Assembly (NCBI GenBank): GCA_027493445.1
Contig: JAOSKU010000001.1
Span: 2,190,822 to 2,254,821, forward strand
DNA length: 64,000 nt
Direction: 5' to 3'
Source of the DNA: Thermoleophilia bacterium
GTDB taxonomy: Bacteria; Actinomycetota; Thermoleophilia; RBG-16-64-13
Below the pieces are notes generated by a model that did not search any database, was not told the DNA's origin, and saw only the letters and a program-made list of their open reading frames with translations. Below are positions 1 through 64,000 of this stretch, in pieces; within the stretch, counting starts at the first letter, position 1; each line of letters begins with the position of its first letter. The translations under genes were made by a program, and so were the position numbers.

Positions 1-727
1 CCACCGAGAAGAATCCGGCCACCGGGGTCGGGGCGCCCTGGTAGACATCGGGCGTCCACATGTGGAAGGGAGCCATCGATACCTTGAAGCCTGTGCCCAC
101 CACCACTAGCGCCGTGGCCAGGGCGATCGCCGTGGTGTTGCCGGTAGCCTGCAGAGCCTGCCCGATCTGCTGGTAGTTGGTGGCTCCGGCGAAGCCGTAG
201 ACTAGAGAAAGACCGTAGAGTGTGATGGCCGAAGCGAAGGCCCCCGTCAGGAAGTACTTGAGCGCCGCCTCGTTGGAGCGGGCATGGTAGCGGAAGAAGC
301 CGGCCAGCAGGTAGCTGCTGACGGCCATGAGCTCCAACCCCACGTAGAAAGCCATGAGGTCCCGGGCAGCGGCCATGATGTCCATGCCCACGATGGCGAA
401 GAGCAGGAGAGCGTAGTACTCGCCCAGGTGCCGGTCGTAGGCCGCCAGGTAGCGGGGCGACATGAGCACCGTAATCACCCCCGCGACCGCGAACAAGACC
501 TTGAAGAAGACCGCGTAGTCGTTCAGCACGACCATGTTGCCGAAGGCGGCCCTGGTCTCGCCGGCCAGGCCGAAGGCCACCGCCCCCGAGGCTACCAAAG
601 CGGTGGCGACGATGGTCACGGCGGCCGTCTTGTCCTTCTTCAGATAGGGCTCGACCACCAGTGCCAGGCAGCCGGCCACCACCAGGATGAGCTCCGGAAG
701 GATGACAATCAGGTCCATGGCCGTCAT
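1..727 (-). CDS. nuoN: NADH-quinone oxidoreductase subunit N, 3' end outside window
   Basis: Translating the minus strand from ATG at 727 gives MTAMDLIVILPELILVV and about 240 residues of an antiporter-like, multi-spanning NuoN protein. Conserved stretches include GLELMAVSSYLLAGF and FKVSMAPFHMWTPDVYQGAP, the latter holding the lysine of the proton channel. The reading frame is open to base 1, so the C-terminal half lies outside the window; this is why it is missing from the ORF track. The start codon directly follows the TAG of nuoM with no gap, so the two are translationally linked. It is the last gene of the nuo operon visible here and forms one of three proton-pumping antiporter subunits in the membrane arm of complex I. 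Confidence 0.93.
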   Translation of the reverse strand, partial: MTAMDLIVILPELILVVAGCLALVVEPYLKKDKTAAVTIVATALVASGAVAFGLAGETRAAFGNMVVLNDYAVFFKVLFAVAGVITVLMSPRYLAAYDRHLGEYYALLLFAIVGMDIMAAARDLMAFYVGLELMAVSSYLLAGFFRYHARSNEAALKYFLTGAFASAITLYGLSLVYGFAGATNYQQIGQALQATGNTTAIALATALVVVGTGFKVSMAPFHMWTPDVYQGAPTPVAGFFSV

Positions 728-2290
728 CTAGAATCCTCCCAGGAACGAGCTCGCTAGTTGAAAGATTGACTCCTTCTGGGCCAAGTACGGTTCGACCTGC
801 GTCATGATGTTCTGCGCCGGCTGGTGCAGCATCTCCAGGAAGGGCCGGGGATAGATACCTATCACAAAGGCCATGGTCGCCAAGGGGACGAGGGTCACGA
901 TCTCGCGCACGTTCAGGTCCTTGAGCTCCAACCACTTGGGGTTCTTCAGCTCCTGGAACATCGTCCTCTGGTACATCCACAGCAGGTAGCCGGCCCCCAA
1001 GATGATGCCGAGGGAGGCGAACACCGCGGCCACCACGGCGTACTGGAACACCCCCAGCAAGATCAGGAACTCCCCGATGAAGCCGTTCAGGCCGGGCAAG
1101 CCTAGGCTCCCCAGCACGAATAGGCTGAAGAAGGCGGCCGCGACCGGGAGAGGCCGGGCCATCCCCCCGTAGTCCTTGATCTCGCGGGTGTGGGTGCGCT
1201 CGTAGAAGAAGCCCACCATCTGGAACAGGGCGCCCGTGAGGATGCCGTGGTTCACCATCTGCAGGATGGACCCTTCGATGCCCTGCAGGTTGAAGGCGAA
1301 GAGCCCGGCAGTCACGAAGCCCATGTGACTCACCGAGGAATAGGCCACCAGCTTCTTCATGTCGGGCTGCACCAGGGAGACGGCGGCCCCGTACACGATG
1401 GCTATCAGGGAGAGCACCATCACCCAGGGCACGGCCTTGATGGTGGCCTCGGGAAAGAAGCCGACGCAGAAGCGGATCATGCCGTAAACGCCCATCTTGA
1501 GCAGCACGCCCGCCAGGATGACCGAGCCGGCCGTGGGCGCCTCGACGTGGGCGTCGGGCAGCCAGGTGTGCACCGGAAACATGGGCACCTTGATGGCGAA
1601 GGCCACGAAGAAGGCCAGGAAGCCCCAGAACTGGATGTTCGAGGGGAAGCCGGCCTGCTGCAGGATCAGGATGTCGAAGGTCATGACCCCCGACTGGTTG
1701 CTATACCACCAGACGATGCCCAGGATGGCGACCAGCATGATCACCGACCCGGCAAAAGTGTAGAGGAAGAACTTGATGGCGGCGTAGATGCGCCTTGCCC
1801 CGCCCCAGATCCCGATGATGAAGTACATGGGAATGAGCTGGATCTCCCAGAAGACGTAGAAGAGGAAAAGGTCCATCGCGGTGAACACGCCGATCATGCC
1901 CGTCTCCAGCACCAGGAGGCTGACGAAGAAGCCGAGCTCCCGGTCCTTGACGTAGTTCCAGGAGCCGATGATGGCGATGACCGAGAGGAAGGTGGTCAGG
2001 AGGATCAAGAGCAGGGAGATGCCGTCGACACCGACGTGGTAGTTGATGCCGAAGCTCTTGATCCAGACGAAGTTCTCCTGCAGCTGGTAGGCCGCCGTGT
2101 CGGTCCTGAAGACCGTCAGCGTGTAGAGGCTGAGAGCGAAGGTGGCCAAACTGGTGACCAGCGCCGTGGCCTTGTACGCGCTCGGGCGGCCCCGCATGAA
2201 GAGCAGCATGACCAGGCCCCCCAGAGCGGGCAGAAAGGTCAGCAGCGTGAGCGCCCGGAAGCCTATCTGTTCGGCAAAACCGAATTCCAC
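728..2290 (-). CDS. nuoM: NADH-quinone oxidoreductase subunit M
   Basis: A 520-residue, roughly 14-helix membrane protein. FWEIQLIPMYFIIGIWGG near residue 150 carries the conserved proton-channel glutamate, and IKVPMFPVHTWLPDAH near residue 235 carries the broken-helix lysine typical of NuoM/NuoL/NuoN. Length is normal for the family. It sits between nuoL and nuoN, with 35 bases after the corrected nuoL stop. The protein is an Mrp-antiporter-type proton-pumping subunit of the complex I membrane arm. Nothing unusual is seen in the frame, and the long plus-strand ORF opposite it (1190-2329) is a GC-rich shadow. Confidence 0.96.
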   Translation of the reverse strand: MEFGFAEQIGFRALTLLTFLPALGGLVMLLFMRGRPSAYKATALVTSLATFALSLYTLTVFRTDTAAYQLQENFVWIKSFGINYHVGVDGISLLLILLTTFLSVIAIIGSWNYVKDRELGFFVSLLVLETGMIGVFTAMDLFLFYVFWEIQLIPMYFIIGIWGGARRIYAAIKFFLYTFAGSVIMLVAILGIVWWYSNQSGVMTFDILILQQAGFPSNIQFWGFLAFFVAFAIKVPMFPVHTWLPDAHVEAPTAGSVILAGVLLKMGVYGMIRFCVGFFPEATIKAVPWVMVLSLIAIVYGAAVSLVQPDMKKLVAYSSVSHMGFVTAGLFAFNLQGIEGSILQMVNHGILTGALFQMVGFFYERTHTREIKDYGGMARPLPVAAAFFSLFVLGSLGLPGLNGFIGEFLILLGVFQYAVVAAVFASLGIILGAGYLLWMYQRTMFQELKNPKWLELKDLNVREIVTLVPLATMAFVIGIYPRPFLEMLHQPAQNIMTQVEPYLAQKESIFQLASSFLGGF

Positions 2291-2325
2291 TGTTTCATTC
2301 CTTCCTCATTCGGCGCCCGGCCCAG

Positions 2326-4244
2326 TTAGAAGACAATGACCGCGCTGACGATCACGAACAGCCCGACGAACATGATCACGGCGTAATTCTGTACCCGCCC
2401 GGTCTGCAGGGGCCGCACCACGCTCCCCCCAGATCCCACAACCGACCGATGCCGTTGACGGCGCCGTCGATGATACCCGCGTCGACCACCCGCCAAAGCC
2501 AGCGGGAGCCATCCACCGTCAGCCGGATGACCGTCGCGTCGTAGATCTCGTCGATGTACCACTTGTTGAAGATGGCCCGATAGAGGACCCGGGCGCGGGC
2601 GCCGGCCTTCTGCGGAAGGTCGTCAGGCCGGACCACGTAGAACCAGTAGGCCAGCACGATACCGGAGAGGGCCACGACCACCGAGACGACCATCAGCACC
2701 AGGTCGAGAGGGGCGAAGCCTTCGTGATGCACGCCCAGGATCGCGTTGGCGGGCTCGAAGACGGGCTCGAGGAACTTGTGGAACACGCCGTTCTCCGGCG
2801 GGAAACCCAGGAAGCCGCCCACTATCGACAAAGCACCCAGCACAACGAGGGGTCCGATCATCGACCAGGGACTCTCATGCACATGGTGCTCCACCTCGGG
2901 ATCCATGCGCGACCGGCCCCAGAAGGTCATGAAGATGAGGCGGAAGGTGTAGAAAGCCGTGATGAAAGCGGCCACAAGGCCGACCAACCAGACGACGTAA
3001 GCGCCGTCCTTGAAGTTCATTCCCAGGATCTCGTCCTTCGACCAGAAGCCGGCGAAGGGGAAGACCCCGGCCAGGGCGAACGCGGCGGCCACCAAAGTCC
3101 AATAGGTGTAGGGAATGCGGCTGCGCAGGCCTCCCATCTTGCGCATGTCCTGCTCGCCGGAGAGAGCGTGGATCACCGAGCCGGAGCCGAGGAACAGCAG
3201 GGCCTTGAAGAAGGCGTGGGTCATCAGGTGGAAGATGGCCGCCGCCCAGGCGCCCACCCCCAAGGCCATAAACATGTACCCCAGCTGCGACACCGTGGAA
3301 TAGGCCATCACCCGCTTGATGTCGTTCTGAGCGATGCCGATGGTGGCCGCGAAGATAGCCGTGAAGGCGCCGATGGCCCCCACCACCAGCATGGCGTCGG
3401 GCGCGCTGGCGAAGATGACCGCGCTGCGGGCCACCATGTAGACGCCGGCGGTGACCATGGTGGCCGCGTGGATGAGGGCGGAGACAGGTGTGGGGCCTTC
3501 CATGGCATCGGGCAGCCATACGTGCAGCGGGAACTGGGCCGACTTGCCCATGGCCCCCATGAAGAGGAGCAGCGCGATGGCCATCAGGGTGCCCTCACCG
3601 ACGCCCCCAGCTTGCACCTTCTCGAAGACCTCGGTGTAGTTGAGGGTGCCCAGGGTCACGAAGATCAGCATCACCCCCAGACCAAAGCCGAAATCGCCCA
3701 CCCGGTTGGTGATGAAGGCCTTCTTGCCCGCCGAGGCGGCGGAAGGCTTGTGGTAGTAGAAACCAATGAGGTAGTAGGAGCAGAGACCCACCGCCTCCCA
3801 GCCCAAGTAAAGCAAGAGGTAGTTGGCGCTCATGACCAGCATGAGCATGCTGAAGGCGAACAGACTCATGTACGCGTAGAAGCGGTAGTAGCCGGGGTCG
3901 TCGTGCATGTAGCCCTTGGAGTAGATGAAGATCAGCGTACCGACACCCGTGACCACCAGCAGCATGATGGAGGTGAGCTGGTCCACCATAAGAGCCAGCG
4001 GCACCTGAAAGTCCCCCACCGGCACCCAGCGCCAGAGCTCGATGACGAAGGGATGCTCCTCACCCCGGATGTTCCACCAGACGAAGACCGACAGCACCAG
4101 CGAGGCGGCCATGGCCAGAATCGGGATCCAGTGGGCCGCATCCTTGATGTACCAGCGGCCTACAAGCAACGTGACGATGAAGGCGGCCAGCGGCAGGGCC
4201 GGGATGAGCGGGACGATGACGTTCATGTCCTCCATACCCTGCAC
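2326..4244 (-). CDS. nuoL: NADH-quinone oxidoreductase subunit L, split by a frameshift near its C terminus
   Basis: The main frame (2376-4244, 622 aa) is NuoL, with FIYSKGYMHDDPGYYRF, the antiporter core GKSAQFPLHVWLPDAMEGPT and the C-terminal extension. At six C's (2425-2430 on the plus strand) the frame breaks: it ends in AWCGPCRPGGYRITP, whereas the next frame continues with the expected NuoL end SVVRPLQTGRVQNYAVIM and a last membrane helix, stopping with TAA at 2326. Adding one base to the homopolymer restores a normal protein of about 639 residues. NuoL is the distal proton-pumping subunit with the long lateral helix. Its start abuts the end of nuoK. The frameshift is most likely a sequence error, but a genuine truncation cannot be excluded from the sequence. 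Confidence 0.93.
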
Positions 4245-4550
4245 CTAGCCTTTCAAGGAGTCGAACAGGTCGACCATCAGAGTCTTCCGGTTGCGGTACA
4301 GGGCGGCCACGATGGCCAGACCCACGGCGGCCTCGGCGGCGGCCACCGTCATCGTGAAAAGCACGAAGGTCTGGCCAATGAGGTTCTCATGCAGCCGGCT
4401 GAGACCGACCAAGTTGATGTTCACGGCGTTCATCATGAGCTCGATGGAGAAGAGCACGATGAACAGATTTCTGCGCGTCAGCACCCCCGCGGCTCCGATG
4501 ACGAAGAGGAAGGCGGAGAGGATGAGATACCACTCGACCGGGATGTTCAC
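4245..4550 (-). CDS. nuoK: NADH-quinone oxidoreductase subunit K
   Basis: A 101-residue, three-helix protein of standard NuoK length. The two conserved membrane glutamates are visible in FSIELMMNAVNINLV (around residue 36) and TVAAAEAAVGLAIVAAL (around residue 72). Both are part of the proton path shared with NuoJ and NuoA. The stop is directly next to the nuoL start and two bases separate it from the upstream nuoJ stop, so the subunits are tightly coupled for translation. It is the MrpC homologue of complex I. Confidence 0.96.
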   Translation of the reverse strand: MNIPVEWYLILSAFLFVIGAAGVLTRRNLFIVLFSIELMMNAVNINLVGLSRLHENLIGQTFVLFTMTVAAAEAAVGLAIVAALYRNRKTLMVDLFDSLKG

Positions 4551-4552
4551 GG

Positions 4553-5140
4553 TTAGACCTCCTGCTCCACTACCGCTTGGGCCGCCTCTTCATCGCCGGT
4601 CCAGTCCCGCAAGGCCATGCTGGCGCCGTCTTCCTTCTTGGCGAGCACGATGGCGCCCACCATGCCCACCAAGAGGATGAGCGAGGCCATCTCGAAGGGC
4701 AGCAGCATCTCGTTGAACAGGGTGATGCCCAGCACGCGCACGTTCCCTCCCTGAGCGGCGATGGCGTCCGGGGTGATGCCGGCACCGACGGAGGTCCAGG
4801 TCGCCCCGGCCACCACCACCACGATCTCGGCCAGCAAGATGGGGGCCAGCACCAGCACGGCCCACTTCTGGGTGCCGTGCAGCTGCTCCAACTGGTGGAA
4901 CTCTTTGAGGTTCAGGAACATGACCACGAAGGCGAAGAGCACCAGGATGGCCCCCGCATACACCAGCACCTGGATGACGGCCAGGAAGTACGCCTGGGTC
5001 AGCAGGAAGACGGCGGCCACGTTGACGAAGGTGAAGACCAGCAACAGCAGGCCGTGCACGATGTTCGTGCGCGTGATGACGCCCAGAGCGCCCAGCACGG
5101 CCAGGGAGGCGAAGATGATGAAGAGGATCTTCTCGGCCAT
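4553..5140 (-). CDS. nuoJ: NADH-quinone oxidoreductase subunit J
   Basis: A 195-residue membrane protein with five predicted helices. FLAVIQVLVYAGAILVLFAFVVM near residue 60 is the conserved third helix of NuoJ, which contains the pi-bulge that couples quinone chemistry to pumping. The C-terminal tail after the last helix is charged and rich in Glu and Ala. The length is typical. The gene follows nuoI with a gap of nine bases and precedes nuoK by two bases. Confidence 0.95.
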   Translation of the reverse strand: MAEKILFIIFASLAVLGALGVITRTNIVHGLLLLVFTFVNVAAVFLLTQAYFLAVIQVLVYAGAILVLFAFVVMFLNLKEFHQLEQLHGTQKWAVLVLAPILLAEIVVVVAGATWTSVGAGITPDAIAAQGGNVRVLGITLFNEMLLPFEMASLILLVGMVGAIVLAKKEDGASMALRDWTGDEEAAQAVVEQEV

Positions 5141-5149
5141 GTCGCCTCC

Positions 5150-5611
5150 CTACCGCCGCACGGTCTCTTTATGGGCATTGACCTGATTGGCGACCAAAGT
5201 CTCCTTGGTGAGATAGAACTCGGACTTGTCGTACGTGGCCAGCTCGTAGACCTTGGTCATCACGATGGCCGCGCACGGACAGACCTCCTCACAGAAGCCG
5301 CAGAAGATGCAGCGGGAAAGGTCGATGTCGAAGCGGTCGATGCTCTTGTGGTTGTCGACCTCGGAGGTGTCGATGTAGATGCACTGGGAGGGGCAGATCG
5401 TCTCGCAGAGATGGCAGCCGCAGCAGTTCAGCACGCCCGTTGCCGGATCGGTGAGCAGGGCGTGCATGCCTCTAAACCGCGGATAAGGGACGATCTTCTC
5501 CTTGGGATACTCGACGGTGACCTTGTCCCCCACGAAGTACTTGCCGGTGACCGACATCCCTTGCAGGATCTCCACGAAGGCCGACTTCTTGATGATGTCT
5601 TTGAGACTCAT
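5150..5611 (-). CDS. nuoI: NADH-quinone oxidoreductase subunit I (2x[4Fe-4S])
   Basis: The ORF track starts this frame at 5737, but the leading residues are a shadow of nuoH. The real start is the ATG at 5611 (MSLKDIIKKSAFVEIL), which overlaps the nuoH stop as ATGA. The resulting 153-residue protein has two ferredoxin motifs, CCGCHLCETICP and CIFCGFCEEVCP, that bind clusters N6a and N6b. These pass electrons from the peripheral arm to NuoB. No NuoEFG genes are found near this operon, so the physiological electron input to NuoI may be ferredoxin or another protein rather than an NADH module; that is an inference from gene content. Confidence 0.94.
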   Translation of the reverse strand: MSLKDIIKKSAFVEILQGMSVTGKYFVGDKVTVEYPKEKIVPYPRFRGMHALLTDPATGVLNCCGCHLCETICPSQCIYIDTSEVDNHKSIDRFDIDLSRCIFCGFCEEVCPCAAIVMTKVYELATYDKSEFYLTKETLVANQVNAHKETVRR

Positions 5612-6618
5612 CGCTGCACCACGCTCACGATCACGGCCGTCACGGCCAGGTTGGCAATGGCCAGGGGAAGGAAGATCTTCCAGCCGATGTCCATCAGCTG
5701 ATTGTAGCGGTAGCGGGGGAGCGTCCAACGGATCCACATGTAGAGAAAGATGAAGAAGAGCACCTTACCGATGAGCCAGATGAAACCGGGGATGAAGTCG
5801 AGCGCCGTGAAGGGCGCCCGCCAGCCGCCGAAGAAGAGAGTAGCGATCACGGCCGACATCACCACCATGTTCACGTACTCACCGAACATGAAGAGACCCC
5901 AGCGCATGCCCGAGTACTCGGTCATGTGCCCGGCCACGAGCTCCTGCTCAGCTTCGGCCACGTTGAAGGGGTCACGATTGAGCTCGGCGATGCTGGAGAT
6001 GAAGAAGATCACGAAGGCCACGATCTGGGGGATGAAGTACCAGTTCCAGAAGTTGCCCGCCTGACCGTCGACGATCTGGCTGAAGTTGACCGAGTCGGCC
6101 ATGAGGAAGATACCGACCAACGCCAGGCCCATGGCGATCTCGTAGGAGACCATGTTGGCCCCGCAGCGCAGGCCCCCCAAGAGCGACCAGTGGTTGTTCG
6201 AGGCCCACCCAGCGAAGACAATGCCGTAGACCGCGATGGAACCCAGGGCCATGAACATGATAGCCCCGGCATCGAAGTTGGCGATCACCAGGTCGACCTT
6301 GTGGCCGAAGATGTCGACGTTCAGGGGGCCGAAGGGGATCAGGGCCATGACCAGGAAGCCCGGCACGAACAGGATGTAAGGAGCCAGCTTGAAGACCGCC
6401 TTGTCGGCCCGCTCGGGCACCACGTCTTCTTTGGACAGCAGCTTGGCCATGTCGCCAAAGGACTGCAGCGAGCCCCAGGGACCGGCGTACGTGGGGCCCA
6501 CTCGGCTCTGAAAGAAGCCCGCCCATTTGCGCTCGAAGTAGATGAGGAAGGGCACCATCCCCACGCCCACGGCGACCCAGAGGACGCCCTTGATCAGGAG
6601 GAAGATGAAGTCGGTCAT
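5608..6618 (-). CDS. nuoH: NADH-quinone oxidoreductase subunit H
   Basis: A 336-residue membrane protein with eight or so helices. RVGPTYAGPWGSLQSFGDMAKLL near the N terminus and ELNRDPFNVAEAEQELVAGH around residue 215 are hallmark NuoH stretches; the acidic loop contributes to the quinone-binding cavity. It overlaps nuoD upstream by four bases (ATGA) and nuoI downstream by four bases. Length and motifs are normal. The protein anchors the peripheral arm to the membrane and, with NuoB and NuoD, forms the quinone site. Confidence 0.96.
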   Translation of the reverse strand: MTDFIFLLIKGVLWVAVGVGMVPFLIYFERKWAGFFQSRVGPTYAGPWGSLQSFGDMAKLLSKEDVVPERADKAVFKLAPYILFVPGFLVMALIPFGPLNVDIFGHKVDLVIANFDAGAIMFMALGSIAVYGIVFAGWASNNHWSLLGGLRCGANMVSYEIAMGLALVGIFLMADSVNFSQIVDGQAGNFWNWYFIPQIVAFVIFFISSIAELNRDPFNVAEAEQELVAGHMTEYSGMRWGLFMFGEYVNMVVMSAVIATLFFGGWRAPFTALDFIPGFIWLIGKVLFFIFLYMWIRWTLPRYRYNQLMDIGWKIFLPLAIANLAVTAVIVSVVQR

Positions 6619-7910
6619 CGGTCGCTGTCCCCCAGTACGATGTCGGCGCTGCCGAAGATGCCCACGGAGTCCGCTAGCATCTCACCCTCGAACAAGGCGG
6701 GCACCGCCTGGCCGTGGAAGAAGCTGGGCGTGGCCAGATGCAGGCGCTGGGGCTTCGGCCCGCCGTCAGACGAGATGTAGACGCCGAACTCCCCCTTGGG
6801 GGCCTCGACAGCCCGGTAGACCTCGCCTTTGGGCACCTGCGGGCCGCGGAAGACGTGCACGAAGTCCTGCACCATGGCGGCGGCGTCCCGCATGACGTTC
6901 TTTTTCAGCGGCAGCACGTGCGCCGCGTCCTCGGCCAGGAACTCGCCGTCGGGTAGGTTATCCAGGCACTGGCGGATGATGTTGCAGCTCTCGTACATCT
7001 CCTTCATGCGCACCAGGAAGCGGTCGTACACGTCGGAGTTGTACTCCACGGCCACCTCGAACTCCACCTCGTCGTAGGCGGCGTAGGGCTCGTCCTTGCG
7101 CAGGTCGCGGGGCACACCGGCGGCCCGCAGGCACGGACCGGTAACCCGCCAGGTGTGCAGGTCCTCGACCGTGAAGATGCCGATGCCCACGGACCTCTTC
7201 AGGAAAATGCGGTTCTGAGTGATGAGACGCTGGTACTCGTCCAGGCGCTTGGGCAGGAAGTCGACCACTTCCCGGCACTTGTGCTCCCAGCCCTCGGGCA
7301 GGTCCTTGGCCACCCCGCCGATGCGGGCGTAGGAGTGGGTGAGACGAGCTCCGCAGAGCATCTCGAAGAGATCGAGGATGTACTCCCGGTCGCGGAAGCA
7401 GATCAGGAAGAAGGTCTGCGCCCCGAAGTCCATGATGTGGACACCCAGCCAGAGGATATGGTTGGAGAGGCGGCAGAGCTCGTGGGCGATGGTGCGGATG
7501 TAGCGGGCCCGCCGGGGGACGTGCACACCCATGAGCTTCTCCACGGCCTCGCAGTAGCCGTGGTTCATGGCGAAGCTGGAGATGTAGTCGAGCCGGTCGG
7601 TTACCGGGATGAACTGGTGGTAGGTGCGGTACTCGGCCAGCTTCTCGACGCCCCGGTGCAGGTTCCCGATGCGCGCGTCGGTGTTGACGATCACCTCGCC
7701 GTCCAGGTCGAGCACCGCCTGGAACACCCCGTGCATGGAGGGGTGCTGTGGGCCCATGCTGACCGTGATGGTCTCCACGCTACCCGAGACTCGCTGGCGG
7801 GTGGCCTCCTTGCGGGCACGGAGCTCCTCGGGTGTCGGTCGAGGCTTGGGTTTCCGCATGTGCACGTGGTCCTGCATGGGGTGAGCGGTATCGCGATCGG
7901 ACGCGCTCAT
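6615..7910 (-). CDS. nuoD: NADH-quinone oxidoreductase subunit D
   Basis: A 431-residue soluble subunit related to the large subunit of [NiFe] hydrogenases. GPQHPSMHGVFQAVLDLDG and HRGVEKLAEYRTYHQFIPVT are family signatures and include the His and Tyr regions near the quinone head group. The C terminus GSADIVLGDSDR matches the usual end of NuoD. About 45 residues precede the conserved core, a polar leader rich in Lys and Arg that may be real or could indicate a later start. The gene is separate from nuoC (not a nuoCD fusion) and overlaps it by a single base. Confidence 0.95.
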   Translation of the reverse strand: MSASDRDTAHPMQDHVHMRKPKPRPTPEELRARKEATRQRVSGSVETITVSMGPQHPSMHGVFQAVLDLDGEVIVNTDARIGNLHRGVEKLAEYRTYHQFIPVTDRLDYISSFAMNHGYCEAVEKLMGVHVPRRARYIRTIAHELCRLSNHILWLGVHIMDFGAQTFFLICFRDREYILDLFEMLCGARLTHSYARIGGVAKDLPEGWEHKCREVVDFLPKRLDEYQRLITQNRIFLKRSVGIGIFTVEDLHTWRVTGPCLRAAGVPRDLRKDEPYAAYDEVEFEVAVEYNSDVYDRFLVRMKEMYESCNIIRQCLDNLPDGEFLAEDAAHVLPLKKNVMRDAAAMVQDFVHVFRGPQVPKGEVYRAVEAPKGEFGVYISSDGGPKPQRLHLATPSFFHGQAVPALFEGEMLADSVGIFGSADIVLGDSDR

Positions 7911-8443
7911 CAGATCTTTCCCTTCAGATCGGTCCGGATCCTACCGCCCACGGTGCCACGAAGCGGGAAGTCCTTGCGCAGAGGAAAGCCCTCGAAGTCC
8001 TCGGTCGTGAGGAGGCGGCGCAGGTCGGAGTGGCCCTCGAAAACGATGCCGTACATCTCCCAGGTCTCGCGCTCGTCCCAACCAGCAGAAGCCCAGACCC
8101 CGGTGAGGGTGGGCGCCTTCTCGCCTTCGGCCAGCTGCGTCTTCAGGCGCAGCCGGGCCGTGCGGCTGACCGACGTCAGGTGGGCGACCACCTCGAAGGG
8201 CCGGTCTTTCCGTGCCGGGTAGTGATTGCCCAGCAGGCTGTCCAGGCGTTCGAAAGCCAGGCTCGGCTCGTCCCGGCAGTAGGCGGCCACCTCGACCCAG
8301 TCCGCCGGGGCCACAGTGATGCTGAGCTCCCCCCGGAAGAAAGAGGTGCCCAGCAGCTTCTCGCCAAAGCGCTGCTCCACCTTGGCAAACACCGATTCCA
8401 TCGCCTCGGGGATCTCAATAGTCGTCTGCGTGCTTGATTCCAT
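7910..8443 (-). CDS. nuoC: NADH-quinone oxidoreductase subunit C
   Basis: A 177-residue protein of normal NuoC (30-kDa subunit) length. The signature WDERETWEMYGIVFEGHSDL followed by RRLLTTEDFEGFPLRKDFPL is unmistakable. It forms part of the peripheral arm with NuoD. The stop overlaps the nuoD start by one base, and 54 bases separate its start from the end of nuoB. Confidence 0.95.
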   Translation of the reverse strand: MESSTQTTIEIPEAMESVFAKVEQRFGEKLLGTSFFRGELSITVAPADWVEVAAYCRDEPSLAFERLDSLLGNHYPARKDRPFEVVAHLTSVSRTARLRLKTQLAEGEKAPTLTGVWASAGWDERETWEMYGIVFEGHSDLRRLLTTEDFEGFPLRKDFPLRGTVGGRIRTDLKGKI

Positions 8444-8497
8444 CCTTCCCCTTCTCCGTGTCGCAGCGCCGGTGGGTCCGGCGTGCAGCCAGGCCGC

Positions 8498-9207
<710 letters not shown>

Positions 9208-9211
<4 letters not shown>

Positions 9212-9576
9212 TCCCACTCCAGCACTCCCTTCTTCCACGCGTAGAAGTAACCCACCAGGAGGATGAATATGAAGATCAACATCTCGACAAGACCCAGGAG
9301 GCCGATCGAGCGCAACGCGAGGGCCCAGGGGTACATGAAGACGGCCTCGAGATCGAAGAGGACGAAGAGGACGGCCACCAGATAGAAGTGCACGTTGAAG
9401 GGGAGCCGGGAGTCTTCCTGAGGCAGCACGCCGCACTCGTAGGGCTGGCCCTTGTTCGGGTTCCGGCTGGTGGGAGCCAGACGATGGGAAACGGCCATCA
9501 AGGCGAGGGCCAGTACCGCGCCAATGGCGAACATGAGGCCGAACTGGATCACCAGGTCCACGGTTGGGTTGATCAC
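9208..9576 (-). CDS. nuoA: NADH-quinone oxidoreductase subunit A
   Basis: A three-helix protein. The start is taken as GTG at 9576 ([13 protein letters not shown]), because AGAGG lies seven bases upstream; the longer track ORF to 9672 would begin inside the promoter. This gives 122 residues, normal for Nuo[22 protein letters not shown] is the conserved loop with the redox-sensitive cysteine, and [16 protein letters not shown] is the conserved helix with acidic residues. It is the first gene of the nuo operon, reading away from tatC. Confidence 0.94.
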
Positions 9577-9608
9577 GGGCGCACCTCTACGCTCGGTTGG
9601 TCGAACTG

Positions 9609-9624
9609 TGTGATGACTCTCACA
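9609..9624. promoter_or_regulatory. CRP/FNR-type palindrome in the nuo leader
   Basis: TGTGATGACTCTCACA is a perfect TGTGA-N6-TCACA inverted repeat, the half-site arrangement recognised by CRP/FNR-family regulators. It lies 33 bases before the nuoA start and just downstream of the predicted nuo transcription start, a position suited to repression or to roadblocking. A second TTGTGAG half-site precedes it on the minus strand. No CRP/FNR regulator gene is found in the window. Confidence 0.5.
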
Positions 9625-9633
9625 ACGTGCCTC

Positions 9634-9662
9634 ACAATACCAAAACCATCTAAGGGTTGCAA
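9634..9662 (-). promoter_or_regulatory. Predicted sigma70-type promoter of the nuo operon
   Basis: On the minus strand TTGCAA (9662-9657) and TATTGT (9639-9634) are separated by exactly 17 bases. This places the transcription start near 9627 and gives a leader of about 50 nt before the nuoA GTG. The site sits in the divergent intergenic region between nuoA and tatC. Confidence 0.5.
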
Positions 9663-9900
9663 CGGAATTCACAGCAACGGCGGTCCTTCTCGCGACCGCT
9701 CAACCCTCCATTCGGCCCTCTTGTCCAGCGTGCGGCCCGTTCATCATGAGAGGATCGTCACGAGCCGTGCGGAGGTCCTCTGCACCCCGGTCCAAGGTGG
9801 TTGGTCCCCTGGTGTTTGACCTATACTATGCGAGCATCAGTGCCAGGGCTCGGCTGGGCCGTCCGCCTCCGACCGCCGCGCCCAATGTCCGAAGGGAACC

Positions 9901-10665
9901 ATGCAGCGAATCGGCAATCAGCAGGGCATGACAGTCATCGAGCACCTGAGCGAGCTTCGCAAACGGGTGGTGATCTCGGTGCTCGCGGTCATTATCGGGG
10001 TGGTCGCCGCCTTCATCGCGAAGGACTGGGTTTTCGCGGTCATCAAGCGCCCGCTGAATCGGATGGAGGGCATCAACGCCGATCTGGTCACCTTCAGCCC
10101 CACCGAGCCTTTCATGACCGTCCTCAAGGTCTCGATCTACGCCGGTCTGCTGGTTGCGCTGCCAATCGTGCTCTGGCAGGCCTGGGCGTTCATCATGCCC
10201 GCGCTCTACGAGGGCGAGAAGAAGGCGATACTCCCGTACGTGGCTTTCACTACCTTCCTCTTCTTGGCCGGGGTCGTCTTCGGCTACTTCGTGGTGCTGC
10301 CCGTGGGGCTCGGGTTCCTGGTGGGGTACGGCGGCGAGATCTTTGTCCAGCAGCTTCGCGCCGCCGAGTACATCAGCTTCGTGTCCCTCTTCCTGCTTGG
10401 TTTCGGGGTGGTGTTCGAGATACCCGCGGTCATGCTCATGGTGGGGTCGGCGGGTCTGGTCGACGCGGCCACCATGAAGCGCGTGCGCAAGTACGCCTTC
10501 ATCGTCATCGCTGTTCTGGCCATGGTGATCACCCCCAGCCAGGATCCGGTCAGCATGCTCCTTATGATGGCCCCTCTGGCATTCCTTTACGAGCTCGGCA
10601 TCGTCCTGACCCGTATCTCGGACCGCCGGCGCCGTCGCCGCCTGGCTCGGGCCGATAAACACTGA
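9901..10665 (+). CDS. tatC: Sec-independent protein translocase subunit TatC
   Basis: A 254-residue, six-helix membrane protein. MTVIEHLSELRKRVVISVLA is the conserved N-terminal signal-peptide-binding region, and the Glu/Pro pattern around YVVLPVGL-like and FGVVFEIPAVMLMV stretches is typical. The upstream ATG with GAAGGG four bases before it was chosen; the ATG at 9928 would be an alternative start. TATACT at 9822-9827 may be its -10 element, though the -35 is weak. TatC is the core receptor of twin-arginine export for folded, cofactor-bearing proteins. No tatA/B gene is adjacent. It is transcribed away from nuo and is followed 34 bases later by the maturation protease. Confidence 0.93.
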   Translation: MQRIGNQQGMTVIEHLSELRKRVVISVLAVIIGVVAAFIAKDWVFAVIKRPLNRMEGINADLVTFSPTEPFMTVLKVSIYAGLLVALPIVLWQAWAFIMPALYEGEKKAILPYVAFTTFLFLAGVVFGYFVVLPVGLGFLVGYGGEIFVQQLRAAEYISFVSLFLLGFGVVFEIPAVMLMVGSAGLVDAATMKRVRKYAFIVIAVLAMVITPSQDPVSMLLMMAPLAFLYELGIVLTRISDRRRRRRLARADKH

Positions 10666-10699
10666 TCAGGCCGCCCTCACTCCCCAGGAGCCCACGCCG

Positions 10700-11258
10700 G
10701 TGACGCTGAGCACGCCCGCGCACGAGGGAGCCCCCGCTGGAGGATCCGGTCCGCCGGGCGACGTGGTGGTTCTGGGGGTGGGCAACCTGCTGCTCACCGA
10801 CGAGGGCGTGGGCCCTGCCCTGATTGCCCGCCTGGGACAACGCTGGGCCTTCCCCCCATGTAGAGCTGGTCGACGGGGCCACCGCCGGGCTGGAGCTCAT
10901 CAACGTGTTCGGCCGAGCGGCGCACATCCTGGTCGTCGACACCGTGCTGGGTGGGGCCGAACCGGGAGCCGTCTTTCTTTTCCATCCGGACGATGTACCC
11001 CGCGAGGTGCGCTACCGCACCTCGATCCACCAGATATCGTTCATGGACGCCTGGAACCTGGCCCGCCTGCTGGGCCCCGTGCCGGAGATCACCATCGTGG
11101 GGGTGCAGCCAGAAGACATGACCACGCCCCATGTGGGCCTCTCGGACACCCTCCAGCAGCGCCTGCCCCAGGTGGAGCAGGTCGTGCTGGAGGAGTTGGC
11201 CCGCCTGGGGGTGACGCCGAAGCCTCGGGCTACAAGCGGGGAGGCGGGCGGGGTCTGA
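10700..11258 (+). CDS. Hydrogenase maturation protease (HyaD/HycI family), frameshifted
   Basis: Starts at GTG 10700 with AGGAG nine bases upstream. The first frame gives VVVLGVGNLLLTDEGVGPAL, the GxGN...DEGxG motif that binds nickel in hydrogenase-specific endopeptidases. It breaks at six C's (10852-10857); the frame starting near 10824 continues with HVELVDGATAGLELINVFG and ILVVDTVLGGAEPGAVF, the rest of the same family, to 11258. Deleting one C joins them into a protein of about 185 residues. These proteases cut the C-terminal peptide from [NiFe]-hydrogenase large subunits after metal insertion. No hydrogenase gene is found in the window, so its partner must lie elsewhere. Confidence 0.85.
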
Positions 11259-11260
11259 GG

Positions 11261-11399
11261 TGGGGCCCCGGGCCGACGGCCCGGGGCCACCGAAGGGAGG
11301 GCCGGGGTCGCGTCCGCGACCCCGGCCCCGGTACCTCCGGTGGTGCCGTCTCTCACCGCCGGAGGGGCTTCAGGCGGCCGGGCCTGAGGCCCGGCCGCG
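11261..11399. terminator. Four tandem GC-rich hairpins between convergent genes
   Basis: Between the convergent protease and etfA genes lie four separate inverted repeats: 11265-11289 (11-bp stem, GAC loop), 11301-11328 (12-bp stem, 4-nt loop), 11335-11366 (12-bp stem with one G.U) and 11375-11399 (11-bp stem, TGA loop). Each stem is different in sequence and each is nearly perfect. No T-tract follows on either strand, so they are not textbook intrinsic terminators. They could end transcription from both sides or protect the 3' ends. Confidence 0.6.
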
Positions 11400-11443
11400 A
11401 CGTCCCAGTCTGGAGCGCCTATCTCAAGCGCCCCACACTACCA

Positions 11444-12400
11444 TTACAGGCCCTTGAGCTTCTCCACCAGCGCCGGCACCACCTGGTAGAGGTCGCCCAC
11501 GATGCCGTAGTCGGCCAACTGGAAGATGGGCGCATCCTTGTCGGTATTGATGGCCGCGATCAGCTTCGACGAGCTGACCCCCACGGTGTGCTGTATCTGC
11601 CCGGAGATCCCCACGGCCACATAGAGATCGGGCTTGGTCTTGGCCCCCGACAGGCCGATGATGCGCTCCTCGGGCAGCCACTGGAAGTCGGCCAGACCTT
11701 TGGTGCAGGCCAGCTCGGCCTCCAGGGCGGCGGCCAGCTGCTCGCCCAAAGCCACGTCCTCGCGCTTGCCGAACCCCCGGCCCACACCCACGATGCGCTC
11801 GGCGGCGTCGAGGTTGACCGACTCGCCCTCCTTGGGGCGCCGGTCGACCAGCTTCACGGCCGACGGCTGCAAGGATAGAGCGGGAGCGAATACCTCACCC
11901 GCGCCGGCCGTAGGAGCACCGATCTCGAAGGTCTTCGGCATGATGGCGAAAACCTTGGTCTGAGTGTCGAGCTTCTCGAGGGCGACGGTGGCCCCTCCCA
12001 GAGCATACCGGCCCGCGACCAGCACCCCGTCTTCCAGGGTGAGGCTGTTCACGTCGGTGACGCAGGCCGCTCCCAGCTTCTGGGCCACCCGGGGCGCGAG
12101 CTCCTTGCCCCGCCGGGTGGAGGAGACGAGCAGGTACTCCGCTCCGGCCGCCCGCGCGACTTGGGCCAGCGCCTCGGCCACCACGTCCACCGGCAGCCCG
12201 GCGAAGGCGGAATCCTCGCTCACGTACACCCGGTCGGCGCCGTACTCACCCAGGCCGGCGGCCGTACCGGCCGCGCCCTCGCCCAGAGCCGCCGCCACGA
12301 CGCCCAGTCCCAGCGCCGCGCCGAGCTCCTTGGCCTTGAACACCAGCTCGCGAGCGGCGGCCGGCTTCTCCGAGTAAACTAGTATCTGTGCCATCGTCAT
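11444..12400 (-). CDS. etfA: Electron transfer flavoprotein alpha subunit
   Basis: A 318-residue EtfA. The C-terminal FAD domain shows DLYVAVGISGQIQHTVGVSS, KLIAAINTDKDAPIFQLADY and GIVGDLYQVVPALVEKL, which form the FAD-binding signature. The start codon overlaps the etfB stop (ATGA). With EtfB, FixC and FixX encoded alongside, it likely carries electrons from acyl-CoA dehydrogenases to a membrane-bound quinone reductase. Whether this ETF bifurcates cannot be decided from motifs alone, but the Fix-type gene set is the one known for quinone-linked, sometimes bifurcating systems. Confidence 0.95.
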   Translation of the reverse strand: MTMAQILVYSEKPAAARELVFKAKELGAALGLGVVAAALGEGAAGTAAGLGEYGADRVYVSEDSAFAGLPVDVVAEALAQVARAAGAEYLLVSSTRRGKELAPRVAQKLGAACVTDVNSLTLEDGVLVAGRYALGGATVALEKLDTQTKVFAIMPKTFEIGAPTAGAGEVFAPALSLQPSAVKLVDRRPKEGESVNLDAAERIVGVGRGFGKREDVALGEQLAAALEAELACTKGLADFQWLPEERIIGLSGAKTKPDLYVAVGISGQIQHTVGVSSSKLIAAINTDKDAPIFQLADYGIVGDLYQVVPALVEKLKGL

Positions 12401-13185
12401 CTCCCCAGGACGCCTTCTTTGAGCAGGGCGTTGACGAAGGCCTCGGCCTGAGCGGCCGGGTCTCCGTCGAACATGATGTGCTTGCGGTCCTGCTCTTCCG
12501 CCAGATTGGAAAGGATCGCCTTCTGCGCAACGACAGAAGTGGCATCCAGGCCTAGGTCGGCCAGGGAGTACTCGGCGAGCGGCTTCTTACCGGCCTTCAT
12601 GATGTTCATGAGGGAGGGGATACGCGGCTCATTGATCTCGCTGACCACGGTCACAGCCACCGGAAAGGGCGCCTCGAGGACCTCGATGTGCTCATCCATG
12701 CTGCGCTCCACTTGCACGCCGCCTTCCGTCCCCGTGATCTTGCGGGCGTACCCGATCTGGGGCACGCCCAGGATCTCGGCCACCCGGGGACCCACTTGAC
12801 CCGTGTAGTTGTCCGTGGAACCCTCGCCGAAGAGCAGCAGGTCGTAACCCGTCTTCTCGGCGGCCTTGGCCAGGACCAGAGCGACGGCCGCCTGGTCGGC
12901 GACTTCCAAAGCCGGCTCGGTCACCAGCACGGCTTCGTCGGCACCCATAGCCAGGACCTCTTTCAGGGTCTCCTTGGCCCTGCGGTTGGCCTCGGCCAGG
13001 CACACGGCGGTGATCGTACCCCCGCCGGCGGCATCCCGTAGCTGGATGGCTGCCTCCACGGCGTTCTTCTCGAGGTCGCCCACCTTGTAGGGGATGGCCT
13101 CCATGACCGGCTGCCGGTCTTTGATCCGGATCATCTGCAGGTCTGGATTGGTCTTCACGAACACCAGTATGTTCACACTCGTCAC
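12397..13185 (-). CDS. etfB: Electron transfer flavoprotein beta subunit
   Basis: EtfB of about 260 residues; DLLLFGEGSTDNYTGQVGPR and the conserved beta-signature region YARKITGTEGGVQVER are typical. The track start is GTG 13185, but the AGAAGG at 13186-13191 abuts it; GTG 13176 (VNILVFVKTNPDLQ) has better spacing and is a likely true start. The subunit binds AMP or a second FAD and contacts partner dehydrogenases. A palindrome similar to one upstream of fixC sits 17-30 bases before the start. Confidence 0.94.
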   Translation of the reverse strand: MTSVNILVFVKTNPDLQMIRIKDRQPVMEAIPYKVGDLEKNAVEAAIQLRDAAGGGTITAVCLAEANRRAKETLKEVLAMGADEAVLVTEPALEVADQAAVALVLAKAAEKTGYDLLLFGEGSTDNYTGQVGPRVAEILGVPQIGYARKITGTEGGVQVERSMDEHIEVLEAPFPVAVTVVSEINEPRIPSLMNIMKAGKKPLAEYSLADLGLDATSVVAQKAILSNLAEEQDRKHIMFDGDPAAQAEAFVNALLKEGVLGR

Positions 13186-13201
13186 CCTTCTCTTTGAGAA
13201 C

Positions 13202-13215
13202 TCGTTTCAAAACGA
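13202..13215. promoter_or_regulatory. Palindromic element upstream of etfB
   Basis: TCGTTTCAAAACGA is a perfect 6-bp inverted repeat around CA, close upstream of etfB. A longer related stretch, gaactcgtttcaaaacgaag, recurs in modified form upstream of fixC at 15039-15058. The shared placement before the two gene pairs that encode one electron-transfer system suggests a common operator. Confidence 0.4.
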
Positions 13216-13344
13216 AGCCTTGGCGGCCGCGGCCACACCGGCCGGCGAAGCGTCATCATGAAACGAGCTCGAAGTCGGCCCGCCGCCTCGATCGCCCGGA
13301 GATCAAGATGGACGGAGGCGCCGTCCTCCCTCTGCCACTGACTC

Positions 13345-13620
13345 CTAGCCCATCCGGTACTGGACCCCGTACTCGCCCCGCGGGTAGTGCCACTCCAGGG
13401 CCCGGTGGTCACAGCTGATCAGGCAGGTGCCGCACTCCAGACAGCCCTCGTAGTTCACCGTGTTGTTGCCCTGATCGTCGATTTCGTACAGGTTGGCGGG
13501 GCACACGTAGAGGCAAGCCTTGTTCACGCACACCCTGTTGCAGGTCTCGACGTCGATGGTGATATGGCGCTCCTTGTCGATCTTGAAGACATCCAGCCCC
13601 AGCTTTGCTTCGATATTCAT
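13345..13620 (-). CDS. fixX: Ferredoxin-like protein FixX
   Basis: A 91-residue FixX. CNRVCVNKACLYVCPANLY and CLECGTCLISCDHRALEWHY hold the cysteines of the [4Fe-4S] cluster, and the C terminus YPRGEYGVQYRMG is characteristic. It pairs with FixC to form an ETF:quinone oxidoreductase-like module. It follows fixC by 15 bases. A gap of 159 bases to etfB contains the palindromic element. Confidence 0.95.
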   Translation of the reverse strand: MNIEAKLGLDVFKIDKERHITIDVETCNRVCVNKACLYVCPANLYEIDDQGNNTVNYEGCLECGTCLISCDHRALEWHYPRGEYGVQYRMG

Positions 13621-13635
13621 GCGTCGTCCTTCTCC

Positions 13636-14925
13636 TCAGATCTTGCGCATCGCGTAAAGCTCCTTGAGCGTCTGCAGATTGAGGAAGTCCTTGCGGACGC
13701 CGCCCATGACCGTCGATGAGAGCTTCTTCGAGGGGCCGGGGCCGATGGTGAACACCTGCTCCATGAGGTTCGAAACCGCCTGGGGATAGTGCGTAAAGAG
13801 GCGCGGGTTCTCGATGGTGTGGGGGATATATCGCGCCGTCTCCAGGTCCTTGAGCACGAAGCTACTGCGCAGCGACTGCTCGTACTGGGCCAGGCTGGCG
13901 GCCGTGAAGTCATCCCGCTCTTTGGCGTCGATAACCGCCCGGGCCGCATAGTAGCCCGAAGCAATGGCGAAATCCATGCCCCGCACCGTAACCAGGGCAT
14001 TCAGCGAGAGCCCGGCCGTGTCGCCGGCCAGCAGGTAGCCGTCGCCGTACAGCTTGGGCACCTTGGCGATACCTCCTTCGGCGATGGCGTGGGCGGAGTA
14101 CTCCACGATGGTCCCGCCCTCCACCAGGGGCTTGATCTGCGGGAGCTCCTTGAACTCGTCGAGCAGCGTGTACGAGTCGACCTTGTCGGGAGCTTGGCGC
14201 ATGGCCTCCATGCCCACCACGATCCCCAGGGAGATGGAATCCTTGTTCGTGTAGAGGAAGCCGCCCCCCATCAGGCCGCGGGTGACGCCGCCCATGAAGA
14301 GATGGGCCGCCCCTTCCCCCTCATTGAGATGCCAGCGGTCCTGGATGACCCCGGGCGGCAGCTCGATGATCTCTTTGTAGCCCAGGGCATGGTCCTGCGG
14401 CCGGGGCTCCTCGCGCAGGCCGGCCTTGCTGGAGAGCAAACCCAGGACGCCCTCGGCGATGATGGTGACATCGGCGCCGATGTCATCCCCACCGGCTCGG
14501 ATGCCGATGACCTTGCCCCCCTCCAGCAGCAGATCATCGACCCGGTTCTTGGTGATGACCATGCCACCCTTCTCCATCACCTGGTCGGCAAACCACTGAT
14601 CGAAGCGGGCGCGCAAGACAGTATACGATTGGTAGGCTGGGGTGGCGAAGCGTTCCGACGCCAGCTCGATGGTGGTGTGTGCTCCGTCGCCCATGAGGGT
14701 CACGAACTCGCGGGTGACCGGTCGCTCGAACGGAGCCGCCTTCCAGAGCTCCGGGTAGAGGTCGCGGATCGGGCTGACGTAGAGACGGCCGCCGGTGACG
14801 TTCTTGGCCCCGGAGTAGTCGCCCCGCTCGATGACGATCACTTCCAGGCCTTCGGAGGCGAGCCCGTAGGCGGCCGATAGGCCCGCCAGGCCTCCACCGA
14901 CGATGATGCAGTCGACCTTTTCCAT
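13636..14925 (-). CDS. fixC: FAD-dependent ETF:quinone oxidoreductase FixC
   Basis: A 429-residue flavoprotein. CIIVGGGLAGLSAAYGLASE is the N-terminal dinucleotide-binding motif, and DGYLLAGDTAGLSLNALVTV is the second FAD signature. The family receives electrons from ETF and passes them to quinone, or to the high-potential branch in nitrogen fixers. Length is typical. It is the first gene of fixCX; the upstream 160 bases contain a long perfect palindrome and the operator-like repeat shared with etfB. Confidence 0.95.
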   Translation of the reverse strand: MEKVDCIIVGGGLAGLSAAYGLASEGLEVIVIERGDYSGAKNVTGGRLYVSPIRDLYPELWKAAPFERPVTREFVTLMGDGAHTTIELASERFATPAYQSYTVLRARFDQWFADQVMEKGGMVITKNRVDDLLLEGGKVIGIRAGGDDIGADVTIIAEGVLGLLSSKAGLREEPRPQDHALGYKEIIELPPGVIQDRWHLNEGEGAAHLFMGGVTRGLMGGGFLYTNKDSISLGIVVGMEAMRQAPDKVDSYTLLDEFKELPQIKPLVEGGTIVEYSAHAIAEGGIAKVPKLYGDGYLLAGDTAGLSLNALVTVRGMDFAIASGYYAARAVIDAKERDDFTAASLAQYEQSLRSSFVLKDLETARYIPHTIENPRLFTHYPQAVSNLMEQVFTIGPGPSKKLSSTVMGGVRKDFLNLQTLKELYAMRKI

Positions 14926-14981
14926 ACTTCCTTCCTACATCCGGCTGAGAGGTGAGATCAGGGGCTGCTTGGGGTGAGGCT

Positions 14982-15009
14982 GTGGGGGTGCCGCCGGCGG
15001 CACCCCCAC
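14982..15009. terminator. 28-bp perfect palindrome downstream of acyl-CoA dehydrogenase
   Basis: GTGGGGGTGCCGCC is followed directly by its reverse complement, giving a 28-base perfect palindrome. It lies 80 bases after the acyl-CoA dehydrogenase stop and 57 bases before fixC. It probably acts as a transcription terminator for the upstream gene, although no T-run follows. Confidence 0.45.
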
Positions 15010-15042
15010 GTTATCACCTGCAGTGACCATCGGCTCTCGAGC

Positions 15043-15056
15043 TCGTCTCAAGACAA
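15043..15056. promoter_or_regulatory. Palindromic element upstream of fixC, related to the etfB element
   Basis: TCGTCTCAAGACAA is the same inverted repeat as TCGTTTCAAAACGA before etfB, with one mismatch between its arms. The flanks also match (gagctcg before, aagcc after). It lies 118-131 bases upstream of the fixC start. This could be the binding site of a regulator of the ETF/Fix genes; no such regulator gene is next to them. Confidence 0.35.
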
Positions 15057-15087
15057 AGCCCCAGCCGCCGCGGCGGCACTGGGCAGC

Positions 15088-16317
15088 CTACTCGTCGGCC
15101 TTGAACGGGTTGGCGGCTTCGCCCCACAGATCGCGGGCGATGATACCGCGCATGATGTTGAGACCACCTTCGGCGCCCACCTCGTAGGACATGATGCCGC
15201 GCAGCATCATCTCCAGCGGGGTCTCCTTCGTGTAGCCGAAGGCGCCATGGTACATCATGCCGTGCCGGGCCACGTCATGGCCGAGGGTCGGGGAGAGACA
15301 CTTGACGGTGGCGATGACCTTGTTGATGTCCTTGCGGCTGAACGTGCCTTGGTTCTGGCTCTCGTAGCCGATCATCCACGCGCCGCGCAGCAGATTCAGC
15401 TTGAGCATGTCGAGCTGCATCCAGTCGTTGACCATCTCGAAGGAGATTCCCTCGTACTTGATGAGAGGGCGGCCGAAGGTAGTGCGCTGCGTGTTGTACT
15501 CGGCACTGATCTCCAAGGCCTTTTCAGCGCCGCCCAGACAGGCAGCCGCAACGAGCACCCGGGCGGCGTTGAAGCCCTCCATCACGTGGTAGAAGCCCTT
15601 GCCCTCTTGACCTAGCAGGCAGTACTCGGGGATCTTGGCGTCCTTGTACACCCAGCCGCCGGTGGAGAGGCCCATGCGGCCCATGTCCTCGTAGACGGTC
15701 CAGCTGATGCCGTCCAGATGGGCGGGGATATAGATGAAGGTCAGGCCCTTGTGGCCGGTGGCGGGGTCGGTGACCACCAGGGAACAGTGCCCGCTGGGGG
15801 CTCCCAGCTTCATGCACTCCTTGGGACCGGAGACGTAGGCCTTCTCGCCGTTCAGAACGTAGTGGCCGTTCTTCTTCTCGGCGCGGGTCTTGATGCGGGC
15901 CAGGTCGGAGCCGCCGCCGGGCTCAGTGGTGTTGATGCCCACAAAAGCCTTGCCGGCCGCGGCTGCGGGCAGCACTTCCTCGCGCAGCTGCTGGGTGCCG
16001 AACTTGTTCACGATGTACGACCAGCCGATGGTCAGGAGCGTGTACACCGGCGTCGACATGGAGAGATCGGCGCGGGCGATCTCCTGAATGGCGATCATGG
16101 CGTAGATGAGCTCTTCGCCGGGAACGGCGCAGCCGCCCAGCTCCTCGGGGACGGTGACCCCGAACACGCCCAGGTCGACCAGACCCTGCACGATGTCATC
16201 TGGGATGCCGTTCTCATCCACATCGATCTGCCGCGCGCGCGGCTCCAGGTTCTTGACCGCCCACTCGCGGACGGCCTGCCTGAACAGATCCTGCTCGGTG
16301 CTGTACCGGAAATCCAT
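15088..16317 (-). CDS. Acyl-CoA dehydrogenase family protein
   Basis: A 409-residue flavoprotein with the three acyl-CoA dehydrogenase domains. GINTTEPGGGSDLARIKTRA and NGEKAYVSGPKECMKLGA form the middle FAD-contact region, and FGYTKETPLEMMLRGIMSYE with AEGGLNIMRGIIARDL is the C-terminal helix region. A glutamate is present where the catalytic base normally lies (SYEVGAEGG), but the surrounding sequence differs from the usual YEGTSEIQ, so the substrate is not evident. It lies between fixC and a CoA-transferase remnant and very likely donates electrons to EtfAB. Confidence 0.92.
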   Translation of the reverse strand: MDFRYSTEQDLFRQAVREWAVKNLEPRARQIDVDENGIPDDIVQGLVDLGVFGVTVPEELGGCAVPGEELIYAMIAIQEIARADLSMSTPVYTLLTIGWSYIVNKFGTQQLREEVLPAAAAGKAFVGINTTEPGGGSDLARIKTRAEKKNGHYVLNGEKAYVSGPKECMKLGAPSGHCSLVVTDPATGHKGLTFIYIPAHLDGISWTVYEDMGRMGLSTGGWVYKDAKIPEYCLLGQEGKGFYHVMEGFNAARVLVAAACLGGAEKALEISAEYNTQRTTFGRPLIKYEGISFEMVNDWMQLDMLKLNLLRGAWMIGYESQNQGTFSRKDINKVIATVKCLSPTLGHDVARHGMMYHGAFGYTKETPLEMMLRGIMSYEVGAEGGLNIMRGIIARDLWGEAANPFKADE

Positions 16318-16462
16318 GCGTTTCCTCCTTGACGTCGTATCACTCCCAAGCCCGTCCGGGTCGCAGGCGCCGGCTGGGCGGTCTTGGCATCGCTGGGGGG
16401 CACCCTTCGACCCCGGTCCAAATCTCTTCTCTTACTCCGAAAACCCTCCTTGCTCAGCGGTG

Positions 16463-16716
16463 TCAGTTGACCATGTCCACCACCATCTCGCGAGCCAGCA
16501 CCTGCGGGTCTTCGAAGACTTCCGGGATGGAGTGCGCGTCTGGTACCCCAGACCCACGGCTTCCAGGGTGCCGGTCTTGGGCTTCTCGACGATGACATCG
16601 GCCTGCTCGGCCGCACGGCGGGCGACGGCCTGGCCGGACTCGGCTTTGGTGCACAGGGGCCCGGCCAAGACCCGCGAAAGGTCCAGGACCCTGATGCCCA
16701 CGAGTGCGCCAGCCAT
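16463..16716 (-). pseudogene. Remnant of a CaiB/BaiF-type (family III) CoA-transferase
   Basis: From ATG 16716, with GGAGGG upstream, the frame reads MAGALVGIRVLDLSRVLAGP, the start of family III CoA-transferases. It then jumps to VARRAAEQADVIVEKPKTGT, which is normally about 70 residues further on, and in another frame ends with IPEVFEDPQVLAREMVVDMV, a segment normally found near the C terminus. About three-quarters of a 400-residue gene is missing. Two internal deletions plus a frameshift make this a decayed gene rather than a simple sequence error. It lies just upstream of, and co-oriented with, the acyl-CoA dehydrogenase, so the two probably formed one acid-activation/oxidation operon. 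Confidence 0.7.
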
Positions 16717-17034
16717 CCCGCCCTCCAGATCGTGGAAAGACCCGCGCCGCCGCCATGCCATCCTTCCGGATGGGCGAGGACTACCCTCGCGATTGGGCAC
16801 TTTCTGACTGGAAAGCAAGAAGCCCCCAGCACGACACGCCGACGCCAGCGCTGGGAGCTCATAGCCGAGAATGGGGCCGGCAGAGACGGTGCCGTCCGCA
16901 AGCTATGTGTGCAGCTTATTTACTATGACACTTCGTGCGGGTTAGCGCAAGTGGAGGTCCCCACATGGGGGCCCACATCCGTTGTAGGGACGCACACCAA
17001 ATGGAATGATCGGCTCCCGCCCGGCGGCCCCTGG
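16717..17034. other. Non-coding stretch, no feature recognised
   Basis: About 320 bases between the CoA-transferase remnant and the DUF3870 gene. ORFs here are short shadows without family resemblance. A less GC-rich patch around 16910-16940 may hold promoter elements, but no convincing -35/-10 pair was identified. Confidence 0.4.
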
Positions 17035-17415
17035 CTAGTAGTCGTCGGCCAACCCGATCTGGCTGGCGTCGCCCGCGGGGGCGACGGCCGAATCTCCCAG
17101 CACGAGCGGCGATTGGTCCACCGCTTCGAACACCTTGCGCAGGGCGAAGATGAGCGCACCCTGGGAGTGACCGCGATAGTGGCGGCGGATGCGCTCCTCC
17201 ATGAGATCGCGATCGGAGAAGACCGAGAAACCACGCAGCAGGCGGGCCAGGAAGTCCCGGGCCAGCTCGGTGACCAGAGTCGATGAGCAGTCGACCAGGT
17301 GGCCGCCCTCGTCGACCTCCACCACCATGCCCACCCGTTTGTAAACGGCTTGGTGGCTAACGTTCTGCGGAAGCCGGGCGTACCCCGAAAAGAGGTATGT
17401 GACGTGCTCGCTCAC
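17035..17415 (-). CDS. DUF3870 domain-containing protein
   Basis: A 126-residue soluble protein. LVDCSSTLVTELARDFLARL and the RRHYRGHSQGALIFALRKVF region match the DUF3870 pattern (an acidic-Cys segment followed by a [R/K]YxGxxQxAL motif). The biochemical function of this family is unknown. The gene stands alone, with 70 bases to the zinc-ribbon membrane protein upstream region on one side and a gene-poor stretch on the other. No signal peptide or membrane segment is seen. Confidence 0.65.
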   Translation of the reverse strand: MSEHVTYLFSGYARLPQNVSHQAVYKRVGMVVEVDEGGHLVDCSSTLVTELARDFLARLLRGFSVFSDRDLMEERIRRHYRGHSQGALIFALRKVFEAVDQSPLVLGDSAVAPAGDASQIGLADDY

Positions 17416-17485
17416 GACCGCACCAGTTTACCACCGGCCGGAATCGCGCCGTGTGCCCTGTCCGCGTGAGAGAAACCACGGCCGC

Positions 17486-18232
17486 TCAGGTCCGCAGATC
17501 CAGCCCGAAGATGTCCCGATAGGCGGCGACCAGGATACAGTAGCCCAAGGGGATGGTCACCAGGTAGCCCACGAACACTATGCCTCCCGCCGCGTTGATG
17601 ACGCCCACCAGCAAGACCAAGAGCAACGTCTCCCAGAAGTTCTTGTTAACCACCTTCATGCTGGCCGACATTGCCTCCCAGAACCCCATCCGCCGATCGA
17701 CGATCAAGGGGATCGCCCAGGTCCAGGCGATCGACAGGTAGATGCCGGGGAGGATCAGGAGGATGGTGCCGAGCAGGATCAGCAGACCCATCACCACGCC
17801 CAGAGCCACTAGCGAACCCAGTTGCCGGAAACCGCCGAAGAAGTCGCCGAACACCGGGGTCCGGCCTTTGAGCATCAGTAGAGGCACGACATAGAACCCC
17901 GCGAGCAACGGCACGAGAAAGAGCATGCCCACGATGGTGATGCCGAGCAGGAAGCCGAGCAGCCCGCCCAACAGGGCAAAACCGAGGAATCCGCCCACGT
18001 TCGATGTGAAGAGGCGCCAGCCGTCGCTGAGGATCGCTCCGATGTCCAGCTTGTAGCCCGAAGCCACGATGCTCTCGATCGGCCGCGGGCCTCCGGTCGC
18101 GGGCCCGTAAGCGACGGGAGAGGGCGTCCAGGTCGCCTGCTGCGGCCCCGTCGCCACGGGCGCTCCGCACCTGGGGCAGAAGCCCGGCCCGGCGGCGACT
18201 TCCCCTCCGCAATAGAAACAGTGGTCGGCCAT
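17486..18232 (-). CDS. Zinc-ribbon membrane protein of unknown function
   Basis: The start is taken at ATG 18232 (MADHCFYCGGEVA) with GGGGAGG six bases upstream; the track start at 18283 adds an unlikely leader. The 248-residue protein begins with a CxxC...CxxC zinc ribbon (CFYCGG...FCPRCGAPV), followed by a Pro/Gly linker and about five or six hydrophobic helices. The membrane part, with repeated ILLILPGIYLSIAWTWAIPL-like helices, resembles the DUF975/glycerophosphoryl-diester membrane domain type. The exact role is unknown; such proteins are often called 'zinc-ribbon domain-containing'. Confidence 0.7.
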   Translation of the reverse strand: MADHCFYCGGEVAAGPGFCPRCGAPVATGPQQATWTPSPVAYGPATGGPRPIESIVASGYKLDIGAILSDGWRLFTSNVGGFLGFALLGGLLGFLLGITIVGMLFLVPLLAGFYVVPLLMLKGRTPVFGDFFGGFRQLGSLVALGVVMGLLILLGTILLILPGIYLSIAWTWAIPLIVDRRMGFWEAMSASMKVVNKNFWETLLLVLLVGVINAAGGIVFVGYLVTIPLGYCILVAAYRDIFGLDLRT

Positions 18233-18352
18233 GGGAGCCTCCCCGATTCTCGGCCCTCCCTCGCGGAGGGCACAGTACCCCAAGCTATCGTCAGCCGCAG
18301 GGAGATTCTTGAGGAAGGCAGGGACACCGGCGGCATGACCGCGAGCCCTCGT

Positions 18353-18580
18353 CTACAGTAGATCGCGCAGCGCCTGGAGCTTCGCGGTCAGACGTGCCTC
18401 GTCCTTTTCGAACTCGTCCCGCAGCCGCTGAGCCTCCACCGCGCCGATGTGGACCCCAGTGCCGCCCAGCGTCATGGACCGTTCGTAGCCCAGGTCCTCC
18501 ATCTCCTCATGGACGGCAGCGATGCGCGCTTCGATCTCCTCGCGCGACAGCTTGGTCAGGTCTTCAGCAGGAGCCGTCAC
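18353..18580 (-). CDS. Small coiled-coil hypothetical protein
   Basis: A 75-residue, charge-rich protein without membrane segments. LSREEIEARIAAVHEEMEDL and LRDEFEKDEARLTAKLQALR predict two helices that could form a coiled coil. No family is recognised. It lies downstream of a methyltransferase on the same strand, and a CsoR-like palindrome (18629-18644) sits about 50 bases before its start, so it may be regulated with that gene. Confidence 0.6.
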   Translation of the reverse strand: MTAPAEDLTKLSREEIEARIAAVHEEMEDLGYERSMTLGGTGVHIGAVEAQRLRDEFEKDEARLTAKLQALRDLL

Positions 18581-18628
18581 GTCTTCGTCCCTCCCGATGC
18601 TCGGTGGTGCCGCAAACGACCTTATCGT

Positions 18629-18644
18629 ATACCCCTATGGGTAT
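18629..18644. promoter_or_regulatory. CsoR-like palindrome upstream of the small coiled-coil gene
   Basis: ATACCCCTATGGGTAT is a GC-cored inverted repeat closely resembling operators of the CsoR/RcnR/CstR family, which have the pattern ATACCC...GGGTAT. It immediately follows the corrected methyltransferase stop and precedes the 75-aa gene. A related site lies before the methyltransferase itself. No CsoR-family gene is in the window. Confidence 0.45.
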
Positions 18645-19211
18645 CAGCGCAACACCGCCGTGTAGGCCGCGAGCCAGGGGCTGACCACCTCGGTAGCTGT
18701 AAGCCAGAACAGGGGGAGCCAGGACGGCCTCCACCTCCCCCGAAGCCAGACGGAACTTCAAGCTCGGCCCGCGGTCGGCGGCCTCTTCCGTCCTGCGCCA
18801 GTCGACGATCACGAACCGACCCTGGGGGCGCAATACCCGGGCCAGGCGCTCGAGACCCGAGCGCCCGTGCGTCTCGTGGAACGTGTTGATGCTCAGGGCT
18901 CGGTCGAGCGAAGCCGGCGGGAGAGGCAGGTCTTCGATGTCGCTCAGCACCAGGCGCACATTGGCCGGAATGGCCTTCGCCTGGTGGAGTCGCTGCATCT
19001 CGGGCTGAAGCTCCACGCCGTAGACCGTGCCGGTAGTCCAGGCGGCCACCCGGTTGGTGTAGAAGCCCGTGCCGCTGCCCAGGTCGGCGATGTCCTCCGT
19101 GCCGGTGAGGTCTAGCAGGCGGCGCAGGGTGTGCTCGCTCAGCATGGCGAGCCTGGCCTCGTCCTCCAGCACGCCGGCCTTGTGGGGGGAGAAAAGCTTG
19201 CCGTGTTCCAC
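18644..19211 (-). CDS. Class I SAM-dependent methyltransferase, frameshifted near the C terminus
   Basis: The start is taken as GTG 19211 (VEHGKLFSPHKAGVLEDEAR), with AGAGGA seven bases upstream; the track ORF begins far earlier without support. DIADLGSGTGFYTNRVAA is the SAM-binding motif I, followed by LVLSDIEDLPLPPASLDRAL and RVLRPQGRFVIVDWRR. The raw frame then runs on to 18564, but removing one base from the GGGGG at 18712-18716 gives the more natural ending EVEAVLAPLFWLTATEVVSP and a TGA at 18644. The corrected protein has about 189 residues and resembles small UbiE/arsenite-type methyltransferases; the substrate is unknown. A CsoR-like palindrome overlaps the putative -10 of this gene. 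Confidence 0.75.
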
Positions 19212-19236
19212 AGATGGTCCTCTCGTTCTGCACGAT

Positions 19237-19254
19237 ATATACCCTGGGGAGTAT
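19237..19254. promoter_or_regulatory. CsoR-like palindrome at the methyltransferase promoter
   Basis: ATATACCCTGGGGAGTAT lies 26-43 bases upstream of the methyltransferase GTG. It is an imperfect version of the ATACCC/GGGTAT repeat at 18629 and overlaps TATATA, a plausible -10 on the minus strand. Its position fits a repressor site. Confidence 0.4.
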
Positions 19255-19420
19255 GCCACAGAAGAAATCCGGCAACGGAGTGAACGCGCAGGTCGTAGGT
19301 CGCATCCGAGGACGCCGGTGGGCGCGCGCGTAACCGGGGGGTGGAGTTGGAGTTGGCTCGCTCTACCCCTTCCCCAAAGCCCGCCCCGCCGTCTGATGGT
19401 CCAACTTGCAGAACCCCATG

Positions 19421-20098
19421 CTACCAATCGAAAGACAGATCAGGTGCCTGGTAGAGCCGCGTCTGCGCACCGACCACATAGTCGCCCACGCCTTTGAACA
19501 CGGTCTCCCCGTTGGAGCGAATCACTATCGTGAGAACATCGAGGTTGCCGGCGTCGTGTTGGACCGAACCTCCCATCATGAGGCGCTCAGCCGCCGCGGG
19601 CGCGGCTTCAGGAGATCCGTCTACAACCAGGTCCAACCGGTAGTCTCTGTAAGTGGCGTTAGCCTTGACACCCGTCTTCTGCTCCACGTCTGCGACCCAT
19701 GCGGCGATCTCTTGGCTCGCGATCGCCGGATCGGCATGGGGGACATCATCCAGACGTAGGCTGTACCCCTCGCGTCCTTCCGAACCATTAGTGTGGAGCT
19801 CCAGCCACGTGAAGCCCTCCTCAGCTGCGGCACGGTACACCCTCCACTTGGCGACCTCGTCCTCAATCCCGTACTCACCACTCACGGTCATATCAACCTG
19901 GACCCTCTCCCCATCCACCTTGATGCTCGATACGCTGACGCCCAAGCCATCCAGCTTTGTCTGGAGCCGTTGCATCTGCGCGTCGTTGGTGGCATTTGCG
20001 CCCCCGTTGGTCGACAGAAACACGACAAGAGCGGCGAGAGCGGCGAACAAGAGAAACGCCACAGTGAGAAAAACCGGCCTCTTCATCTCAAACCCCAC
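19421..20098 (-). CDS. Membrane-anchored hypothetical protein
   Basis: A 225-residue protein with an N-terminal hydrophobic helix (VFLTVAFLLFAALAALVVFL) preceded by Lys/Arg, acting as an uncleaved anchor or signal peptide. The rest is predicted to be extracytoplasmic and rich in beta strands. Segments such as RVQVDMTVSGEYGIEDEVAK and TLVIRSNG-like repeats are not assigned to a family. No lipobox cysteine is visible. It lies alone between the methyltransferase and a low-GC gene-poor stretch. Confidence 0.6.
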   Translation of the reverse strand: MGFEMKRPVFLTVAFLLFAALAALVVFLSTNGGANATNDAQMQRLQTKLDGLGVSVSSIKVDGERVQVDMTVSGEYGIEDEVAKWRVYRAAAEEGFTWLELHTNGSEGREGYSLRLDDVPHADPAIASQEIAAWVADVEQKTGVKANATYRDYRLDLVVDGSPEAAPAAAERLMMGGSVQHDAGNLDVLTIVIRSNGETVFKGVGDYVVGAQTRLYQAPDLSFDW

Positions 20099-20145
20099 TT
20101 GATCGCTGATTGTTGTCGGCCTTATCCGTCAGCCTGCTTGCCGGA

Positions 20146-20522
20146 TCAAGGCCACAATAGTGATGTCACCGAAAAGCGGTAGTAGTTGGCGTAAAAGGAT
20201 ATGGCTGCGAATGCGTCTATTGCCCGGCGCTGATAGTTCACCGAGTTATTCGCGTATGTTCCCGGGAACCCAGTATTGTGTATGTGCAGGCTGAAGTTAT
20301 ATGTAGATCCGAACGTGGCCATAAACCTATCGTCGCGTCGAGACCTTAGCGCTCCGGCGTACCATCTTTGGTCTTGCCAATCGCGAAGTTGTAGTCGGCT
20401 GCCGTGCGCTGACATCCCATTGCAGCGCCCACTCCAGCCGTTTATTTCGCGTCCTACAGGTCGACCCCAGACGAGTCCGTGCTCGACATGTGTGTGCAGC
20501 GGATGTCTCAGATTAGTTCAAC
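20146..20522 (-). CDS. Open frame of unclear status, possibly a gene remnant
   Basis: The track gives an 89-residue ORF from ATG 20415. The same frame is open upstream to 20522 but offers no good start there, reading LVWGRPVGREINGWSGRC before the ATG. The C-terminal half (TYANNSVNYQRRAIDAFAAI) looks protein-like, with aromatic and Asn residues unusual for a GC-rich shadow. Base composition here is clearly less GC-rich than in the neighbours. It could be the tail of a decayed or transferred gene. No family is recognised. Confidence 0.3.
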
Positions 20523-20843
20523 ACCCCGTCGGGCGGGCATAGCGAACAGATGAAATGAGCTGTTTCCCATCAAGGGTAGCCACATCCCCTTATGGTCGCG
20601 TCGCCCCCTTTTCCGTGCGCCACATCGGCACATTCGTCGCAGTTGGGGAAACGTGTCGGTCTCGTTCAATCCTCCCTTCCGTCGATCTTGCATGGGGTTG
20701 CGGCTTGACCAGGGCGGAGGCTGCGCCCGCCCTCCACCCTGCTAGTGTCCGGATGCCCCCGTTCGTTACAGGTTGGAAGTCAGGGCGCTACAGGGACATA
20801 GCGAATGCGGAAGCTGGCGGGTTGCCTGTGAAAGGGGACCTAC
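20523..20843. other. Low-GC intergenic stretch without recognised gene
   Basis: About 320 bases with only short ORFs. The GC content is below that of the flanking genes. No tRNA, rRNA or known riboswitch motif was recognised. It is followed on the plus strand by an intrinsic terminator-like hairpin, so an unrecognised short transcript is possible. Confidence 0.35.
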
Positions 20844-20845
20844 GG

Positions 20846-20875
20846 AGGTGCGCAGGCCGTGCGCACCTTCTTTGA
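20846..20875 (+). terminator. Intrinsic terminator-like hairpin
   Basis: AGGTGCGCA and TGCGCACCT form a perfect 9-bp stem with a 5-base loop, followed by TCTTTG. It has the form of a plus-strand terminator although no plus-strand gene is recognised upstream of it. It may terminate a small RNA or a transcript from a lost gene. Confidence 0.5.
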
Positions 20876-21006
20876 GACCGCCGCACCGGTTCGGCCACCG
20901 GCACGGTGTGGAGCTTCCACGAGCAGGCTCTGCTCTTTCCTCGTCGGTTGAGCAGCGGACCGCACGAGGGTGGGTACGCGTAGGGCCTAGTCGAAATGCT
21001 TCTCCG

Positions 21007-22401
21007 TCACCCGAGGCGCGTTCGGGGCCGAAGCGCCCGCGCAAGAACCGTGGTCGCGGTGACACACACAGTGGTCCAGAACGCGCCTACGGCGTACCCG
21101 GCCAGGACGTCGCTCAGGTAGTGGACTCCCAGATACAGGCGGCTGAAGCCCACCAGCACCATCGCGGCGCCCGAGGCCAGCAGGACGTACACGCGGCTCT
21201 CCCAGCGACGCACCCAGGCGGCGGCAAGCAGGCCCAGCGGTAGGTAGAGGGCCACGGCGGCAGTCGCGTGCCCGCTGGGAAAGGAGTAGCCCGACGCCTG
21301 GATGAGCGGCTCGAGGAATCCGGGGCGCGGCCGCTCGATGAGACCTTTGAGGGCGGCGGTCAACACCGCCGAACCACCGGAGGCCGTCATCAACATCAAG
21401 CCCTCGGACCAGCGGCGGCGCCACACCAGCACGCCGGCGACAGCTACCGCCAGGCCCACCGTCCACCAAGCGCCGCCGAAAAAGGTCACGACCCGCATGA
21501 CAGTGGTAAGCCAGGGCAAAGCATGGTCCTGCAGGAGCAGGGCCACCGACCGGTCGAGGGCGGTGATGGGCTCCTGGGCGCGCACCGCCATCAGCAGGAC
21601 CGCGAACGCCCAGGCGAAGAGCACAGCGAAACCCAGCCCCAGCGTCAGACCAAGGCCGTACGCGCTCCTCAGGGAAAAGCGGCGCATGACCCAGTCGATC
21701 TGAGAACCGAAGCGCTGGACCAGATAGCGGGCGGGACCCCAGCGCAGCACGACGTCAGTGAGGCCCCCTACCAGCCCACCAAGGGCGGCCCGGCGCCCCC
21801 AGAGCCAGCGGCCCAGCAGCCAGAAGAGGACACCGGCCACCACGAGGAGCAGCAGGAAAAGGCTGACCCGGCCCAGCCAGCGCTCGACCAGATGGTAGCT
21901 CTTGCCGAAAACGAATCCCAGCAGGGTGACGGTGGAGGCCCAGCTGATGACCCCGACCAGGTCGAAGATGAGGAAGCGGCCATAGGGCATGCGGGCCGAA
22001 CCGGCCATGAACGGGGCCAGGGAGCGCAGAAACCCCACCCATCGGCCGAACAAGATGGTGGTACCCCCGTGCCCCTGGAAGTAGCGGTCCACCCTGGCCA
22101 GATGCTCCGGCTTGATGCGGAACAGACGCCGGTGACGCAGCACGAACTCCCGCCCGAGCTTCCTGCCCAGCAGGTAGCCGGTGCTGTCTCCCAGCAGCGC
22201 TGCCAGGGCTACCACCAGCAGCAGGTCGCCGAGGTCCAGCACCCCCCGAGAGGCGAGAGCGCCCGCCAGGAGTACGACTGTCTCGCCGGGAACGAGCAGG
22301 CCAACCATGGCCGAGGTCTCCAGGAAGGCGATGGCAAAGACGATCCAGAGACCCCACTCGCCCGCCACGCGGGTAAAGAAATCGAGGGCCGACTGCAGCA
22401 T
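21007..22401 (-). CDS. DedA-family membrane protein fused to a PAP2-type phosphatase
   Basis: A 464-residue protein with two domains. Residues 1-210 form a DedA/SNARE-associated domain: FLETSAMVGLLVPGETVVLL, a conserved glycine/arginine stretch LFGRWVGFLRSLAPFMAGSA and several helices. Residues 250-464 form a PAP2 domain with all three phosphatase motifs: KGLIERPRPG, SGYSFPSGHAT and SRLYLGVHYLSD. The catalytic histidines are present. DedA proteins move phospholipid or isoprenyl carriers across the membrane, and PAP2 enzymes dephosphorylate such lipids, so a role in recycling undecaprenyl phosphate or phosphatidic acid is plausible. It follows the arginine decarboxylase by 18 bases. Confidence 0.9.
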   Translation of the reverse strand: MLQSALDFFTRVAGEWGLWIVFAIAFLETSAMVGLLVPGETVVLLAGALASRGVLDLGDLLLVVALAALLGDSTGYLLGRKLGREFVLRHRRLFRIKPEHLARVDRYFQGHGGTTILFGRWVGFLRSLAPFMAGSARMPYGRFLIFDLVGVISWASTVTLLGFVFGKSYHLVERWLGRVSLFLLLLVVAGVLFWLLGRWLWGRRAALGGLVGGLTDVVLRWGPARYLVQRFGSQIDWVMRRFSLRSAYGLGLTLGLGFAVLFAWAFAVLLMAVRAQEPITALDRSVALLLQDHALPWLTTVMRVVTFFGGAWWTVGLAVAVAGVLVWRRRWSEGLMLMTASGGSAVLTAALKGLIERPRPGFLEPLIQASGYSFPSGHATAAVALYLPLGLLAAAWVRRWESRVYVLLASGAAMVLVGFSRLYLGVHYLSDVLAGYAVGAFWTTVCVTATTVLARALRPRTRLG

Positions 22402-22419
22402 GGATCTCCGACCGCAGGC

Positions 22420-23007
22420 TCAGCTGCCCCGGAAGGCGGCGAAGACGGCGGCGAAGACGGCGGCAGCAACCGCGGTCGTCCACCGCCCCTCGGGATCGCC
22501 GGCAGCGGCGGCCGTCATGTTCACGGTCTGGTAGCGCTGCCCTTCGATCTCCAGCTGGCGGCGCCGCTCGTCCCAGCCGGCTTCTTCGAACTCCAGGCCT
22601 AGAGTACTGGCCAGCATGCCGGCGGCCAGATCCTCAGCTAGGGCCCCGGCCTCCTCCGCGGTCTGGCCGAAGGCCTCGTGCTCGCTGAGATAGCCGTACC
22701 GCGACCCGTCGTTAGGGCGGGCCAGACCGATGGAGGAGGCGATGAGACGGCCGGGCTCATCGGTGGCGATCTCGGCCACTACGCAGAACGTGATGGCCCC
22801 CGAATGGATGAGACTCACCCCTTCCTCCCGCTCGATGAGCTCGCAGTATGGCGGGAAGATGCTCGAGACCCGTACCAGGTTGCACCGCTCGATGCCGGCC
22901 TCACGCAGGGCAAACTCGAAGGAGGTGAGCTTGCGCCGGGCGACGCCCACGCCCTTGGTCAGAAACACCTTGCCGGGGATCATGAGCCCGTAGTCGCCGG
23001 CGTCCAT
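22420..23007 (-). CDS. Pyruvoyl-dependent arginine decarboxylase
   Basis: Starts at ATG 23007 (MDAGDYGLMIPGKVFLTKGV) with AAGGAGG five bases upstream, giving 195 residues; the track start is in the preceding intergenic region. LVRVSSIFPPYCELI holds the Ser-Ser pair where self-cleavage forms the pyruvoyl cofactor, and the family core VSLIHSGAITFCVVAEIATD is clear. The enzyme converts arginine to agmatine, supporting polyamine synthesis or acid resistance. The last 25 residues are Ala-rich. It sits between the CaCA antiporter and the DedA-PAP2 gene. Confidence 0.9.
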   Translation of the reverse strand: MDAGDYGLMIPGKVFLTKGVGVARRKLTSFEFALREAGIERCNLVRVSSIFPPYCELIEREEGVSLIHSGAITFCVVAEIATDEPGRLIASSIGLARPNDGSRYGYLSEHEAFGQTAEEAGALAEDLAAGMLASTLGLEFEEAGWDERRRQLEIEGQRYQTVNMTAAAAGDPEGRWTTAVAAAVFAAVFAAFRGS

Positions 23008-23080
23008 GCCGCCCTCCTTGTCGTGGCGCCGCCCAGACAGATCTCGCAGAGGATAGCAGAGCGGCCGGCCGGAGCCGGCT

Positions 23081-24072
23081 TCATGTGACGCCGGCCACGG
23101 TGACGGCGACGAAGACCACGTAGAAGGCGCCGCCCACCAGCAGATTGGGAAGTCGTACACTCCCTTGGATCCGCACCGCCGTCCACAATAGGGCTCCCGA
23201 CGCCAGAGCTATCCCGGCGGCGAAGAGCCCGTGGCCGTCGAGCCGCCATGGAGTGAAGGCCACACCCGCAGCCACCGGGATGGCGCTCTGAAAGACCATG
23301 GCTCCTGTGATGTTGCCCAGGGCCAGGGTGTCCTTGCGATCGCGCATCCAGAAGACGCTGTTGAACTTCTCGGGGAGCTCGGTGGCGACGGGAGTAAGGA
23401 GCAAGGAGATGATCAGGGGGATGCCCCCAGGGCTTCGGCGAGATGAGTGAGCTCCTGAACGAAGAGGTCGGCGCCGAATACGATAGCCGCCAGAGCAACG
23501 AAGATCTGCAGAAGGATACGCCGCAGCTGCGGGGAACCGGCGGCGTAGTGAAAGTACAGGGAGCGGACGTCGCCCTCGAGATCGCCCTCGGACTTCATCG
23601 TTCGGTACACGTACAGGGCATACGCCGCAAGCAGCCCCACAACCACCAGCGGCCGCAACGATCCGGCGCCCACCAGGCCCACCGTTACGGCCACCGCGTA
23701 GATGACCAGGAAGTACCCGAGGTCGCGCTGCAGCACCTTCCGGTTGATGCGGATGGCCCGCGGTCGCCGCCCGCTGGCGCTGAAAGCCAGCACCGCAGCC
23801 CCACACACGAAGAGCGCCAGCGTGGAAAGCATGAAGGGGGCTCCCAGGATGGCGCCCGTGCCCACCTGCTCGCCGGCCTCGCCACCGTGGATGAGGATGG
23901 CGATGAGGGGGATGACCGTCTCGGGGAGGGCGGTACCCACGGCGGCCAGCACGCTGCCTACGGCCCCCTCCCCCAGGTCCAGCCGCCGTCCGAACCACTC
24001 GATGCCATTGACGAACAGCTCGCAGCCCGCGAGGATCACAACGAAGCTGAGCAGCAGCAGAACGACGGTCAT
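23081..24072 (-). CDS. CaCA-type sodium/calcium-like antiporter, frameshifted
   Basis: From ATG 24072 (MTVVLLLLSFVVILAGCELF) the first frame gives VNGIEWFGRRLDLGEGAVGS and GTALPETVIPLIAILIHGGE, the first alpha-repeat of the exchanger family. The frame stops at ALGASP. After a GGGGG tract (23416-23420) another frame continues LIISLLLTPVATELPEKFNS with DTLALGNITGAMVFQSAIPV, the second alpha-repeat. Adding one base yields an intact protein of about 330 residues. It is a cation antiporter with a two-repeat fold. Its start has no strong ribosome-binding site, and the frame upstream is open, which may reflect errors at the end of the preceding ferredoxin-oxidoreductase gene. Confidence 0.85.
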
Positions 24073-24083
24073 GGCGCGCGATT

Positions 24084-25541
24084 CTATCCCACGACGCGAA
24101 CGGTCGTCGCGCGGGCGAGGACCGGCGCGCGGCCCAGGCGCCACCGGACATCCCTGGCGGCTACACCACTCCCCCAGCTCCACGCCCGCGACCAGCCCGG
24201 CGGAGTTGGTCTCGGCCACCTTGGCCTTCTGCAGGCGGCGGGCGGCGGCCAGGAAAGCCTCGGGGGATAGAGACCCTCCCGCGCGAGGATGGCCCCCAGC
24301 CCCACCGCCCCCACGGCCAGGCGGTGGACCTCCTTGGCCTTGGCGAGGAGGGGCAGACGAATCATCTGGGCTCTGGTGTCAAGCTCGCCCAAGCCCTCCT
24401 CGGCGTAGATGCGGGTGGCCGGCGGGTACTCGGGCAGCTTCTTCTTCACGTGAGCCAGACCGTCTTCAGACAGGATGAGGACGATGTCAGGGGTGCCCAC
24501 CCCAGTGTAGGTGATGGGCTCGGGCGAGAGGATGATCTCGGCCGCCGAATGCCCGGTGCGCACGGTGATGGGGTAGTCGTCCTTCTGGGTGGCGAGAAGG
24601 CCGCTCATGATGGCCCCGGCCCCGAGCAGGGTGGCCACACTCCTGATCTTCTGGCCGGCCGAGCCCGCGATCAAGATGCTCGTGCGTCCGGTCAGCTGAC
24701 TCTGCGCCACCGGCTCGAGTCCCTTGTCCGGGGGCAGCAGGCACATGCCCTCCTCGTCGGCCACTTCCTCGGGCAGGTAGAGGTCCCGCCACGCCCGGGC
24801 GTACTCAGGCCGAGTACCCTCGTGGTGGATGCCGGCCGGCATCTCCAGGTCAGCCATCATCTGCTCGATGGAGTCCCGGGTGAGAGTGTTCTGCCCGGCG
24901 AAGTAGGCCACGCACAGGTCCCAGATGTCGATGAGGCTGAAACCGTCGGAGGCGACGGCCCGGGTGACGAGCTCGACGGCGTCCCCGGCGAAGACGCTGG
25001 TGCGGGCAAGGAAGCCGGGCCTTGCGGGCTTCAAGGTCCCCATGAGGTCCAGGGGCATCTCCAGGTTGCCGAGCAGCGTGGTGGAGGTGATGGCTCCGGG
25101 GGGAGTGGTGGCCGAGTGCTGGCCTCCCGTCATGCCGTAGTTGAAGTTGTTGGCCACAATCACCGTGAGGCCGATGTTGCGCCTGGCGGCCGCCAAGAGG
25201 TGGGCTCCACCGATGCCGGTGCCCCCGTCCCCCATAACCACGATCACCTTGAGGTCGGGGTCGGCCAGCTTGATACCCGAGGCGTAGGTGATGGAGCGGC
25301 CATGCAGGCCGTGGAAGGCGTTGGTGGAGAAATGCCGGTCGGTCAAGCCCACGCAGCCGATGTCGGTGACCACCACCACCCGCTCGGGGGGAAGGGCGAG
25401 AGCCCGCAGGCCCTCATCGATCATGCTCGCGATCTTGGTGTGCCCGCAGCCGGGACAGAAGGGGTACGGCAGGGTTTCCTCCGCGATATAGGAGGGAACG
25501 CAGGCCTCCGGCCCGCAGGTCTCCACGGTGCCCTGGCTCAC
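24084..25541 (-). CDS. 2-oxoacid:ferredoxin oxidoreductase, fused beta and gamma subunits
   Basis: Residues 1-260 form the thiamine-diphosphate beta subunit: YPFCPGCGHTKIASMIDEGL and VIVVMGDGGTGIGGAHLLAA with NNFNYGMTGGQHSATTPPGA. Residues 290-450 form a gamma domain (ILIAGSAGQKIRSVATLLGA). At GGGGG (24262-24266) the frame shifts; in the other frame the natural end EAFLAAARRLQKAKVAETNS and LVAGVELGEW appears. The true stop is uncertain: a further one-base insertion at 24168 would give a stop at 24161. With korA it converts a 2-oxoacid, probably 2-oxoglutarate, to acyl-CoA and reduces ferredoxin. The substrate is inferred from similarity only. Confidence 0.85.
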   Translation of the reverse strand: MSQGTVETCGPEACVPSYIAEETLPYPFCPGCGHTKIASMIDEGLRALALPPERVVVVTDIGCVGLTDRHFSTNAFHGLHGRSITYASGIKLADPDLKVIVVMGDGGTGIGGAHLLAAARRNIGLTVIVANNFNYGMTGGQHSATTPPGAITSTTLLGNLEMPLDLMGTLKPARPGFLARTSVFAGDAVELVTRAVASDGFSLIDIWDLCVAYFAGQNTLTRDSIEQMMADLEMPAGIHHEGTRPEYARAWRDLYLPEEVADEEGMCLLPPDKGLEPVAQSQLTGRTSILIAGSAGQKIRSVATLLGAGAIMSGLLATQKDDYPITVRTGHSAAEIILSPEPITYTGVGTPDIVLILSEDGLAHVKKKLPEYPPATRIYAEEGLGELDTRAQMIRLPLLAKAKEVHRLAVGAVGLGAILAREGLYPPRLSWPPPAACRRPRWPRPTPPGWSRAWSWGSGVAARDVRWRLGRAPVLARATTVRVVG

Positions 25542-26662
25542 AGCAGGCCTCCTTGGGCGATGATCTCCTCGGGGGAGAGAAGGTCGGTGTTCATCTTGGC
25601 GACCGACACGACCTCGCGGTCGCCGGAGAGCTTGCGCACCTCCTCCACGTACTGGCCCAGATTCATCTCGGGCACCACCACCCGGGAAACACCCGCCAGT
25701 GCCTCCCCGATAGCCTTCTCCGGCACGGGGAAGAGGGTTTTGAGGACGAGGAGGGCGGCCTTCTTGCCGGCCGCGCGCACCTGGACGACCGCTTCTCGGG
25801 CCGCGCGGGCGGTGACGCCGTAGGCGACCAGGAGGGTATCCGCCCCCTCTTGGGGGTCGAGGTCGTAGAGGGCGTGCTCCTCGGCGTGGGCCAGGATCTT
25901 GCGGGCCAGGTGCTCCATCATCTCGCCTATGAGGGCCGGATCTTTGGCCAGGAGAGCTCGCTTATCGTGCATGCTCGTGGTGTAGCGCACCAGGTGGGGG
26001 CCCCCTATGGGGCTCATGGGGGCCACGTCGGCAGGGTCGTGGAAGGCGTGGGGCAGGTAGGGCGCCTCGGGGTCGGCCAGAGGACGGGCGAAGACGGAGG
26101 GCGAGTCATCGCGGGCCGCCTGCAGGTCGACCGCCTCCCGGGTCAGGCCCACCTCCTTCTGGCTGGCCAGGACCACCGGCGTGCGGTAGCGCTCGGCCAA
26201 GACGAAGGCCTCTCGGGTCAAGGTGTAGCACTCGCGCACGTTCTCGGGGGAGAGGACGAAGAGAGGCAGGCCCCCGGAGGTCCCCCAGCGCAGAAACTCG
26301 ATGTCGCCGTCGGCCCCCTTGGTGGCCGAGCCGGTGGCCGGGCCCTGGCGCTGCACGTCTACGATCACCAGAGGGGTCTCCCCCATGACGGCCAGACCGA
26401 TGTTCTCCGAGTAGAGGCTCATGCCTGGACCCGAGGTGGCGGTCATGGCCACCTTCCCGGTCATGGCCGCCCCGATGCACAGGCCGATGGAGGCGATCTC
26501 GTCCTCGCCCTGCACGGCCACGCCGCCGACCTTGGGGAGCGCGCGCATCATGCCGGTGAGGATGGAGGTGGCCGGCGTGATGGGGTAGCCCGCGAAGAAG
26601 CGGCAGCCCGCCTCGACGGCCGCCCGGACGACGGCATCGTTGCCCTCGAGGAATTCGATCAT
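25538..26662 (-). CDS. korA: 2-oxoacid:ferredoxin oxidoreductase alpha subunit (KorA-like)
   Basis: Starts at ATG 26662 (MIEFLEGNDAVVRAAVEAGC) with AAAGGAG upstream; the track's longer start is unsupported. The 374-residue protein has RFFAGYPITPATSILTGMMR and the domain II segment PVVLASQKEVGLTREAVDLQ. LLVAYGVTARAAREAVVQVR opens the third domain. It overlaps the beta-gamma gene by ATGA. The set resembles 2-oxoglutarate:ferredoxin oxidoreductase (KorAB), but substrate specificity cannot be told from the sequence. The TrmB-type regulator lies 74 bases upstream in the same orientation. Confidence 0.88.
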   Translation of the reverse strand: MIEFLEGNDAVVRAAVEAGCRFFAGYPITPATSILTGMMRALPKVGGVAVQGEDEIASIGLCIGAAMTGKVAMTATSGPGMSLYSENIGLAVMGETPLVIVDVQRQGPATGSATKGADGDIEFLRWGTSGGLPLFVLSPENVRECYTLTREAFVLAERYRTPVVLASQKEVGLTREAVDLQAARDDSPSVFARPLADPEAPYLPHAFHDPADVAPMSPIGGPHLVRYTTSMHDKRALLAKDPALIGEMMEHLARKILAHAEEHALYDLDPQEGADTLLVAYGVTARAAREAVVQVRAAGKKAALLVLKTLFPVPEKAIGEALAGVSRVVVPEMNLGQYVEEVRKLSGDREVVSVAKMNTDLLSPEEIIAQGGLL

Positions 26663-26735
26663 GCGTCTCTCCTTTACAGCGCCGGCGGGCGCCGGCATCC
26701 AAGGCCCAGGCGGGCGCCGGCTCGGTCGGCTCGTT

Positions 26736-27665
26736 TCACGCGGAGCGTGGATCCGCCACGCCGGAAACCGGCTCGGACGCACCCGCCGGCCGTTCTCGCT
26801 CCGGCCGCCGGCGGATCGCCTCCTCTTGGGTCGCCTTCGCGCGGATCACCTTCACCTCTGGGTACTCGGGGTTGAAGATGTCGCGGAGCTTGTCTCGGGT
26901 GGGGCCGTACGCCTGGTTGATAGGACCCTCGAAGCGTCGCACCAGCTTGATGACCCAGATGTCGTGCCGTATGTAGTCGTGCGCCATCTGAACAAAGCCG
27001 ACATTGGTGCTCCAGACAGCGTTGGCTTCGCTCACCTCGGGAAAGTAGCCAATCAGAGCCTCCGCGTGGTCGACCACCAGGACCATGCGACGCGAGCCTT
27101 GGTCACGTAGCACCACCTGGTCGGTAGGGTGATTGTAGACTACCCCGACGCCGGGATCACCTTCCCCATACATGCAGATGGCCGTGGCCACCCCTCGATC
27201 GTCGGCCGCCTGCAGACAGCTTTCGACCAGAGGGAGCTCCTGGGGCCAGACCGCCAGGGTGACTTCGACGGTGGCGTTCTCGATCATCTCCACGGCCCGG
27301 CTGACGATGTCGGACCGTTCGACCAGATTCCATACGTACGACGCGTTCCCCTGATCGCGGGAGAAGAGCTTCTCCAAGCGCCCCTCCAAGAAATCGAGCA
27401 CTTCATCGTACGAGCGCCGGAAACCACCCACCGCCTCCTTGGGATCCAGGGCCACGTACTTGGGGTGTCCGCCCAGATCGAGGGTAGCCACCAGCTTCTT
27501 GGCGAGCAGGCGCTCGACTACCTCGTAGATCTTCGAAGGCGGGATCCCGGATTGCTTGGCGAGCTCGTACGCGGTCACCCGGGGGTTCTGGAGCAGGGCC
27601 ACGTAGGCTTTCGCCTCATACTGCGAGAATCCAAGCTTCTGCAAACCGCTGAGCAGGTCGTTCAC
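26736..27665 (-). CDS. TrmB-family transcriptional regulator
   Basis: A 309-residue protein. Residues 1-75 form a winged-helix DNA-binding domain (LQKLGFSQYEAKAYVALLQN, LAKQSGIPPSKIYEVVERLL). Residues 110-250 form the TrmB sensor domain. TrmB regulators are best known as sugar-responsive regulators in archaea; bacterial members are common but less studied. It is transcribed 74 bases before korA and four bases after a DUF2619 gene, so it may control the ferredoxin-oxidoreductase operon. The C-terminal tail is rich in Arg, Glu and Pro. Confidence 0.85.
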   Translation of the reverse strand: MNDLLSGLQKLGFSQYEAKAYVALLQNPRVTAYELAKQSGIPPSKIYEVVERLLAKKLVATLDLGGHPKYVALDPKEAVGGFRRSYDEVLDFLEGRLEKLFSRDQGNASYVWNLVERSDIVSRAVEMIENATVEVTLAVWPQELPLVESCLQAADDRGVATAICMYGEGDPGVGVVYNHPTDQVVLRDQGSRRMVLVVDHAEALIGYFPEVSEANAVWSTNVGFVQMAHDYIRHDIWVIKLVRRFEGPINQAYGPTRDKLRDIFNPEYPEVKVIRAKATQEEAIRRRPERERPAGASEPVSGVADPRSA

Positions 27666-27669
27666 GGCC

Positions 27670-27933
27670 TCACCGCGATCCGTAGAGTATCAGGGCGGTG
27701 CCAACGGCGATCAGCCCGACCTTCACCACCGGAACCTTGGTGATGAAGCCCGAGACGCCGATCGCCATGACGATCACGAAGACTATGGGCAGAACCGCGC
27801 CGAGGACCCCGTTGATGGCCGTGGAGGTCCTCGCACTCCCCGATCGGAACATCAGATAGGCGGCCGCCACGTTCGCCACACCCACGAACACCCGGATGCC
27901 GGCCATCAAGGCCACACGTGATCCGTCACCCAT
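27670..27933 (-). CDS. Small membrane protein, DUF2619/YqhV type
   Basis: An 87-residue protein with three hydrophobic helices. RVFVGVANVAAAYLMFRSGS followed by ALMIN-like ...TAINGVLGAVLPIVFVIVMAI and KVGLIAVGTALILYGSR matches the pattern of the YqhV/DUF2619 family. Its function is unknown. It ends four bases before the TrmB gene and probably shares its transcript. Confidence 0.6.
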   Translation of the reverse strand: MGDGSRVALMAGIRVFVGVANVAAAYLMFRSGSARTSTAINGVLGAVLPIVFVIVMAIGVSGFITKVPVVKVGLIAVGTALILYGSR

Positions 27934-27992
27934 GCCGAAGGCCCCTCGAAAACCCTAACACGTTCCTCACCCCCGCCCCTTTCGGGTTCTAG

Positions 27993-28105
27993 CAGGCTGA
28001 TAGGAAATGACGCTTCGCCACCGGGGTGCGCTGGGCGCGCGCAAGGACAACGCATGGCGCCGCCCAGTGCTGCCCGGTGGCCGATGTTTCGTTTTCAACA
28101 GCCTC
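27993..28105. repeat. Dispersed TIR-bearing repeat, copy 1 (internally deleted)
   Basis: About 113 bases that match the copy at 37968-38130 over both ends (aatgacgcttcgcc... and ...ggccgatgtttcg) but lack a middle block of roughly 48 bases present there. The right end, ttttcaacagcctc, is the inverted counterpart of the left end caggctg. It lies between the DUF2619 gene and the ABC ATPase gene and carries no gene. It behaves as a small non-autonomous element. Confidence 0.7.
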
Positions 28106-29023
28106 TTAGAGTACCAGCTTGGACTCGTCGCCCAGTGTCCGGCTGTGATCGTCGTGCTCGTCCTCGTCCCTGAAGGTCAGGCCTTCGCTCACCTTGGCCT
28201 TGCGGACCTCCTCGCGCAGGATGCTCCACAGGTACGTGAACAGCTCGTTGAAGCGCGAATCGCTCCTGAGCTCCGCGATCCTGCGCGGCCGGGGTAGGTC
28301 GACCTCGATGCTGGCCTTGAAGGTTCCCGGGTGACTGGTCATGATGATCACCCGGTCGGCGAGGATGAGCGCCTCATCGATGGAGTGGGTGATGAAGATG
28401 ACCGTCTTGCGGGAGCCTTCCCAGATCTTGAGCAGCTCCTCCTGCAGCATGATCTTGTTCTGCTCGTCCAGGGCGGCGAAGGGTTCGTCCATGAGCAGGA
28501 TCTCCGGGTCGTTAGCGAACGCCCGAGCAACCGACACCCGCTGCTTCATACCTCCCGACAGCTGGTGCGGGTAGGCTTCGCCGAACTTTTGCAGGCCGAT
28601 CATGCTGAGATAGCGGTCAACCACCTCGGCGATCGTCCTCCTATTGACCCCGCGACACTTCAAGCCGAAGCCGATATTCTTGCGCACGCTCATCCAGGGG
28701 AAGATCGACTGCTCCTGGAACACCATCGAGTTGAGAGGCTTGGATGGGTCGTTGCGCATGATCTGGATCTCGCCGGCGGTGGCCGTCTCCAGGCCGGCCA
28801 ATATGCGCAGCAACGTGGTCTTGCCGCAGCCGCTGGGCCCGACGATACACACGAACTCGCCCTCGCGGATGGAAAGATCGACGGCCTTGACCGCGGTGAT
28901 GGTCCTGTCCTTGACTTCGAACTGCTTGGTCAGACCGCGAAGGACGATCTTGTCGGTGGCCACGGCTTCCTCCCTAGGCCGGCTGGGCGATGATACTTCC
29001 AGCGTCTCTACTGCGACTTCCAC
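28106..29023 (-). CDS. NitT/TauT-family ABC transporter ATP-binding protein
   Basis: A 305-residue ATPase. Walker A GPSGCGKTTLLRILAGLETA, signature LSGGMKQRVSVARAFANDPE, Walker B ILLMDEPFAALDEQNKIML and the H-loop FITHSIDEALILAD are all intact. The family imports nitrate, taurine, sulfonates, pyrimidine precursors and similar small anions. It overlaps the permease gene by 16 bases. A C-terminal tail of about 50 residues after the core is acidic. Confidence 0.93.
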   Translation of the reverse strand: MEVAVETLEVSSPSRPREEAVATDKIVLRGLTKQFEVKDRTITAVKAVDLSIREGEFVCIVGPSGCGKTTLLRILAGLETATAGEIQIMRNDPSKPLNSMVFQEQSIFPWMSVRKNIGFGLKCRGVNRRTIAEVVDRYLSMIGLQKFGEAYPHQLSGGMKQRVSVARAFANDPEILLMDEPFAALDEQNKIMLQEELLKIWEGSRKTVIFITHSIDEALILADRVIIMTSHPGTFKASIEVDLPRPRRIAELRSDSRFNELFTYLWSILREEVRKAKVSEGLTFRDEDEHDDHSRTLGDESKLVL

Positions 29024-29889
29024 GGGATCACCTTCCGCTGGATCGTGCTGAGGGCCTCGGCGAAGATGTAGCCGAGCAGGCTGATGAGGATGAAGGCCAC
29101 GAACATCTCCTTGGTCTTGAAGACCGCCTGGGCGGCCCAGATGCGGTAGCCGATGCCCTCGACGGCGCCGGTCATCTCGGCGGCCACGATCAGCAGCAAG
29201 GCCATGCCCATGCCGAGCTCCAGGCCGGTGAAGATCAGCGGCAGGGCTCCCGGCAGGGCCACCCGCAGGTAGAAGTCCCTGCGGCTGGCCCCGTAGTTCT
29301 TGGCCACGTCCAGGTATATCTTATCCAGATTCAGCACGCCGGCCATGGTGTTGATGAGCACCATGAAGAAGGTTCCGAGCGCGATGGTTATGACCTTCTG
29401 CGTCTCGCCAAAACCGAACATCAGGATGATGAGCGGCATCAGCGCGAGCTTTGGTATGGGATAGGTCGCCGAGATGATCGGGCGCAAGAGCCAGCGCACC
29501 GGTTTGAACAGACCCATGGAGAGCCCGATGATCAGCCCGGGGATGGCTCCGGCCAGGAAGCCCAGGATGATCCGGTAGAGGCTCACGTACACGTCGCTGA
29601 ACAGCTGGCCGGACTTGACCATCTTCCAGAAGGTGCCGGCGATAGCGTGGGGCGGCGGAAAGAACCTGCCGTCGAGGAGTCCCAGCGGCACGGCGATCTC
29701 CCACAAGACGAGGATCACCACCGGGGAGAGAAACCCCAGTACTGCGTTTGAGTGGCCACCCATCGACCAGCGCGACCGCTTCTGTTTGCGGAAGGCGAGA
29801 CCGCCTTCGTCCGTCGCGCCCTCGGTTCGGGCGCGGCTGATGAGGTTGTCGCCAGTCGCATCCCGGACGGCAGAGTTTCTTTCCGCCAT
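29008..29889 (-). CDS. NitT/TauT-family ABC transporter permease
   Basis: A 293-residue permease with about six helices. The EAA-type loop that contacts the ATPase is visible in ASRRDFYLRVALPGALPLIF followed by a glycine-rich helix TGLELGMGMALLLIVAAEMT. A charged 50-residue N-terminal part precedes the first helix. It lies between the ATPase and the substrate-binding protein genes, in transcription order SBP, permease, ATPase. Confidence 0.93.
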   Translation of the reverse strand: MAERNSAVRDATGDNLISRARTEGATDEGGLAFRKQKRSRWSMGGHSNAVLGFLSPVVILVLWEIAVPLGLLDGRFFPPPHAIAGTFWKMVKSGQLFSDVYVSLYRIILGFLAGAIPGLIIGLSMGLFKPVRWLLRPIISATYPIPKLALMPLIILMFGFGETQKVITIALGTFFMVLINTMAGVLNLDKIYLDVAKNYGASRRDFYLRVALPGALPLIFTGLELGMGMALLLIVAAEMTGAVEGIGYRIWAAQAVFKTKEMFVAFILISLLGYIFAEALSTIQRKVIPWKSQ

Positions 29890-29915
29890 TGTACTAACCC
29901 CTTAGATCGTGCTTC

Positions 29916-31025
29916 TCATTGCGGCGGCGCATACGGGCCGAGCTGCTGCACCGCCCAGTCGGCGAACGACATGTCGATGACCTTGTCCATGGTCACCTTC
30001 TCGTCGACCTGACCGATCTCCGCATAGTAGTCCTGCTGGCCGGCGACGGCATCCTCGAGTACCTTGCCGTCGGCATCCAGGCCTGTGGGCCGCATCTTGG
30101 GCCACACGGCCGGATCGTCGATGAACGTGTTCTGGGTCAGGATGCTGATCACGTTGTCGCGATCGACGTCACCCTGGACTATGCCGTCATTGTAGGCCCG
30201 CACGCCCTGCAGGTGGGCCAGCATGAAGCGGTTGGCCACCTCAGTGTTCTTGGCGAAGGCGTCGCTGTAAAGCAGCACGGCCACCTGCTCACCCGGGGCG
30301 TATTCCTCGGCGTCCTTGAAGTACGTGAGGATGCCGGCTTCCTCTCCGCTGGTGATCAAAGGCTCGATCTGCACGGCGGCGTCAAGGGCTTTGTTCGCCA
30401 GACCGACGTTCAGATCCGGGAACTCGTTGATGATCGTGGGCTCCACATCCTCGATGGTCAAGCCGCCCTTTTCCAGGGCTTTGCGGAGGAAGTACTCGTT
30501 GATGCTTCCCACCGACACGATGCCGACCTTGCGACCCTTGAGATCGGCGTAGTCCTTGATCTCGTTCTCCAGATCCTTGCGGATAACAACGGTGAAGTAC
30601 GAGCCCTTACCGGCAACGTTGGTGCCGCTGTCGGCCACCACCCACACGGGCACGTCTTGAGCGGCGCCGTTGAAGAGAGAGGCGGTGATGATACCCCGCC
30701 CCACATCAACCTGACCGGCGGCCAGAGACGTGTACATCTGGGCGCCCGAAGCGAACTCCACGTACTCGATCGTGATGCCCTGCTGCTCGAAGAAGCCCAT
30801 CTTGTCGGCCAGGATGATCCCGGCCGTACCGGGGGCGTTGTCGTAGGCCACCTTCACCGTCACAGGCGGATCCAGCGGTTGCAGATCCCCTTCGGCAGGC
30901 TCGGTGGAGCCGGTATCCGCAGGGGCCGTGGTCGTGGTCTCGTCGTCGCCGCCGCACCCGGCCAGGGCCACCAGGCCCATTACCGCCACGAGTACGACCA
31001 AACCGATGATCAGATACTTGCGCAT
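29916..31025 (-). CDS. NitT/TauT-family ABC transporter substrate-binding lipoprotein
   Basis: Starts at ATG 31025 (MRKYLIIGLVVLVAVMGLVA) with AGGGGG five bases upstream. The signal peptide ends in the lipobox LAGC, so the protein is anchored to the outer face of the membrane. VKVAYDNAPGTAGIILADKM and the GAQMYTSLAAGQVDVGRGII region are typical of the SsuA/ThiY/NMT1 fold. A Thr/Ala/Asp linker follows the lipid-attached cysteine. The ligand is not predictable from sequence; its operon partners suggest an organic acid, sulfonate or aromatic precursor. Confidence 0.9.
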   Translation of the reverse strand: MRKYLIIGLVVLVAVMGLVALAGCGGDDETTTTAPADTGSTEPAEGDLQPLDPPVTVKVAYDNAPGTAGIILADKMGFFEQQGITIEYVEFASGAQMYTSLAAGQVDVGRGIITASLFNGAAQDVPVWVVADSGTNVAGKGSYFTVVIRKDLENEIKDYADLKGRKVGIVSVGSINEYFLRKALEKGGLTIEDVEPTIINEFPDLNVGLANKALDAAVQIEPLITSGEEAGILTYFKDAEEYAPGEQVAVLLYSDAFAKNTEVANRFMLAHLQGVRAYNDGIVQGDVDRDNVISILTQNTFIDDPAVWPKMRPTGLDADGKVLEDAVAGQQDYYAEIGQVDEKVTMDKVIDMSFADWAVQQLGPYAPPQ

Positions 31026-31148
31026 GCTACCCCCTGTCTGCAACTCTGTCGGACGATTGCACTCACTTCGCGATATCCCTTCCAATCCTCCTCCGGCCCC
31101 TCACCTCCTGCGAACGCGGCCCTCGCCCTCGGCTGATGTCGTGGCACT

Positions 31149-32435
31149 TCAGATCGCGCCGGCGAACACGTCCCTCAATCCCGCACCGGCAACACGCCCC
31201 TGGATGGCTTCTTGGTCGGTGGTGTACAGATCGAGCCGTTTCATGCGCTCGAAGTAAGCGGCGCCGGAAAAGGTCAGCTTCTGCGCCAGGTCACCTCCAC
31301 GGACGATCTCCCCGGCGGTGGCGACGATATCGCCTATGGCCAGGGAGCGCGGCAAGACCAGGAGCTCCTTGCCCCGAGCCGCGCGAACGGCGTTATGGCC
31401 GGCCAGCGAACCACTCACCATCGCCTCGGTGTGCCCCACCAGGGGACCGGTCTTCTCGCCGCCGCAGAAAAGATTGCTGAGTCCCTCCACCTGCAGGGCG
31501 TCGGAACGCGGCGACATGGCCAGGTAGCGGATGGAGTTGCCCACGCCACCCGAGTAGGGGTCTTCGAAGCGGGCCTTCTCCAGTCCGGGGATCGAGCGCA
31601 GCTGGTGGAGCGGGAAGTAGGGGCTCATGAGCTTCACGTGGCCGGTTTCGAGCAGCACCACATTCTCGGCGAAAGCGGGGAGGGCGTACTGTTGGCAGGC
31701 CTTGGTTCCTAAGAGCTTGGCCTTGGCGCCGCCGGCCTTCAACTCTTCGGGCAGGGGCACGACGGCCGCCCCCGTCTCCCGCAGGCGCTCCTGGATCTCA
31801 GGGGAGACCGAGTCGAAGTGCAACTTGCACGAGCCGCTCATGACGCCCACCGAGCCGTCCATGCGGGTCGCACGCTTCTCCTCGATGCCGGCTTTGGCCG
31901 CGACGCTGACCCGCCCCCCGAAGGTGGGGCAGCGCATGACGCACATGGCGCAACCGTTCCCGAACTTGGTGCAGTTGTTCTGCGGCCCGGCCGAACCGGT
32001 GGTCTCGACAAAGACATCGCCTTCGACCCTCTCGTCGCCGTCGAGGGTGACCGCCGCCAGCGCGTCGCCGCTGCGGACGACGCCGGTGACCCGAGCCTGG
32101 GTGCGCACCTCGACTCCCTCACCCTCCAGCAACGCGCGGATGGCGGGCTCGGTGATCGAGACGTCATAGAGATCGGCGTGAGCGTGACCCGGAAACTCCA
32201 CCCCGCGATGGCGCAGGTTGGCGTCGATCACCCGCCAGAGCCCGCCCATTCCCATGGCAATGTGCTCCTCAGTCGCCGTGAAGCGCCCGTTGTTGCGGAT
32301 GATCCCGCCCACCAGGCCCGTGCCCAGCAGCATGTCCGTGCGCTCGAGGACCACAACGTCGGCTCCGGCCATGCGGGCCGCGAGGGCGGCTCCCGTACCG
32401 GCCCAACCTCCTCCTACGACGACAACCCGTGTCAT
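31149..32435 (-). CDS. FAD-dependent oxidoreductase (TrmFO/GidA-like fold)
   Basis: A 428-residue flavoprotein. RVVVVGGGWAGTGAALAARM is the FAD-binding motif; NLFCGGEKTGPLVGHTEAMV and the following SGSLAGHNAVRAARGKE resemble the second signature of TrmFO/GidA-type and related catabolic flavoproteins. A Cys-rich segment FGNGCAMCVMRCPTFGG is unusual and could bind metal or an Fe-S cluster. It is probably not a tRNA-modifying TrmFO, because it lies in an operon with a ThDP enzyme and a transporter. Its substrate is unknown. Confidence 0.75.
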   Translation of the reverse strand: MTRVVVVGGGWAGTGAALAARMAGADVVVLERTDMLLGTGLVGGIIRNNGRFTATEEHIAMGMGGLWRVIDANLRHRGVEFPGHAHADLYDVSITEPAIRALLEGEGVEVRTQARVTGVVRSGDALAAVTLDGDERVEGDVFVETTGSAGPQNNCTKFGNGCAMCVMRCPTFGGRVSVAAKAGIEEKRATRMDGSVGVMSGSCKLHFDSVSPEIQERLRETGAAVVPLPEELKAGGAKAKLLGTKACQQYALPAFAENVVLLETGHVKLMSPYFPLHQLRSIPGLEKARFEDPYSGGVGNSIRYLAMSPRSDALQVEGLSNLFCGGEKTGPLVGHTEAMVSGSLAGHNAVRAARGKELLVLPRSLAIGDIVATAGEIVRGGDLAQKLTFSGAAYFERMKRLDLYTTDQEAIQGRVAGAGLRDVFAGAI

Positions 32436-32516
32436 GTGCTCGTCTCCCCTCCTACCGTATTCTTGTATTGGATGGCTCTGCCGGCCATGCCGTCTCTTTG
32501 GTCACCTCCGGAGGCC

Positions 32517-34242
32517 CTAGCGGGCCTCGGCGGCCTCCGCGGCCTTGCGCGCCGCCGCCTTTCGCCAGGAGAGCACCTGAGGCAGGTCCTTCTCCTCGGA
32601 CTCCGAGGGGACGTCGATCAACGTCGGCCGGCCCGAGGCGATCGCCTCCTCCAGCGCGCCCTCGAGGTCGGCGGCCCGCTCCACCCGCGTGCCCCGCAGA
32701 CCGAAGGCCCGGGCCACCGCGGCATGGTCGAGCGTGGAGAAGTCCACGCCCAGATAGCGGCCCTGGTTGTGGATGCTCTGGATGGCTTTGATCCACCCGA
32801 AGCAGGAGTTGTTGAAGTTGACGATCACCACCGGCAGTTTCAGCCGGGCGATCGTCTCGAGCTCGCCGGCCGACATACCGAAGCTGCCGTCGCCCGATAG
32901 GCCCACAACCACCTGGTCGGGCCGGGCGATCTGAGCCCCGATCGTGGCCGGGATTGCGTAGCCCAGGCCGCCATAGGCCCGGGGAATGATGACGTGCCGG
33001 CCGGGGCGGTGCACCTCGTAGTAGGCCGCTGTGTAGGGCGTAGGCGTGCCCGCGTCGGCCACGATGATGGCGTCACCGGGGAGCACGCGGCTGAGTGCGG
33101 CCATGACTCGGTGCGGCTTCAGCGGCAACTGGTCGGACCCCATACTCTCTGCGGCCCGCTCCCACCACGCGGCCCGGTGCTTCGCGATCTCGCGGGCTGT
33201 CTCCAACCGCGGCCGGGGGAATGAGCCTTGAGCACCGCCACCAGGTCGGCCAGGATCAGCCGCGCATCGCCTACCAGCCCCACCTCGGTGGGGTAGTTGT
33301 TGCCGATTAGCTGCGGATCGATGTCCAGGTGGATCACCTTGGGCGCACGTCGCGGATCGGGCAGAGTCCAGCGGACCGTGGTCACCGAACCGGCCTTACA
33401 GCCAACGTAGAAGACCAGGTCGGCCTGAGCGACCATGTCGTTCGCGTACTCACGGTATCCGTTGTCGCCCACCACACCTATGGCCAGCTCGTGGTCCTCG
33501 CGGATGGCGCCCTTGCCCGTGATGGTCGTCCCGACGGGAGATCCCAGCATCTCGGCCAGGGCGATGAGGTCGTCCCAGGCCCGGGCGTTGATGACGCCGC
33601 CACCAGCGATGATGACCGGTCGCTCGGCCGCGAGCAGAAGCTCCGCGGCGCGCTCGAGCTCGCTCCTCTCTGCCCGCTGGCGGTAGGAGGGAAGGCCCGG
33701 CAGGCCGGCTCGGCGTAGATATCCTGCTCCCCGCCGGGAACCTCGCTGTTCATGACCTCCTGCGGGAAGGCGATGTGCACCGCCCCCGGACGGCCGGTGT
33801 TAGCGATGCGAAAGGCCCGGCGCATCGTGTCGGGGATCTTGTCGTAGCGTTTGATGAAATGGCTCCACTTGGTGATGCTTTTGTAGAGCACATGGTGATC
33901 GAGCTCGGTGATGGTGCCCTTGCCCTCCGAAGCCAGATCGATCCCCGAGGTGAGCGCGATCACCGGAATCGAGGAGGCGTTGGCCTCAGCCACGCCCGGC
34001 ACCGTATACAGAGCGCCTGCACCCGATGGGCTCTCGCAGATCCCTGGACGGAAGGTCAGACGGGCGTAGGCGTCGGCGGCGAAAGAAGCCGATCGTTCGT
34101 CGCGGCAGAGCACGTGAGTGATGCGGTCACGGTTCTCGTAAAGGGATCGGTAGAAGCGGACACTGGTGTCGCCGGACACCCCGAAAACGTACTCGACGCC
34201 GTACTCCACGAGCATCCGGACGATGATGTCGCTTCCCCGCAT
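32517..34242 (-). CDS. Thiamine-diphosphate enzyme, acetolactate-synthase-like, with two frameshifts
   Basis: Three fragments form one gene of about 575 codons. The first frame (from 34242) gives VEYGVEYVFGVSGDTSVRFY with the ThDP catalytic glutamate region. It breaks around 33690-33715. The second frame supplies RPVIIAGGGVINARAWDDLI and GYREYANDMVAQADLVFYVG, the central domain. It breaks at GGGGG (33215-33219). The third frame carries the ThDP-binding motif LSGDGSFGMSAGELETIARL. The protein belongs to the acetolactate synthase/sulfoacetaldehyde acetyltransferase superfamily. In context, with a NitT/TauT transporter and flavoprotein, it is probably catabolic rather than part of branched-chain amino-acid synthesis. 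It is the first gene of the operon. Confidence 0.8.
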
Positions 34243-34308
34243 GAATCCGCCCCCTGGGCGATCCCGGACCGGAAAAGACTGCTTCCAGCCGGCTTGCCCC
34301 TTGCTTCT

Positions 34309-34338
34309 CTACCGTGGTAGTGAACGCTACCGCGGTAG
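34309..34338. promoter_or_regulatory. Two palindromic operator boxes at the ThDP-operon promoter
   Basis: CTACCGTGGTAG (34309-34320) and the perfect palindrome CTACCGCGGTAG (34327-34338) are 18 bases apart centre to centre. Together they also form the inverted repeat GGTAG-N6-CTACC. The second box overlaps the predicted -10 element, as expected of a repressor site. The cognate regulator is not in the window. Confidence 0.55.
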
Positions 34339-34365
34339 TTAATACTTCCAGGCCCGGCTTGTCAA
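34337..34365 (-). promoter_or_regulatory. Predicted promoter of the ThDP/flavoprotein/ABC operon
   Basis: On the minus strand a consensus -35, TTGACA (34365-34360), is followed after 17 bases by TTAACT (34342-34337). The transcription start would fall near 34330, about 88 bases before the ATG. The divergent plus-strand side of this 375-base gap leads to the MoxR gene; no clear promoter was seen there. Confidence 0.5.
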
Positions 34366-34617
34366 GCCCCAAGTGTCTGGGAAGGTTGGCGCTTCCGCCG
34401 GCCAACTCGGTCTTTCGGAAGTGGGCCCGATGTGGTAGATATGAGGCAGCGGGGTCGAGCCCTTGCCGTGTGCGCGGCAGACGGAAGGCGAGCACGGGTA
34501 GCCTTCTCGGGGTATTGTGTTCGACCCCGCTCCGCTGTGCGCCGGACGGAAGCCTCGGCTCGATCCGTGTTCCAGGTCCCGGGCCCGCCTCCGCTCACGT
34601 GACAAGGAGATCCGATC

Positions 34618-35472
34618 GTGAACCACGCCTACCAGGGCACCCCGGACTACGTCGCGGACGCCCATCTAATGCAGACCGTCAACGCAGCGGTCGCGCTGGG
34701 CCGTCCCCTGCTGGTCAAGGGCGAGCCAGGCACCGGCAAGACGAAGCTGGCCAGTAGCATCGCCCAGGGACTGGGCCTCGAGCTGCTGGTGTGGAACATC
34801 AAGTCCACCAGCAAGGCCCAGGATGGGCTCTACGTGTACGACACCGTGCAGCGCCTGTACGACAGTCAGTTCGGCGACCACAACGTGCACGACATCAGCC
34901 AGTACATCAAGCTGGGACAGCTGGGCAAGGCCCTTTCGACCCTCGAGCCGGTGGTGCTGCTCATCGACGACATCGACAAGGCCGACATCGAGTTCCCCAA
35001 CGACCTGCTCTGGGAGCTCGACCAGATGGACTTCCACATTCCCGAGACGGGCGAGACGGTCCGGGCCCGGCAGCGGCCGGTCGTCATCATCACCTCGAAC
35101 GCCGAGAAGGAGCTGCCCGACGCCTTCCTACGCCGCTGTGTCTTCCACTACATCGAGTTCCCCGACGCCGATCTGATGCGCCGTATCGTGCATGTTCATC
35201 ACCCCGACCTGGAGGAACAGCTGCTCGCGGCCGCATTCGAGGCCTTCTACAGACTGCGCGACGTGCCCGGCATCCAGAAGAAACCCTCGACCAGCGAGCT
35301 CATCGACTGGCTGCAGGCGCTGGTCATCGGGGGAGTGGACCCCGGCGATCTGGGTGACTCTCTGCCCTTCATCGGGGTCCTCATGAAGAAGGACCGCGAC
35401 ATCGAGACGGCGCTCTTCGCCCTGCGCAACCCGCACGCCCAGGGCGCCCTGGGTCGCCTGCGTCGACCGTAG
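34618..35472 (+). CDS. MoxR-family AAA+ ATPase
   Basis: A 284-residue AAA+ protein. GRPLLVKGEPGTGKTKLASS is Walker A and VVLLIDDIDKADIEFPNDLL is Walker B with its Asp-Asp pair; the arginine-finger region FLRRCVFHYIEFPDADL follows. It starts with GTG preceded by AAGGAGA. MoxR ATPases act with von Willebrand factor A (VWA) proteins as chaperones for metal-cofactor assembly or complex maturation. The next gene, 29 bases away, encodes exactly such a VWA protein. The pair resembles CoxD/CoxE, but no CO-dehydrogenase gene is seen here. Confidence 0.9.
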   Translation: MNHAYQGTPDYVADAHLMQTVNAAVALGRPLLVKGEPGTGKTKLASSIAQGLGLELLVWNIKSTSKAQDGLYVYDTVQRLYDSQFGDHNVHDISQYIKLGQLGKALSTLEPVVLLIDDIDKADIEFPNDLLWELDQMDFHIPETGETVRARQRPVVIITSNAEKELPDAFLRRCVFHYIEFPDADLMRRIVHVHHPDLEEQLLAAAFEAFYRLRDVPGIQKKPSTSELIDWLQALVIGGVDPGDLGDSLPFIGVLMKKDRDIETALFALRNPHAQGALGRLRRP

Positions 35473-35501
35473 CCCTCCGTCCGACCGCCGGCCCGCGCAC
35501 C

Positions 35502-36710
35502 ATGTTCGTCCAGTTCTTCTTCCTGCTCCGCGCGCACGGGGTGCCCGTGACCCTCATGGAGTGGCTCGCCTTCACCGAGGCGCTGGTCCGCGGCCTCGCC
35601 GGCTCCAGCCTGACGGGCTTCTACTACCTGGGCCGCGCCGTACTGGTCAAGTCCGAGACGCACTTCGATCAGTACGACCAGGCCTTCGCGGCGGCCTTCC
35701 GCGGCGTGGAGACCCCCGCCGCACTGGCCCAGGCGATCTGGGAGTGGCTGGCTGAACCGAGCGGGCTCCTGGGCCTCTCGGATGCAGAGCGCCGGCTGAT
35801 GGAGCAGGCCATGGAGGCCCTGGACCTCGAGGACCTGCGCGCGCTGCTCGAGGAGCGCATGCGCGAGCAGGACGCCGCTCACCACGGGGGCTCTCATTGG
35901 ATCGGCACCGGAGGGACCTCGCCCTTCGGCCACGGGGGCGCGCACCGCAGCGGCGTCCGCCTGGGCGGGGTCGCCATGGGCCGCTCGGCCCTCAAGGTGG
36001 CCGAGGAGAGGCGCTACCAAAGCTACCGCACCGACGCCACCGTGGGCGTGCGCCAGTTCGAGCTGGCCTTGCGCCGGCTGCGCCGACTTTCCAGCCGCAA
36101 CGAGTCGCCTCCCGACGAGCTCGATCTCGAGGCCACCATCGACGAGACCGGCCGGCACGGCGGCGCCCTGACCCTGGTGTGGCGGCGCAGCCGCCGCAAT
36201 CAGACGCGGGTCCTGCTGGTCATGGACGCCGGAGGCAGCATGCACGCCCACACCCGGCTCTGCAGCCGTCTCTTCACGGCCGTCAACCGTTCCACCCACT
36301 TGAAGGAGCTGCGGCTGTATTACTTCCACAACTGCGTCTACGATCACCTCTACCTGGACCCCACCTGCCACCCGCGGAGTGCCGTGCCTACGACTCAGGT
36401 CCTGCGCGAGCTACCGGCCGACACCAAGCTCATCCTGGTGGGCGACGCGTCCATGGCCCCCTCGGAGCTGCTCCAGTCCGACGGCATCATCTGGTGGAGC
36501 ATGCGCAACGAGGAGCCGGGCATCGTGTGGTTGGAGCGCCTGGCCGGTCACTTCCGGCACGCGGTGTGGCTGAACCCTGTCCCGGCGGCTTCCTGGGAAG
36601 CCACCTACGGGCGAGAGACCATCGCCCTGGTGCGGGCCGTTTTCCCCATGTTCGAGCTCACGGTCGACGGATTGACCGCCGCCGTGCGCTCCCTGCTCGT
36701 GCGCCACTGA
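35502..36710 (+). CDS. VWA domain-containing protein (CoxE-like)
   Basis: A 402-residue protein. RVLLVMDAGGSMHAHTRLCS near residue 235 holds the MIDAS motif in the form DxGxS, the divalent-cation site of VWA domains. LFTAVNRSTHLKELRLYYFH and AVPTTQVLRELPADTKLILV continue the Rossmann-like fold. The N-terminal 200 residues are helical and typical of CoxE-like/YehP-type proteins. It is a partner of the preceding MoxR ATPase. The substrate metalloenzyme is unknown. Confidence 0.88.
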   Translation: MFVQFFFLLRAHGVPVTLMEWLAFTEALVRGLAGSSLTGFYYLGRAVLVKSETHFDQYDQAFAAAFRGVETPAALAQAIWEWLAEPSGLLGLSDAERRLMEQAMEALDLEDLRALLEERMREQDAAHHGGSHWIGTGGTSPFGHGGAHRSGVRLGGVAMGRSALKVAEERRYQSYRTDATVGVRQFELALRRLRRLSSRNESPPDELDLEATIDETGRHGGALTLVWRRSRRNQTRVLLVMDAGGSMHAHTRLCSRLFTAVNRSTHLKELRLYYFHNCVYDHLYLDPTCHPRSAVPTTQVLRELPADTKLILVGDASMAPSELLQSDGIIWWSMRNEEPGIVWLERLAGHFRHAVWLNPVPAASWEATYGRETIALVRAVFPMFELTVDGLTAAVRSLLVRH

Positions 36711-36743
36711 GGCCGGGCCGGCGCCTTCGGCGCGACCCTCGGC

Positions 36744-37115
36744 TCAACCCAAGCCCAGCAGGATGCTCAAGACCATCACGCCGAGCACTGTGAACGACAG
36801 GGCCGCGAACAGCCATTGGCGCCGACTCAGGTAGACCCCCAGCAGTAGCGCCACCCGCAAAGCCGGGGTCAAGAGCAGCGCGATCAGGCCTGCACTCAGA
36901 ACGGCCCCCGGATCGCCGCCGGCGAGACCACGTGGGATCTTCGGGATCGCGACCGAGGTCTCGGGCGACGCACCTCCTTTCACGGCTTCCAATACGAGCC
37001 CCAGCACCATGAGCGAGACCGACACCACGATCCCGGCCACAAGCACCGCCGACACCGCCTGATTGAGGGAGTGCTCCTCTGTGGGCTCGTAGGTGTCGGT
37101 GCTCGGGAAGCTCAC
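36744..37115 (-). CDS. DUF1634 membrane protein
   Basis: A 123-residue protein with three hydrophobic helices. LNQAVSAVLVAGIVVSVSLM and LIALLLTPALRVALLLGVYL are recognisable DUF1634 segments. Members of this family are nearly always next to a TauE/SafE exporter, as here, where its start overlaps the exporter stop by four bases. A role as an accessory subunit is likely but unproven. Confidence 0.75.
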   Translation of the reverse strand: MSFPSTDTYEPTEEHSLNQAVSAVLVAGIVVSVSLMVLGLVLEAVKGGASPETSVAIPKIPRGLAGGDPGAVLSAGLIALLLTPALRVALLLGVYLSRRQWLFAALSFTVLGVMVLSILLGLG

Positions 37116-37954
37116 CGAATACTCAGTCCAAACGCGGCCAAAATCATCTGCACCGACAGGACCAGGACCATAACCGAGAGCATGACCACCATTACCCCTC
37201 CGCGTACGTGGGGCGCCACACGCGAGCCTACGTAAGCGCCCAGGGTGATGCCCAGGGCTACCGGGACGGCCACCATGGGGTCCACGTAGCCCCGCGAGTA
37301 GTAGATGTACGCGCTGGCCGCCGCAGTCACGCCGATCATGAAGTTGCTCGTGGCGGCGGCCGCTTTGATGGGGACGCCCATCGCCAGGGTCATGACGGGC
37401 ACCTTGATCACACCTCCGCCTATGCCCAGCAACCCGGAGAGGTGGCCGGCCACGAGCGAGGCGGCGAGACCCACCGGCAGCCTACGAACCCGGTAGGTCA
37501 CCACCCGGCCCAGGTTGGGATCGAAGTAGCGGCCGCCGTAGAGGCCGGCCGTCTGAGCAAGGTTGGGGGTCGCACCGCGACCCCGCTGCTTGTAGAGCAT
37601 ATAGATCGCCACGATCAAGGTAACCGCGCCGAAGACGCCGCTCAAGGTCGCGCGGTCCAGGGCGGCGGCGGTCAACCCGCCCGCGATGGCCCCCAGGGTG
37701 GTGGCCGTTTCCATGGTGATGCCCAAGCGGATGTTGGTGAAGTCGTGTCGAACGTATCCCGCAGCGGCAGTGGTGGAGGTGGCCACCACCCCGACGATGC
37801 TCGCCCCGATGGCCTCGTGGACGGGGACTCCCAGAAACAGGCTGAGAACCGGGATGATGATGACGCCGCCGCCCAGGCCCACCATGGAACCCAGCGTGCC
37901 GGCGGCGACGCCCACCAGTCCGAAGATCAGCGTGTGCAATGAACCTCCGTGCAA
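37112..37954 (-). CDS. TauE/SafE-family anion exporter
   Basis: A 280-residue membrane protein with two repeats of the family motif: GTLGSMVGLGGGVIIIPVLS near the N terminus and LSGLLGIGGGVIKVPVMTLA in the second half. TauE/SafE proteins export sulfite, sulfoacetate or related anions. The gene lies 2.9 kb from an operon with a TauT-like transporter and a ThDP enzyme, which is circumstantially compatible with sulfonate degradation. The pair is convergent with the VWA gene. Confidence 0.9.
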   Translation of the reverse strand: MHGGSLHTLIFGLVGVAAGTLGSMVGLGGGVIIIPVLSLFLGVPVHEAIGASIVGVVATSTTAAAGYVRHDFTNIRLGITMETATTLGAIAGGLTAAALDRATLSGVFGAVTLIVAIYMLYKQRGRGATPNLAQTAGLYGGRYFDPNLGRVVTYRVRRLPVGLAASLVAGHLSGLLGIGGGVIKVPVMTLAMGVPIKAAAATSNFMIGVTAAASAYIYYSRGYVDPMVAVPVALGITLGAYVGSRVAPHVRGGVMVVMLSVMVLVLSVQMILAAFGLSIR

Positions 37955-37967
37955 ATGCGGTCACCAG

Positions 37968-38130
37968 CAGGCTGTTGTGAAATGACGCTTCGCCGCCGGG
38001 GTGCGCTGGCCGCGCGCAAGCCAAGGACCCAGGGAGCGCTCGTAGCAGCGCTACGGGCGCGACCGAGGACAACGCATGGGGCCGCCCAGTGCTGTCCGGT
38101 GGCCGATGTTTCGTTTTTCAACAGCCTCCT
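37968..38130. repeat. Dispersed TIR-bearing repeat, copy 2 (longest)
   Basis: About 163 bases with terminal inverted repeats: the left end caggctgttgtgaaa matches the reverse complement of the right end tttttcaacagcctcc. It contains the internal near-palindrome gtagcagcgctac. Copy 1 lacks 48 bases in the middle, and copy 3 lacks the TIR ends. No transposase is encoded; it looks like a non-autonomous MITE-like element or a bacterial hairpin repeat. It lies upstream of the TauE gene. Confidence 0.75.
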
Positions 38131-38289
38131 AGGGCGCTCGGAAAGACGCAGGCCTCACTCGCGCCGCATACTCTACCAGCAAGCACCGGAGCGGAAAGCG
38201 CGGACCACGAGCAGGGGGGCGGCAGGCGTACCCGCCCCCGCCCGGGGAGACGACGGCCTGCGTCCACCATCGGCTGTGATCGGAACGGC

Positions 38290-38723
38290 TCAGGCAGCTA
38301 CGGCCTCGCCTATGGCCGGGGCGGCCCCGATCTGCTGCATCAGGCCCATCATATCCGGGTAGTCCCAGGCCTCGATGATCTTGCCGTCGACGATACGGAA
38401 GGTGCTCATCCCCCAATGCAAACCAGGTTCCCCGTGGCCGGCACGCCCATGAAATCACCGGTGTGCTTGGCGGATCCGGCCCAGCGGACCAGGGCCAGAT
38501 CGCCGTCCCTCAGGATCACCGACTCGTCGCTTTTCCACTCGGAGAACGCGTCCATGAACATGTGGATCATCTGCCGGCGCCCTTCCCGGTCGCTGCCGAA
38601 GGGACCCGGCGTGCGGGAGACGAAGTTGGGGGCGAAGTACTCGTCGACCTTGTCGATATTGCCCCTGTCCCAGATCTCGGTCATGAAGTCGTCGATGTAG
38701 GCTTTGGTTTCTTCGGGTGTCAT
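38290..38723 (-). CDS. SnoaL-like polyketide-cyclase family protein, frameshifted
   Basis: The first frame (38406-38723) gives NIDKVDEYFAPNFVSRTPGP and ALVRWAGSAKHTGDFMGVPA, a SnoaL/NTF2-like fold with a hydrophobic cavity. At five C's (38410-38414) the frame breaks; the neighbouring frame continues GMSTFRIVDGKIIEAWDYPD and MMGLMQQIGA to a stop at 38290. Adding one base gives a normal protein of about 144 residues. Members act as cyclases, isomerases or binding proteins; the ligand is unknown. An insertion sequence lies 60 bases upstream of its start. Confidence 0.8.
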
Positions 38724-38782
38724 CGGATTTGCCTCCTCACCACCCTCACGGGTGGATGCTCGCGCTGCTGTCGTCGCACTAA

Positions 38783-40062
38783 GGCACCGTCAAGCAACAA
38801 CTAAGCGGTCATGCGGACGGATCACGTAGTTCCATTCGGGGTGGAACTCATCCCGGGTGAGGTTGACCGCCGCCAGCTGTGCGTCTGAGACCTTGATGCC
38901 GCGCTGGTAGGAGCGCTCGTCGAGGCGGGCATAGACCTCAAGCCCGGCGCTCGAGGTGGTGGCGCCGATCAGCGACACGATCGCCTGGCGCGAGACGAGC
39001 GGCTGCCCGCGCCAATTGCGGGTGATGAAGCTGAACAGGCGGTGTTCGATCTTGTTCCACTTCGAGGTGCCGGGCGGGAAGTGGCAGACTCTAATGGCGA
39101 GATTGGTCTCGTCGGCGAGCCGCTGGAGTTCGGTCTTCCACAGGCGCAGACGATTGCCGTTGGAGCCACCGCAGTCGGCGGTGATCGTCAAGGTCGTGGC
39201 GGTAGGGTAGCGCTGCCCGCCGAGGTGCTCCCACCAGCTGCGGATCGCCTCGACCGCAAACTCAGCGGTATCGGCGTCGATGCCGACGCTCACCCAGCCC
39301 GCGTTGCCGCCGATGTCGAAGACCCCGTAGGGGTTCACCTTGCCGAGCCCCTCGTCTTTGAAGTCGTGTACGCGGACCGGCACCGGAGAGCCCATCGGGC
39401 GCCACTCGCGTCCGGCGTTCTTGAAGTCTCCGACGAGCTCCTTCTTCTTGGTGTCGACGGAGATCACGGGCTCGCCGGCCTCAAGCGCCGCCGAGACCCT
39501 GGTGTTGATATGGTGGAACTGCGCGTCGCGGTCGGGGTGCGAGGCGCCCTCCTTGGTCTTGCGGTTCCCCTGCAGGCTGTACCCCAGTCGGCGCAACTGC
39601 TTGGCGACCGTCTCGTGGCTGACCCGATGGCCGCGCTCGCGAAGCGCGCCGGCGAGTGTGCGCACGCTCTTGGCCGTCCAGCGTAGCGGCGACTCGGGGT
39701 CGCCGCGGGCATCGTCGTCGACGAGGGCCTTGAGGTCGGCGAGCAGCGTCGGATCGGTCTCGGCGAGGGGCTTGCGGCCGCCTCCCGCGCGGCGCACCCG
39801 GCTGGCGGAGAAGCGCACGGGAGAGTCCAGGTCGGCGAGGCCGCGCCTGATGGTACCCACCGAGATCCCCGTGGCCCGGGCTACGGCGGCGGTCCCGCCA
39901 TACCCGCACGCGCGGGCCTCCGCCGCCGCCCAGAGGCGCCGGCGTCGCTCATCGAGTTCCCCCGCCAGCGCCCGATAACGTTCTCCGATGGCATGTTCGT
40001 CGATCACAGGACACTACTTCGCCACCCTCAGCCGATATCCTACTTGTTTGTTGACGGTTCCT
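38783..40062 (-). mobile_element. Complete ISAzo13-type insertion sequence
   Basis: A 1,280-base element bounded by imperfect 19-base inverted repeats, aggcaccgtcaagcaacaa on the left and its counterpart aggaaccgtcaacaaacaa on the right (16 of 19 match when overlapped with the flank). The direct repeat TAA flanks it at 38780-38782 and 40063-40065. It carries one intact transposase. The right edge is next to a small hairpin. This is a recent insertion, to judge from the intact gene and ends. Confidence 0.85.
38790..40007 (-). CDS. ISAzo13-family transposase
   Basis: A 405-residue transposase with an N-terminal HTH (YGGTAAVARATGISVGTIRR) and a DDE core: EPVISVDTKKKELVGDFKNA, TLTITADCGGSNGNRLRLWK and FPPGTSKWNKIEHRLFSFIT. 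These are the hallmarks of the ISAzo13 family. The protein is full length and starts in from the inverted repeat by 55 bases. No accessory genes are present. Confidence 0.92.
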   Translation of the reverse strand: MIDEHAIGERYRALAGELDERRRRLWAAAEARACGYGGTAAVARATGISVGTIRRGLADLDSPVRFSASRVRRAGGGRKPLAETDPTLLADLKALVDDDARGDPESPLRWTAKSVRTLAGALRERGHRVSHETVAKQLRRLGYSLQGNRKTKEGASHPDRDAQFHHINTRVSAALEAGEPVISVDTKKKELVGDFKNAGREWRPMGSPVPVRVHDFKDEGLGKVNPYGVFDIGGNAGWVSVGIDADTAEFAVEAIRSWWEHLGGQRYPTATTLTITADCGGSNGNRLRLWKTELQRLADETNLAIRVCHFPPGTSKWNKIEHRLFSFITRNWRGQPLVSRQAIVSLIGATTSSAGLEVYARLDERSYQRGIKVSDAQLAAVNLTRDEFHPEWNYVIRPHDRLVVA

Positions 40063-40066
40063 AATC

Positions 40067-40096
40067 CCGGCGGGCAAGACGACGATCGCCTGCCGG
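40067..40096. terminator. Hairpin after the Flx operon, next to the IS insertion
   Basis: CCCGGCGGG and CCTGCCGGG pair with one G.U to form a 9- or 10-bp stem 150 bases downstream of flxA. It lies four bases from the right end of the insertion sequence. It may end the hdr-flx transcript. No T-tract follows. Confidence 0.35.
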
Positions 40097-40248
40097 GCTC
40101 GTGTGACACAGATACATATCCCCCGGTCCCAGACCGACTAAGCCGCTCGCCTCAGGACGAAGCCTTGCGCGCGGGGACGCGCCGAGGATGGCACGATACG
40201 GCGTCCGGGGATGCCCTTTGAGACAGCTGTCGGGTGCGGAGGCTCGCT

Positions 40249-41170
40249 CTACAGCTCGTCGGGCAGCTCCCGGAGCTCGGCCATGCTGAAGACCGGCCCA
40301 TCCACGCAGACGTACCGGGGCCCGATGTTGCAGCGGCCGCAGATGCCGATGCCGCACTTCATCCTCTTCTCGAGCGTGGTGTAGATCTGATCGTCGGCGA
40401 ACTGCAGCTTCTGCAGGCTCTGCAGTACAAACTTGATCATGATGGGCGGACCGCAGGTGATGGCGTAAGTGTTGGCCGGTTTGGGATCGATCTCCTCGAG
40501 CACCGCCGGTACGAAACCCACTCGCTTGGTCCAGCCGGGGAACTCCCGGTCGACGGTGATCACGGCGTTGATGTCGTCCCGGGCTTCCCACTCCTCGATG
40601 TTGTACTTGTAGGTGAGATCCTCAGGGGAGCGGGCGCCGTAAAGGATGGTGATGTCGTCGTAGTCCGCCCGGTGCTCCAGCGTATGGTTGATGGTGGCGC
40701 GCAGGGCGGCCGAGCCGATCCCCCATGATGTAGAGGATCTTGCTGCCCTTCCAGGCCTCCATCGGGAAGCCGCAGCCCATGGGGGCGCGCACGCCCACTT
40801 TGTCGCCAACGTTCAGCTCGTGCAGAGCGGTGGTGACCTCGCCCGCCTTCATCACCGAGAACTGGATGTACTCCTTCTCCGAGGTGCTGGAGTTGATGGC
40901 GAAGGTCGATTCACCGGCACCGAAGACGCCCAGCTGCCCCACCTGACCGGGCTCGAACGAGAAGTTGCGCATGATCTCCTCATCGTCGAAGCGCACCCGA
41001 AAGGACTTGATGTTGGAGGTCTCCTGGATGATGTCCACTATGGTTGCGATCTCGGGGAGATAGGGGTTGCCGGCCAGTTTGCCCGCACGCGCGATGCCAG
41101 CGCCTCGCTGTACGTCGGCGAAGGTCAGGCGTTGCATGCCGCCGATGGCGGTCGGTTCGTTGGCGGCCAT
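40249..41170 (-). CDS. flxA: FlxA/AsrB-like FAD/NAD(P)- and [2Fe-2S]-binding subunit, frameshifted
   Basis: The first frame (from 41170) gives the FAD domain: FSFEPGQVGQLGVFGAGEST and KAGEVTTALHELNVGDKVGV. It breaks at five C's (40720-40724). The next frame continues IGSAALRATINHTLEHRADY, DPKPANTYAITCGPPIMIKF and the [2Fe-2S] motif CGIGICGRCNIGPRYVCVDG. Adding one base restores a protein of about 306 residues. The family (AsrB, sulfhydrogenase gamma, FlxA) transfers electrons between NAD(P)H and Fe-S subunits. As the NAD-binding member of this operon it is the likely NADH-oxidising subunit. Last gene of the hdr-flx cluster. Confidence 0.85.
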
Positions 41171-42283
41171 CTACGCCTCCTCTCCGGCCGGCGCGGCCGC
41201 GGATCGAGGGCTGCCCATGAAGCGCAGCACCTCGCGGATGTCGATGCGGGTAGGGCAGTGGGTAATGCAGCGCCCGCAACCCGAACAGAGAAGGCTGTCG
41301 TACTTCTCGGGGTAGTACCAGAACTTGTGGCTGAAGCGGTTGCGGAAGCGGTTCGACTTTTGCTCGCGCGGGTTGTGGCCCGAGGTTTCCAGCGTGTAGA
41401 GCGGATTGAAGCAGTTGTCCCAGGTGCGCATCCGCTCGCCCTTGCCCTCGACGATCTCGTCGGTGATGTTGAAGCAGTAGCAGTTTGGGCAGACGTAGGT
41501 GCAGGTGCCGCAGGAGATGCAGCGCATGCACAGATCGTGCCAGCCCGGGTCCTCGATGTTAGCCCGCAGGTTCTCGCGCACCCCCTCGATCTCGAAGGGA
41601 ACGTCGACCCGGGCTACCGCCTGCTCCTTGACGGTCTCCGCGTAGAGGGTCTGGGCTTGGCCGGCCTCGCTGAAGCCGACGAAGGCCAGCAGCTCCTCGC
41701 CCTTCTCGGTGAAGGCCTCGGCCGTGAGGCCGCCCTCCACCTGGGTCATGAGTACATCGGCGCCCTCGGTGCCGGCCGGATTGCCGCCCACGGCCGTGCA
41801 GAAGCAGGTGGAGCGGGGATCACGGCAGGTGACGGCCACCAGGGTGGTCGCCTCCCGCTTGGCGTTGTAGTAGGGGTCGAAGTAGAACCCCCCGTAACCG
41901 CCGAAGACGTTGTCCATCTGCACGAAGCCCCGCGCGTCGCAGGGGCGCAGGCCGAAGATGACCTGGGCGGGCGCGTCGTTCTGGGGCTCCACTTTCAGGA
42001 CCGCGTGGGCTCTGTCGGTCGCCGCGGTCACCTCGGCGCCGGCCGCGGCCACCCCTTCCATCTGGTAGCCGAAGCGCAGGTAGGTCTCCGACTGGCGGAA
42101 GACGTAGTCCTTGGGCGCCTGCTTGGCCAGGAGCACATCGAGCTCCACCGCCATGCCCGGCTCCCAGGGCCGGAACAGGACCACCCCGTCGGCACCCTTC
42201 ACCGGCGCCACCACCCGCCCCTGTCCGGCGAGGTGCCCGAGGAAGGCTTCAAGCTGGTCTTGGGCCAGGAATCGCATCGCCAT
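41171..42283 (-). CDS. flxB: FlxB/AsrA-like 4Fe-4S subunit
   Basis: A 370-residue protein. The N-terminal 200 residues resemble AsrA/sulfhydrogenase beta (VIFGLRPCDARGFVQMDNVF, VAVTCRDPRSTCFCTAVGGN). Two ferredoxin motifs follow: CMRCISCGTCTYVCPNCYCF and CSGCGRCITHCPTRIDIREV. It connects FlxA with the rest of the complex. It starts nine bases after the flxC stop and directly precedes flxA. Confidence 0.85.
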   Translation of the reverse strand: MAMRFLAQDQLEAFLGHLAGQGRVVAPVKGADGVVLFRPWEPGMAVELDVLLAKQAPKDYVFRQSETYLRFGYQMEGVAAAGAEVTAATDRAHAVLKVEPQNDAPAQVIFGLRPCDARGFVQMDNVFGGYGGFYFDPYYNAKREATTLVAVTCRDPRSTCFCTAVGGNPAGTEGADVLMTQVEGGLTAEAFTEKGEELLAFVGFSEAGQAQTLYAETVKEQAVARVDVPFEIEGVRENLRANIEDPGWHDLCMRCISCGTCTYVCPNCYCFNITDEIVEGKGERMRTWDNCFNPLYTLETSGHNPREQKSNRFRNRFSHKFWYYPEKYDSLLCSGCGRCITHCPTRIDIREVLRFMGSPRSAAAPAGEEA

Positions 42284-42292
42284 CCTCCTTTC

Positions 42293-43260
42293 CTAGTGCT
42301 CGCCGAGGGGGTCGTTGACGTCGAAGGTCTGGAACACCGGTTTGCCCTCCAGGCTGAGGCCCGCCTCGAACCCCAGCATCTCATGGAGCTCCTTGTTCAT
42401 CTTCCGGTGCAGCAAGTACAGCGGGATCTCCACCGGGCAGGCCCGGTCGCAGGCCCCGCAGCTGGGGCAACGCCCGGCTACGTGGAGCATGTGGATCATC
42501 TGGAACATGAGGTTCTCTTTGGCCCCCACACGCTGGCTCACCAGAGCCGGCTTCCGCGAGCGGCAGACACACTGGTCCCAGCACCAACAAACCGGGCACA
42601 CGTTGATGCAGGCGAAGCAGCGGATGCACGTCTCGAAGACCTCGGCCAGCTTGGCGTCCTTCTCTTCCGGCGAGAGGGCTTCGAACTCCTCGAGGCCGGC
42701 CCACATGGGCGTCTGGTCCACAGGTTCGGCGACCGGGTCGGCCGCCAGGTCGTCGGCGTAGGCGGGGTTGGGGTAGCGGCAGCTCTTGCAGTGGTCGAAG
42801 AGCAGGTCATCCTTGGCGAATTCCTGGCTCTCACCCGTGCGGGTGGTGGCTGTGACTTTCCCATCGGCGAATGAGATGTCCACTACTTCGTCGTTGAAAG
42901 CCTTCTCGATGCGGCGCCGGCTGACCACTCCGTCACAGGGAACGCCGATGACATAGATCTTCTCCTTATCGATCAGGTTCTCCTGGAGGAGGGCCACGAG
43001 GGTGCGACTGTCGCAGCCTTTCACGCACACCCCGATCCTGGAGCCGGGCGGGTCGGGCATCTTGCGCTTGAGGAAGGTGGTCAGGTTGTGGTGGGTCAAG
43101 GGTTCCACACCAGCTGATCGACGTCGGCCGCGTCACGTACAAAAGCCGGTATGACCTCCGAGCTATTGTAGGCGAACTTCCAGCCAATGACGTAGTCCAC
43201 GCGCCCCTGGCCGAGAGCAGCCGCGGCCAGCTCCCGGATCATGGCTTGGCGGTCGCTCAC
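42293..43260 (-). CDS. flxC: FlxC/FrhB-like Fe-S subunit, frameshifted
   Basis: The track ORF starts at 43108, but the N terminus lies in another frame: GTG 43260 overlaps the flxD stop (GTGA) and gives MIRELAAAALGQGRVDYVIG and AFVRDAADVDQLVWNP. One base missing at GGG (43100-43102) joins this to LTHHNLTTFLKRKMPDPPGS and GVCVKGCDSRTLVALLQENL, typical of coenzyme-F420-hydrogenase-beta-like proteins. The C-terminal part has two clusters, CIRCFACINVCPVCWCWDQC and CPSCGACDRACPVEIPLYLL. About 322 residues when corrected. It links MvhD/FlxD to the other Flx subunits. Confidence 0.82.
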
Positions 43261-43724
43261 AGGGCCCTCCCTTGCCGGGGCCCCAAAGCCTTGACCTTGG
43301 TGACGAAATCGGTGACCACCGACTGCCAGCGGGCCCCTTCCGAGGCCGACACCCAGGTGTAGTGGAAGCGGTCGGCCTCCACCCCCAGGTGGGGCAGCAT
43401 GCGGTCGAGCAGCTCGAACTTGCGCCGGGCGTAGTAGTTGCCCTCGCTGTAGTGGCAGTCGCCCGGATGGCAGCCGCTGATGAGCACGCCGTCGGCCCCC
43501 TTCTCGAAGGCCTTGATGGCCAGCAAGGGGTCGATGCGCCCCGTGCAGGGCACCCGCACCAACCGCATGTTCACGGGCTGCTTGAGACGGGCCGTACCTG
43601 CGCCGTCGGCGCCGGCGTAGCTGCACCAGTTGCAGACGATGCCGATCACCTTGACCTCTCGGGTCCCTCCCGTGGAGGCGGCGCCCGGAGCTTCTGCCGT
43701 TGCTGTTGCTTGAGCCATCGTCAC
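43257..43724 (-). CDS. flxD: MvhD/FlxD-type [2Fe-2S] protein
   Basis: A 155-residue protein of the MvhD (methyl-viologen-reducing hydrogenase delta) family. IGIVCNWCSYAGADGAGTAR and VLISGCHPGDCHYSEGNYYA carry the conserved cysteines. In known complexes this subunit docks HdrA and delivers electrons to it. It follows hdrA by seven bases and precedes flxC by a GTGA overlap. The first 20 residues are Ala/Thr-rich. Confidence 0.92.
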   Translation of the reverse strand: MTMAQATATAEAPGAASTGGTREVKVIGIVCNWCSYAGADGAGTARLKQPVNMRLVRVPCTGRIDPLLAIKAFEKGADGVLISGCHPGDCHYSEGNYYARRKFELLDRMLPHLGVEADRFHYTWVSASEGARWQSVVTDFVTKVKALGPRQGRAL

Positions 43725-43731
43725 CGCCTTT

Positions 43732-45717
43732 CTAGGAGAGGAGAGCTTCTTCGAGCTGGTCGATGAGCTGGTCGGTGGTGAAACCCTTGAGCTCGATGCA
43801 GTTTACTGGGCAGGTGGCCACGCAGATGCCGCAGCCCTGGCAGACGGTCTCGATGATATGGCTCTTCTCGGTGCCGTCGCGCAGCTCCTGCTTCTCGGGC
43901 GCGCTGAAGGGGCACACCTCGATGCACTTCCAGCACGAGACGCACCGGTTCTGGTCGACGATGGCGATCTGCGGGCTGGTCTTGAGCTTGTCCTTGGCCA
44001 GCAGACCCAGCACCTTCGCCGCGGTGCCCGAGGCCTGCGCCACCGCTGTGGGGATGTCCTTGGGCGACTGGCAGGCGCCGGCCAGGAAGATGCCGGCGGT
44101 GTTGGTCTCCACCGGGCGGAGCTTCGGGTGCGACTCCTTATAGAAGCCGAACTCGTCGTAGGAGATGTTCAGCTTCTGGGCCAGCTGCACCGAGCCGTCG
44201 GCGGCGGTGATGCCCGAGGCCAGCACCACCAAGTCGGCGGCGATCTCCACCTGCTTGCCGAGCAGGGTGTCCATGCCGCGTACCATCACCTTGCCATTGT
44301 CCTCGTAGAGCTTCGAGACCCGGCCCCGCACATACTTGACGCCGAACTCGGTCTGAGCCCGCTTGACGAACTCCTCGTAGCCCTTGCCCGTGGCCCGGAT
44401 GTCGATGTAGAAGACGTAGATCTCGGTGTCCATGCCTACATGGCTCTTGGTGAGGATCGACTGCTTGGCCGTGTACATGCAGCAGACACTCGAGCAGTAA
44501 GGGCGGCCCACCGACTCGTCGCGCGAACCAACGCACTGGATGAAGACCACGGTCTTGGGCTCCTCGGGCTCCTTGCCCTTGATGCCCATGGTGGAAGGCC
44601 GCACCACATGGCCGTTCGTGGGGCCCGAGGCGTTCAGCATGCGCTCGTACTGCAGGCCGGAGATGACGTCGGGAATGTGCCCCGAGCCGTATTCGTGGTA
44701 GTACTCCTCCCAGGGGAACACGTCGAGACCGGTCGCCGTGACGATGGCCCCGTACTGACGCTGCAGGTACTCGTCCTTCTGCTCGTAGTCCACGGCGTCG
44801 GCCGGGCAAACGCGTTCACACACCCGGCACTTGCCTTGGGTGAACCAGCGGCAGTGCTCCACCTGGATGGCCGCCCGCTTGGGGACCGCCTGCGGGAAGG
44901 GGATGTAGATGGCCTTGGTCTCGGCCAGGCCCACGTTGAAGACATCGGGCGCCTTCGCCGGACACTTCTGCACGCAGATCTCGCAGCCGATGCACTTGGT
45001 CCAGTCGACCATGGCCGCCTTCTTGCGGATATCGACTGTGAAGTTGCCCACGTAGCCCTGCACCCGGTCGATCTCCGAGTAGGCCAGGATCTCGATGTTC
45101 TCGTGCTGGGCGGCGTCGACCATGCGCGGCGTGAGGATGCAGGCCGAGCAGTCGATGGTGGGGAAGGTCTTGTCCAGGCGGGCCATGGTGCCGCCGATGG
45201 TGGTCTCCCTCTCCACGATGGTCACCTTGAGGCCGGCGTCGGCCAGGTCCAGCGCGGTCTGGATGCCGGCCACCCCTCCGCCGATGACCAGCACGTCCTT
45301 GTTGACGTCGACCTCGTTGGAGTACAGAGGCTCGAGCTGCCGCACCTTGGCGACGGCCATCTTGATGATCTCGTACGCCTTTTCGGTGCCCTGCTCGTAG
45401 TCATCGTGGATCCACGAGCAGTGCTCCCGGATGTTGGCCATCTCGTAGAGATAGGGATTGAGGCCGGCTCTGTCCACGCAACGGCGGAAGGTCACCTCGT
45501 GCATGTGGGGCGAGCAGGCGGCCACCACCACCCGAGTGAGGTCCTTCTCCCGGATGGCCTTCTCGATGGCGGCCTGCCCCGGCTCGGAGCAGGTGTAGAT
45601 GAGGTCCTCGGTGTGGACCACATCTTTCAGCTCGGCTGCGCGGGCAGCGATACCTTTGCTGTCGACGGTGCCGGCGATGTTCGTGCCGCAGTGGCAGACG
45701 AAGACTCCGATCCTCAT
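43732..45717 (-). CDS. hdrA: Heterodisulfide reductase subunit A-like flavoprotein
   Basis: A 661-residue HdrA. The N terminus RIGVFVCHCGTNIAGTVD is family-specific, followed by VLVIGGGVAGIQTALDLADA (FAD site) and KTFPTIDCSACILTPRMVDA. Internal clusters are CIGCEICVQKCPAKAPDVF and CRVCERVCPADAVDYEQ, and the C-terminal ones CVSCWKCIEVCPFSAPEK and CQGCGICVATCPVNCIELKG. HdrA carries the bifurcating FAD that splits electrons between ferredoxin and the disulfide branch. Length is typical of the bacterial forms without a fused MvhD. Confidence 0.94.
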   Translation of the reverse strand: MRIGVFVCHCGTNIAGTVDSKGIAARAAELKDVVHTEDLIYTCSEPGQAAIEKAIREKDLTRVVVAACSPHMHEVTFRRCVDRAGLNPYLYEMANIREHCSWIHDDYEQGTEKAYEIIKMAVAKVRQLEPLYSNEVDVNKDVLVIGGGVAGIQTALDLADAGLKVTIVERETTIGGTMARLDKTFPTIDCSACILTPRMVDAAQHENIEILAYSEIDRVQGYVGNFTVDIRKKAAMVDWTKCIGCEICVQKCPAKAPDVFNVGLAETKAIYIPFPQAVPKRAAIQVEHCRWFTQGKCRVCERVCPADAVDYEQKDEYLQRQYGAIVTATGLDVFPWEEYYHEYGSGHIPDVISGLQYERMLNASGPTNGHVVRPSTMGIKGKEPEEPKTVVFIQCVGSRDESVGRPYCSSVCCMYTAKQSILTKSHVGMDTEIYVFYIDIRATGKGYEEFVKRAQTEFGVKYVRGRVSKLYEDNGKVMVRGMDTLLGKQVEIAADLVVLASGITAADGSVQLAQKLNISYDEFGFYKESHPKLRPVETNTAGIFLAGACQSPKDIPTAVAQASGTAAKVLGLLAKDKLKTSPQIAIVDQNRCVSCWKCIEVCPFSAPEKQELRDGTEKSHIIETVCQGCGICVATCPVNCIELKGFTTDQLIDQLEEALLS

Positions 45718-46682
45718 GACGCGGCCTCCGCGCTTTCTTTCTCAGCCTTGGCTTTGGCCTTGGCCGCTTTCTCCGCCGCCTTGCGCTCCTCCTCGGCTTT
45801 CACTTCGGCGGCCTGGGCTACGGCCCGGTCGATCAGCGGCTTTGGATCGACCGCATGCTTGCCGAGCATCATCTCTTCGGCCGTAAAGCCGAGGGCCAGG
45901 CCGATCACCTGCGAGAGGTAGAGCACCGGCACCGAGAAGCTCGTGCCGCAGGCGCTGTTGACCTGAGCTTGACGCAGGTCCAGGTTTTGATGGCAGAGCG
46001 GGCAGGCGGTCACGATGGCGTCAGCACCGGCGTGCAGGGCCTGCTCCAGGATCTTGCGGGTCAGCACCTGCTGGATGATCTTCTTGGGCACGCCCACGCT
46101 GGCCCCGCAGCACTCGGTCTTGTAGTTCCACCACTTGACCTCGGCCCCGGCGGCGGCCAGCAGCTGGTCCATCTTCATGGGCTGCTCGTTGTCGCACTCA
46201 CCCGTGAGATCCGAGGGGCGGCCCAGCAGACAGCCGTAGTAGGGCACCACCTTGAGCTGGGAGAGGTCGGTCTTCACCAGACCGGCAATGGTCTCCAGGC
46301 CCACCTTCTCCACCAGCAGCTCGGGCAGGTTGAAGACGCGCACGTTGCCGGTGTACGGCGTGTCCATGATCTCGTTGACGGCCGCCCGCAAGGCATCGTC
46401 GGCGTGCACCTCGACCTCGGCGTTCTTCTCCCGCTGGTAGCAGGCCGGACAGGGAGCCACCAGCTCATCAGACACCTGAGCGGCCTGCCGCAGGTTGCGC
46501 GCGGCCAGGGCCTGGGCCAGCAGGTGGTCGGTCATGTGGGCCGGCGACGCGCCGCAGCAGGTCCAATCGGGCACCACTTCCAGGTCGACACCGAGAGCCC
46601 GGAGGACGGTGCGCGTCGAGCTGTCGAACTCTATCGCCGAGTGGCGTAACGAGCATCCGGGATAGTAGGCTAGCCGTGCCAT
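45714..46682 (-). CDS. hdrB: Heterodisulfide reductase subunit B-like protein
   Basis: A 322-residue protein with two CCG domains: DWTCCGASPAHMTDHLLAQA near residue 45 and KTECCGASVGVPKKIIQQVL near residue 195, with matching upstream cysteines. These bind the two noncubane [4Fe-4S] clusters of the disulfide-cleaving site. The C-terminal 40 residues form an Ala/Lys/Glu-rich tail (KAAEKAAKAKAKAEKESAEA) not present in methanogen HdrB. It overlaps hdrC by 13 bases and hdrA by four bases. The likely bacterial substrate is a protein or low-molecular-weight disulfide such as DsrC, but no dsrC is in the window. Confidence 0.93.
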   Translation of the reverse strand: MARLAYYPGCSLRHSAIEFDSSTRTVLRALGVDLEVVPDWTCCGASPAHMTDHLLAQALAARNLRQAAQVSDELVAPCPACYQREKNAEVEVHADDALRAAVNEIMDTPYTGNVRVFNLPELLVEKVGLETIAGLVKTDLSQLKVVPYYGCLLGRPSDLTGECDNEQPMKMDQLLAAAGAEVKWWNYKTECCGASVGVPKKIIQQVLTRKILEQALHAGADAIVTACPLCHQNLDLRQAQVNSACGTSFSVPVLYLSQVIGLALGFTAEEMMLGKHAVDPKPLIDRAVAQAAEVKAEEERKAAEKAAKAKAKAEKESAEAAS

Positions 46683-47230
46683 TTCGCCTTCTCCATCGCT
46701 TTGCGGTAGATGCGGCCGACCTCATCGGCCCCCTTGGCCTTCTTCGGTAGCACTTCGATCTTGCCCTTCGACATCATGGGCATGCCGAGGTCGGCGTCGT
46801 TCATGGGCTTGCGGGCGGCCATGTTGAACTTGACCAGGAACATGGCCTCGGTCAGCTGCCCGTATTTGGCGATGTTCTCGAGGAACAGGCGGTTGAAGGT
46901 GCTCGCGTGCTCGGGCACGGCGATCTTCTTCGCCACGGCCACGGTCTTGAGGTCCTCGAAGATGCCCGCGATGTCGATGTTGCGGGGACAGCGAGCCGTA
47001 CAGGTGAGGCACTGGATGCAGTTCTGCACCGCCGACGACTTCAAAACGTCGTCCACGAGGCCCACCTGCAGCATCCTCATGACCTGGTTGGGGGCGTAGT
47101 CGAAGGTGAAGGCGGCCGGACAACCGGCCGAGCAGTTGCCGCACTGGTAGCAGGTGGCAACATCGGTCTTCACCCTTTCCACCAGCTTCTCCCTTATGGA
47201 CGCAGCCTCCACAGCGTTGTACCGGATCAA
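46670..47230 (-). CDS. hdrC: Heterodisulfide reductase subunit C-like protein
   Basis: About 186 residues from a TTG at 47230, preferred because GGGAGG is six bases upstream and the predicted promoter would put an upstream ATG (47326) within seven bases of the transcription start. The motifs CYQCGNCSAGCPAAFTFDYA and CIQCLTCTARCPRNIDIAGI bind two cubane clusters that feed HdrB. First gene of the hdrCBA-flxDCBA operon. The track starts it at 47326 with a leader resembling no HdrC. Confidence 0.88.
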   Translation of the reverse strand: MIRYNAVEAASIREKLVERVKTDVATCYQCGNCSAGCPAAFTFDYAPNQVMRMLQVGLVDDVLKSSAVQNCIQCLTCTARCPRNIDIAGIFEDLKTVAVAKKIAVPEHASTFNRLFLENIAKYGQLTEAMFLVKFNMAARKPMNDADLGMPMMSKGKIEVLPKKAKGADEVGRIYRKAMEKAKWHG

Positions 47231-47339
47231 GCCAGCCTCCCGATCGATACGGACGGACGGGCCGCGGGGGTCCCCCAGAGCGCGCTCGTGACCATCCAGA
47301 GGGTGGGTTCGACAGCCGTGAGACACGGCGGCCCTGGGC

Positions 47340-47368
47340 AGTATAGCACCTGGGGAAACCCGTCACAA
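47340..47368 (-). promoter_or_regulatory. Predicted promoter of the hdr-flx operon
   Basis: On the minus strand TTGTGA (47368-47363) and TATACT (47345-47340) are separated by exactly 17 bases. This is the best sigma70-like promoter in the window. The start would be near 47333, with a leader of about 100 nt before the hdrC TTG. Confidence 0.6.
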
Positions 47369-47380
47369 GCGTCTTCTGTC

Positions 47381-47405
47381 CAAGCATTCAGTCGAAACAT
47401 GCTTG
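47381..47405. promoter_or_regulatory. Inverted repeat upstream of the hdr-flx promoter
   Basis: CAAGCAT and ATGCTTG are perfect 7-base arms separated by 11 bases, 13 bases upstream of the -35. The location fits an activator-type binding site. A second small palindrome, GCTTGTAAGC, overlaps its left flank on the plus strand. The regulator is unknown. Confidence 0.4.
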
Positions 47406-47516
47406 TAAGCAGGCCTTTTGTTTGAACGTCCAGCCAGGGCACCAGAAGCTTCAGAAATCCCTGCAAAAGAGGGGCGATGTGGTCCGACCAATAGACCGCT
47501 GGGCCAGAGAGTGTTT

Positions 47517-47640
47517 CGGAATGACGCTTCGCCGCCGGAGTGCGCTGGGTGCGGGCGAGGCAAGGACGCAGGAAGCGCGTGTAGCAGCGCTACGGACGCG
47601 ACCGACCACACCGCACCGGGCCGCCACGTGTGGCCTGGCG
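47517..47640. repeat. Dispersed repeat, copy 3 (diverged, without TIR ends)
   Basis: Shares aatgacgcttcgccgccgg and gtagcagcgctacg with copy 2 and follows the same order for about 120 bases, then diverges. The outer caggctgttg/caacagcctg ends are not seen. It lies between acs and the hdr promoter. Probably an old copy of the same element. Confidence 0.6.
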
Positions 47641-47725
47641 GCGCCAAGACACGCAGCGCCATCGCTCCGTCTCTCGGCATGACCCGCAGAGCTGCCCCTG
47701 GGACGCATGGGCCGTCAGGCGTCTA

Positions 47726-49681
47726 CTACCGAGCCCGGTTCTCCACCAAGTGCTCCACCACCGTGGGGTCGGCCAGGGTGGAGGTGTCGCCCAGGTCGCC
47801 CAGCTCGTTGGCGGCGATCTTCTTTAAGATGCGGCGCATGATCTTGCCGCTTCTGGTCTTGGGCAGGCCCGGAGCCCACTGGATGCGGTCGGGGGTGGCG
47901 ATGGGGCCGATCTGCGTGCGTACGTGGGCCCGAAGCTCCCTCTCAAGCTCGGCGGAGGGCTCGATGCCCACGTTCAAGGTGACGTAGGCGTAGATGCCCT
48001 GGCCTTTGATCTCGTGGGGCATGCCCACCACGGCCGCCTCGGCCACGGCCTGGTGGCTCACCAGAGCCGACTCCACCTCGGCCGTGCCTAAGCGGTGGCC
48101 GGAGACGTTGATGACGTCGTCCACCCGGCCGGTGATCCAGTAGTAGCCGTCCTCGTCCCGGCGGCAGCCGTCCCCGGTGAAGTAGAGGCCCGGGTACTGC
48201 GTGAAGTAGGTGGCAAAGAAGCGGTCCGGGTCGCCGTAGACGGCCCGCATCTGCCCGGGCCAGGGCCGGCGCAGGCAGAGGTTGCCCACCCCCGGACCCA
48301 CCACCTCTTGGCCGTCGGCGTCCAGGAGCACGGGCTCCACCCCGAAGAAGGGCAGGCTGGCCGAGCCGGGCTTGATCTTCATGGCCCCGGGCAAAGGGGT
48401 GATGAGGATGCCCCCGGTCTCGGTCTGCCACCAGGTGTCCACGATGGGGCAGCGGCCCCCGCCCACCACGCTAAAGTACCAGAGCCACACCTCGGGGTTG
48501 ATGGGCTCGCCCACCGTGCCTAGGAGGCGCAGGGAGGAGAGGTCGTGTCTTCTGACCCAGTGGTCGCCCTCGCGGGCGATGGCTCTTAAGGCGGTGGGGG
48601 CGGTGTAGAAGGTGTTCACCTGGTACTTCTCTACCACCTCCCAGAAGCGGTCACAAGCCGGGTAGCTCGGCACCCCTTCAAACAGGACCGAGGTGGCCCC
48701 GTTGGCCAGGGGGCCGTAGACGATGTAGCTGTGCCCGGTCACCCAGCCGATATCGGCCGTGCACCAGAAGACGTCCTCGGGGTGGTAGTCGAAGATCAGC
48801 TGGTGGGTGTAGCTCACGTAGACGGCGTAGCCGGCGGTGGTGTGCATAACCCCCTTGGGCTTGCCGGTGGAGCCCGAGGTGTAGAGGATGAAGAGCGGGT
48901 CTTCGGCCTCCATCTCGGCGCAGGGCGAATCGGTGCTGATGTCGCAGGCGGCCATCTCCTCGTGGTACCAGCAGTCCCGGTCCGCCACCCAGCCTATGTC
49001 CCTAAGGCCGCTGTGGTTGACCACGATCGCGCAGGTCACGCTGGGGCAGGCCGAAAGGGCCTCATCGGCGGCCGCCTTTAGGGGCACGGTCTTTCCCCCC
49101 CGCCGGCCGCCGTCGGCCGTGACGAGGAGGCTCGATTCGCAGTCTAAGATGCGGTCGCGCAAAGAGTCGGCCGAAAAGCCACCGAAGACCACGCTGTGGA
49201 TGGCCCCCAGGCGGGCGCAGGCCAGCATGGCGATGGGCAGCTCGGGGATCATGGGCAGGTAGATGGTGATCCGGTCGCCCTTCTTTACCCCCTTCTTGCG
49301 CAAGACGTTGGCGAAGCGGGCCACCTCCTCATAGAGCTGGCGGTAGGTGATGGTGCGGCTCTCCCCGGGGGAGTCGCCCTCCCAATAGTAGGCCACCTTG
49401 TCGGCCACCTCGGTCCCCAGGTGGCGGTCTAAGCAGTTGTAGGCGAGGTTGAGGCGGCCGCCCTCGAACCAGCCGATCTTGGCCCGGGCGAAGTCGTGGT
49501 TCTGGACCGTGTGCCACTTCTTAGACCAGGTGATGCGTTCGGCCACCTCACTCCAGAAGGCATCGGGGTCCTCTAGGGAGCGGCGGTACATCTCCTGGTA
49601 CTGCTCCATGCTCGCCACGTAGGCCCGCTTCTGGAAATCGGGGGGGACGTCAAGGATGCTTGGGCGCTCGTCAAGGCTCAC
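47726..49681 (-). CDS. acs: Acetyl-CoA synthetase (AMP-forming)
   Basis: A 651-residue Acs. [20 protein letters not shown] is the AMP-binding P-loop, the core motif is [19 protein letters not shown], and [17 protein letters not shown] holds the catalytic lysine that is subject to acetylation control. It starts at GTG 49681 with GGAGGG five bases upstream. It begins 36 bases after the amiB stop and so forms the end of the amide operon, where it would turn the acetate released from acetamide into acetyl-CoA. Full length and intact. Confidence 0.95.
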
Positions 49682-49717
49682 TGAAACCCTCCGCCGTCAA
49701 GGTCGCTTGTTCTTGGC

Positions 49718-50767
49718 TCACGGCTCCTCTCCCGGTCTTCGGTCCTCAGTTCTTGCTGCGATCAAACGGATGGCCTCCCCAGGCGCGCTCGAGCGCATAT
49801 CGCGCACTGCGACCAGCTCCAAAGGCTCTCTCGATCCATGATCGGAGAGCAACAAGCGGGCAAGCGGGTTTTCGACGTGGCGGCGTAGCGCCCGCTTCAG
49901 GAACCTGGCGCCGAATCTTCGGTCGAAGCCGACATCAAGAAGGAACTCGCGGGCGGCTGAATCCACCGACAGCGACACGTTGTGTGAATATAGCCGTCTG
50001 TTTAGATCGTCCACCAGAACATCGAGAATGCGGTTAAGTGCATCTCGATCAAGCCAATTGAAGACGATTGTGTCGTCAAGCCGATTGAGGAATTCAGGTG
50101 CAAATCGCTTGTGGAGTTTCTTGTCGATGATCCACTCAAGAACGGCTGCGTCCCCTTGCCCTGAGTGCCTGTGTCGCAGCCGAAAAAGGAATTTCCGCCA
50201 CAGGAATCTTGGCCGACTATGCGCATAATCCTGAATCTCGCGGGCACCTATGTTGCTAGTCATAAAGACGAGCGTATTCTTGAAGTTTATGGTTTCCAGT
50301 CCTGATGTAAGCTGCAGAAGACCATTGTCCATGATATTCATGAGAGCCTGAAGAACAGTGTCGCTCGCCTTCTCTACTTCGTCGAACAAGACAATGCCAG
50401 GCAAGTAGAAGGACCCCTCTATCTTCTCCTTGTTCAGGACCGTCGCTTCCTCGCGGCTGCCCACATAACCCGGAGGGGCTCCTACCAGGGAAGCTGAGTA
50501 GTGTTCCTGGGCCAGAGTATTCATGTCGACCCGGCAATGCGCCTCGACATCACCGCAGAGTCCGATGGACAGGGCTCGGACGGTCTCTGTCTTGCCGACC
50601 CCTGTTGGTCCGAGGAAAAGTGCCGTATACAGCGGCTTGTCCTTCTCCGATATACCGGCCTGAGCGATGGCAAGCGCAGCCTCGACCTGATCGAGAGCCT
50701 CCCCCTGCCCAATGATCCGCTCGTGCAGATACGCCGTCACTGCGCGGAGATCGAAGTGGTAGGACAC
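49718..50767 (-). CDS. amiB: AmiB-like AAA+ (ClpA/ClpB D2-type) ATPase
   Basis: A 349-residue, single-ring AAA-2 protein. FLGPTGVGKTETVRALSIGL is Walker A and GIVLFDEVEKASDTVLQALM is Walker B, with sensor SLVGAPPGYVGSREEATVLN and the C-terminal D2-small domain GARFLKRALRRHVENPLARL. It resembles AmiB of the Pseudomonas amidase operon. It has no N-terminal substrate-recruitment domain and lacks a ClpP-binding loop that I can see. It lies between amiE and acs, 70 bases after amiE. The likely job is chaperoning the amidase or its transporter. Confidence 0.85.
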   Translation of the reverse strand: MSYHFDLRAVTAYLHERIIGQGEALDQVEAALAIAQAGISEKDKPLYTALFLGPTGVGKTETVRALSIGLCGDVEAHCRVDMNTLAQEHYSASLVGAPPGYVGSREEATVLNKEKIEGSFYLPGIVLFDEVEKASDTVLQALMNIMDNGLLQLTSGLETINFKNTLVFMTSNIGAREIQDYAHSRPRFLWRKFLFRLRHRHSGQGDAAVLEWIIDKKLHKRFAPEFLNRLDDTIVFNWLDRDALNRILDVLVDDLNRRLYSHNVSLSVDSAAREFLLDVGFDRRFGARFLKRALRRHVENPLARLLLSDHGSREPLELVAVRDMRSSAPGEAIRLIAARTEDRRPGEEP

Positions 50768-50837
50768 TCGGAGTTCCTCTGGCTCGTGGGGAGCGGTCGA
50801 CCGAGCCCTTGCGCGGCCCGGTCGACCCGCACCTTCG

Positions 50838-51884
50838 CTACCTGGTCGCTACCTTCTCGCGCCCCTCGTTGGGGATGCCGGCGATCGGACATTCCGCCGT
50901 GCCGGCCGTCTTCCGCGTAATGGCTTCCACGTTCTCCCGTGCTTTTTGCGCGTCGGTGACCCAGGTCCGGTAGAACTCGTACGGGCAGTCGGCTACGCCC
51001 TCGGGGCCTTCTTTGGAGTTGATCTTGCCCGTGTAGCCCCGGTGTAGCAGCTTGAACAGATGGTTCTGGGACTGCCAGTTCTTGCGCGCATCCCTGATAG
51101 CCTCGATAGAGAGCTCCGCGTACTGGTTCCCCATCTCTTCTTCGGCGCACTCGCCCAGTACCCGCCCGTCGAAGCCGACGATCACCGAGTGCCCAAAGTA
51201 CGAGTACACCCCATCGAATCCCGTGGCGTTGGCCACCGCAACGTAGGCTGTGTTTTGCCAGGCCGAAGCCTGAGCCACGATGCGTTGCTGCTCCTTGGAA
51301 GGATACATGTATCCCTGGCATCGAACGATGAGCTCCGCGCCCCGCATGGCGCAATCACGCCAGATTTCCGGATAATTGCCGTCGTCACAAATGATCAGGC
51401 TGGTCTTGAGACCCTTGGGTCCCGTGGTGACGTACGTCTGAGTCCCTGGATACCATCCCTCGATGGGTACCCATGGCATGATCTTCCGATACTTCTGGAC
51501 GATCTCGCCCTTGTCGTTGATCAGAATCAGGGTGTTGTACGGGACCTTCTTCGGATGCTCCTCGTGCTTCTCTCCAGTCAGCGAGAAGACGCCCCAAACC
51601 CTATTCTTCTTGCATGCAGCGGAGAATATCTCCGTTTCCTCTCCGGGTATTGTCGCGGAGAGCTCCATCATCTCATCGAAGTCGTACAGAATTCCGTGCG
51701 TGCTGTACTCGGGAAAGATGATGAGATCCATTCCCGGCAAGCCAAGCTTCAAGCCGCTCATGTAGTCGGCAATGGAATTACAGTTATCGATTATCTCCTT
51801 CTTCGTGTGAAAGCGCGGCATCTTATAGTTAACCACTGCCACACCCACATACTGGTCACTTGAGCTAATATCCCCGTGTCGCAT
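50838..51884 (-). CDS. amiE: Aliphatic amidase
   Basis: Starts at ATG 51884 ([20 protein letters not shown]) with GGGAGAG six bases upstream; the start matches the known AmiE N terminus. The 348-residue enzyme is a nitrilase-fold hydrolase with Glu in [15 protein letters not shown], Lys in [20 protein letters not shown] and the nucleophilic Cys in [20 protein letters not shown]. It hydrolyses short aliphatic amides such as acetamide to carboxylate plus ammonia. The hexamer-forming C terminus is present. It lies 165 bases downstream of amiS. Confidence 0.96.
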
Positions 51885-52049
51885 TCTTAGCTCTCCCTTG
51901 CCTGATTGATTCACGCACGTACACCCTCAACCACTTCTCATATCCTATGTGTCCTCTTTCACCGCAATAGATCACCTCCCGAATGCTTGCGTACTTCCGT
52001 CCTTATAGAATGAGCCTCCGCACGTCCTCTCTCGTGTTCTGCGCGCCAA

Positions 52050-52556
52050 TCACCACCAAGCCATGTAATCGGTGGCGGTCAGCCAAGCCCCCGCAAACGT
52101 GACGACGGCATTGACGACAGTCCACCAGGCCGTAATCTTAGCAATGCGAGTCATGTCCACAGCAAGGAGAAGCCAGTACATAAACCACAATGTAGCCCAC
52201 ATGAACCACAATACCGCTAGGCCAGCTTGGCCCTCTGTTTGGAGACTTTGTATTCCCGCTGGAATAGCTATGAGAGCTACCGGCAGGCAATACCAGCCCA
52301 CGCCATGTCCATCCAGCTTCCAGATTTGCGTCGCTGCTACATAACCATAGGTGAAGGTAAAGAGCAGGGTCAATGCGGCACCGTAGTATTCTGAGATGTC
52401 GTCGCCCGTGAAGACGATTCTAAGTACACCTGCGAGTTGGATGATGAACACGAAGATGTTCATCGGAATCACTGCTTTGCTATCCATCTTTCCCAGCAGC
52501 CACAGCCCATTGATGAAGAGCACAAAGCCAACGAGCCACAAACCCAGAGCTAACAT
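52050..52556 (-). CDS. amiS: AmiS/UreI-family amide/urea channel
   Basis: The start is ATG 52556 (MLALGLWLVGFVLFINGLWL), with GGAAGGGG upstream; the track leader is intergenic. The 168-residue protein has six predicted helices and family segments YYGAALTLLFTFTYGYVAAT and FMWATLWFMYWLLLAVDM. AmiS and UreI form hexameric channels for short amides or urea. In Pseudomonas it is part of the same amidase operon. It is the first gene of the ami operon here. Confidence 0.92.
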   Translation of the reverse strand: MLALGLWLVGFVLFINGLWLLGKMDSKAVIPMNIFVFIIQLAGVLRIVFTGDDISEYYGAALTLLFTFTYGYVAATQIWKLDGHGVGWYCLPVALIAIPAGIQSLQTEGQAGLAVLWFMWATLWFMYWLLLAVDMTRIAKITAWWTVVNAVVTFAGAWLTATDYMAWW

Positions 52557-52845
52557 GCTGATCCCCTTCCCTCGATGCTCCCGTGCCAACCTCGGGTTAC
52601 CCAACCGCCTGTCGCGCTGCCAATGGCCCCCTCCCGGTCGTGCTGCAAGGCGTGTTTGGGGTGTCAACAGCGACACAACGGGAGGGGGAGCGAGTGCCAC
52701 GTGCCTCCCAATGATTCCGGTGTCACCCCCTGGTACTAGAGGCACTAGTACTAGGATGACCGTACCATGGGGCCGAGGCTCGGGAATAGTGGCAATCCGC
52801 ACCTAGTCTGGCCAGGCAATGGTGCATTACGCACCATTGCGTGGC
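52557..52845. promoter_or_regulatory. Regulatory region upstream of amiS
   Basis: This 290-base gap holds the promoter of the amide operon. TACTAG-AGGCA-CTAGTA (52734-52750) is a perfect 6-base inverted repeat that may be an operator. TTGACA is present on the minus strand near 52665, but no convincing -10 at the right spacing was found. Its PucR-side end contains the terminator hairpin described separately. Confidence 0.4.
52811..52845 (-). terminator. Terminator-like hairpin after the PucR-type gene
   Basis: GCCAGGCAATGGTGC and GCACCATTGCGTGGC form a 15-bp stem with one mismatch around a 5-base loop. It begins directly after the TAG of the PucR-type regulator on the minus strand. There is no T-run after it. 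Confidence 0.55.
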
Positions 52846-54063
52846 CTACATCAGGCGATGCATCTTGATGGCGAGGTGCAGACTGAGGCGGGAGAGGGCA
52901 TCATCCAGATTGGAGCCCAGGATAAGCTGTAAGCGCTCGAGCTGGCGGCCAACTGTGTTTCGGTGGTAGTTTGTCACCCGCGCCGTGACGCTCTGAGAGC
53001 AACCTGAATCGAGGTAGGCCTCAAGCGTGTAGAGCAGGCGGGTGCGGTTGAGCCGGTCGTAGTCAAGTACGGGACCGATTACCTTCTCTACGAATCGGAC
53101 GGCGTGGCCCTTCTGGAATCCCTCAAGCAGAAACTGAGGAAGCAAGAACTCGTCGACATCGTGCACACCATCGACCCTATGCAACACGCGCACAACATGG
53201 CGCGTGAGCAAGAGTTCATGCCACTCTCGGCCTACGTTGACCAGGCCCACGCTGTGACGAGCATGCAAGGCGAAGATGGGCTGCTTTATGGGCCCCTCGA
53301 CACTGGCAAGTATCCGTGACAGGGCGGCGGAGATGGCGTGCCGTTTCTGGACACCTATGCCGGAGTCCGGCACGAGCAAGTAGAGCGCTCCCTCATCAAT
53401 CCCGGCATGGACGGGGCCCAACTCCCCGCCCATGTTTCGCCGCACGCGCCCTACCCACGTTTCCGGGGCCTGTGAATCCCCAGAATCGATGAGGCATGGC
53501 CAGTAGAACTCGCTCAGCTCGACTCCGAGGACACCGGCCCGTGCGATCAAGTCATCAACGCTGTGCTCCTCGAGACACAAGAGTCGCTTGAAGAAGTCAT
53601 CTTCAAGCTCCAGACGGGTTCTTTCCACCGACTGTCCCTCGCTGAATGCGGCCGCAGCGGCTACTGCCGCCGCTTCCAGGACGGCGCCTAAGTTCTCACC
53701 GACAGGCTCGCGCGCGAACTGGGCAACGAGGTACCCGAGGATATCGCCCCGCCCGTCCTGCGCGGGCACGACCACCAACCACGTCCCTGGCTTGGGCCCG
53801 GCAACACATGCGGGAAGCGCCGGGCGGGAAGAAAGAAAGGCGCGCAGAAATGTGACCAGCGAGCCCAGGCCGGGGGCCTCATCCAGTCGTCGCCCGGCCT
53901 CGGAGGAATTGGCAACCAGCCTGAAAGCGGCGTCCAAAAGGCACACCGGCGATCCCACAGCTTTGGAGGTCCTGCATGCAACCACCGCCAGGCCTACGCC
54001 GATTGAGCCCTTGATGAGAGCGAGAGCCTCCCCGTCAGTCGAGTTCGAACCAAAGAGGCTCAC
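52846..54063 (-). CDS. PucR/CdaR-type transcriptional regulator
   Basis: A 405-residue protein. The C-terminal 70 residues form the PucR HTH (LLYTLEAYLDSGCSQSVTAR, VTNYHRNTVGRQLERLQLIL). The N-terminal part carries a GAF-like sensor region and a GGDEF-remnant-type domain common in PucR/CdaR proteins. These regulate nitrogen-compound catabolism such as purine, sugar-acid and amide use. It overlaps the symporter stop (ATGA), so it is the last gene of a symporter operon. It probably regulates the neighbouring ami genes in place of AmiC/AmiR, which are absent. Confidence 0.85.
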   Translation of the reverse strand: MSLFGSNSTDGEALALIKGSIGVGLAVVACRTSKAVGSPVCLLDAAFRLVANSSEAGRRLDEAPGLGSLVTFLRAFLSSRPALPACVAGPKPGTWLVVVPAQDGRGDILGYLVAQFAREPVGENLGAVLEAAAVAAAAAFSEGQSVERTRLELEDDFFKRLLCLEEHSVDDLIARAGVLGVELSEFYWPCLIDSGDSQAPETWVGRVRRNMGGELGPVHAGIDEGALYLLVPDSGIGVQKRHAISAALSRILASVEGPIKQPIFALHARHSVGLVNVGREWHELLLTRHVVRVLHRVDGVHDVDEFLLPQFLLEGFQKGHAVRFVEKVIGPVLDYDRLNRTRLLYTLEAYLDSGCSQSVTARVTNYHRNTVGRQLERLQLILGSNLDDALSRLSLHLAIKMHRLM

Positions 54064-55658
54064 AGGTCAGCCCCCCCGGGCGGCTCGCCTTGCTTCGATT
54101 GGCAATACACGGGTAGGCCTGGCTTGAGCCACGAGAAATCGAAGCTCTCTCGTGTGGAGGCGGCTCCCCACAAGAACACGAGCGTGCTCGCGCCGTAGGC
54201 GGCCGCATTCCCGAGAGCCATTGCCAAGGGGGCCTCCGAACGCAGGCCGGCCCACCCAAGCCCAGCTGCCGCGCCCACGCGCCACCAGACGAACAACCCC
54301 GCAGCCGTTCCCACCGGCAATGCGAGCGCCGTGGTCAACCGGCGCCCCCGAACCCAGAGAAACGACAGGGTCAGTGGGACGACGGACGGACCTACCAGCA
54401 CTCCGATCATCGAGAAAAGCCACCACATGGAAAGGTCAAGGGCCAGGATCCCCCACGTGATAACGGTCGTCGCTAGACCAAATAGCAGGATGGAGACTCG
54501 GGCAACCTGGATGACCCTCCGGTCGTCCGCATTGCGGTCCACATACGTCTTGTACACGTCAATCGACGCGATCGGTGCGATTCCCGAGGCCTCTGAGTCA
54601 CCCGTGGACAGCACGGCCATGAGGATCACCAGGAGGATCAGAAAGGACCCCACGCCACCTGCCAATTCCGCAGATGCCAGCACCGAGACGACGTCAGGGT
54701 TTTGTGGCGGGACGACCAGTACCCTCGCCGTAGTCCCCAGCATGAGCCCGGCAACCAAGGGGATGGGGAACCACAGGGCGCTCGCGGACACGAAGGAACG
54801 CACGGCCGAGGATGGCGTGCGGCTGGCCAGAGCCCGAACCCAATACGTTTGGTCCGCAAACACGGTGCTGGTGTTGCTCAGAGCGTTGATGAAGCCGAAG
54901 ACCACACCTGGACCCGAAGAGAAGAGGAGCAGGTTCCCGCCGGAGCCAGGAACCGAGGACAGCGCCTGGAATAGCCCTGCCGAATTGACTCGGGAAAGCA
55001 TCAGAGCGGAGAGAACAAGCACACCGGCGATGATCCCAATGAGCTGGAACTGGTCGGTGACGATGGAGGCCCATAGACCTCCGACCATTGTGTAGCAGGT
55101 GAAGCCCAGGGGGATGAGAAAAGCTACCGCGTACGGGTTGGTTCCAGCCACAGTCACGGTGGCCAACACGCCCCCAAGCACGATCATGACGGTTACCAAT
55201 GTGTTCGTGAGAATGGCATACCCGACAAAGATGAGGTGGACGACCCGCCCGTAGCGGAAGCGGAGAAACTCGAGGTACGTGTAGGAGAGAGGCATGCGGC
55301 GCCGAATACGACCAGCCAGAACCGCGAATAGCGCGAGCTGGAAGCTGGCACCGGCGGCGTACCAGAGCGGACCACTGAGACCGTATTCGTACCCAACCCG
55401 AGCTGAGACCATGATGGTGGCCGCCCACGTCCATGAGCAGACAATGCTCGTGGTTATCCGCATGGATGAAACCGAGCGGCCGGCAACAAGGAACTCCTCA
55501 GCTGTTACGTGCCGCAACCGGTAGCGTCGATGGTAGAGCCAGAGAGTTCCACCGAGCATAGAGGCGGCCACCAGGCCAAGGATGACAAAACCGAGAGCCG
55601 CGCTCAACCGGTGGGGTGAGATCGAAACGGCGAAGAACAGCGGCTGCGTGTCAACCAT
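54060..55658 (-). CDS. Sodium:solute symporter family protein (urea/amide permease DUR3-like)
   Basis: A 532-residue protein with about 14 helices of the SSS fold. TTSIVCSWTWAATIMVSARV, NTSTVFADQTYWVRALASRT and SASALWFPIPLVAGLMLGTT resemble DUR3-type urea transporters. It lies three bases after a DUF4388 gene and overlaps the PucR-type gene by four bases. The likely substrate is urea or a short amide, because the ami genes are adjacent. Energy coupling is assumed to be sodium or proton symport. Confidence 0.85.
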   Translation of the reverse strand: MVDTQPLFFAVSISPHRLSAALGFVILGLVAASMLGGTLWLYHRRYRLRHVTAEEFLVAGRSVSSMRITTSIVCSWTWAATIMVSARVGYEYGLSGPLWYAAGASFQLALFAVLAGRIRRRMPLSYTYLEFLRFRYGRVVHLIFVGYAILTNTLVTVMIVLGGVLATVTVAGTNPYAVAFLIPLGFTCYTMVGGLWASIVTDQFQLIGIIAGVLVLSALMLSRVNSAGLFQALSSVPGSGGNLLLFSSGPGVVFGFINALSNTSTVFADQTYWVRALASRTPSSAVRSFVSASALWFPIPLVAGLMLGTTARVLVVPPQNPDVVSVLASAELAGGVGSFLILLVILMAVLSTGDSEASGIAPIASIDVYKTYVDRNADDRRVIQVARVSILLFGLATTVITWGILALDLSMWWLFSMIGVLVGPSVVPLTLSFLWVRGRRLTTALALPVGTAAGLFVWWRVGAAAGLGWAGLRSEAPLAMALGNAAAYGASTLVFLWGAASTRESFDFSWLKPGLPVYCQSKQGEPPGGADL

Positions 55659-55661
55659 CCG

Positions 55662-56525
55662 CTACGCCGGACTGGGCTCGAGTCCCTCACACGTCCTTCG
55701 CATGACGGTGCACGAAACAAGGCCAGCCTCTAGCAACAACTCGAGGGCGGTCTCGACCTGCTCCTCCGAACATTCCAAGCAGCAGCATAACTCCTCGACG
55801 GGGAGAGGACGCTCCAGTGCCTCCAGGACCCGGAATACCAGGTCCCCGGGTCTCGCCACAGTCCCTAGCGTGGTAAAAGGATTCAAGGAACCGAGCACAA
55901 CCCGCCAGGATGCCCGGCGGCGGACGATAGTCGTCCTCGAGTTTGCCATTTGCGGGCAACGTCCGCGAGGTGGGTTCGTTGTCACCAGCCCGGCGGCGAG
56001 CAAGCGAGCCAGGATGTGGCCGGTCAGGGCTCCCCCCAGGCCGCTTGCCCGGGCTATGTCGGCCAACGTTCTGTTCGAGTCCACGAGCTCCAGAACCCGA
56101 GCTTCCGCGCCACTGAGGGAGATTGACCCATGGGCACGGTGCCCGGCGGCCGGCAACCACAGAACCGCGTCGGGCAGGGGTAGGTTCTTTCGCACGCTGT
56201 CCCAACCATCCCGCAGTCTCATGCCCTGCAAGATGAGCTCGGCGCTCCCTATATGCTCCGTGCGAGCCGGTGCCTCAGCTTCGAGCTCGAGAACGAAGTT
56301 TCCTGACGTCCAGGCAAAGGCGCAGAGCAGTTCGCCCAGTCCCTCATCGCTATCGGCTCCCACGTGCACCAGCTCCCCGCCCTCGAAGTAGGCGGAGACC
56401 AGTCGAAAGCCCTGACTGAGAAGAAGCCTCCCGGTGACGCGCTCCCGGCCAATGGCGGCAACGATCTCCTCCAAGGTCACCTGGGAGAGCTCTCCGCGCA
56501 GAATCTCGCAATCCGCTTCAGACAT
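55662..56525 (-). CDS. DUF4388 domain-containing protein
   Basis: A 287-residue soluble protein. Its N-terminal third, ILRGELSQVTLEEIVAAIGR followed by GRLLLSQGFRLVSAYFEGGE and LVHVGADSDEGLGELLCAFA, matches DUF4388 (PatA N-terminal-like). Two winged-helix-like segments follow (LELVDSNRTLADIARASGLG and residues 245-287). DUF4388 proteins often act in two-component or GTPase-based signalling. It lies 16 bases after a small membrane protein and three bases before the symporter. Confidence 0.75.
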   Translation of the reverse strand: MSEADCEILRGELSQVTLEEIVAAIGRERVTGRLLLSQGFRLVSAYFEGGELVHVGADSDEGLGELLCAFAWTSGNFVLELEAEAPARTEHIGSAELILQGMRLRDGWDSVRKNLPLPDAVLWLPAAGHRAHGSISLSGAEARVLELVDSNRTLADIARASGLGGALTGHILARLLAAGLVTTNPPRGRCPQMANSRTTIVRRRASWRVVLGSLNPFTTLGTVARPGDLVFRVLEALERPLPVEELCCCLECSEEQVETALELLLEAGLVSCTVMRRTCEGLEPSPA

Positions 56526-56541
56526 ACCTGACCTACTCCAC

Positions 56542-56997
56542 TTAGTCCTGGGTGCGGTCCACTCCGATCACCGCATGCTCTGGCGCGCAGGAAAGCCCGG
56601 CCTCACGGTTCCCCGGCCGGTCGCACCACTCGGAGACCATTCCTTTGATCAGCGAGCCCGCGATGTATGCGCCCACGAAACTCAGCAGCCCAATGGCGCA
56701 GACAAAATACACCACCAACATCCTTGCGGAAGCAACGGCTACTTCGCTAAGGTAGAGACCGAACGGGATCGCCACGTACCCGAGTGCGGCAGACAGGGCC
56801 GACGCGTACTTGGCGGCCAGCGAGGTCCCCGCTGGACAAAACTCCCAACCTCCTTTCCGGCCGGCAAAATCGTATCCCCTCGGTGCCATCTGACGCGAGA
56901 CCTGTCCCATGAACACCACCCCCATCAAACTCACATACGAGCTTACCACCCGCTCACCCGTCACGAAAGCTTGATCCCGCCACGTTCCTGCTTCCAA
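56542..56997 (-). CDS. Small membrane protein in the symporter operon
   Basis: A 151-residue protein with two hydrophobic helices near residues 69-90 and 95-120 (ALGYVAIPFGLYLSEVAVAS, MLVVYFVCAIGLLSFVGAYI). No known domain. An in-frame ATG at residue 25 (MGVVFMGQVSRQM) may be the true start. It is 16 bases from the DUF4388 gene, so it may be the accessory partner of the SSS transporter or of the signalling protein. Confidence 0.6.
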   Translation of the reverse strand: MEAGTWRDQAFVTGERVVSSYVSLMGVVFMGQVSRQMAPRGYDFAGRKGGWEFCPAGTSLAAKYASALSAALGYVAIPFGLYLSEVAVASARMLVVYFVCAIGLLSFVGAYIAGSLIKGMVSEWCDRPGNREAGLSCAPEHAVIGVDRTQD

Positions 56998-57098
56998 GAA
57001 GCTGCTGCTCAGTACGCCCGAACGGCATGATCAATCTGGGCCGGGATGCCTGGGGTGTCGCGACCGGCTAAAGGAGATGCGCACGAGGCGGATCTTGG

Positions 57099-58185
57099 CT
57101 ACTCGAAAACCCGCACCAATGTGTAGTCGGTGCGCCGTTGCGCGGGCACGAAACCGGCCGCCCGGATGGCAGCCACCAGATCGCCGGCGGCCACCTTGAA
57201 GCTCACCCCGGCAGCCGCCACGACGTTCTCCTCGATCATGGTGCTGCCCAGGTCGTTGGCGCCGAAGTGCAGGGCCACCTGCCCCACTGCGAGCCCCTGG
57301 GTCACCCACGAAGCCTGGATGTTGCGCACGTTGTCGAGGTAGAGACGGGAGACACCCAGAGTCACCAGGTACTCCACGGCCGTGGCCGGCGGAACCGTGC
57401 CCTCGAGGGCGGTGTTCCCTTCCTGGAAGGTCCAGGGGATGAAGGCCCGGAAACCGCCCGTCTCGTCCTGCAGGTCGCGGATGCGGCGCAGGTGCTCCAC
57501 CCGCTCCTCGAGGGTCTCGACGCTGCCGAACATCATGGTGGCGGTGGTCGCCATTCCCAGCCCGTGCGCCTCACGCATCACCCCCAACCAGGGCTCGGTG
57601 CGGGCTTTCTTAGGGGCCACCTGTTGGCGCACCCGATCGACCAGTATCTCGGCGCCGCCCCCAGGCAGGGAGTCGAGGCCGGCGGCGTGGAGGCGGGCCA
57701 GGGTATCGCGCACGGAAACGTCGCTCACCTTGGCGATGTGCAGGATTTCGGGGGGGAGAGGGAGTGGATGGTGATGTCGAAGCGCTCCTTGATGGAGCGG
57801 AAGAGGTCCTCGTAGTAGGCGATGTCGAGGTCGGGATGGTGCCCGCCCTGCATGAGGATGGCCGTCCCCCCCAGGTCGAGCGTCTCCCGGATCTTGGCGA
57901 AGATCTCGTCCTTGGCCAGCAGGTAGCCCTCGGGAGAACCGGGCGACCGGTAGAAGGCGCAGAAGTCGCAGCCGGTGAGACAGACGTTCGAGTAGTTGAT
58001 GTTCCGGTCGATGATGAAGGTGGCCAGGTCGTCGGGCACCAAGCGGCGGCGCTGAACGGTGGCCAGCTCCCCAGGGCAAGCAGGTCGCGGGAGCGCAGCA
58101 GGGCGACGGCCTCGGCGTCGGTGATACGGACGCCCGCCCTCATCTTGTCGCGGACCGTTTCCAGCACGTTCGCATTCTCTGACAT
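57099..58185 (-). CDS. mqnC: Cyclic dehypoxanthinyl futalosine synthase MqnC, two frameshifts
   Basis: Starts at ATG 58185 (MSENANVLETVRDKMRAGVR). It breaks at CCCC (58069-58072); the next frame has NYSNVCLTGCDFCAFYRSPG, the CxxxCxxC radical-SAM motif, then breaks again at seven G's (57750-57756). The last frame gives HIAKVSDVSVRDTLARLHAA, TATMMFGSVETLEERVEHLR and SWVTQGLAVGQVALHFGAND. Corrected, it is about 362 residues, typical of MqnC. The enzyme performs the radical cyclisation step of the futalosine route to menaquinone. Other mqn genes are not in the window. Confidence 0.88.
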
Positions 58186-58352
58186 GGGGAAGGAGTCTAC
58201 CACCGGGACGAAGACGGAGGCCGGCGCTTCCGCGCCCGGCCGGCGGAACGAGCGGCCCAGTCGCGCGCCGGCGGCCGCGTCGCGTCCAGACCGCGCTCGG
58301 CCGGCAGGAAGCCGGCGGGGGCCGGTCGCCCGAGGCGCACGGGCGGCGGGTC

Positions 58353-58943
58353 TCAGCGGCCGGCCGCTTCCTCGTTGCGTAGGCCGGCAGCCACGCGCAC
58401 CACTTCCTCGACGGTCAGCCGCTCGCCGACCACCACCACCGGGATCCCGTCGCCGGGCCCGGTCTCGACCACCACCAGACCGGCATCCCGGTGCACGCGC
58501 AGCCGACGGCCATCCAGAGCCGCGCCCGCGACCACCCAGGGACCTTCGCTGACCTCCTGGTCGGGGCCCACGACCACCGTGAGACGACCGTCGCCGTCGG
58601 TGAACGTGACCGCGTAGCCCGTCACCCACATGTGAGGGTTGGGAAGCGACGCGCCCGACCCCGTCCCCCGGAAGGGGGCCGCGAGCGAGAACCCCGCAGG
58701 AAGCCACCCCGGCAGAACAAGAGGGACCGCTGAATCAAGCCCCTTGGCGAGTGTCGCCGCGACCTCGGCGACCGTAGTGCCCACAGGGGTGAGCAGCCCG
58801 CCGGGAGTCGAGAGATGCGCTGCTCGGAAAGCCTCCTCCATGGTGCTGAGAGTCGTGCGAGTGGCGGAAGGGCCGGCCGCGCCGCCCTCCGGGCTCGCGC
58901 ACCCCGCGAACAAGACCGCGACAAGAACGGCGACCATCGCCAT
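58353..58943 (-). CDS. Putative lipoprotein
   Basis: Starts at ATG 58943 (MAMVAVLVAVLFAGCASPEG), with the lipobox LFAGC at residues 11-15; the 566-residue track ORF is an unlikely extension through the M20 gene on the other strand. The 196-residue mature part has no known domain but repeats beta-strand-like segments (VTFTDGDGRLTVVVGPDQEV, RVHRDAGLVVVETGPGDGIP). It may resemble DUF4367-type lipoproteins. It is divergent from the M20 peptidase. Confidence 0.6.
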   Translation of the reverse strand: MAMVAVLVAVLFAGCASPEGGAAGPSATRTTLSTMEEAFRAAHLSTPGGLLTPVGTTVAEVAATLAKGLDSAVPLVLPGWLPAGFSLAAPFRGTGSGASLPNPHMWVTGYAVTFTDGDGRLTVVVGPDQEVSEGPWVVAGAALDGRRLRVHRDAGLVVVETGPGDGIPVVVVGERLTVEEVVRVAAGLRNEEAAGR

Positions 58944-59069
58944 CCGGCGTGCTCCGGAGCCCCACCCCGCTCGCTTGCGCAATCCTGCTCCGCTGCCTAC
59001 AGTGGGTTCGGGCCTCCCCGCAGGGCTCCCTGCGGCCGGCCGGCAAACCCATCGACCCGGAGAGCAGCC

Positions 59070-60464
59070 GTGACGTTCGATCTGATGGAAGCAGCCCGAA
59101 GGATCATCGCCATCGACAGCCGCTCCGAACGGAGCAGCCGTCCGGTGATCGACCTGCTCGTGCCCTTGTGCCGGTCTGCGGGCCTGGAGACCAGCGAGCA
59201 GGTGGAGGTCCGCGACGGGGTTAGCCAGTTCAACCTGGTCGCCTCCCGCGGCCGCCTGACCGAAGACTCGCTGCTGCTTGCCACCCATGTCGACACCGTA
59301 CCACCGGGGGAGCACGCCTTGTGGACCGAGACCGGCGGCGACCCTTTCGCCCTGGCGGAGCGGGACGGCTACCTGTACGGGCTGGGCGTGGCCGACGTCA
59401 AGCTGGACCTTCTGTGCAAGCTCGCCGCCCTCCACCGGTTGCGTACTCAACCCCTGGGGCGCGGAGTGGCCCTGGCGGCCACCTACGGGGAAGAGACCGG
59501 TCGGTTCGGCGCCCGGCTGCTCGTCCGCTCGCTCCGGCCGCTGCCCGGAACGGTACTGGTGGGAGAGCCCTCCGAGCTCCGCCCGGTCGGGGGTCACAAA
59601 GGCTACGTGGAGTTCCGGGTCACGGCTTCGACCGACCGCCCCGCCCCGGCGCCCGACCTCGCCCTCTGGCGAGTCTCGTTCCGCGGAGTCTCCGCGCACT
59701 CTTCCCAGACCGACAAGGGGGTCTCCGCCAACAGTTCCTGCCTGGACGCTCTCAGTCGTCTCACGAAAGACCCCCGAGTCGCCGTCGTGAGCGTTCGAGG
59801 CGGGGACGTGGTGAACAAGGTGCCCGCGCTGTGCGACGCGGTGGTGGCTGCTCCCTTCCCCCCCGAGTTCCCTAGGGCCGCCGTCTGCGCCGAGCCTCAA
59901 GCCGATGCCACCCGTTGGACGCCGGGTCTGGTCCGGCTGCTGCTGGACCTGCACCAGGCTACCGGCGAGCTGCGGCGCGAGCTGGCGAGGCACCCGGCGG
60001 GCGAGTACGACCCTCCATACTCGACTGCCAACAACGGGATCACGGACCTCCATGCTTCACGCCTCCGGTACGTGGTCGACGTGCGGCGCACACCCGGGGA
60101 AGGTCCGCGGCGGGCCCTCGATGCCTACCAGCATGAGCTGGAAAACCTCGCCCGCGCCCATCCCGACCTCACCATACGCGTCGAACGCGCCCTCGATGCC
60201 CCGCCCCACACCCCGAGGAAAGGGTCACCGCTGCTCGCGACCGTCGAGGCCGTGCTGTCGGAGCGCGGCCGCCCGAAAGAGCGCGAATACAAGAGCGGCA
60301 CCACCGAGACTCCGGTCTACCAGGAGGCGGGCATGGATGCTCTGGTCCTCGGACCGGGCACGGCCGCCGCCAACATCCATCGACCGAACGAGCGTATCGC
60401 CCTCTCCCAGCTGTTCGAGGCAGTCGAGCTCTACGCGGGGATCATCACCCGGCTCTGCGGGTGA
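59070..60464 (+). CDS. M20-family metallopeptidase/deacylase
   Basis: Starts at GTG 59070 (VTFDLMEAARRIIAIDSRSE) with GGAGAG six bases upstream. The 464-residue enzyme has the family metal ligands in LLATHVDTVPPGEHALW (HxD), YLYGLGVADVKLDLLCKL (D), AATYGEETGRFGARLL (EE catalytic pair) and NIHRPNERIALSQLFEAV (C-terminal His). A dimerisation domain is present in the middle. M20 enzymes include succinyl-diaminopimelate desuccinylase, acetylornithine deacetylase and carboxypeptidases; the exact substrate cannot be set here. It is on the opposite strand to its neighbours. Confidence 0.88.
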   Translation: MTFDLMEAARRIIAIDSRSERSSRPVIDLLVPLCRSAGLETSEQVEVRDGVSQFNLVASRGRLTEDSLLLATHVDTVPPGEHALWTETGGDPFALAERDGYLYGLGVADVKLDLLCKLAALHRLRTQPLGRGVALAATYGEETGRFGARLLVRSLRPLPGTVLVGEPSELRPVGGHKGYVEFRVTASTDRPAPAPDLALWRVSFRGVSAHSSQTDKGVSANSSCLDALSRLTKDPRVAVVSVRGGDVVNKVPALCDAVVAAPFPPEFPRAAVCAEPQADATRWTPGLVRLLLDLHQATGELRRELARHPAGEYDPPYSTANNGITDLHASRLRYVVDVRRTPGEGPRRALDAYQHELENLARAHPDLTIRVERALDAPPHTPRKGSPLLATVEAVLSERGRPKEREYKSGTTETPVYQEAGMDALVLGPGTAAANIHRPNERIALSQLFEAVELYAGIITRLCG

Positions 60465-60475
60465 CCGTTGCCACG

Positions 60476-60718
60476 CTAGCCCCCCCCCACCGGGGAGACG
60501 AAGACCACCTCGTCGCGATCGACCAGCTGGTGGTCGTCGTCGATGGGGTTCCCCTGATGGAAGACGATACGGGGCGTCTGAGGCGGCATGCCCAGGCGGC
60601 CGCGTATCTCGGCCAGTGTGACGGTGGCGCCCGGGAACTCCAGCTCGACCATCCCCCCCCGGGCGCCCGAGGGCAGGAACGACCGGTGCGTCCCGAGCAG
60701 CCTCACCACGATGCGCAC
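60476..60718 (-). CDS. MoaD/ThiS-like sulfur-carrier protein
   Basis: An 80-residue beta-grasp protein. VTLAEIRGRLGMPPQTPRIV and DDDHQLVDRDEVVFVSPVGG match MoaD-like folds. It ends in Gly-Gly-Gly, the C terminus activated by adenylation in sulfur carriers. Such small proteins occur next to aldehyde:ferredoxin oxidoreductase-type tungsten enzymes. It lies about 100 bases downstream of the ferredoxin gene. Confidence 0.8.
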   Translation of the reverse strand: MRIVVRLLGTHRSFLPSGARGGMVELEFPGATVTLAEIRGRLGMPPQTPRIVFHQGNPIDDDHQLVDRDEVVFVSPVGGG

Positions 60719-60816
60719 CTTGCACCCCCCTCAGACAACCGCGCCCAAAGGCACGCGGGGCTGGATCGGCGAGTCGACTCGCTCGGTTCGGCGGGCGGCA
60801 TGCTCGTTCCGCCGGC

Positions 60817-61300
60817 TCACTCGGCGAACTTCTTCAGGAACTCGGAGTACCGCTCGCCGATCGCCCGCTTCTTCGCCAGCACCGCCTGCGAGAACCGAAC
60901 GTAGTCCACGGCCTTGGGCTCGCAGTACCGGACGCACTTGGGATCACCGTCGCACAGGTCGCACTTCTTGACCTTGTGATCGCGGTCGTCCCACACGATG
61001 GCTCCGAAGGGGCAGCCGGCCATGCACATGCGGCACCCCAGGCACTTCTCGTAGTCGATGAGCATGGCCCCGGTCTCCTCCTGCCGGTACGGAGCGTCGA
61101 CCGGACAGACCTCCAGGCACATGGGCCGCTCGCACTGCTGGCAGACCGTGGGGAGGTCGATGCCCTCGGTCTCCCCACTTCAACACCTGGATACGAGACA
61201 CCGCGGAGCGGCACATGTCCTCATGGTAGAGCGAGCAGGCCGTTTCGCAGGTACGACACCCCACGCACTTCTCGAAATCGATGAACAGGATCTTCTTCAT
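60817..61300 (-). CDS. 4Fe-4S ferredoxin, AOR-electron-transfer/HycB type, frameshifted
   Basis: Starts at ATG 61300 (MKKILFIDFEKCVGCRTCET). After EDMCRSAVSRIQVLKW the frame is disrupted at CCCC (61173-61176). Deleting one base joins it to EGIDLPTVCQQCERPMCLEV and CPVDAPYRQEETGAM, with LIDYEKCLGCRMCMAGCPFG and CDLCDGDPKCVRYCEPKAVD following. The four clusters of the HycB/DmsB-like ferredoxin fold are all present. It is probably the redox partner of an oxidoreductase such as AOR outside the window. About 161 residues when corrected. Confidence 0.82.
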
Positions 61301-61304
61301 GGGC

Positions 61305-61691
61305 TCAGGCCCCCTTCTCCTCGTCGGTCGCCGAGCGGGTGGGCGGGTACTCGGGGTGGGCGAACACGTAGACCATGGTGAGGTCCTCGTCCGAGTCGTT
61401 GACCACGCCATGGGGCACGCCGGCCGGAATGAGAACGCCCTGCCCGGCCCGGTACGCGATACGCTCCCCGCCCACCGCCAGCGCGCCCCGGCCGGACACG
61501 ATGTAGGCGGCCTCCTCGACCTCGTGGACCATCTGCTCGGTCGCCGTCCCCGGCTTCCAGACCGAGAAGCCCAAACAGAGGTGCTCCGCCCCGGCCGCGG
61601 GGCCGGAGATCAGCTCGCGCACGCAGCTGCCTCCGGGCAGCACCGTACTCTTGCCTCCGTCCGCGTCGATGATCGTGACCCGCTCGTTCAT
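61305..61691 (-). CDS. Cupin domain protein
   Basis: A 128-residue single-domain cupin. EMVHEVEEAAYIVSGRGALA and GVLIPAGVPHGVVNDSDEDL are cupin motifs 1 and 2, with the His and Glu metal ligands. The role could be enzymatic or regulatory. It lies five bases from the ferredoxin start and 49 bases after the M29/NicX gene, so the genes form one operon. Confidence 0.85.
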   Translation of the reverse strand: MNERVTIIDADGGKSTVLPGGSCVRELISGPAAGAEHLCLGFSVWKPGTATEQMVHEVEEAAYIVSGRGALAVGGERIAYRAGQGVLIPAGVPHGVVNDSDEDLTMVYVFAHPEYPPTRSATDEEKGA

Positions 61692-61740
61692 GCCGACTCC
61701 GCCTCCTGACGTGCTCTACGAGATCTCTCCGGGCTCGCTG

Positions 61741-62742
61741 TCAGACAACGAGGGCACCGTCCTTGATGATGAGCCGGCCGTCGACCTCGACGGTGACGTC
61801 GCGCACCGATCCGTCCAGGTGCAGGCGGCTGAGGCACTGCCCGCCGGGGTAGCAGTGGGCGTTGTCGCCCAGGGCGAAGTGCACCGTTCCCAGCATGCCC
61901 TTCTCCGAGGGCGAGCCCAGGATCTCCTTGTGGCTCGTACCGATGGCGAACTCGGCGACGACGGTGGCATTCTCGTCCGAGCCGGCGATGACCTCGCTCA
62001 GCCTGGCCGCTTCCGGGCCCCCGGTGATGCTGACGGCTCGGCCGCCCTCGATCTCCCAGCGGATGGGCTCCTTGATCGAGCCGGCCACGCCCACGCCCAG
62101 CATGATGCCGTCGATCACGATCACGCCTTCGGTCCGGTCCTCGGTGGCCGCGTAGGCCACCTCGCCCCAAAGAGGCACCGGGCCCATCATCTCTCCGGCG
62201 CCCTTGATGGGCACGACCTTGAGAGGAGGCCGGTCCTTGAGGTAGATCCTCACGTCGGTGCCGGCCGGGTTCGTGACCCGGGCCCACTCGCAGCCCACCA
62301 TGGCCTCCATGATGCGTTCCGCGCGCCCGACGATCTGGTCGATGTCCTGCACGGTCAGATCCCAGGTGGCCATGCCCTCCTCCACCGACCCGATCTTCGC
62401 TCCCAGCTTCACGCTCTCGGCGACCGGGTTCACATGGGCGAAGCGGTTGGCCCACTCCAGGTTGGTGGTGATGATGATGACGTCGGAGGCCTTCATGGCC
62501 GCGGCAAGGGTCTTGGCCGGCTCCATGGGGACCGCCATGGAGGCCAGGGCCGAGCTGACGTGGTGGGACACGTCGGCCACCACCGGGTAGGCTCCCAGGG
62601 AGTAGGCTACGCCGGCCATGGCCTGAGCTTCCCGCTGGTGGTCCTCGTCGGCGATGATCAGCACACTGTCGCCCTGCTTGACCGAGAAGCAATGCTCCAC
62701 GACCAGCCGGGCCCCCTTGATGAGCGTGGCATACGGTTTCAT
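61741..62742 (-). CDS. M29/NicX-like metallohydrolase (aminopeptidase family)
   Basis: A 333-residue protein. FSVKQGDSVLIIADEDHQRE and VRIYLKDRPPLKVVPIKGAG are typical of the leucyl-aminopeptidase-like M29/2,5-dihydroxypyridine dioxygenase (NicX) family. Metal ligands would be Glu in KEPIRWEIEGGRAVSITGGP, Glu in EFAIGTSHKEILGSPSEKG and His in LDGSVRDVTVEVDGRL-region residues. The two subfamilies (peptidase and iron-dependent ring cleavage) cannot be separated by eye. It overlaps the Fe-S protein by ATGA. Confidence 0.75.
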   Translation of the reverse strand: MKPYATLIKGARLVVEHCFSVKQGDSVLIIADEDHQREAQAMAGVAYSLGAYPVVADVSHHVSSALASMAVPMEPAKTLAAAMKASDVIIITTNLEWANRFAHVNPVAESVKLGAKIGSVEEGMATWDLTVQDIDQIVGRAERIMEAMVGCEWARVTNPAGTDVRIYLKDRPPLKVVPIKGAGEMMGPVPLWGEVAYAATEDRTEGVIVIDGIMLGVGVAGSIKEPIRWEIEGGRAVSITGGPEAARLSEVIAGSDENATVVAEFAIGTSHKEILGSPSEKGMLGTVHFALGDNAHCYPGGQCLSRLHLDGSVRDVTVEVDGRLIIKDGALVV

Positions 62743-63941
62743 GCGACCCCTCCTTGGATCAGTCCATCGATGACCACTGCCGCGTGGGGAACGGACCGCC
62801 CGCTCCCCTGCTGCAGCTGGAGCTTGCAGGCTCCGCAGTTGGTGACAACGCTTTCAAAGCCGGTCTCCCGGGCACGGGCGAACAGATCGCGCCCCACCTC
62901 CATGGCCCGGTCGTGGTGGCGGGCCTTCAAGCCAAAGGAACCCGACATGCCGCAGCAACCCCGGTCGGCTTCGGTAACCTCGGTTCCCAGGTCTTTCAGG
63001 AACCCGAGCACCGACAGCTGTGGATCGACCCCGGGATAGTGGCAGGGGGTGTGATACAGGAGGCGTCTTGGCGGCGCCGCGAGCCCTTCTCCCGAGCCCA
63101 CTTCCAAACCAGACTCCCTCAAGAAGCGGAAGAGCTCCCGAACGGACTGCCGGAGCCAAGCCGCCTCCGGCCCAAGGACGTCCGGGTAGAACTCAGTCAG
63201 AGCCCGAGCACAGCTCGGACAGCCGGTCACGATGGCCTCGGCCCCGGCGATGTCCCGGCTGAGCACCTCGAGGTTGGCTCGCGCACGGCGGCGGGCCTTC
63301 CCCCAGAAGCCCCCCTGGAGCTTGGGGATCTCGCAGCAGTGGTGGCGGGGCACGTCGACGGCGAACCCCGCCCGCTCGAGCAAACGGACGGTGGCGATGC
63401 CCTGCTCCAGATCGTGGTAGTTCACGAAGCACCCGGAGAACAGAACCACCCGCTTGCTCGAGTCCAAAACCGGGTGCCTCTGCGCCCACTCGAAGAAGCT
63501 TTCCCGGCCGAACGAGGGTAAACGGGTGTCACGATGGATCCCCAGAGCTGCCTGGGCGAGCGCCCCCGCACGCCGGCCCCCGGAGCTGCCTGCCATGACC
63601 GGCCGGCCCAGCCGCCCGACGAGCTCCGGATTTAGCAGCGCAAAGTCGCGGGCGTAGTGGCCGCCCCCTCGCGCCTGCCGCGCCCGGGCGATGAGGCCGG
63701 GGATGTCGATGTCGACCGGGCATGCCCGGGAGCAGTTGCCGCAGCCGACGCAGAGTTCCAGATCGTCGTGCAGCCCCTGGAGGTAGAAGCGCACGTACTC
63801 TACCGGGCTCATGGCCAGGTCTCCGCCGAAGAAGCGCTGCGTAGGGCAGTCTTTGCGGCAACCTCGGCACGATACGCAGCGGAGCAGGGGCGCATACTCC
63901 GAGCCGCTCTGGGCGCTCCGGCCGTTGTCCAGGATGACCAC
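62739..63941 (-). CDS. (Fe-S)-binding protein of the GlpC/HdrD/GlcF type
   Basis: A 400-residue protein. The N-terminal ferredoxin motifs are CVSCRGCRKDCPTQRFFGGD and CVGCGNCSRACPVDIDIPGL. The C-terminal half has two CCG domains: HHCCEIPKLQGGFWGKARRR and DRGCCGMSGSFGLKARHHDR with ITGCPSCARALTEFYPDVLG. This arrangement is common in anaerobic glycerol-3-phosphate, lactate and glycolate oxidases and in HdrD. The flavoprotein partner is not visible and may lie to the right of the window. It overlaps the M29-like gene by four bases. Confidence 0.85.
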   Translation of the reverse strand: MVILDNGRSAQSGSEYAPLLRCVSCRGCRKDCPTQRFFGGDLAMSPVEYVRFYLQGLHDDLELCVGCGNCSRACPVDIDIPGLIARARQARGGGHYARDFALLNPELVGRLGRPVMAGSSGGRRAGALAQAALGIHRDTRLPSFGRESFFEWAQRHPVLDSSKRVVLFSGCFVNYHDLEQGIATVRLLERAGFAVDVPRHHCCEIPKLQGGFWGKARRRARANLEVLSRDIAGAEAIVTGCPSCARALTEFYPDVLGPEAAWLRQSVRELFRFLRESGLEVGSGEGLAAPPRRLLYHTPCHYPGVDPQLSVLGFLKDLGTEVTEADRGCCGMSGSFGLKARHHDRAMEVGRDLFARARETGFESVVTNCGACKLQLQQGSGRSVPHAAVVIDGLIQGGVA

Positions 63942-63951
63942 GAGGACGCGC

Positions 63952-63978
63952 GGCGGCTCCTCCCAGGGAGGAGCCGCC
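63952..63978. promoter_or_regulatory. Hairpin upstream of the Fe-S protein gene
   Basis: GGCGGCTCCTCCC and its inverted copy, sharing one central A, form a 27-base almost perfect palindrome just before the Fe-S protein start. It may be a terminator of the upstream gene or a leader structure; the upstream gene lies beyond the window. Confidence 0.4.
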
Positions 63979-64000
63979 TGCCAGACGGACTCGGCCTCGG

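Follow-up and report, generated by a model that had tools for sequence, protein, structure and literature searches.

A FlxABCD-HdrABC gene cluster in a family of Thermoleophilia and a disulfide partner that is probably not DsrC

Background

We found the seven genes hdrC-hdrB-hdrA-flxD-flxC-flxB-flxA together on one strand in the genome of an uncultured member of the Thermoleophilia. The cluster probably encodes a soluble FlxABCD-HdrABC complex that bifurcates electrons, or works in reverse, and whose disulfide in this family of bacteria is not DsrC, the sulfur-carrier protein that accepts one of the split electrons in sulfate reducers. The first-pass annotation of this DNA had assigned the cluster to the complex known from sulfate reducers; the family of complexes was correctly recognized, but the sulfate-reducer setting does not apply to this genome, which has neither a DsrC match nor a DsrB match above the curated cut-off.

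The cluster adds a member to the known FlxABCD-HdrABC complexes. Both the complex and the gene order have already been published, and the substrate of HdrB in DsrC-free bacteria is a question already in print; the comparative setting is what makes the cluster useful. The family offers many genomes with a near-universal complex and with DsrC missing, beside a sister clade that has both. This allows a defined comparison, in which the carrier can be searched for and the change of HdrB upon the loss or gain of DsrC can be followed. Our literature search for FlxABCD together with Actinobacteriota found no publication.

Sequences and genomes compared

The window is the whole stretch of 64,000 nucleotides that was analysed (contig JAOSKU010000001.1, positions 2,190,822 to 2,254,821), and plain positions below refer to it. 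We compared 61 genomes, including 18 from the window's own family and eight from a sister family of the same class. A separate draw of 150 genomes covered the phylum.

Results

Gene order and transcript

The open reading frame listing and profile searches placed all seven genes in the interval 47326 to 40249 of the minus strand:

hdrC, 46670 to 47326, minus strand: subunit with two 4Fe-4S clusters, the putative electron path from HdrA to HdrB (TIGR03290, 3e-21; Fer4_17, 1e-10)
hdrB, 45714 to 46682, minus strand: predicted disulfide-reducing subunit with two CCG domains (CCG PF02754, 1e-24, in two stretches; TIGR03288, 4e-55, ending at residue 285)
hdrA, 43732 to 45717, minus strand: FAD and Fe-S subunit, the presumed site of bifurcation (NF040770, 5e-244)
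flxD (mvhD), 43257 to 43724, minus strand: putative [2Fe-2S] link between Flx and HdrA (FlpD/MvhD PF02662, 6e-49)
flxC, 42293 to 43260, minus strand: Fe-S subunit related to FdhB/FrhB; its GTG start overlaps the flxD stop
flxB, 41171 to 42283, minus strand: predicted Fe-S subunit resembling sulfhydrogenase beta / AsrA (Fer4_22, 1e-31; NF040829, sulfhydrogenase beta, 4e-39)
flxA, 40249 to 41170, minus strand: predicted input subunit with FAD, NAD(P)H and [2Fe-2S] (sulfhydrogenase-gamma type PRK08345, 7e-30 for the N part and 3e-34 for the C part)

The hdrABC and flxABCD genes are contiguous, and in this assembly flxC and flxA have to be read across a frame break. The genes, order and strand agree with the first-pass annotation, and the family matches are far beyond chance. 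The annotation had overlooked both frame breaks and had extended the cluster to 47405; hdrC starts at or inside 47326, and the remainder is upstream DNA. The start codon of hdrC is itself uncertain, as the alignment of most relatives begins only at about residue 22-29.

From hdrC through flxA, the intergenic gaps are -13, -4, +7, -4, +9 and 0 bases. Because the genes overlap or lie nine bases or less apart, hdrCBA-flxDCBA is likely to form a single transcript. The sole promoter-like site 5' of the cluster (47368-47340) is of a kind that occurs at chance frequency; promoter and terminator scans likewise gave matches at chance level, and an Rfam scan of 36000-52000 gave none. A dispersed repeat about 150 bases long occurs in the window at 47502-47650, 37973-38086 and 27991-28109. 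It has 67 matches in the genome, and some copies stand in tandem at a spacing of about 163 bases.

Hdr subunits

HdrA is 52% identical to the methanogen HdrA (5ODC chain A) over 640 positions and keeps 29 of its 31 cysteines. In one ferredoxin motif, five inserted residues follow the first cysteine. According to a proposal reported in PMC12054007, a Lys/Glu pair near the N5 of FAD distinguishes proteins that bifurcate from those that do not. The pair is present here, K418/E358 aligning with K409/E356 of 5ODC, and the earlier reading, which had been made to depend on a bifurcating flavin signature in HdrA, thus withstood this check on the sequence.

Both CCG domains were found in HdrB, and their cysteines are conserved in the alignment. 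The long Ala/Lys/Glu tail that had been pointed out on this protein is real: it has about 39 residues, with 15 Ala, 7 Lys and 8 Glu among 39. The tail characterizes this bacterial family: each of its HdrB proteins that was read to the end carries it, and those of the sister family and of Desulfoscipio have a short tail or none. We considered and set aside a special function for the tail, the composition of which is conserved more than its sequence. A charged extension is also present on at least one further cluster protein, the FlxA of a relative's locus (L003).

Flx subunits and the electron donor

In FlxA, the NAD(P)H-binding domain and the [2Fe-2S] site were both found above the cut-off (PF00175 and PF10418). 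The CGPP motif and the four [2Fe-2S] cysteines are kept in the FlxA of relatives, and the solved structure closest to an intact FlxA from a relative is the sulfhydrogenase gamma subunit 9nez_C. The NAD(P)H-binding loop differs: 12 of 12 sequences of the family have GGIGSAA or GGIGAAA in place of GGIGxAP. The proline is kept, as GGIG[Q/M/L]AP, in every FlxA read from outside the family, namely those of the sister family, four other families of the phylum, Ilyobacter and a Eubacteriales MAG. As the proline is replaced by alanine throughout the family, the use of NAD(P)H is less certain here than elsewhere.

The clade profile of FlxC matches FdhB of 7bkb (5e-31). With the altered loop, this relationship to an F420-linked protein would suit a complex that no longer uses NADH and takes electrons from another carrier, such as F420, through FlxA or the FdhB-like FlxC. 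We regard this as improbable, given that FlxA has otherwise conserved nucleotide and [2Fe-2S] motifs and that FlxC matches the C-terminal FrhB/FdhB Pfam domain weakly and the N-terminal one not at all. A structure of FlxC predicted from six sequences had a mean pLDDT of 51, too low for a judgement, and was not used.

Frame breaks in flxC and flxA

The flxC frame breaks near 43100, where the sequence is one base shorter than in seven relatives, and the flxA frame breaks near 40720, where it is two bases shorter than in five relatives. The latter break lies in a G-rich run, GGGGG here and GGGCGGG in several relatives. G-rich runs are frequent error sites in long-read assemblies. The same cluster occurs in 12 members of the family, three of which have it truncated at the end of a contig, and in four sister-clade members; flxC and flxA each stand in one frame there. 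In G001, a genome of the same genus, flxC is unbroken. Elsewhere in this assembly, mqnC (57105-58072) also changes frame, near 57750, and adjacent matches lie in different frames at three of the genome's four other HdrA loci. Since the two genes are whole in relatives and frames are broken elsewhere in the genome, assembly errors are likelier than pseudogenes.

Were the breaks true mutations, the complex would be dead in this strain, leaving HdrABC and FlxD without NADH input. Both breaks do fall in the same functional half, and an ISAzo13-family element is close to them, but the broken frames elsewhere in the assembly, the whole flxC of G001 and the G-rich setting of the flxA break make such a loss unlikely. 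The element is a transposase gene at 38790-40007 on the minus strand, directly downstream of flxA.

Distribution of the complex, DsrC and DsrB

Among the 61 genomes, FlxC is present in 17 of the 18 of the window's family and in all eight of the sister family; the single family member without it is 76% complete. In a tree of concatenated HdrA, FlxD, FlxC and FlxB, the sampled family is monophyletic (support 100) and is sister (100) to the Dsr-bearing sister family, which likewise forms a fully supported clade. The clusters of the two families are thus orthologous.

The first-pass annotation had remarked that the terminal disulfide partner was not visible, and indeed a search for dsrC in this genome gave no PF04358 match. 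DsrB above the curated cut-off was found in none of the 18 family genomes, this one included, vs eight of eight in the sister family. The two-cysteine DsrC and the DsrAB of the sulfate-reducer system were accordingly not found in this genome at the level of PF04358 and of the DsrB cut-off. A DsrC-like protein above the cut-off occurs in four of the 18 family genomes, and all four keep the last cysteine only, the second C-terminal cysteine being missing. All eight sister-family genomes have a DsrC-family protein (one, G052, the divergent type only), and the sister-family DsrC that was read has both redox cysteines. This genome is 91.8% complete, so the absence of a gene from it proves little by itself and the argument rests on the family-wide pattern. 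If DsrC does not serve the family, the disulfide partner would have to be another thiol/disulfide carrier.

We weighed whether the siroheme-reductase matches of the genome could be a Dsr system and decided against it, as neither reaches the dsrB cut-off; the stronger one adjoins a frame that, on inspection by eye, looks like a CysH-like reductase. The second NIR_SIR match (L021, G000:C1:2947474-2948055) is a short frame below that cut-off.

In the phylum-wide draw, FlxC was found in 28 of 150 genomes, seven of which have DsrB and eight DsrC, DsrC being missing in 20. FlxC and DsrB are positively associated (Fisher p = 1e-4, relatedness ignored). The complex and Dsr thus often occur together, although the complex does not depend on Dsr. 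In all eight phylum loci inspected, FlxD and FlxB flank FlxC, and HdrA and FlxA accompany them.

Neighbouring genes

The window holds the complex I genes nuoC, nuoD, nuoH, nuoL and nuoM, with no nuoF in it or in the 12.8 kb to its left, as well as the alpha and beta genes of a 2-oxoacid:ferredoxin oxidoreductase. A reduced complex I and KorAB had been reported here, and both are present. From this co-location, an interlocked electron network is plausible, and ferredoxin from the complex could feed the complex I of the window.

In relatives, the steadier neighbour of the cluster, vs complex I and KorAB, is menaquinone synthesis by the futalosine route. The mqnC and mqnE genes, above curated cut-offs, lie upstream of hdrC in five genomes of the family, two close relatives (L006 and L007) and four genomes of the sister family; in this genome, about 10 kb separate mqnC from the cluster. 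HdrB also matches the profile of the menaquinol:fumarate reductase anchor subunit (5e-44). Both observations would fit a high-potential branch that ends in the menaquinone pool through an adaptor and not in a soluble disulfide. This is very unlikely, however: the cluster has no membrane subunit, HdrB keeps both CCG domains, and the DsrC-bearing sister clade has the same mqn linkage, which is therefore no stand-in for a disulfide.

Four other HdrA loci of this genome (L022, L023, L024 and L025) lie on G000:C1 near 3.63, 3.82, 4.58 and 2.65 Mb, respectively. L022 has HdrA with a Vhu/Mvh-type hydrogenase. L023 and L024 have it with aldehyde-ferredoxin-oxidoreductase-like genes, and L023 also has NuoF. 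One of the latter two also has HdrB and HdrC, and with this second HdrBC pair, a thiol/disulfide carrier in the organism becomes more believable. At 11444-16317 on the minus strand, genes for ETF alpha, ETF beta, an ETF-QO/FixC-like flavoprotein and an acyl-CoA dehydrogenase stand in a row, possibly a second, Fix-type bifurcating system. A GlpC-like CCG protein and an aldehyde ferredoxin oxidoreductase are neighbours at the right edge of the window, which the pair spans (62739-63941 and L075:6561-10660).

Discussion

Proposed mechanism

The seven products would assemble into a single complex in which NADH reduces the FAD of FlxA. From there the electrons would move along the Fe-S centres of FlxA, FlxB and FlxC, reach the [2Fe-2S] cluster of FlxD and then enter the FAD of HdrA, where the pair would be split. 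One electron would leave through the ferredoxin domains of HdrA to free ferredoxin; the other would cross HdrC and arrive at the two CCG clusters of HdrB, where the disulfide would be reduced. The reverse, from reduced ferredoxin and a dithiol to NADH, would be equally possible. In the window's family, a thiol/disulfide carrier other than DsrC would take the place of DsrC.

A bolder proposal, which we hold only tentatively and think doubtful, is that the whole family has a DsrC-free FlxABCD-HdrABC with a novel thiol/disulfide carrier, and that the altered loop of FlxA shifts the donor preference or the direction. A natural comparison is offered by the orthologous cluster of the Dsr-bearing sister clade.

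Comparison with known systems

The methanogen complexes HdrABC-MvhADG (5ODC) and HdrABC-FdhAB (7BKB) share with this cluster HdrA with its flavin pair, HdrB, HdrC and MvhD, and FlxC is related to FdhB, but they have no Flx NAD(P)H unit. Methanogen Hdr complexes take electrons from H2, formate or F420H2, and their acceptor is CoM-S-S-CoB.

FlxABCD-HdrABC is known from Desulfovibrio (Nitratidesulfovibrio) vulgaris, and Bilophila wadsworthia has the order hdrCBA-flxDCBA (PMC12125255). All seven subunits are shared with these bacteria, and the gene order is identical to that of Bilophila. The disulfide partner in Desulfovibrio is DsrC, which is cited in PMC10504309 as interacting with the Flx-Hdr complex, whereas neither DsrC nor DsrB was found here. 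Flx-Hdr is also known from bacteria that do not reduce sulfate. Syntrophomonas BUT1, of another phylum, has a flx-hdr cluster and no DsrC, and the need for an unknown carrier has been stated for it (PMC6687939). The plasmid of Ilyobacter polytropus, again from another phylum, shares the flx-hdr cluster, but in the order hdrB-hdrC-hdrA-flxDCBA and with a FlxA that keeps GGIGLAP.
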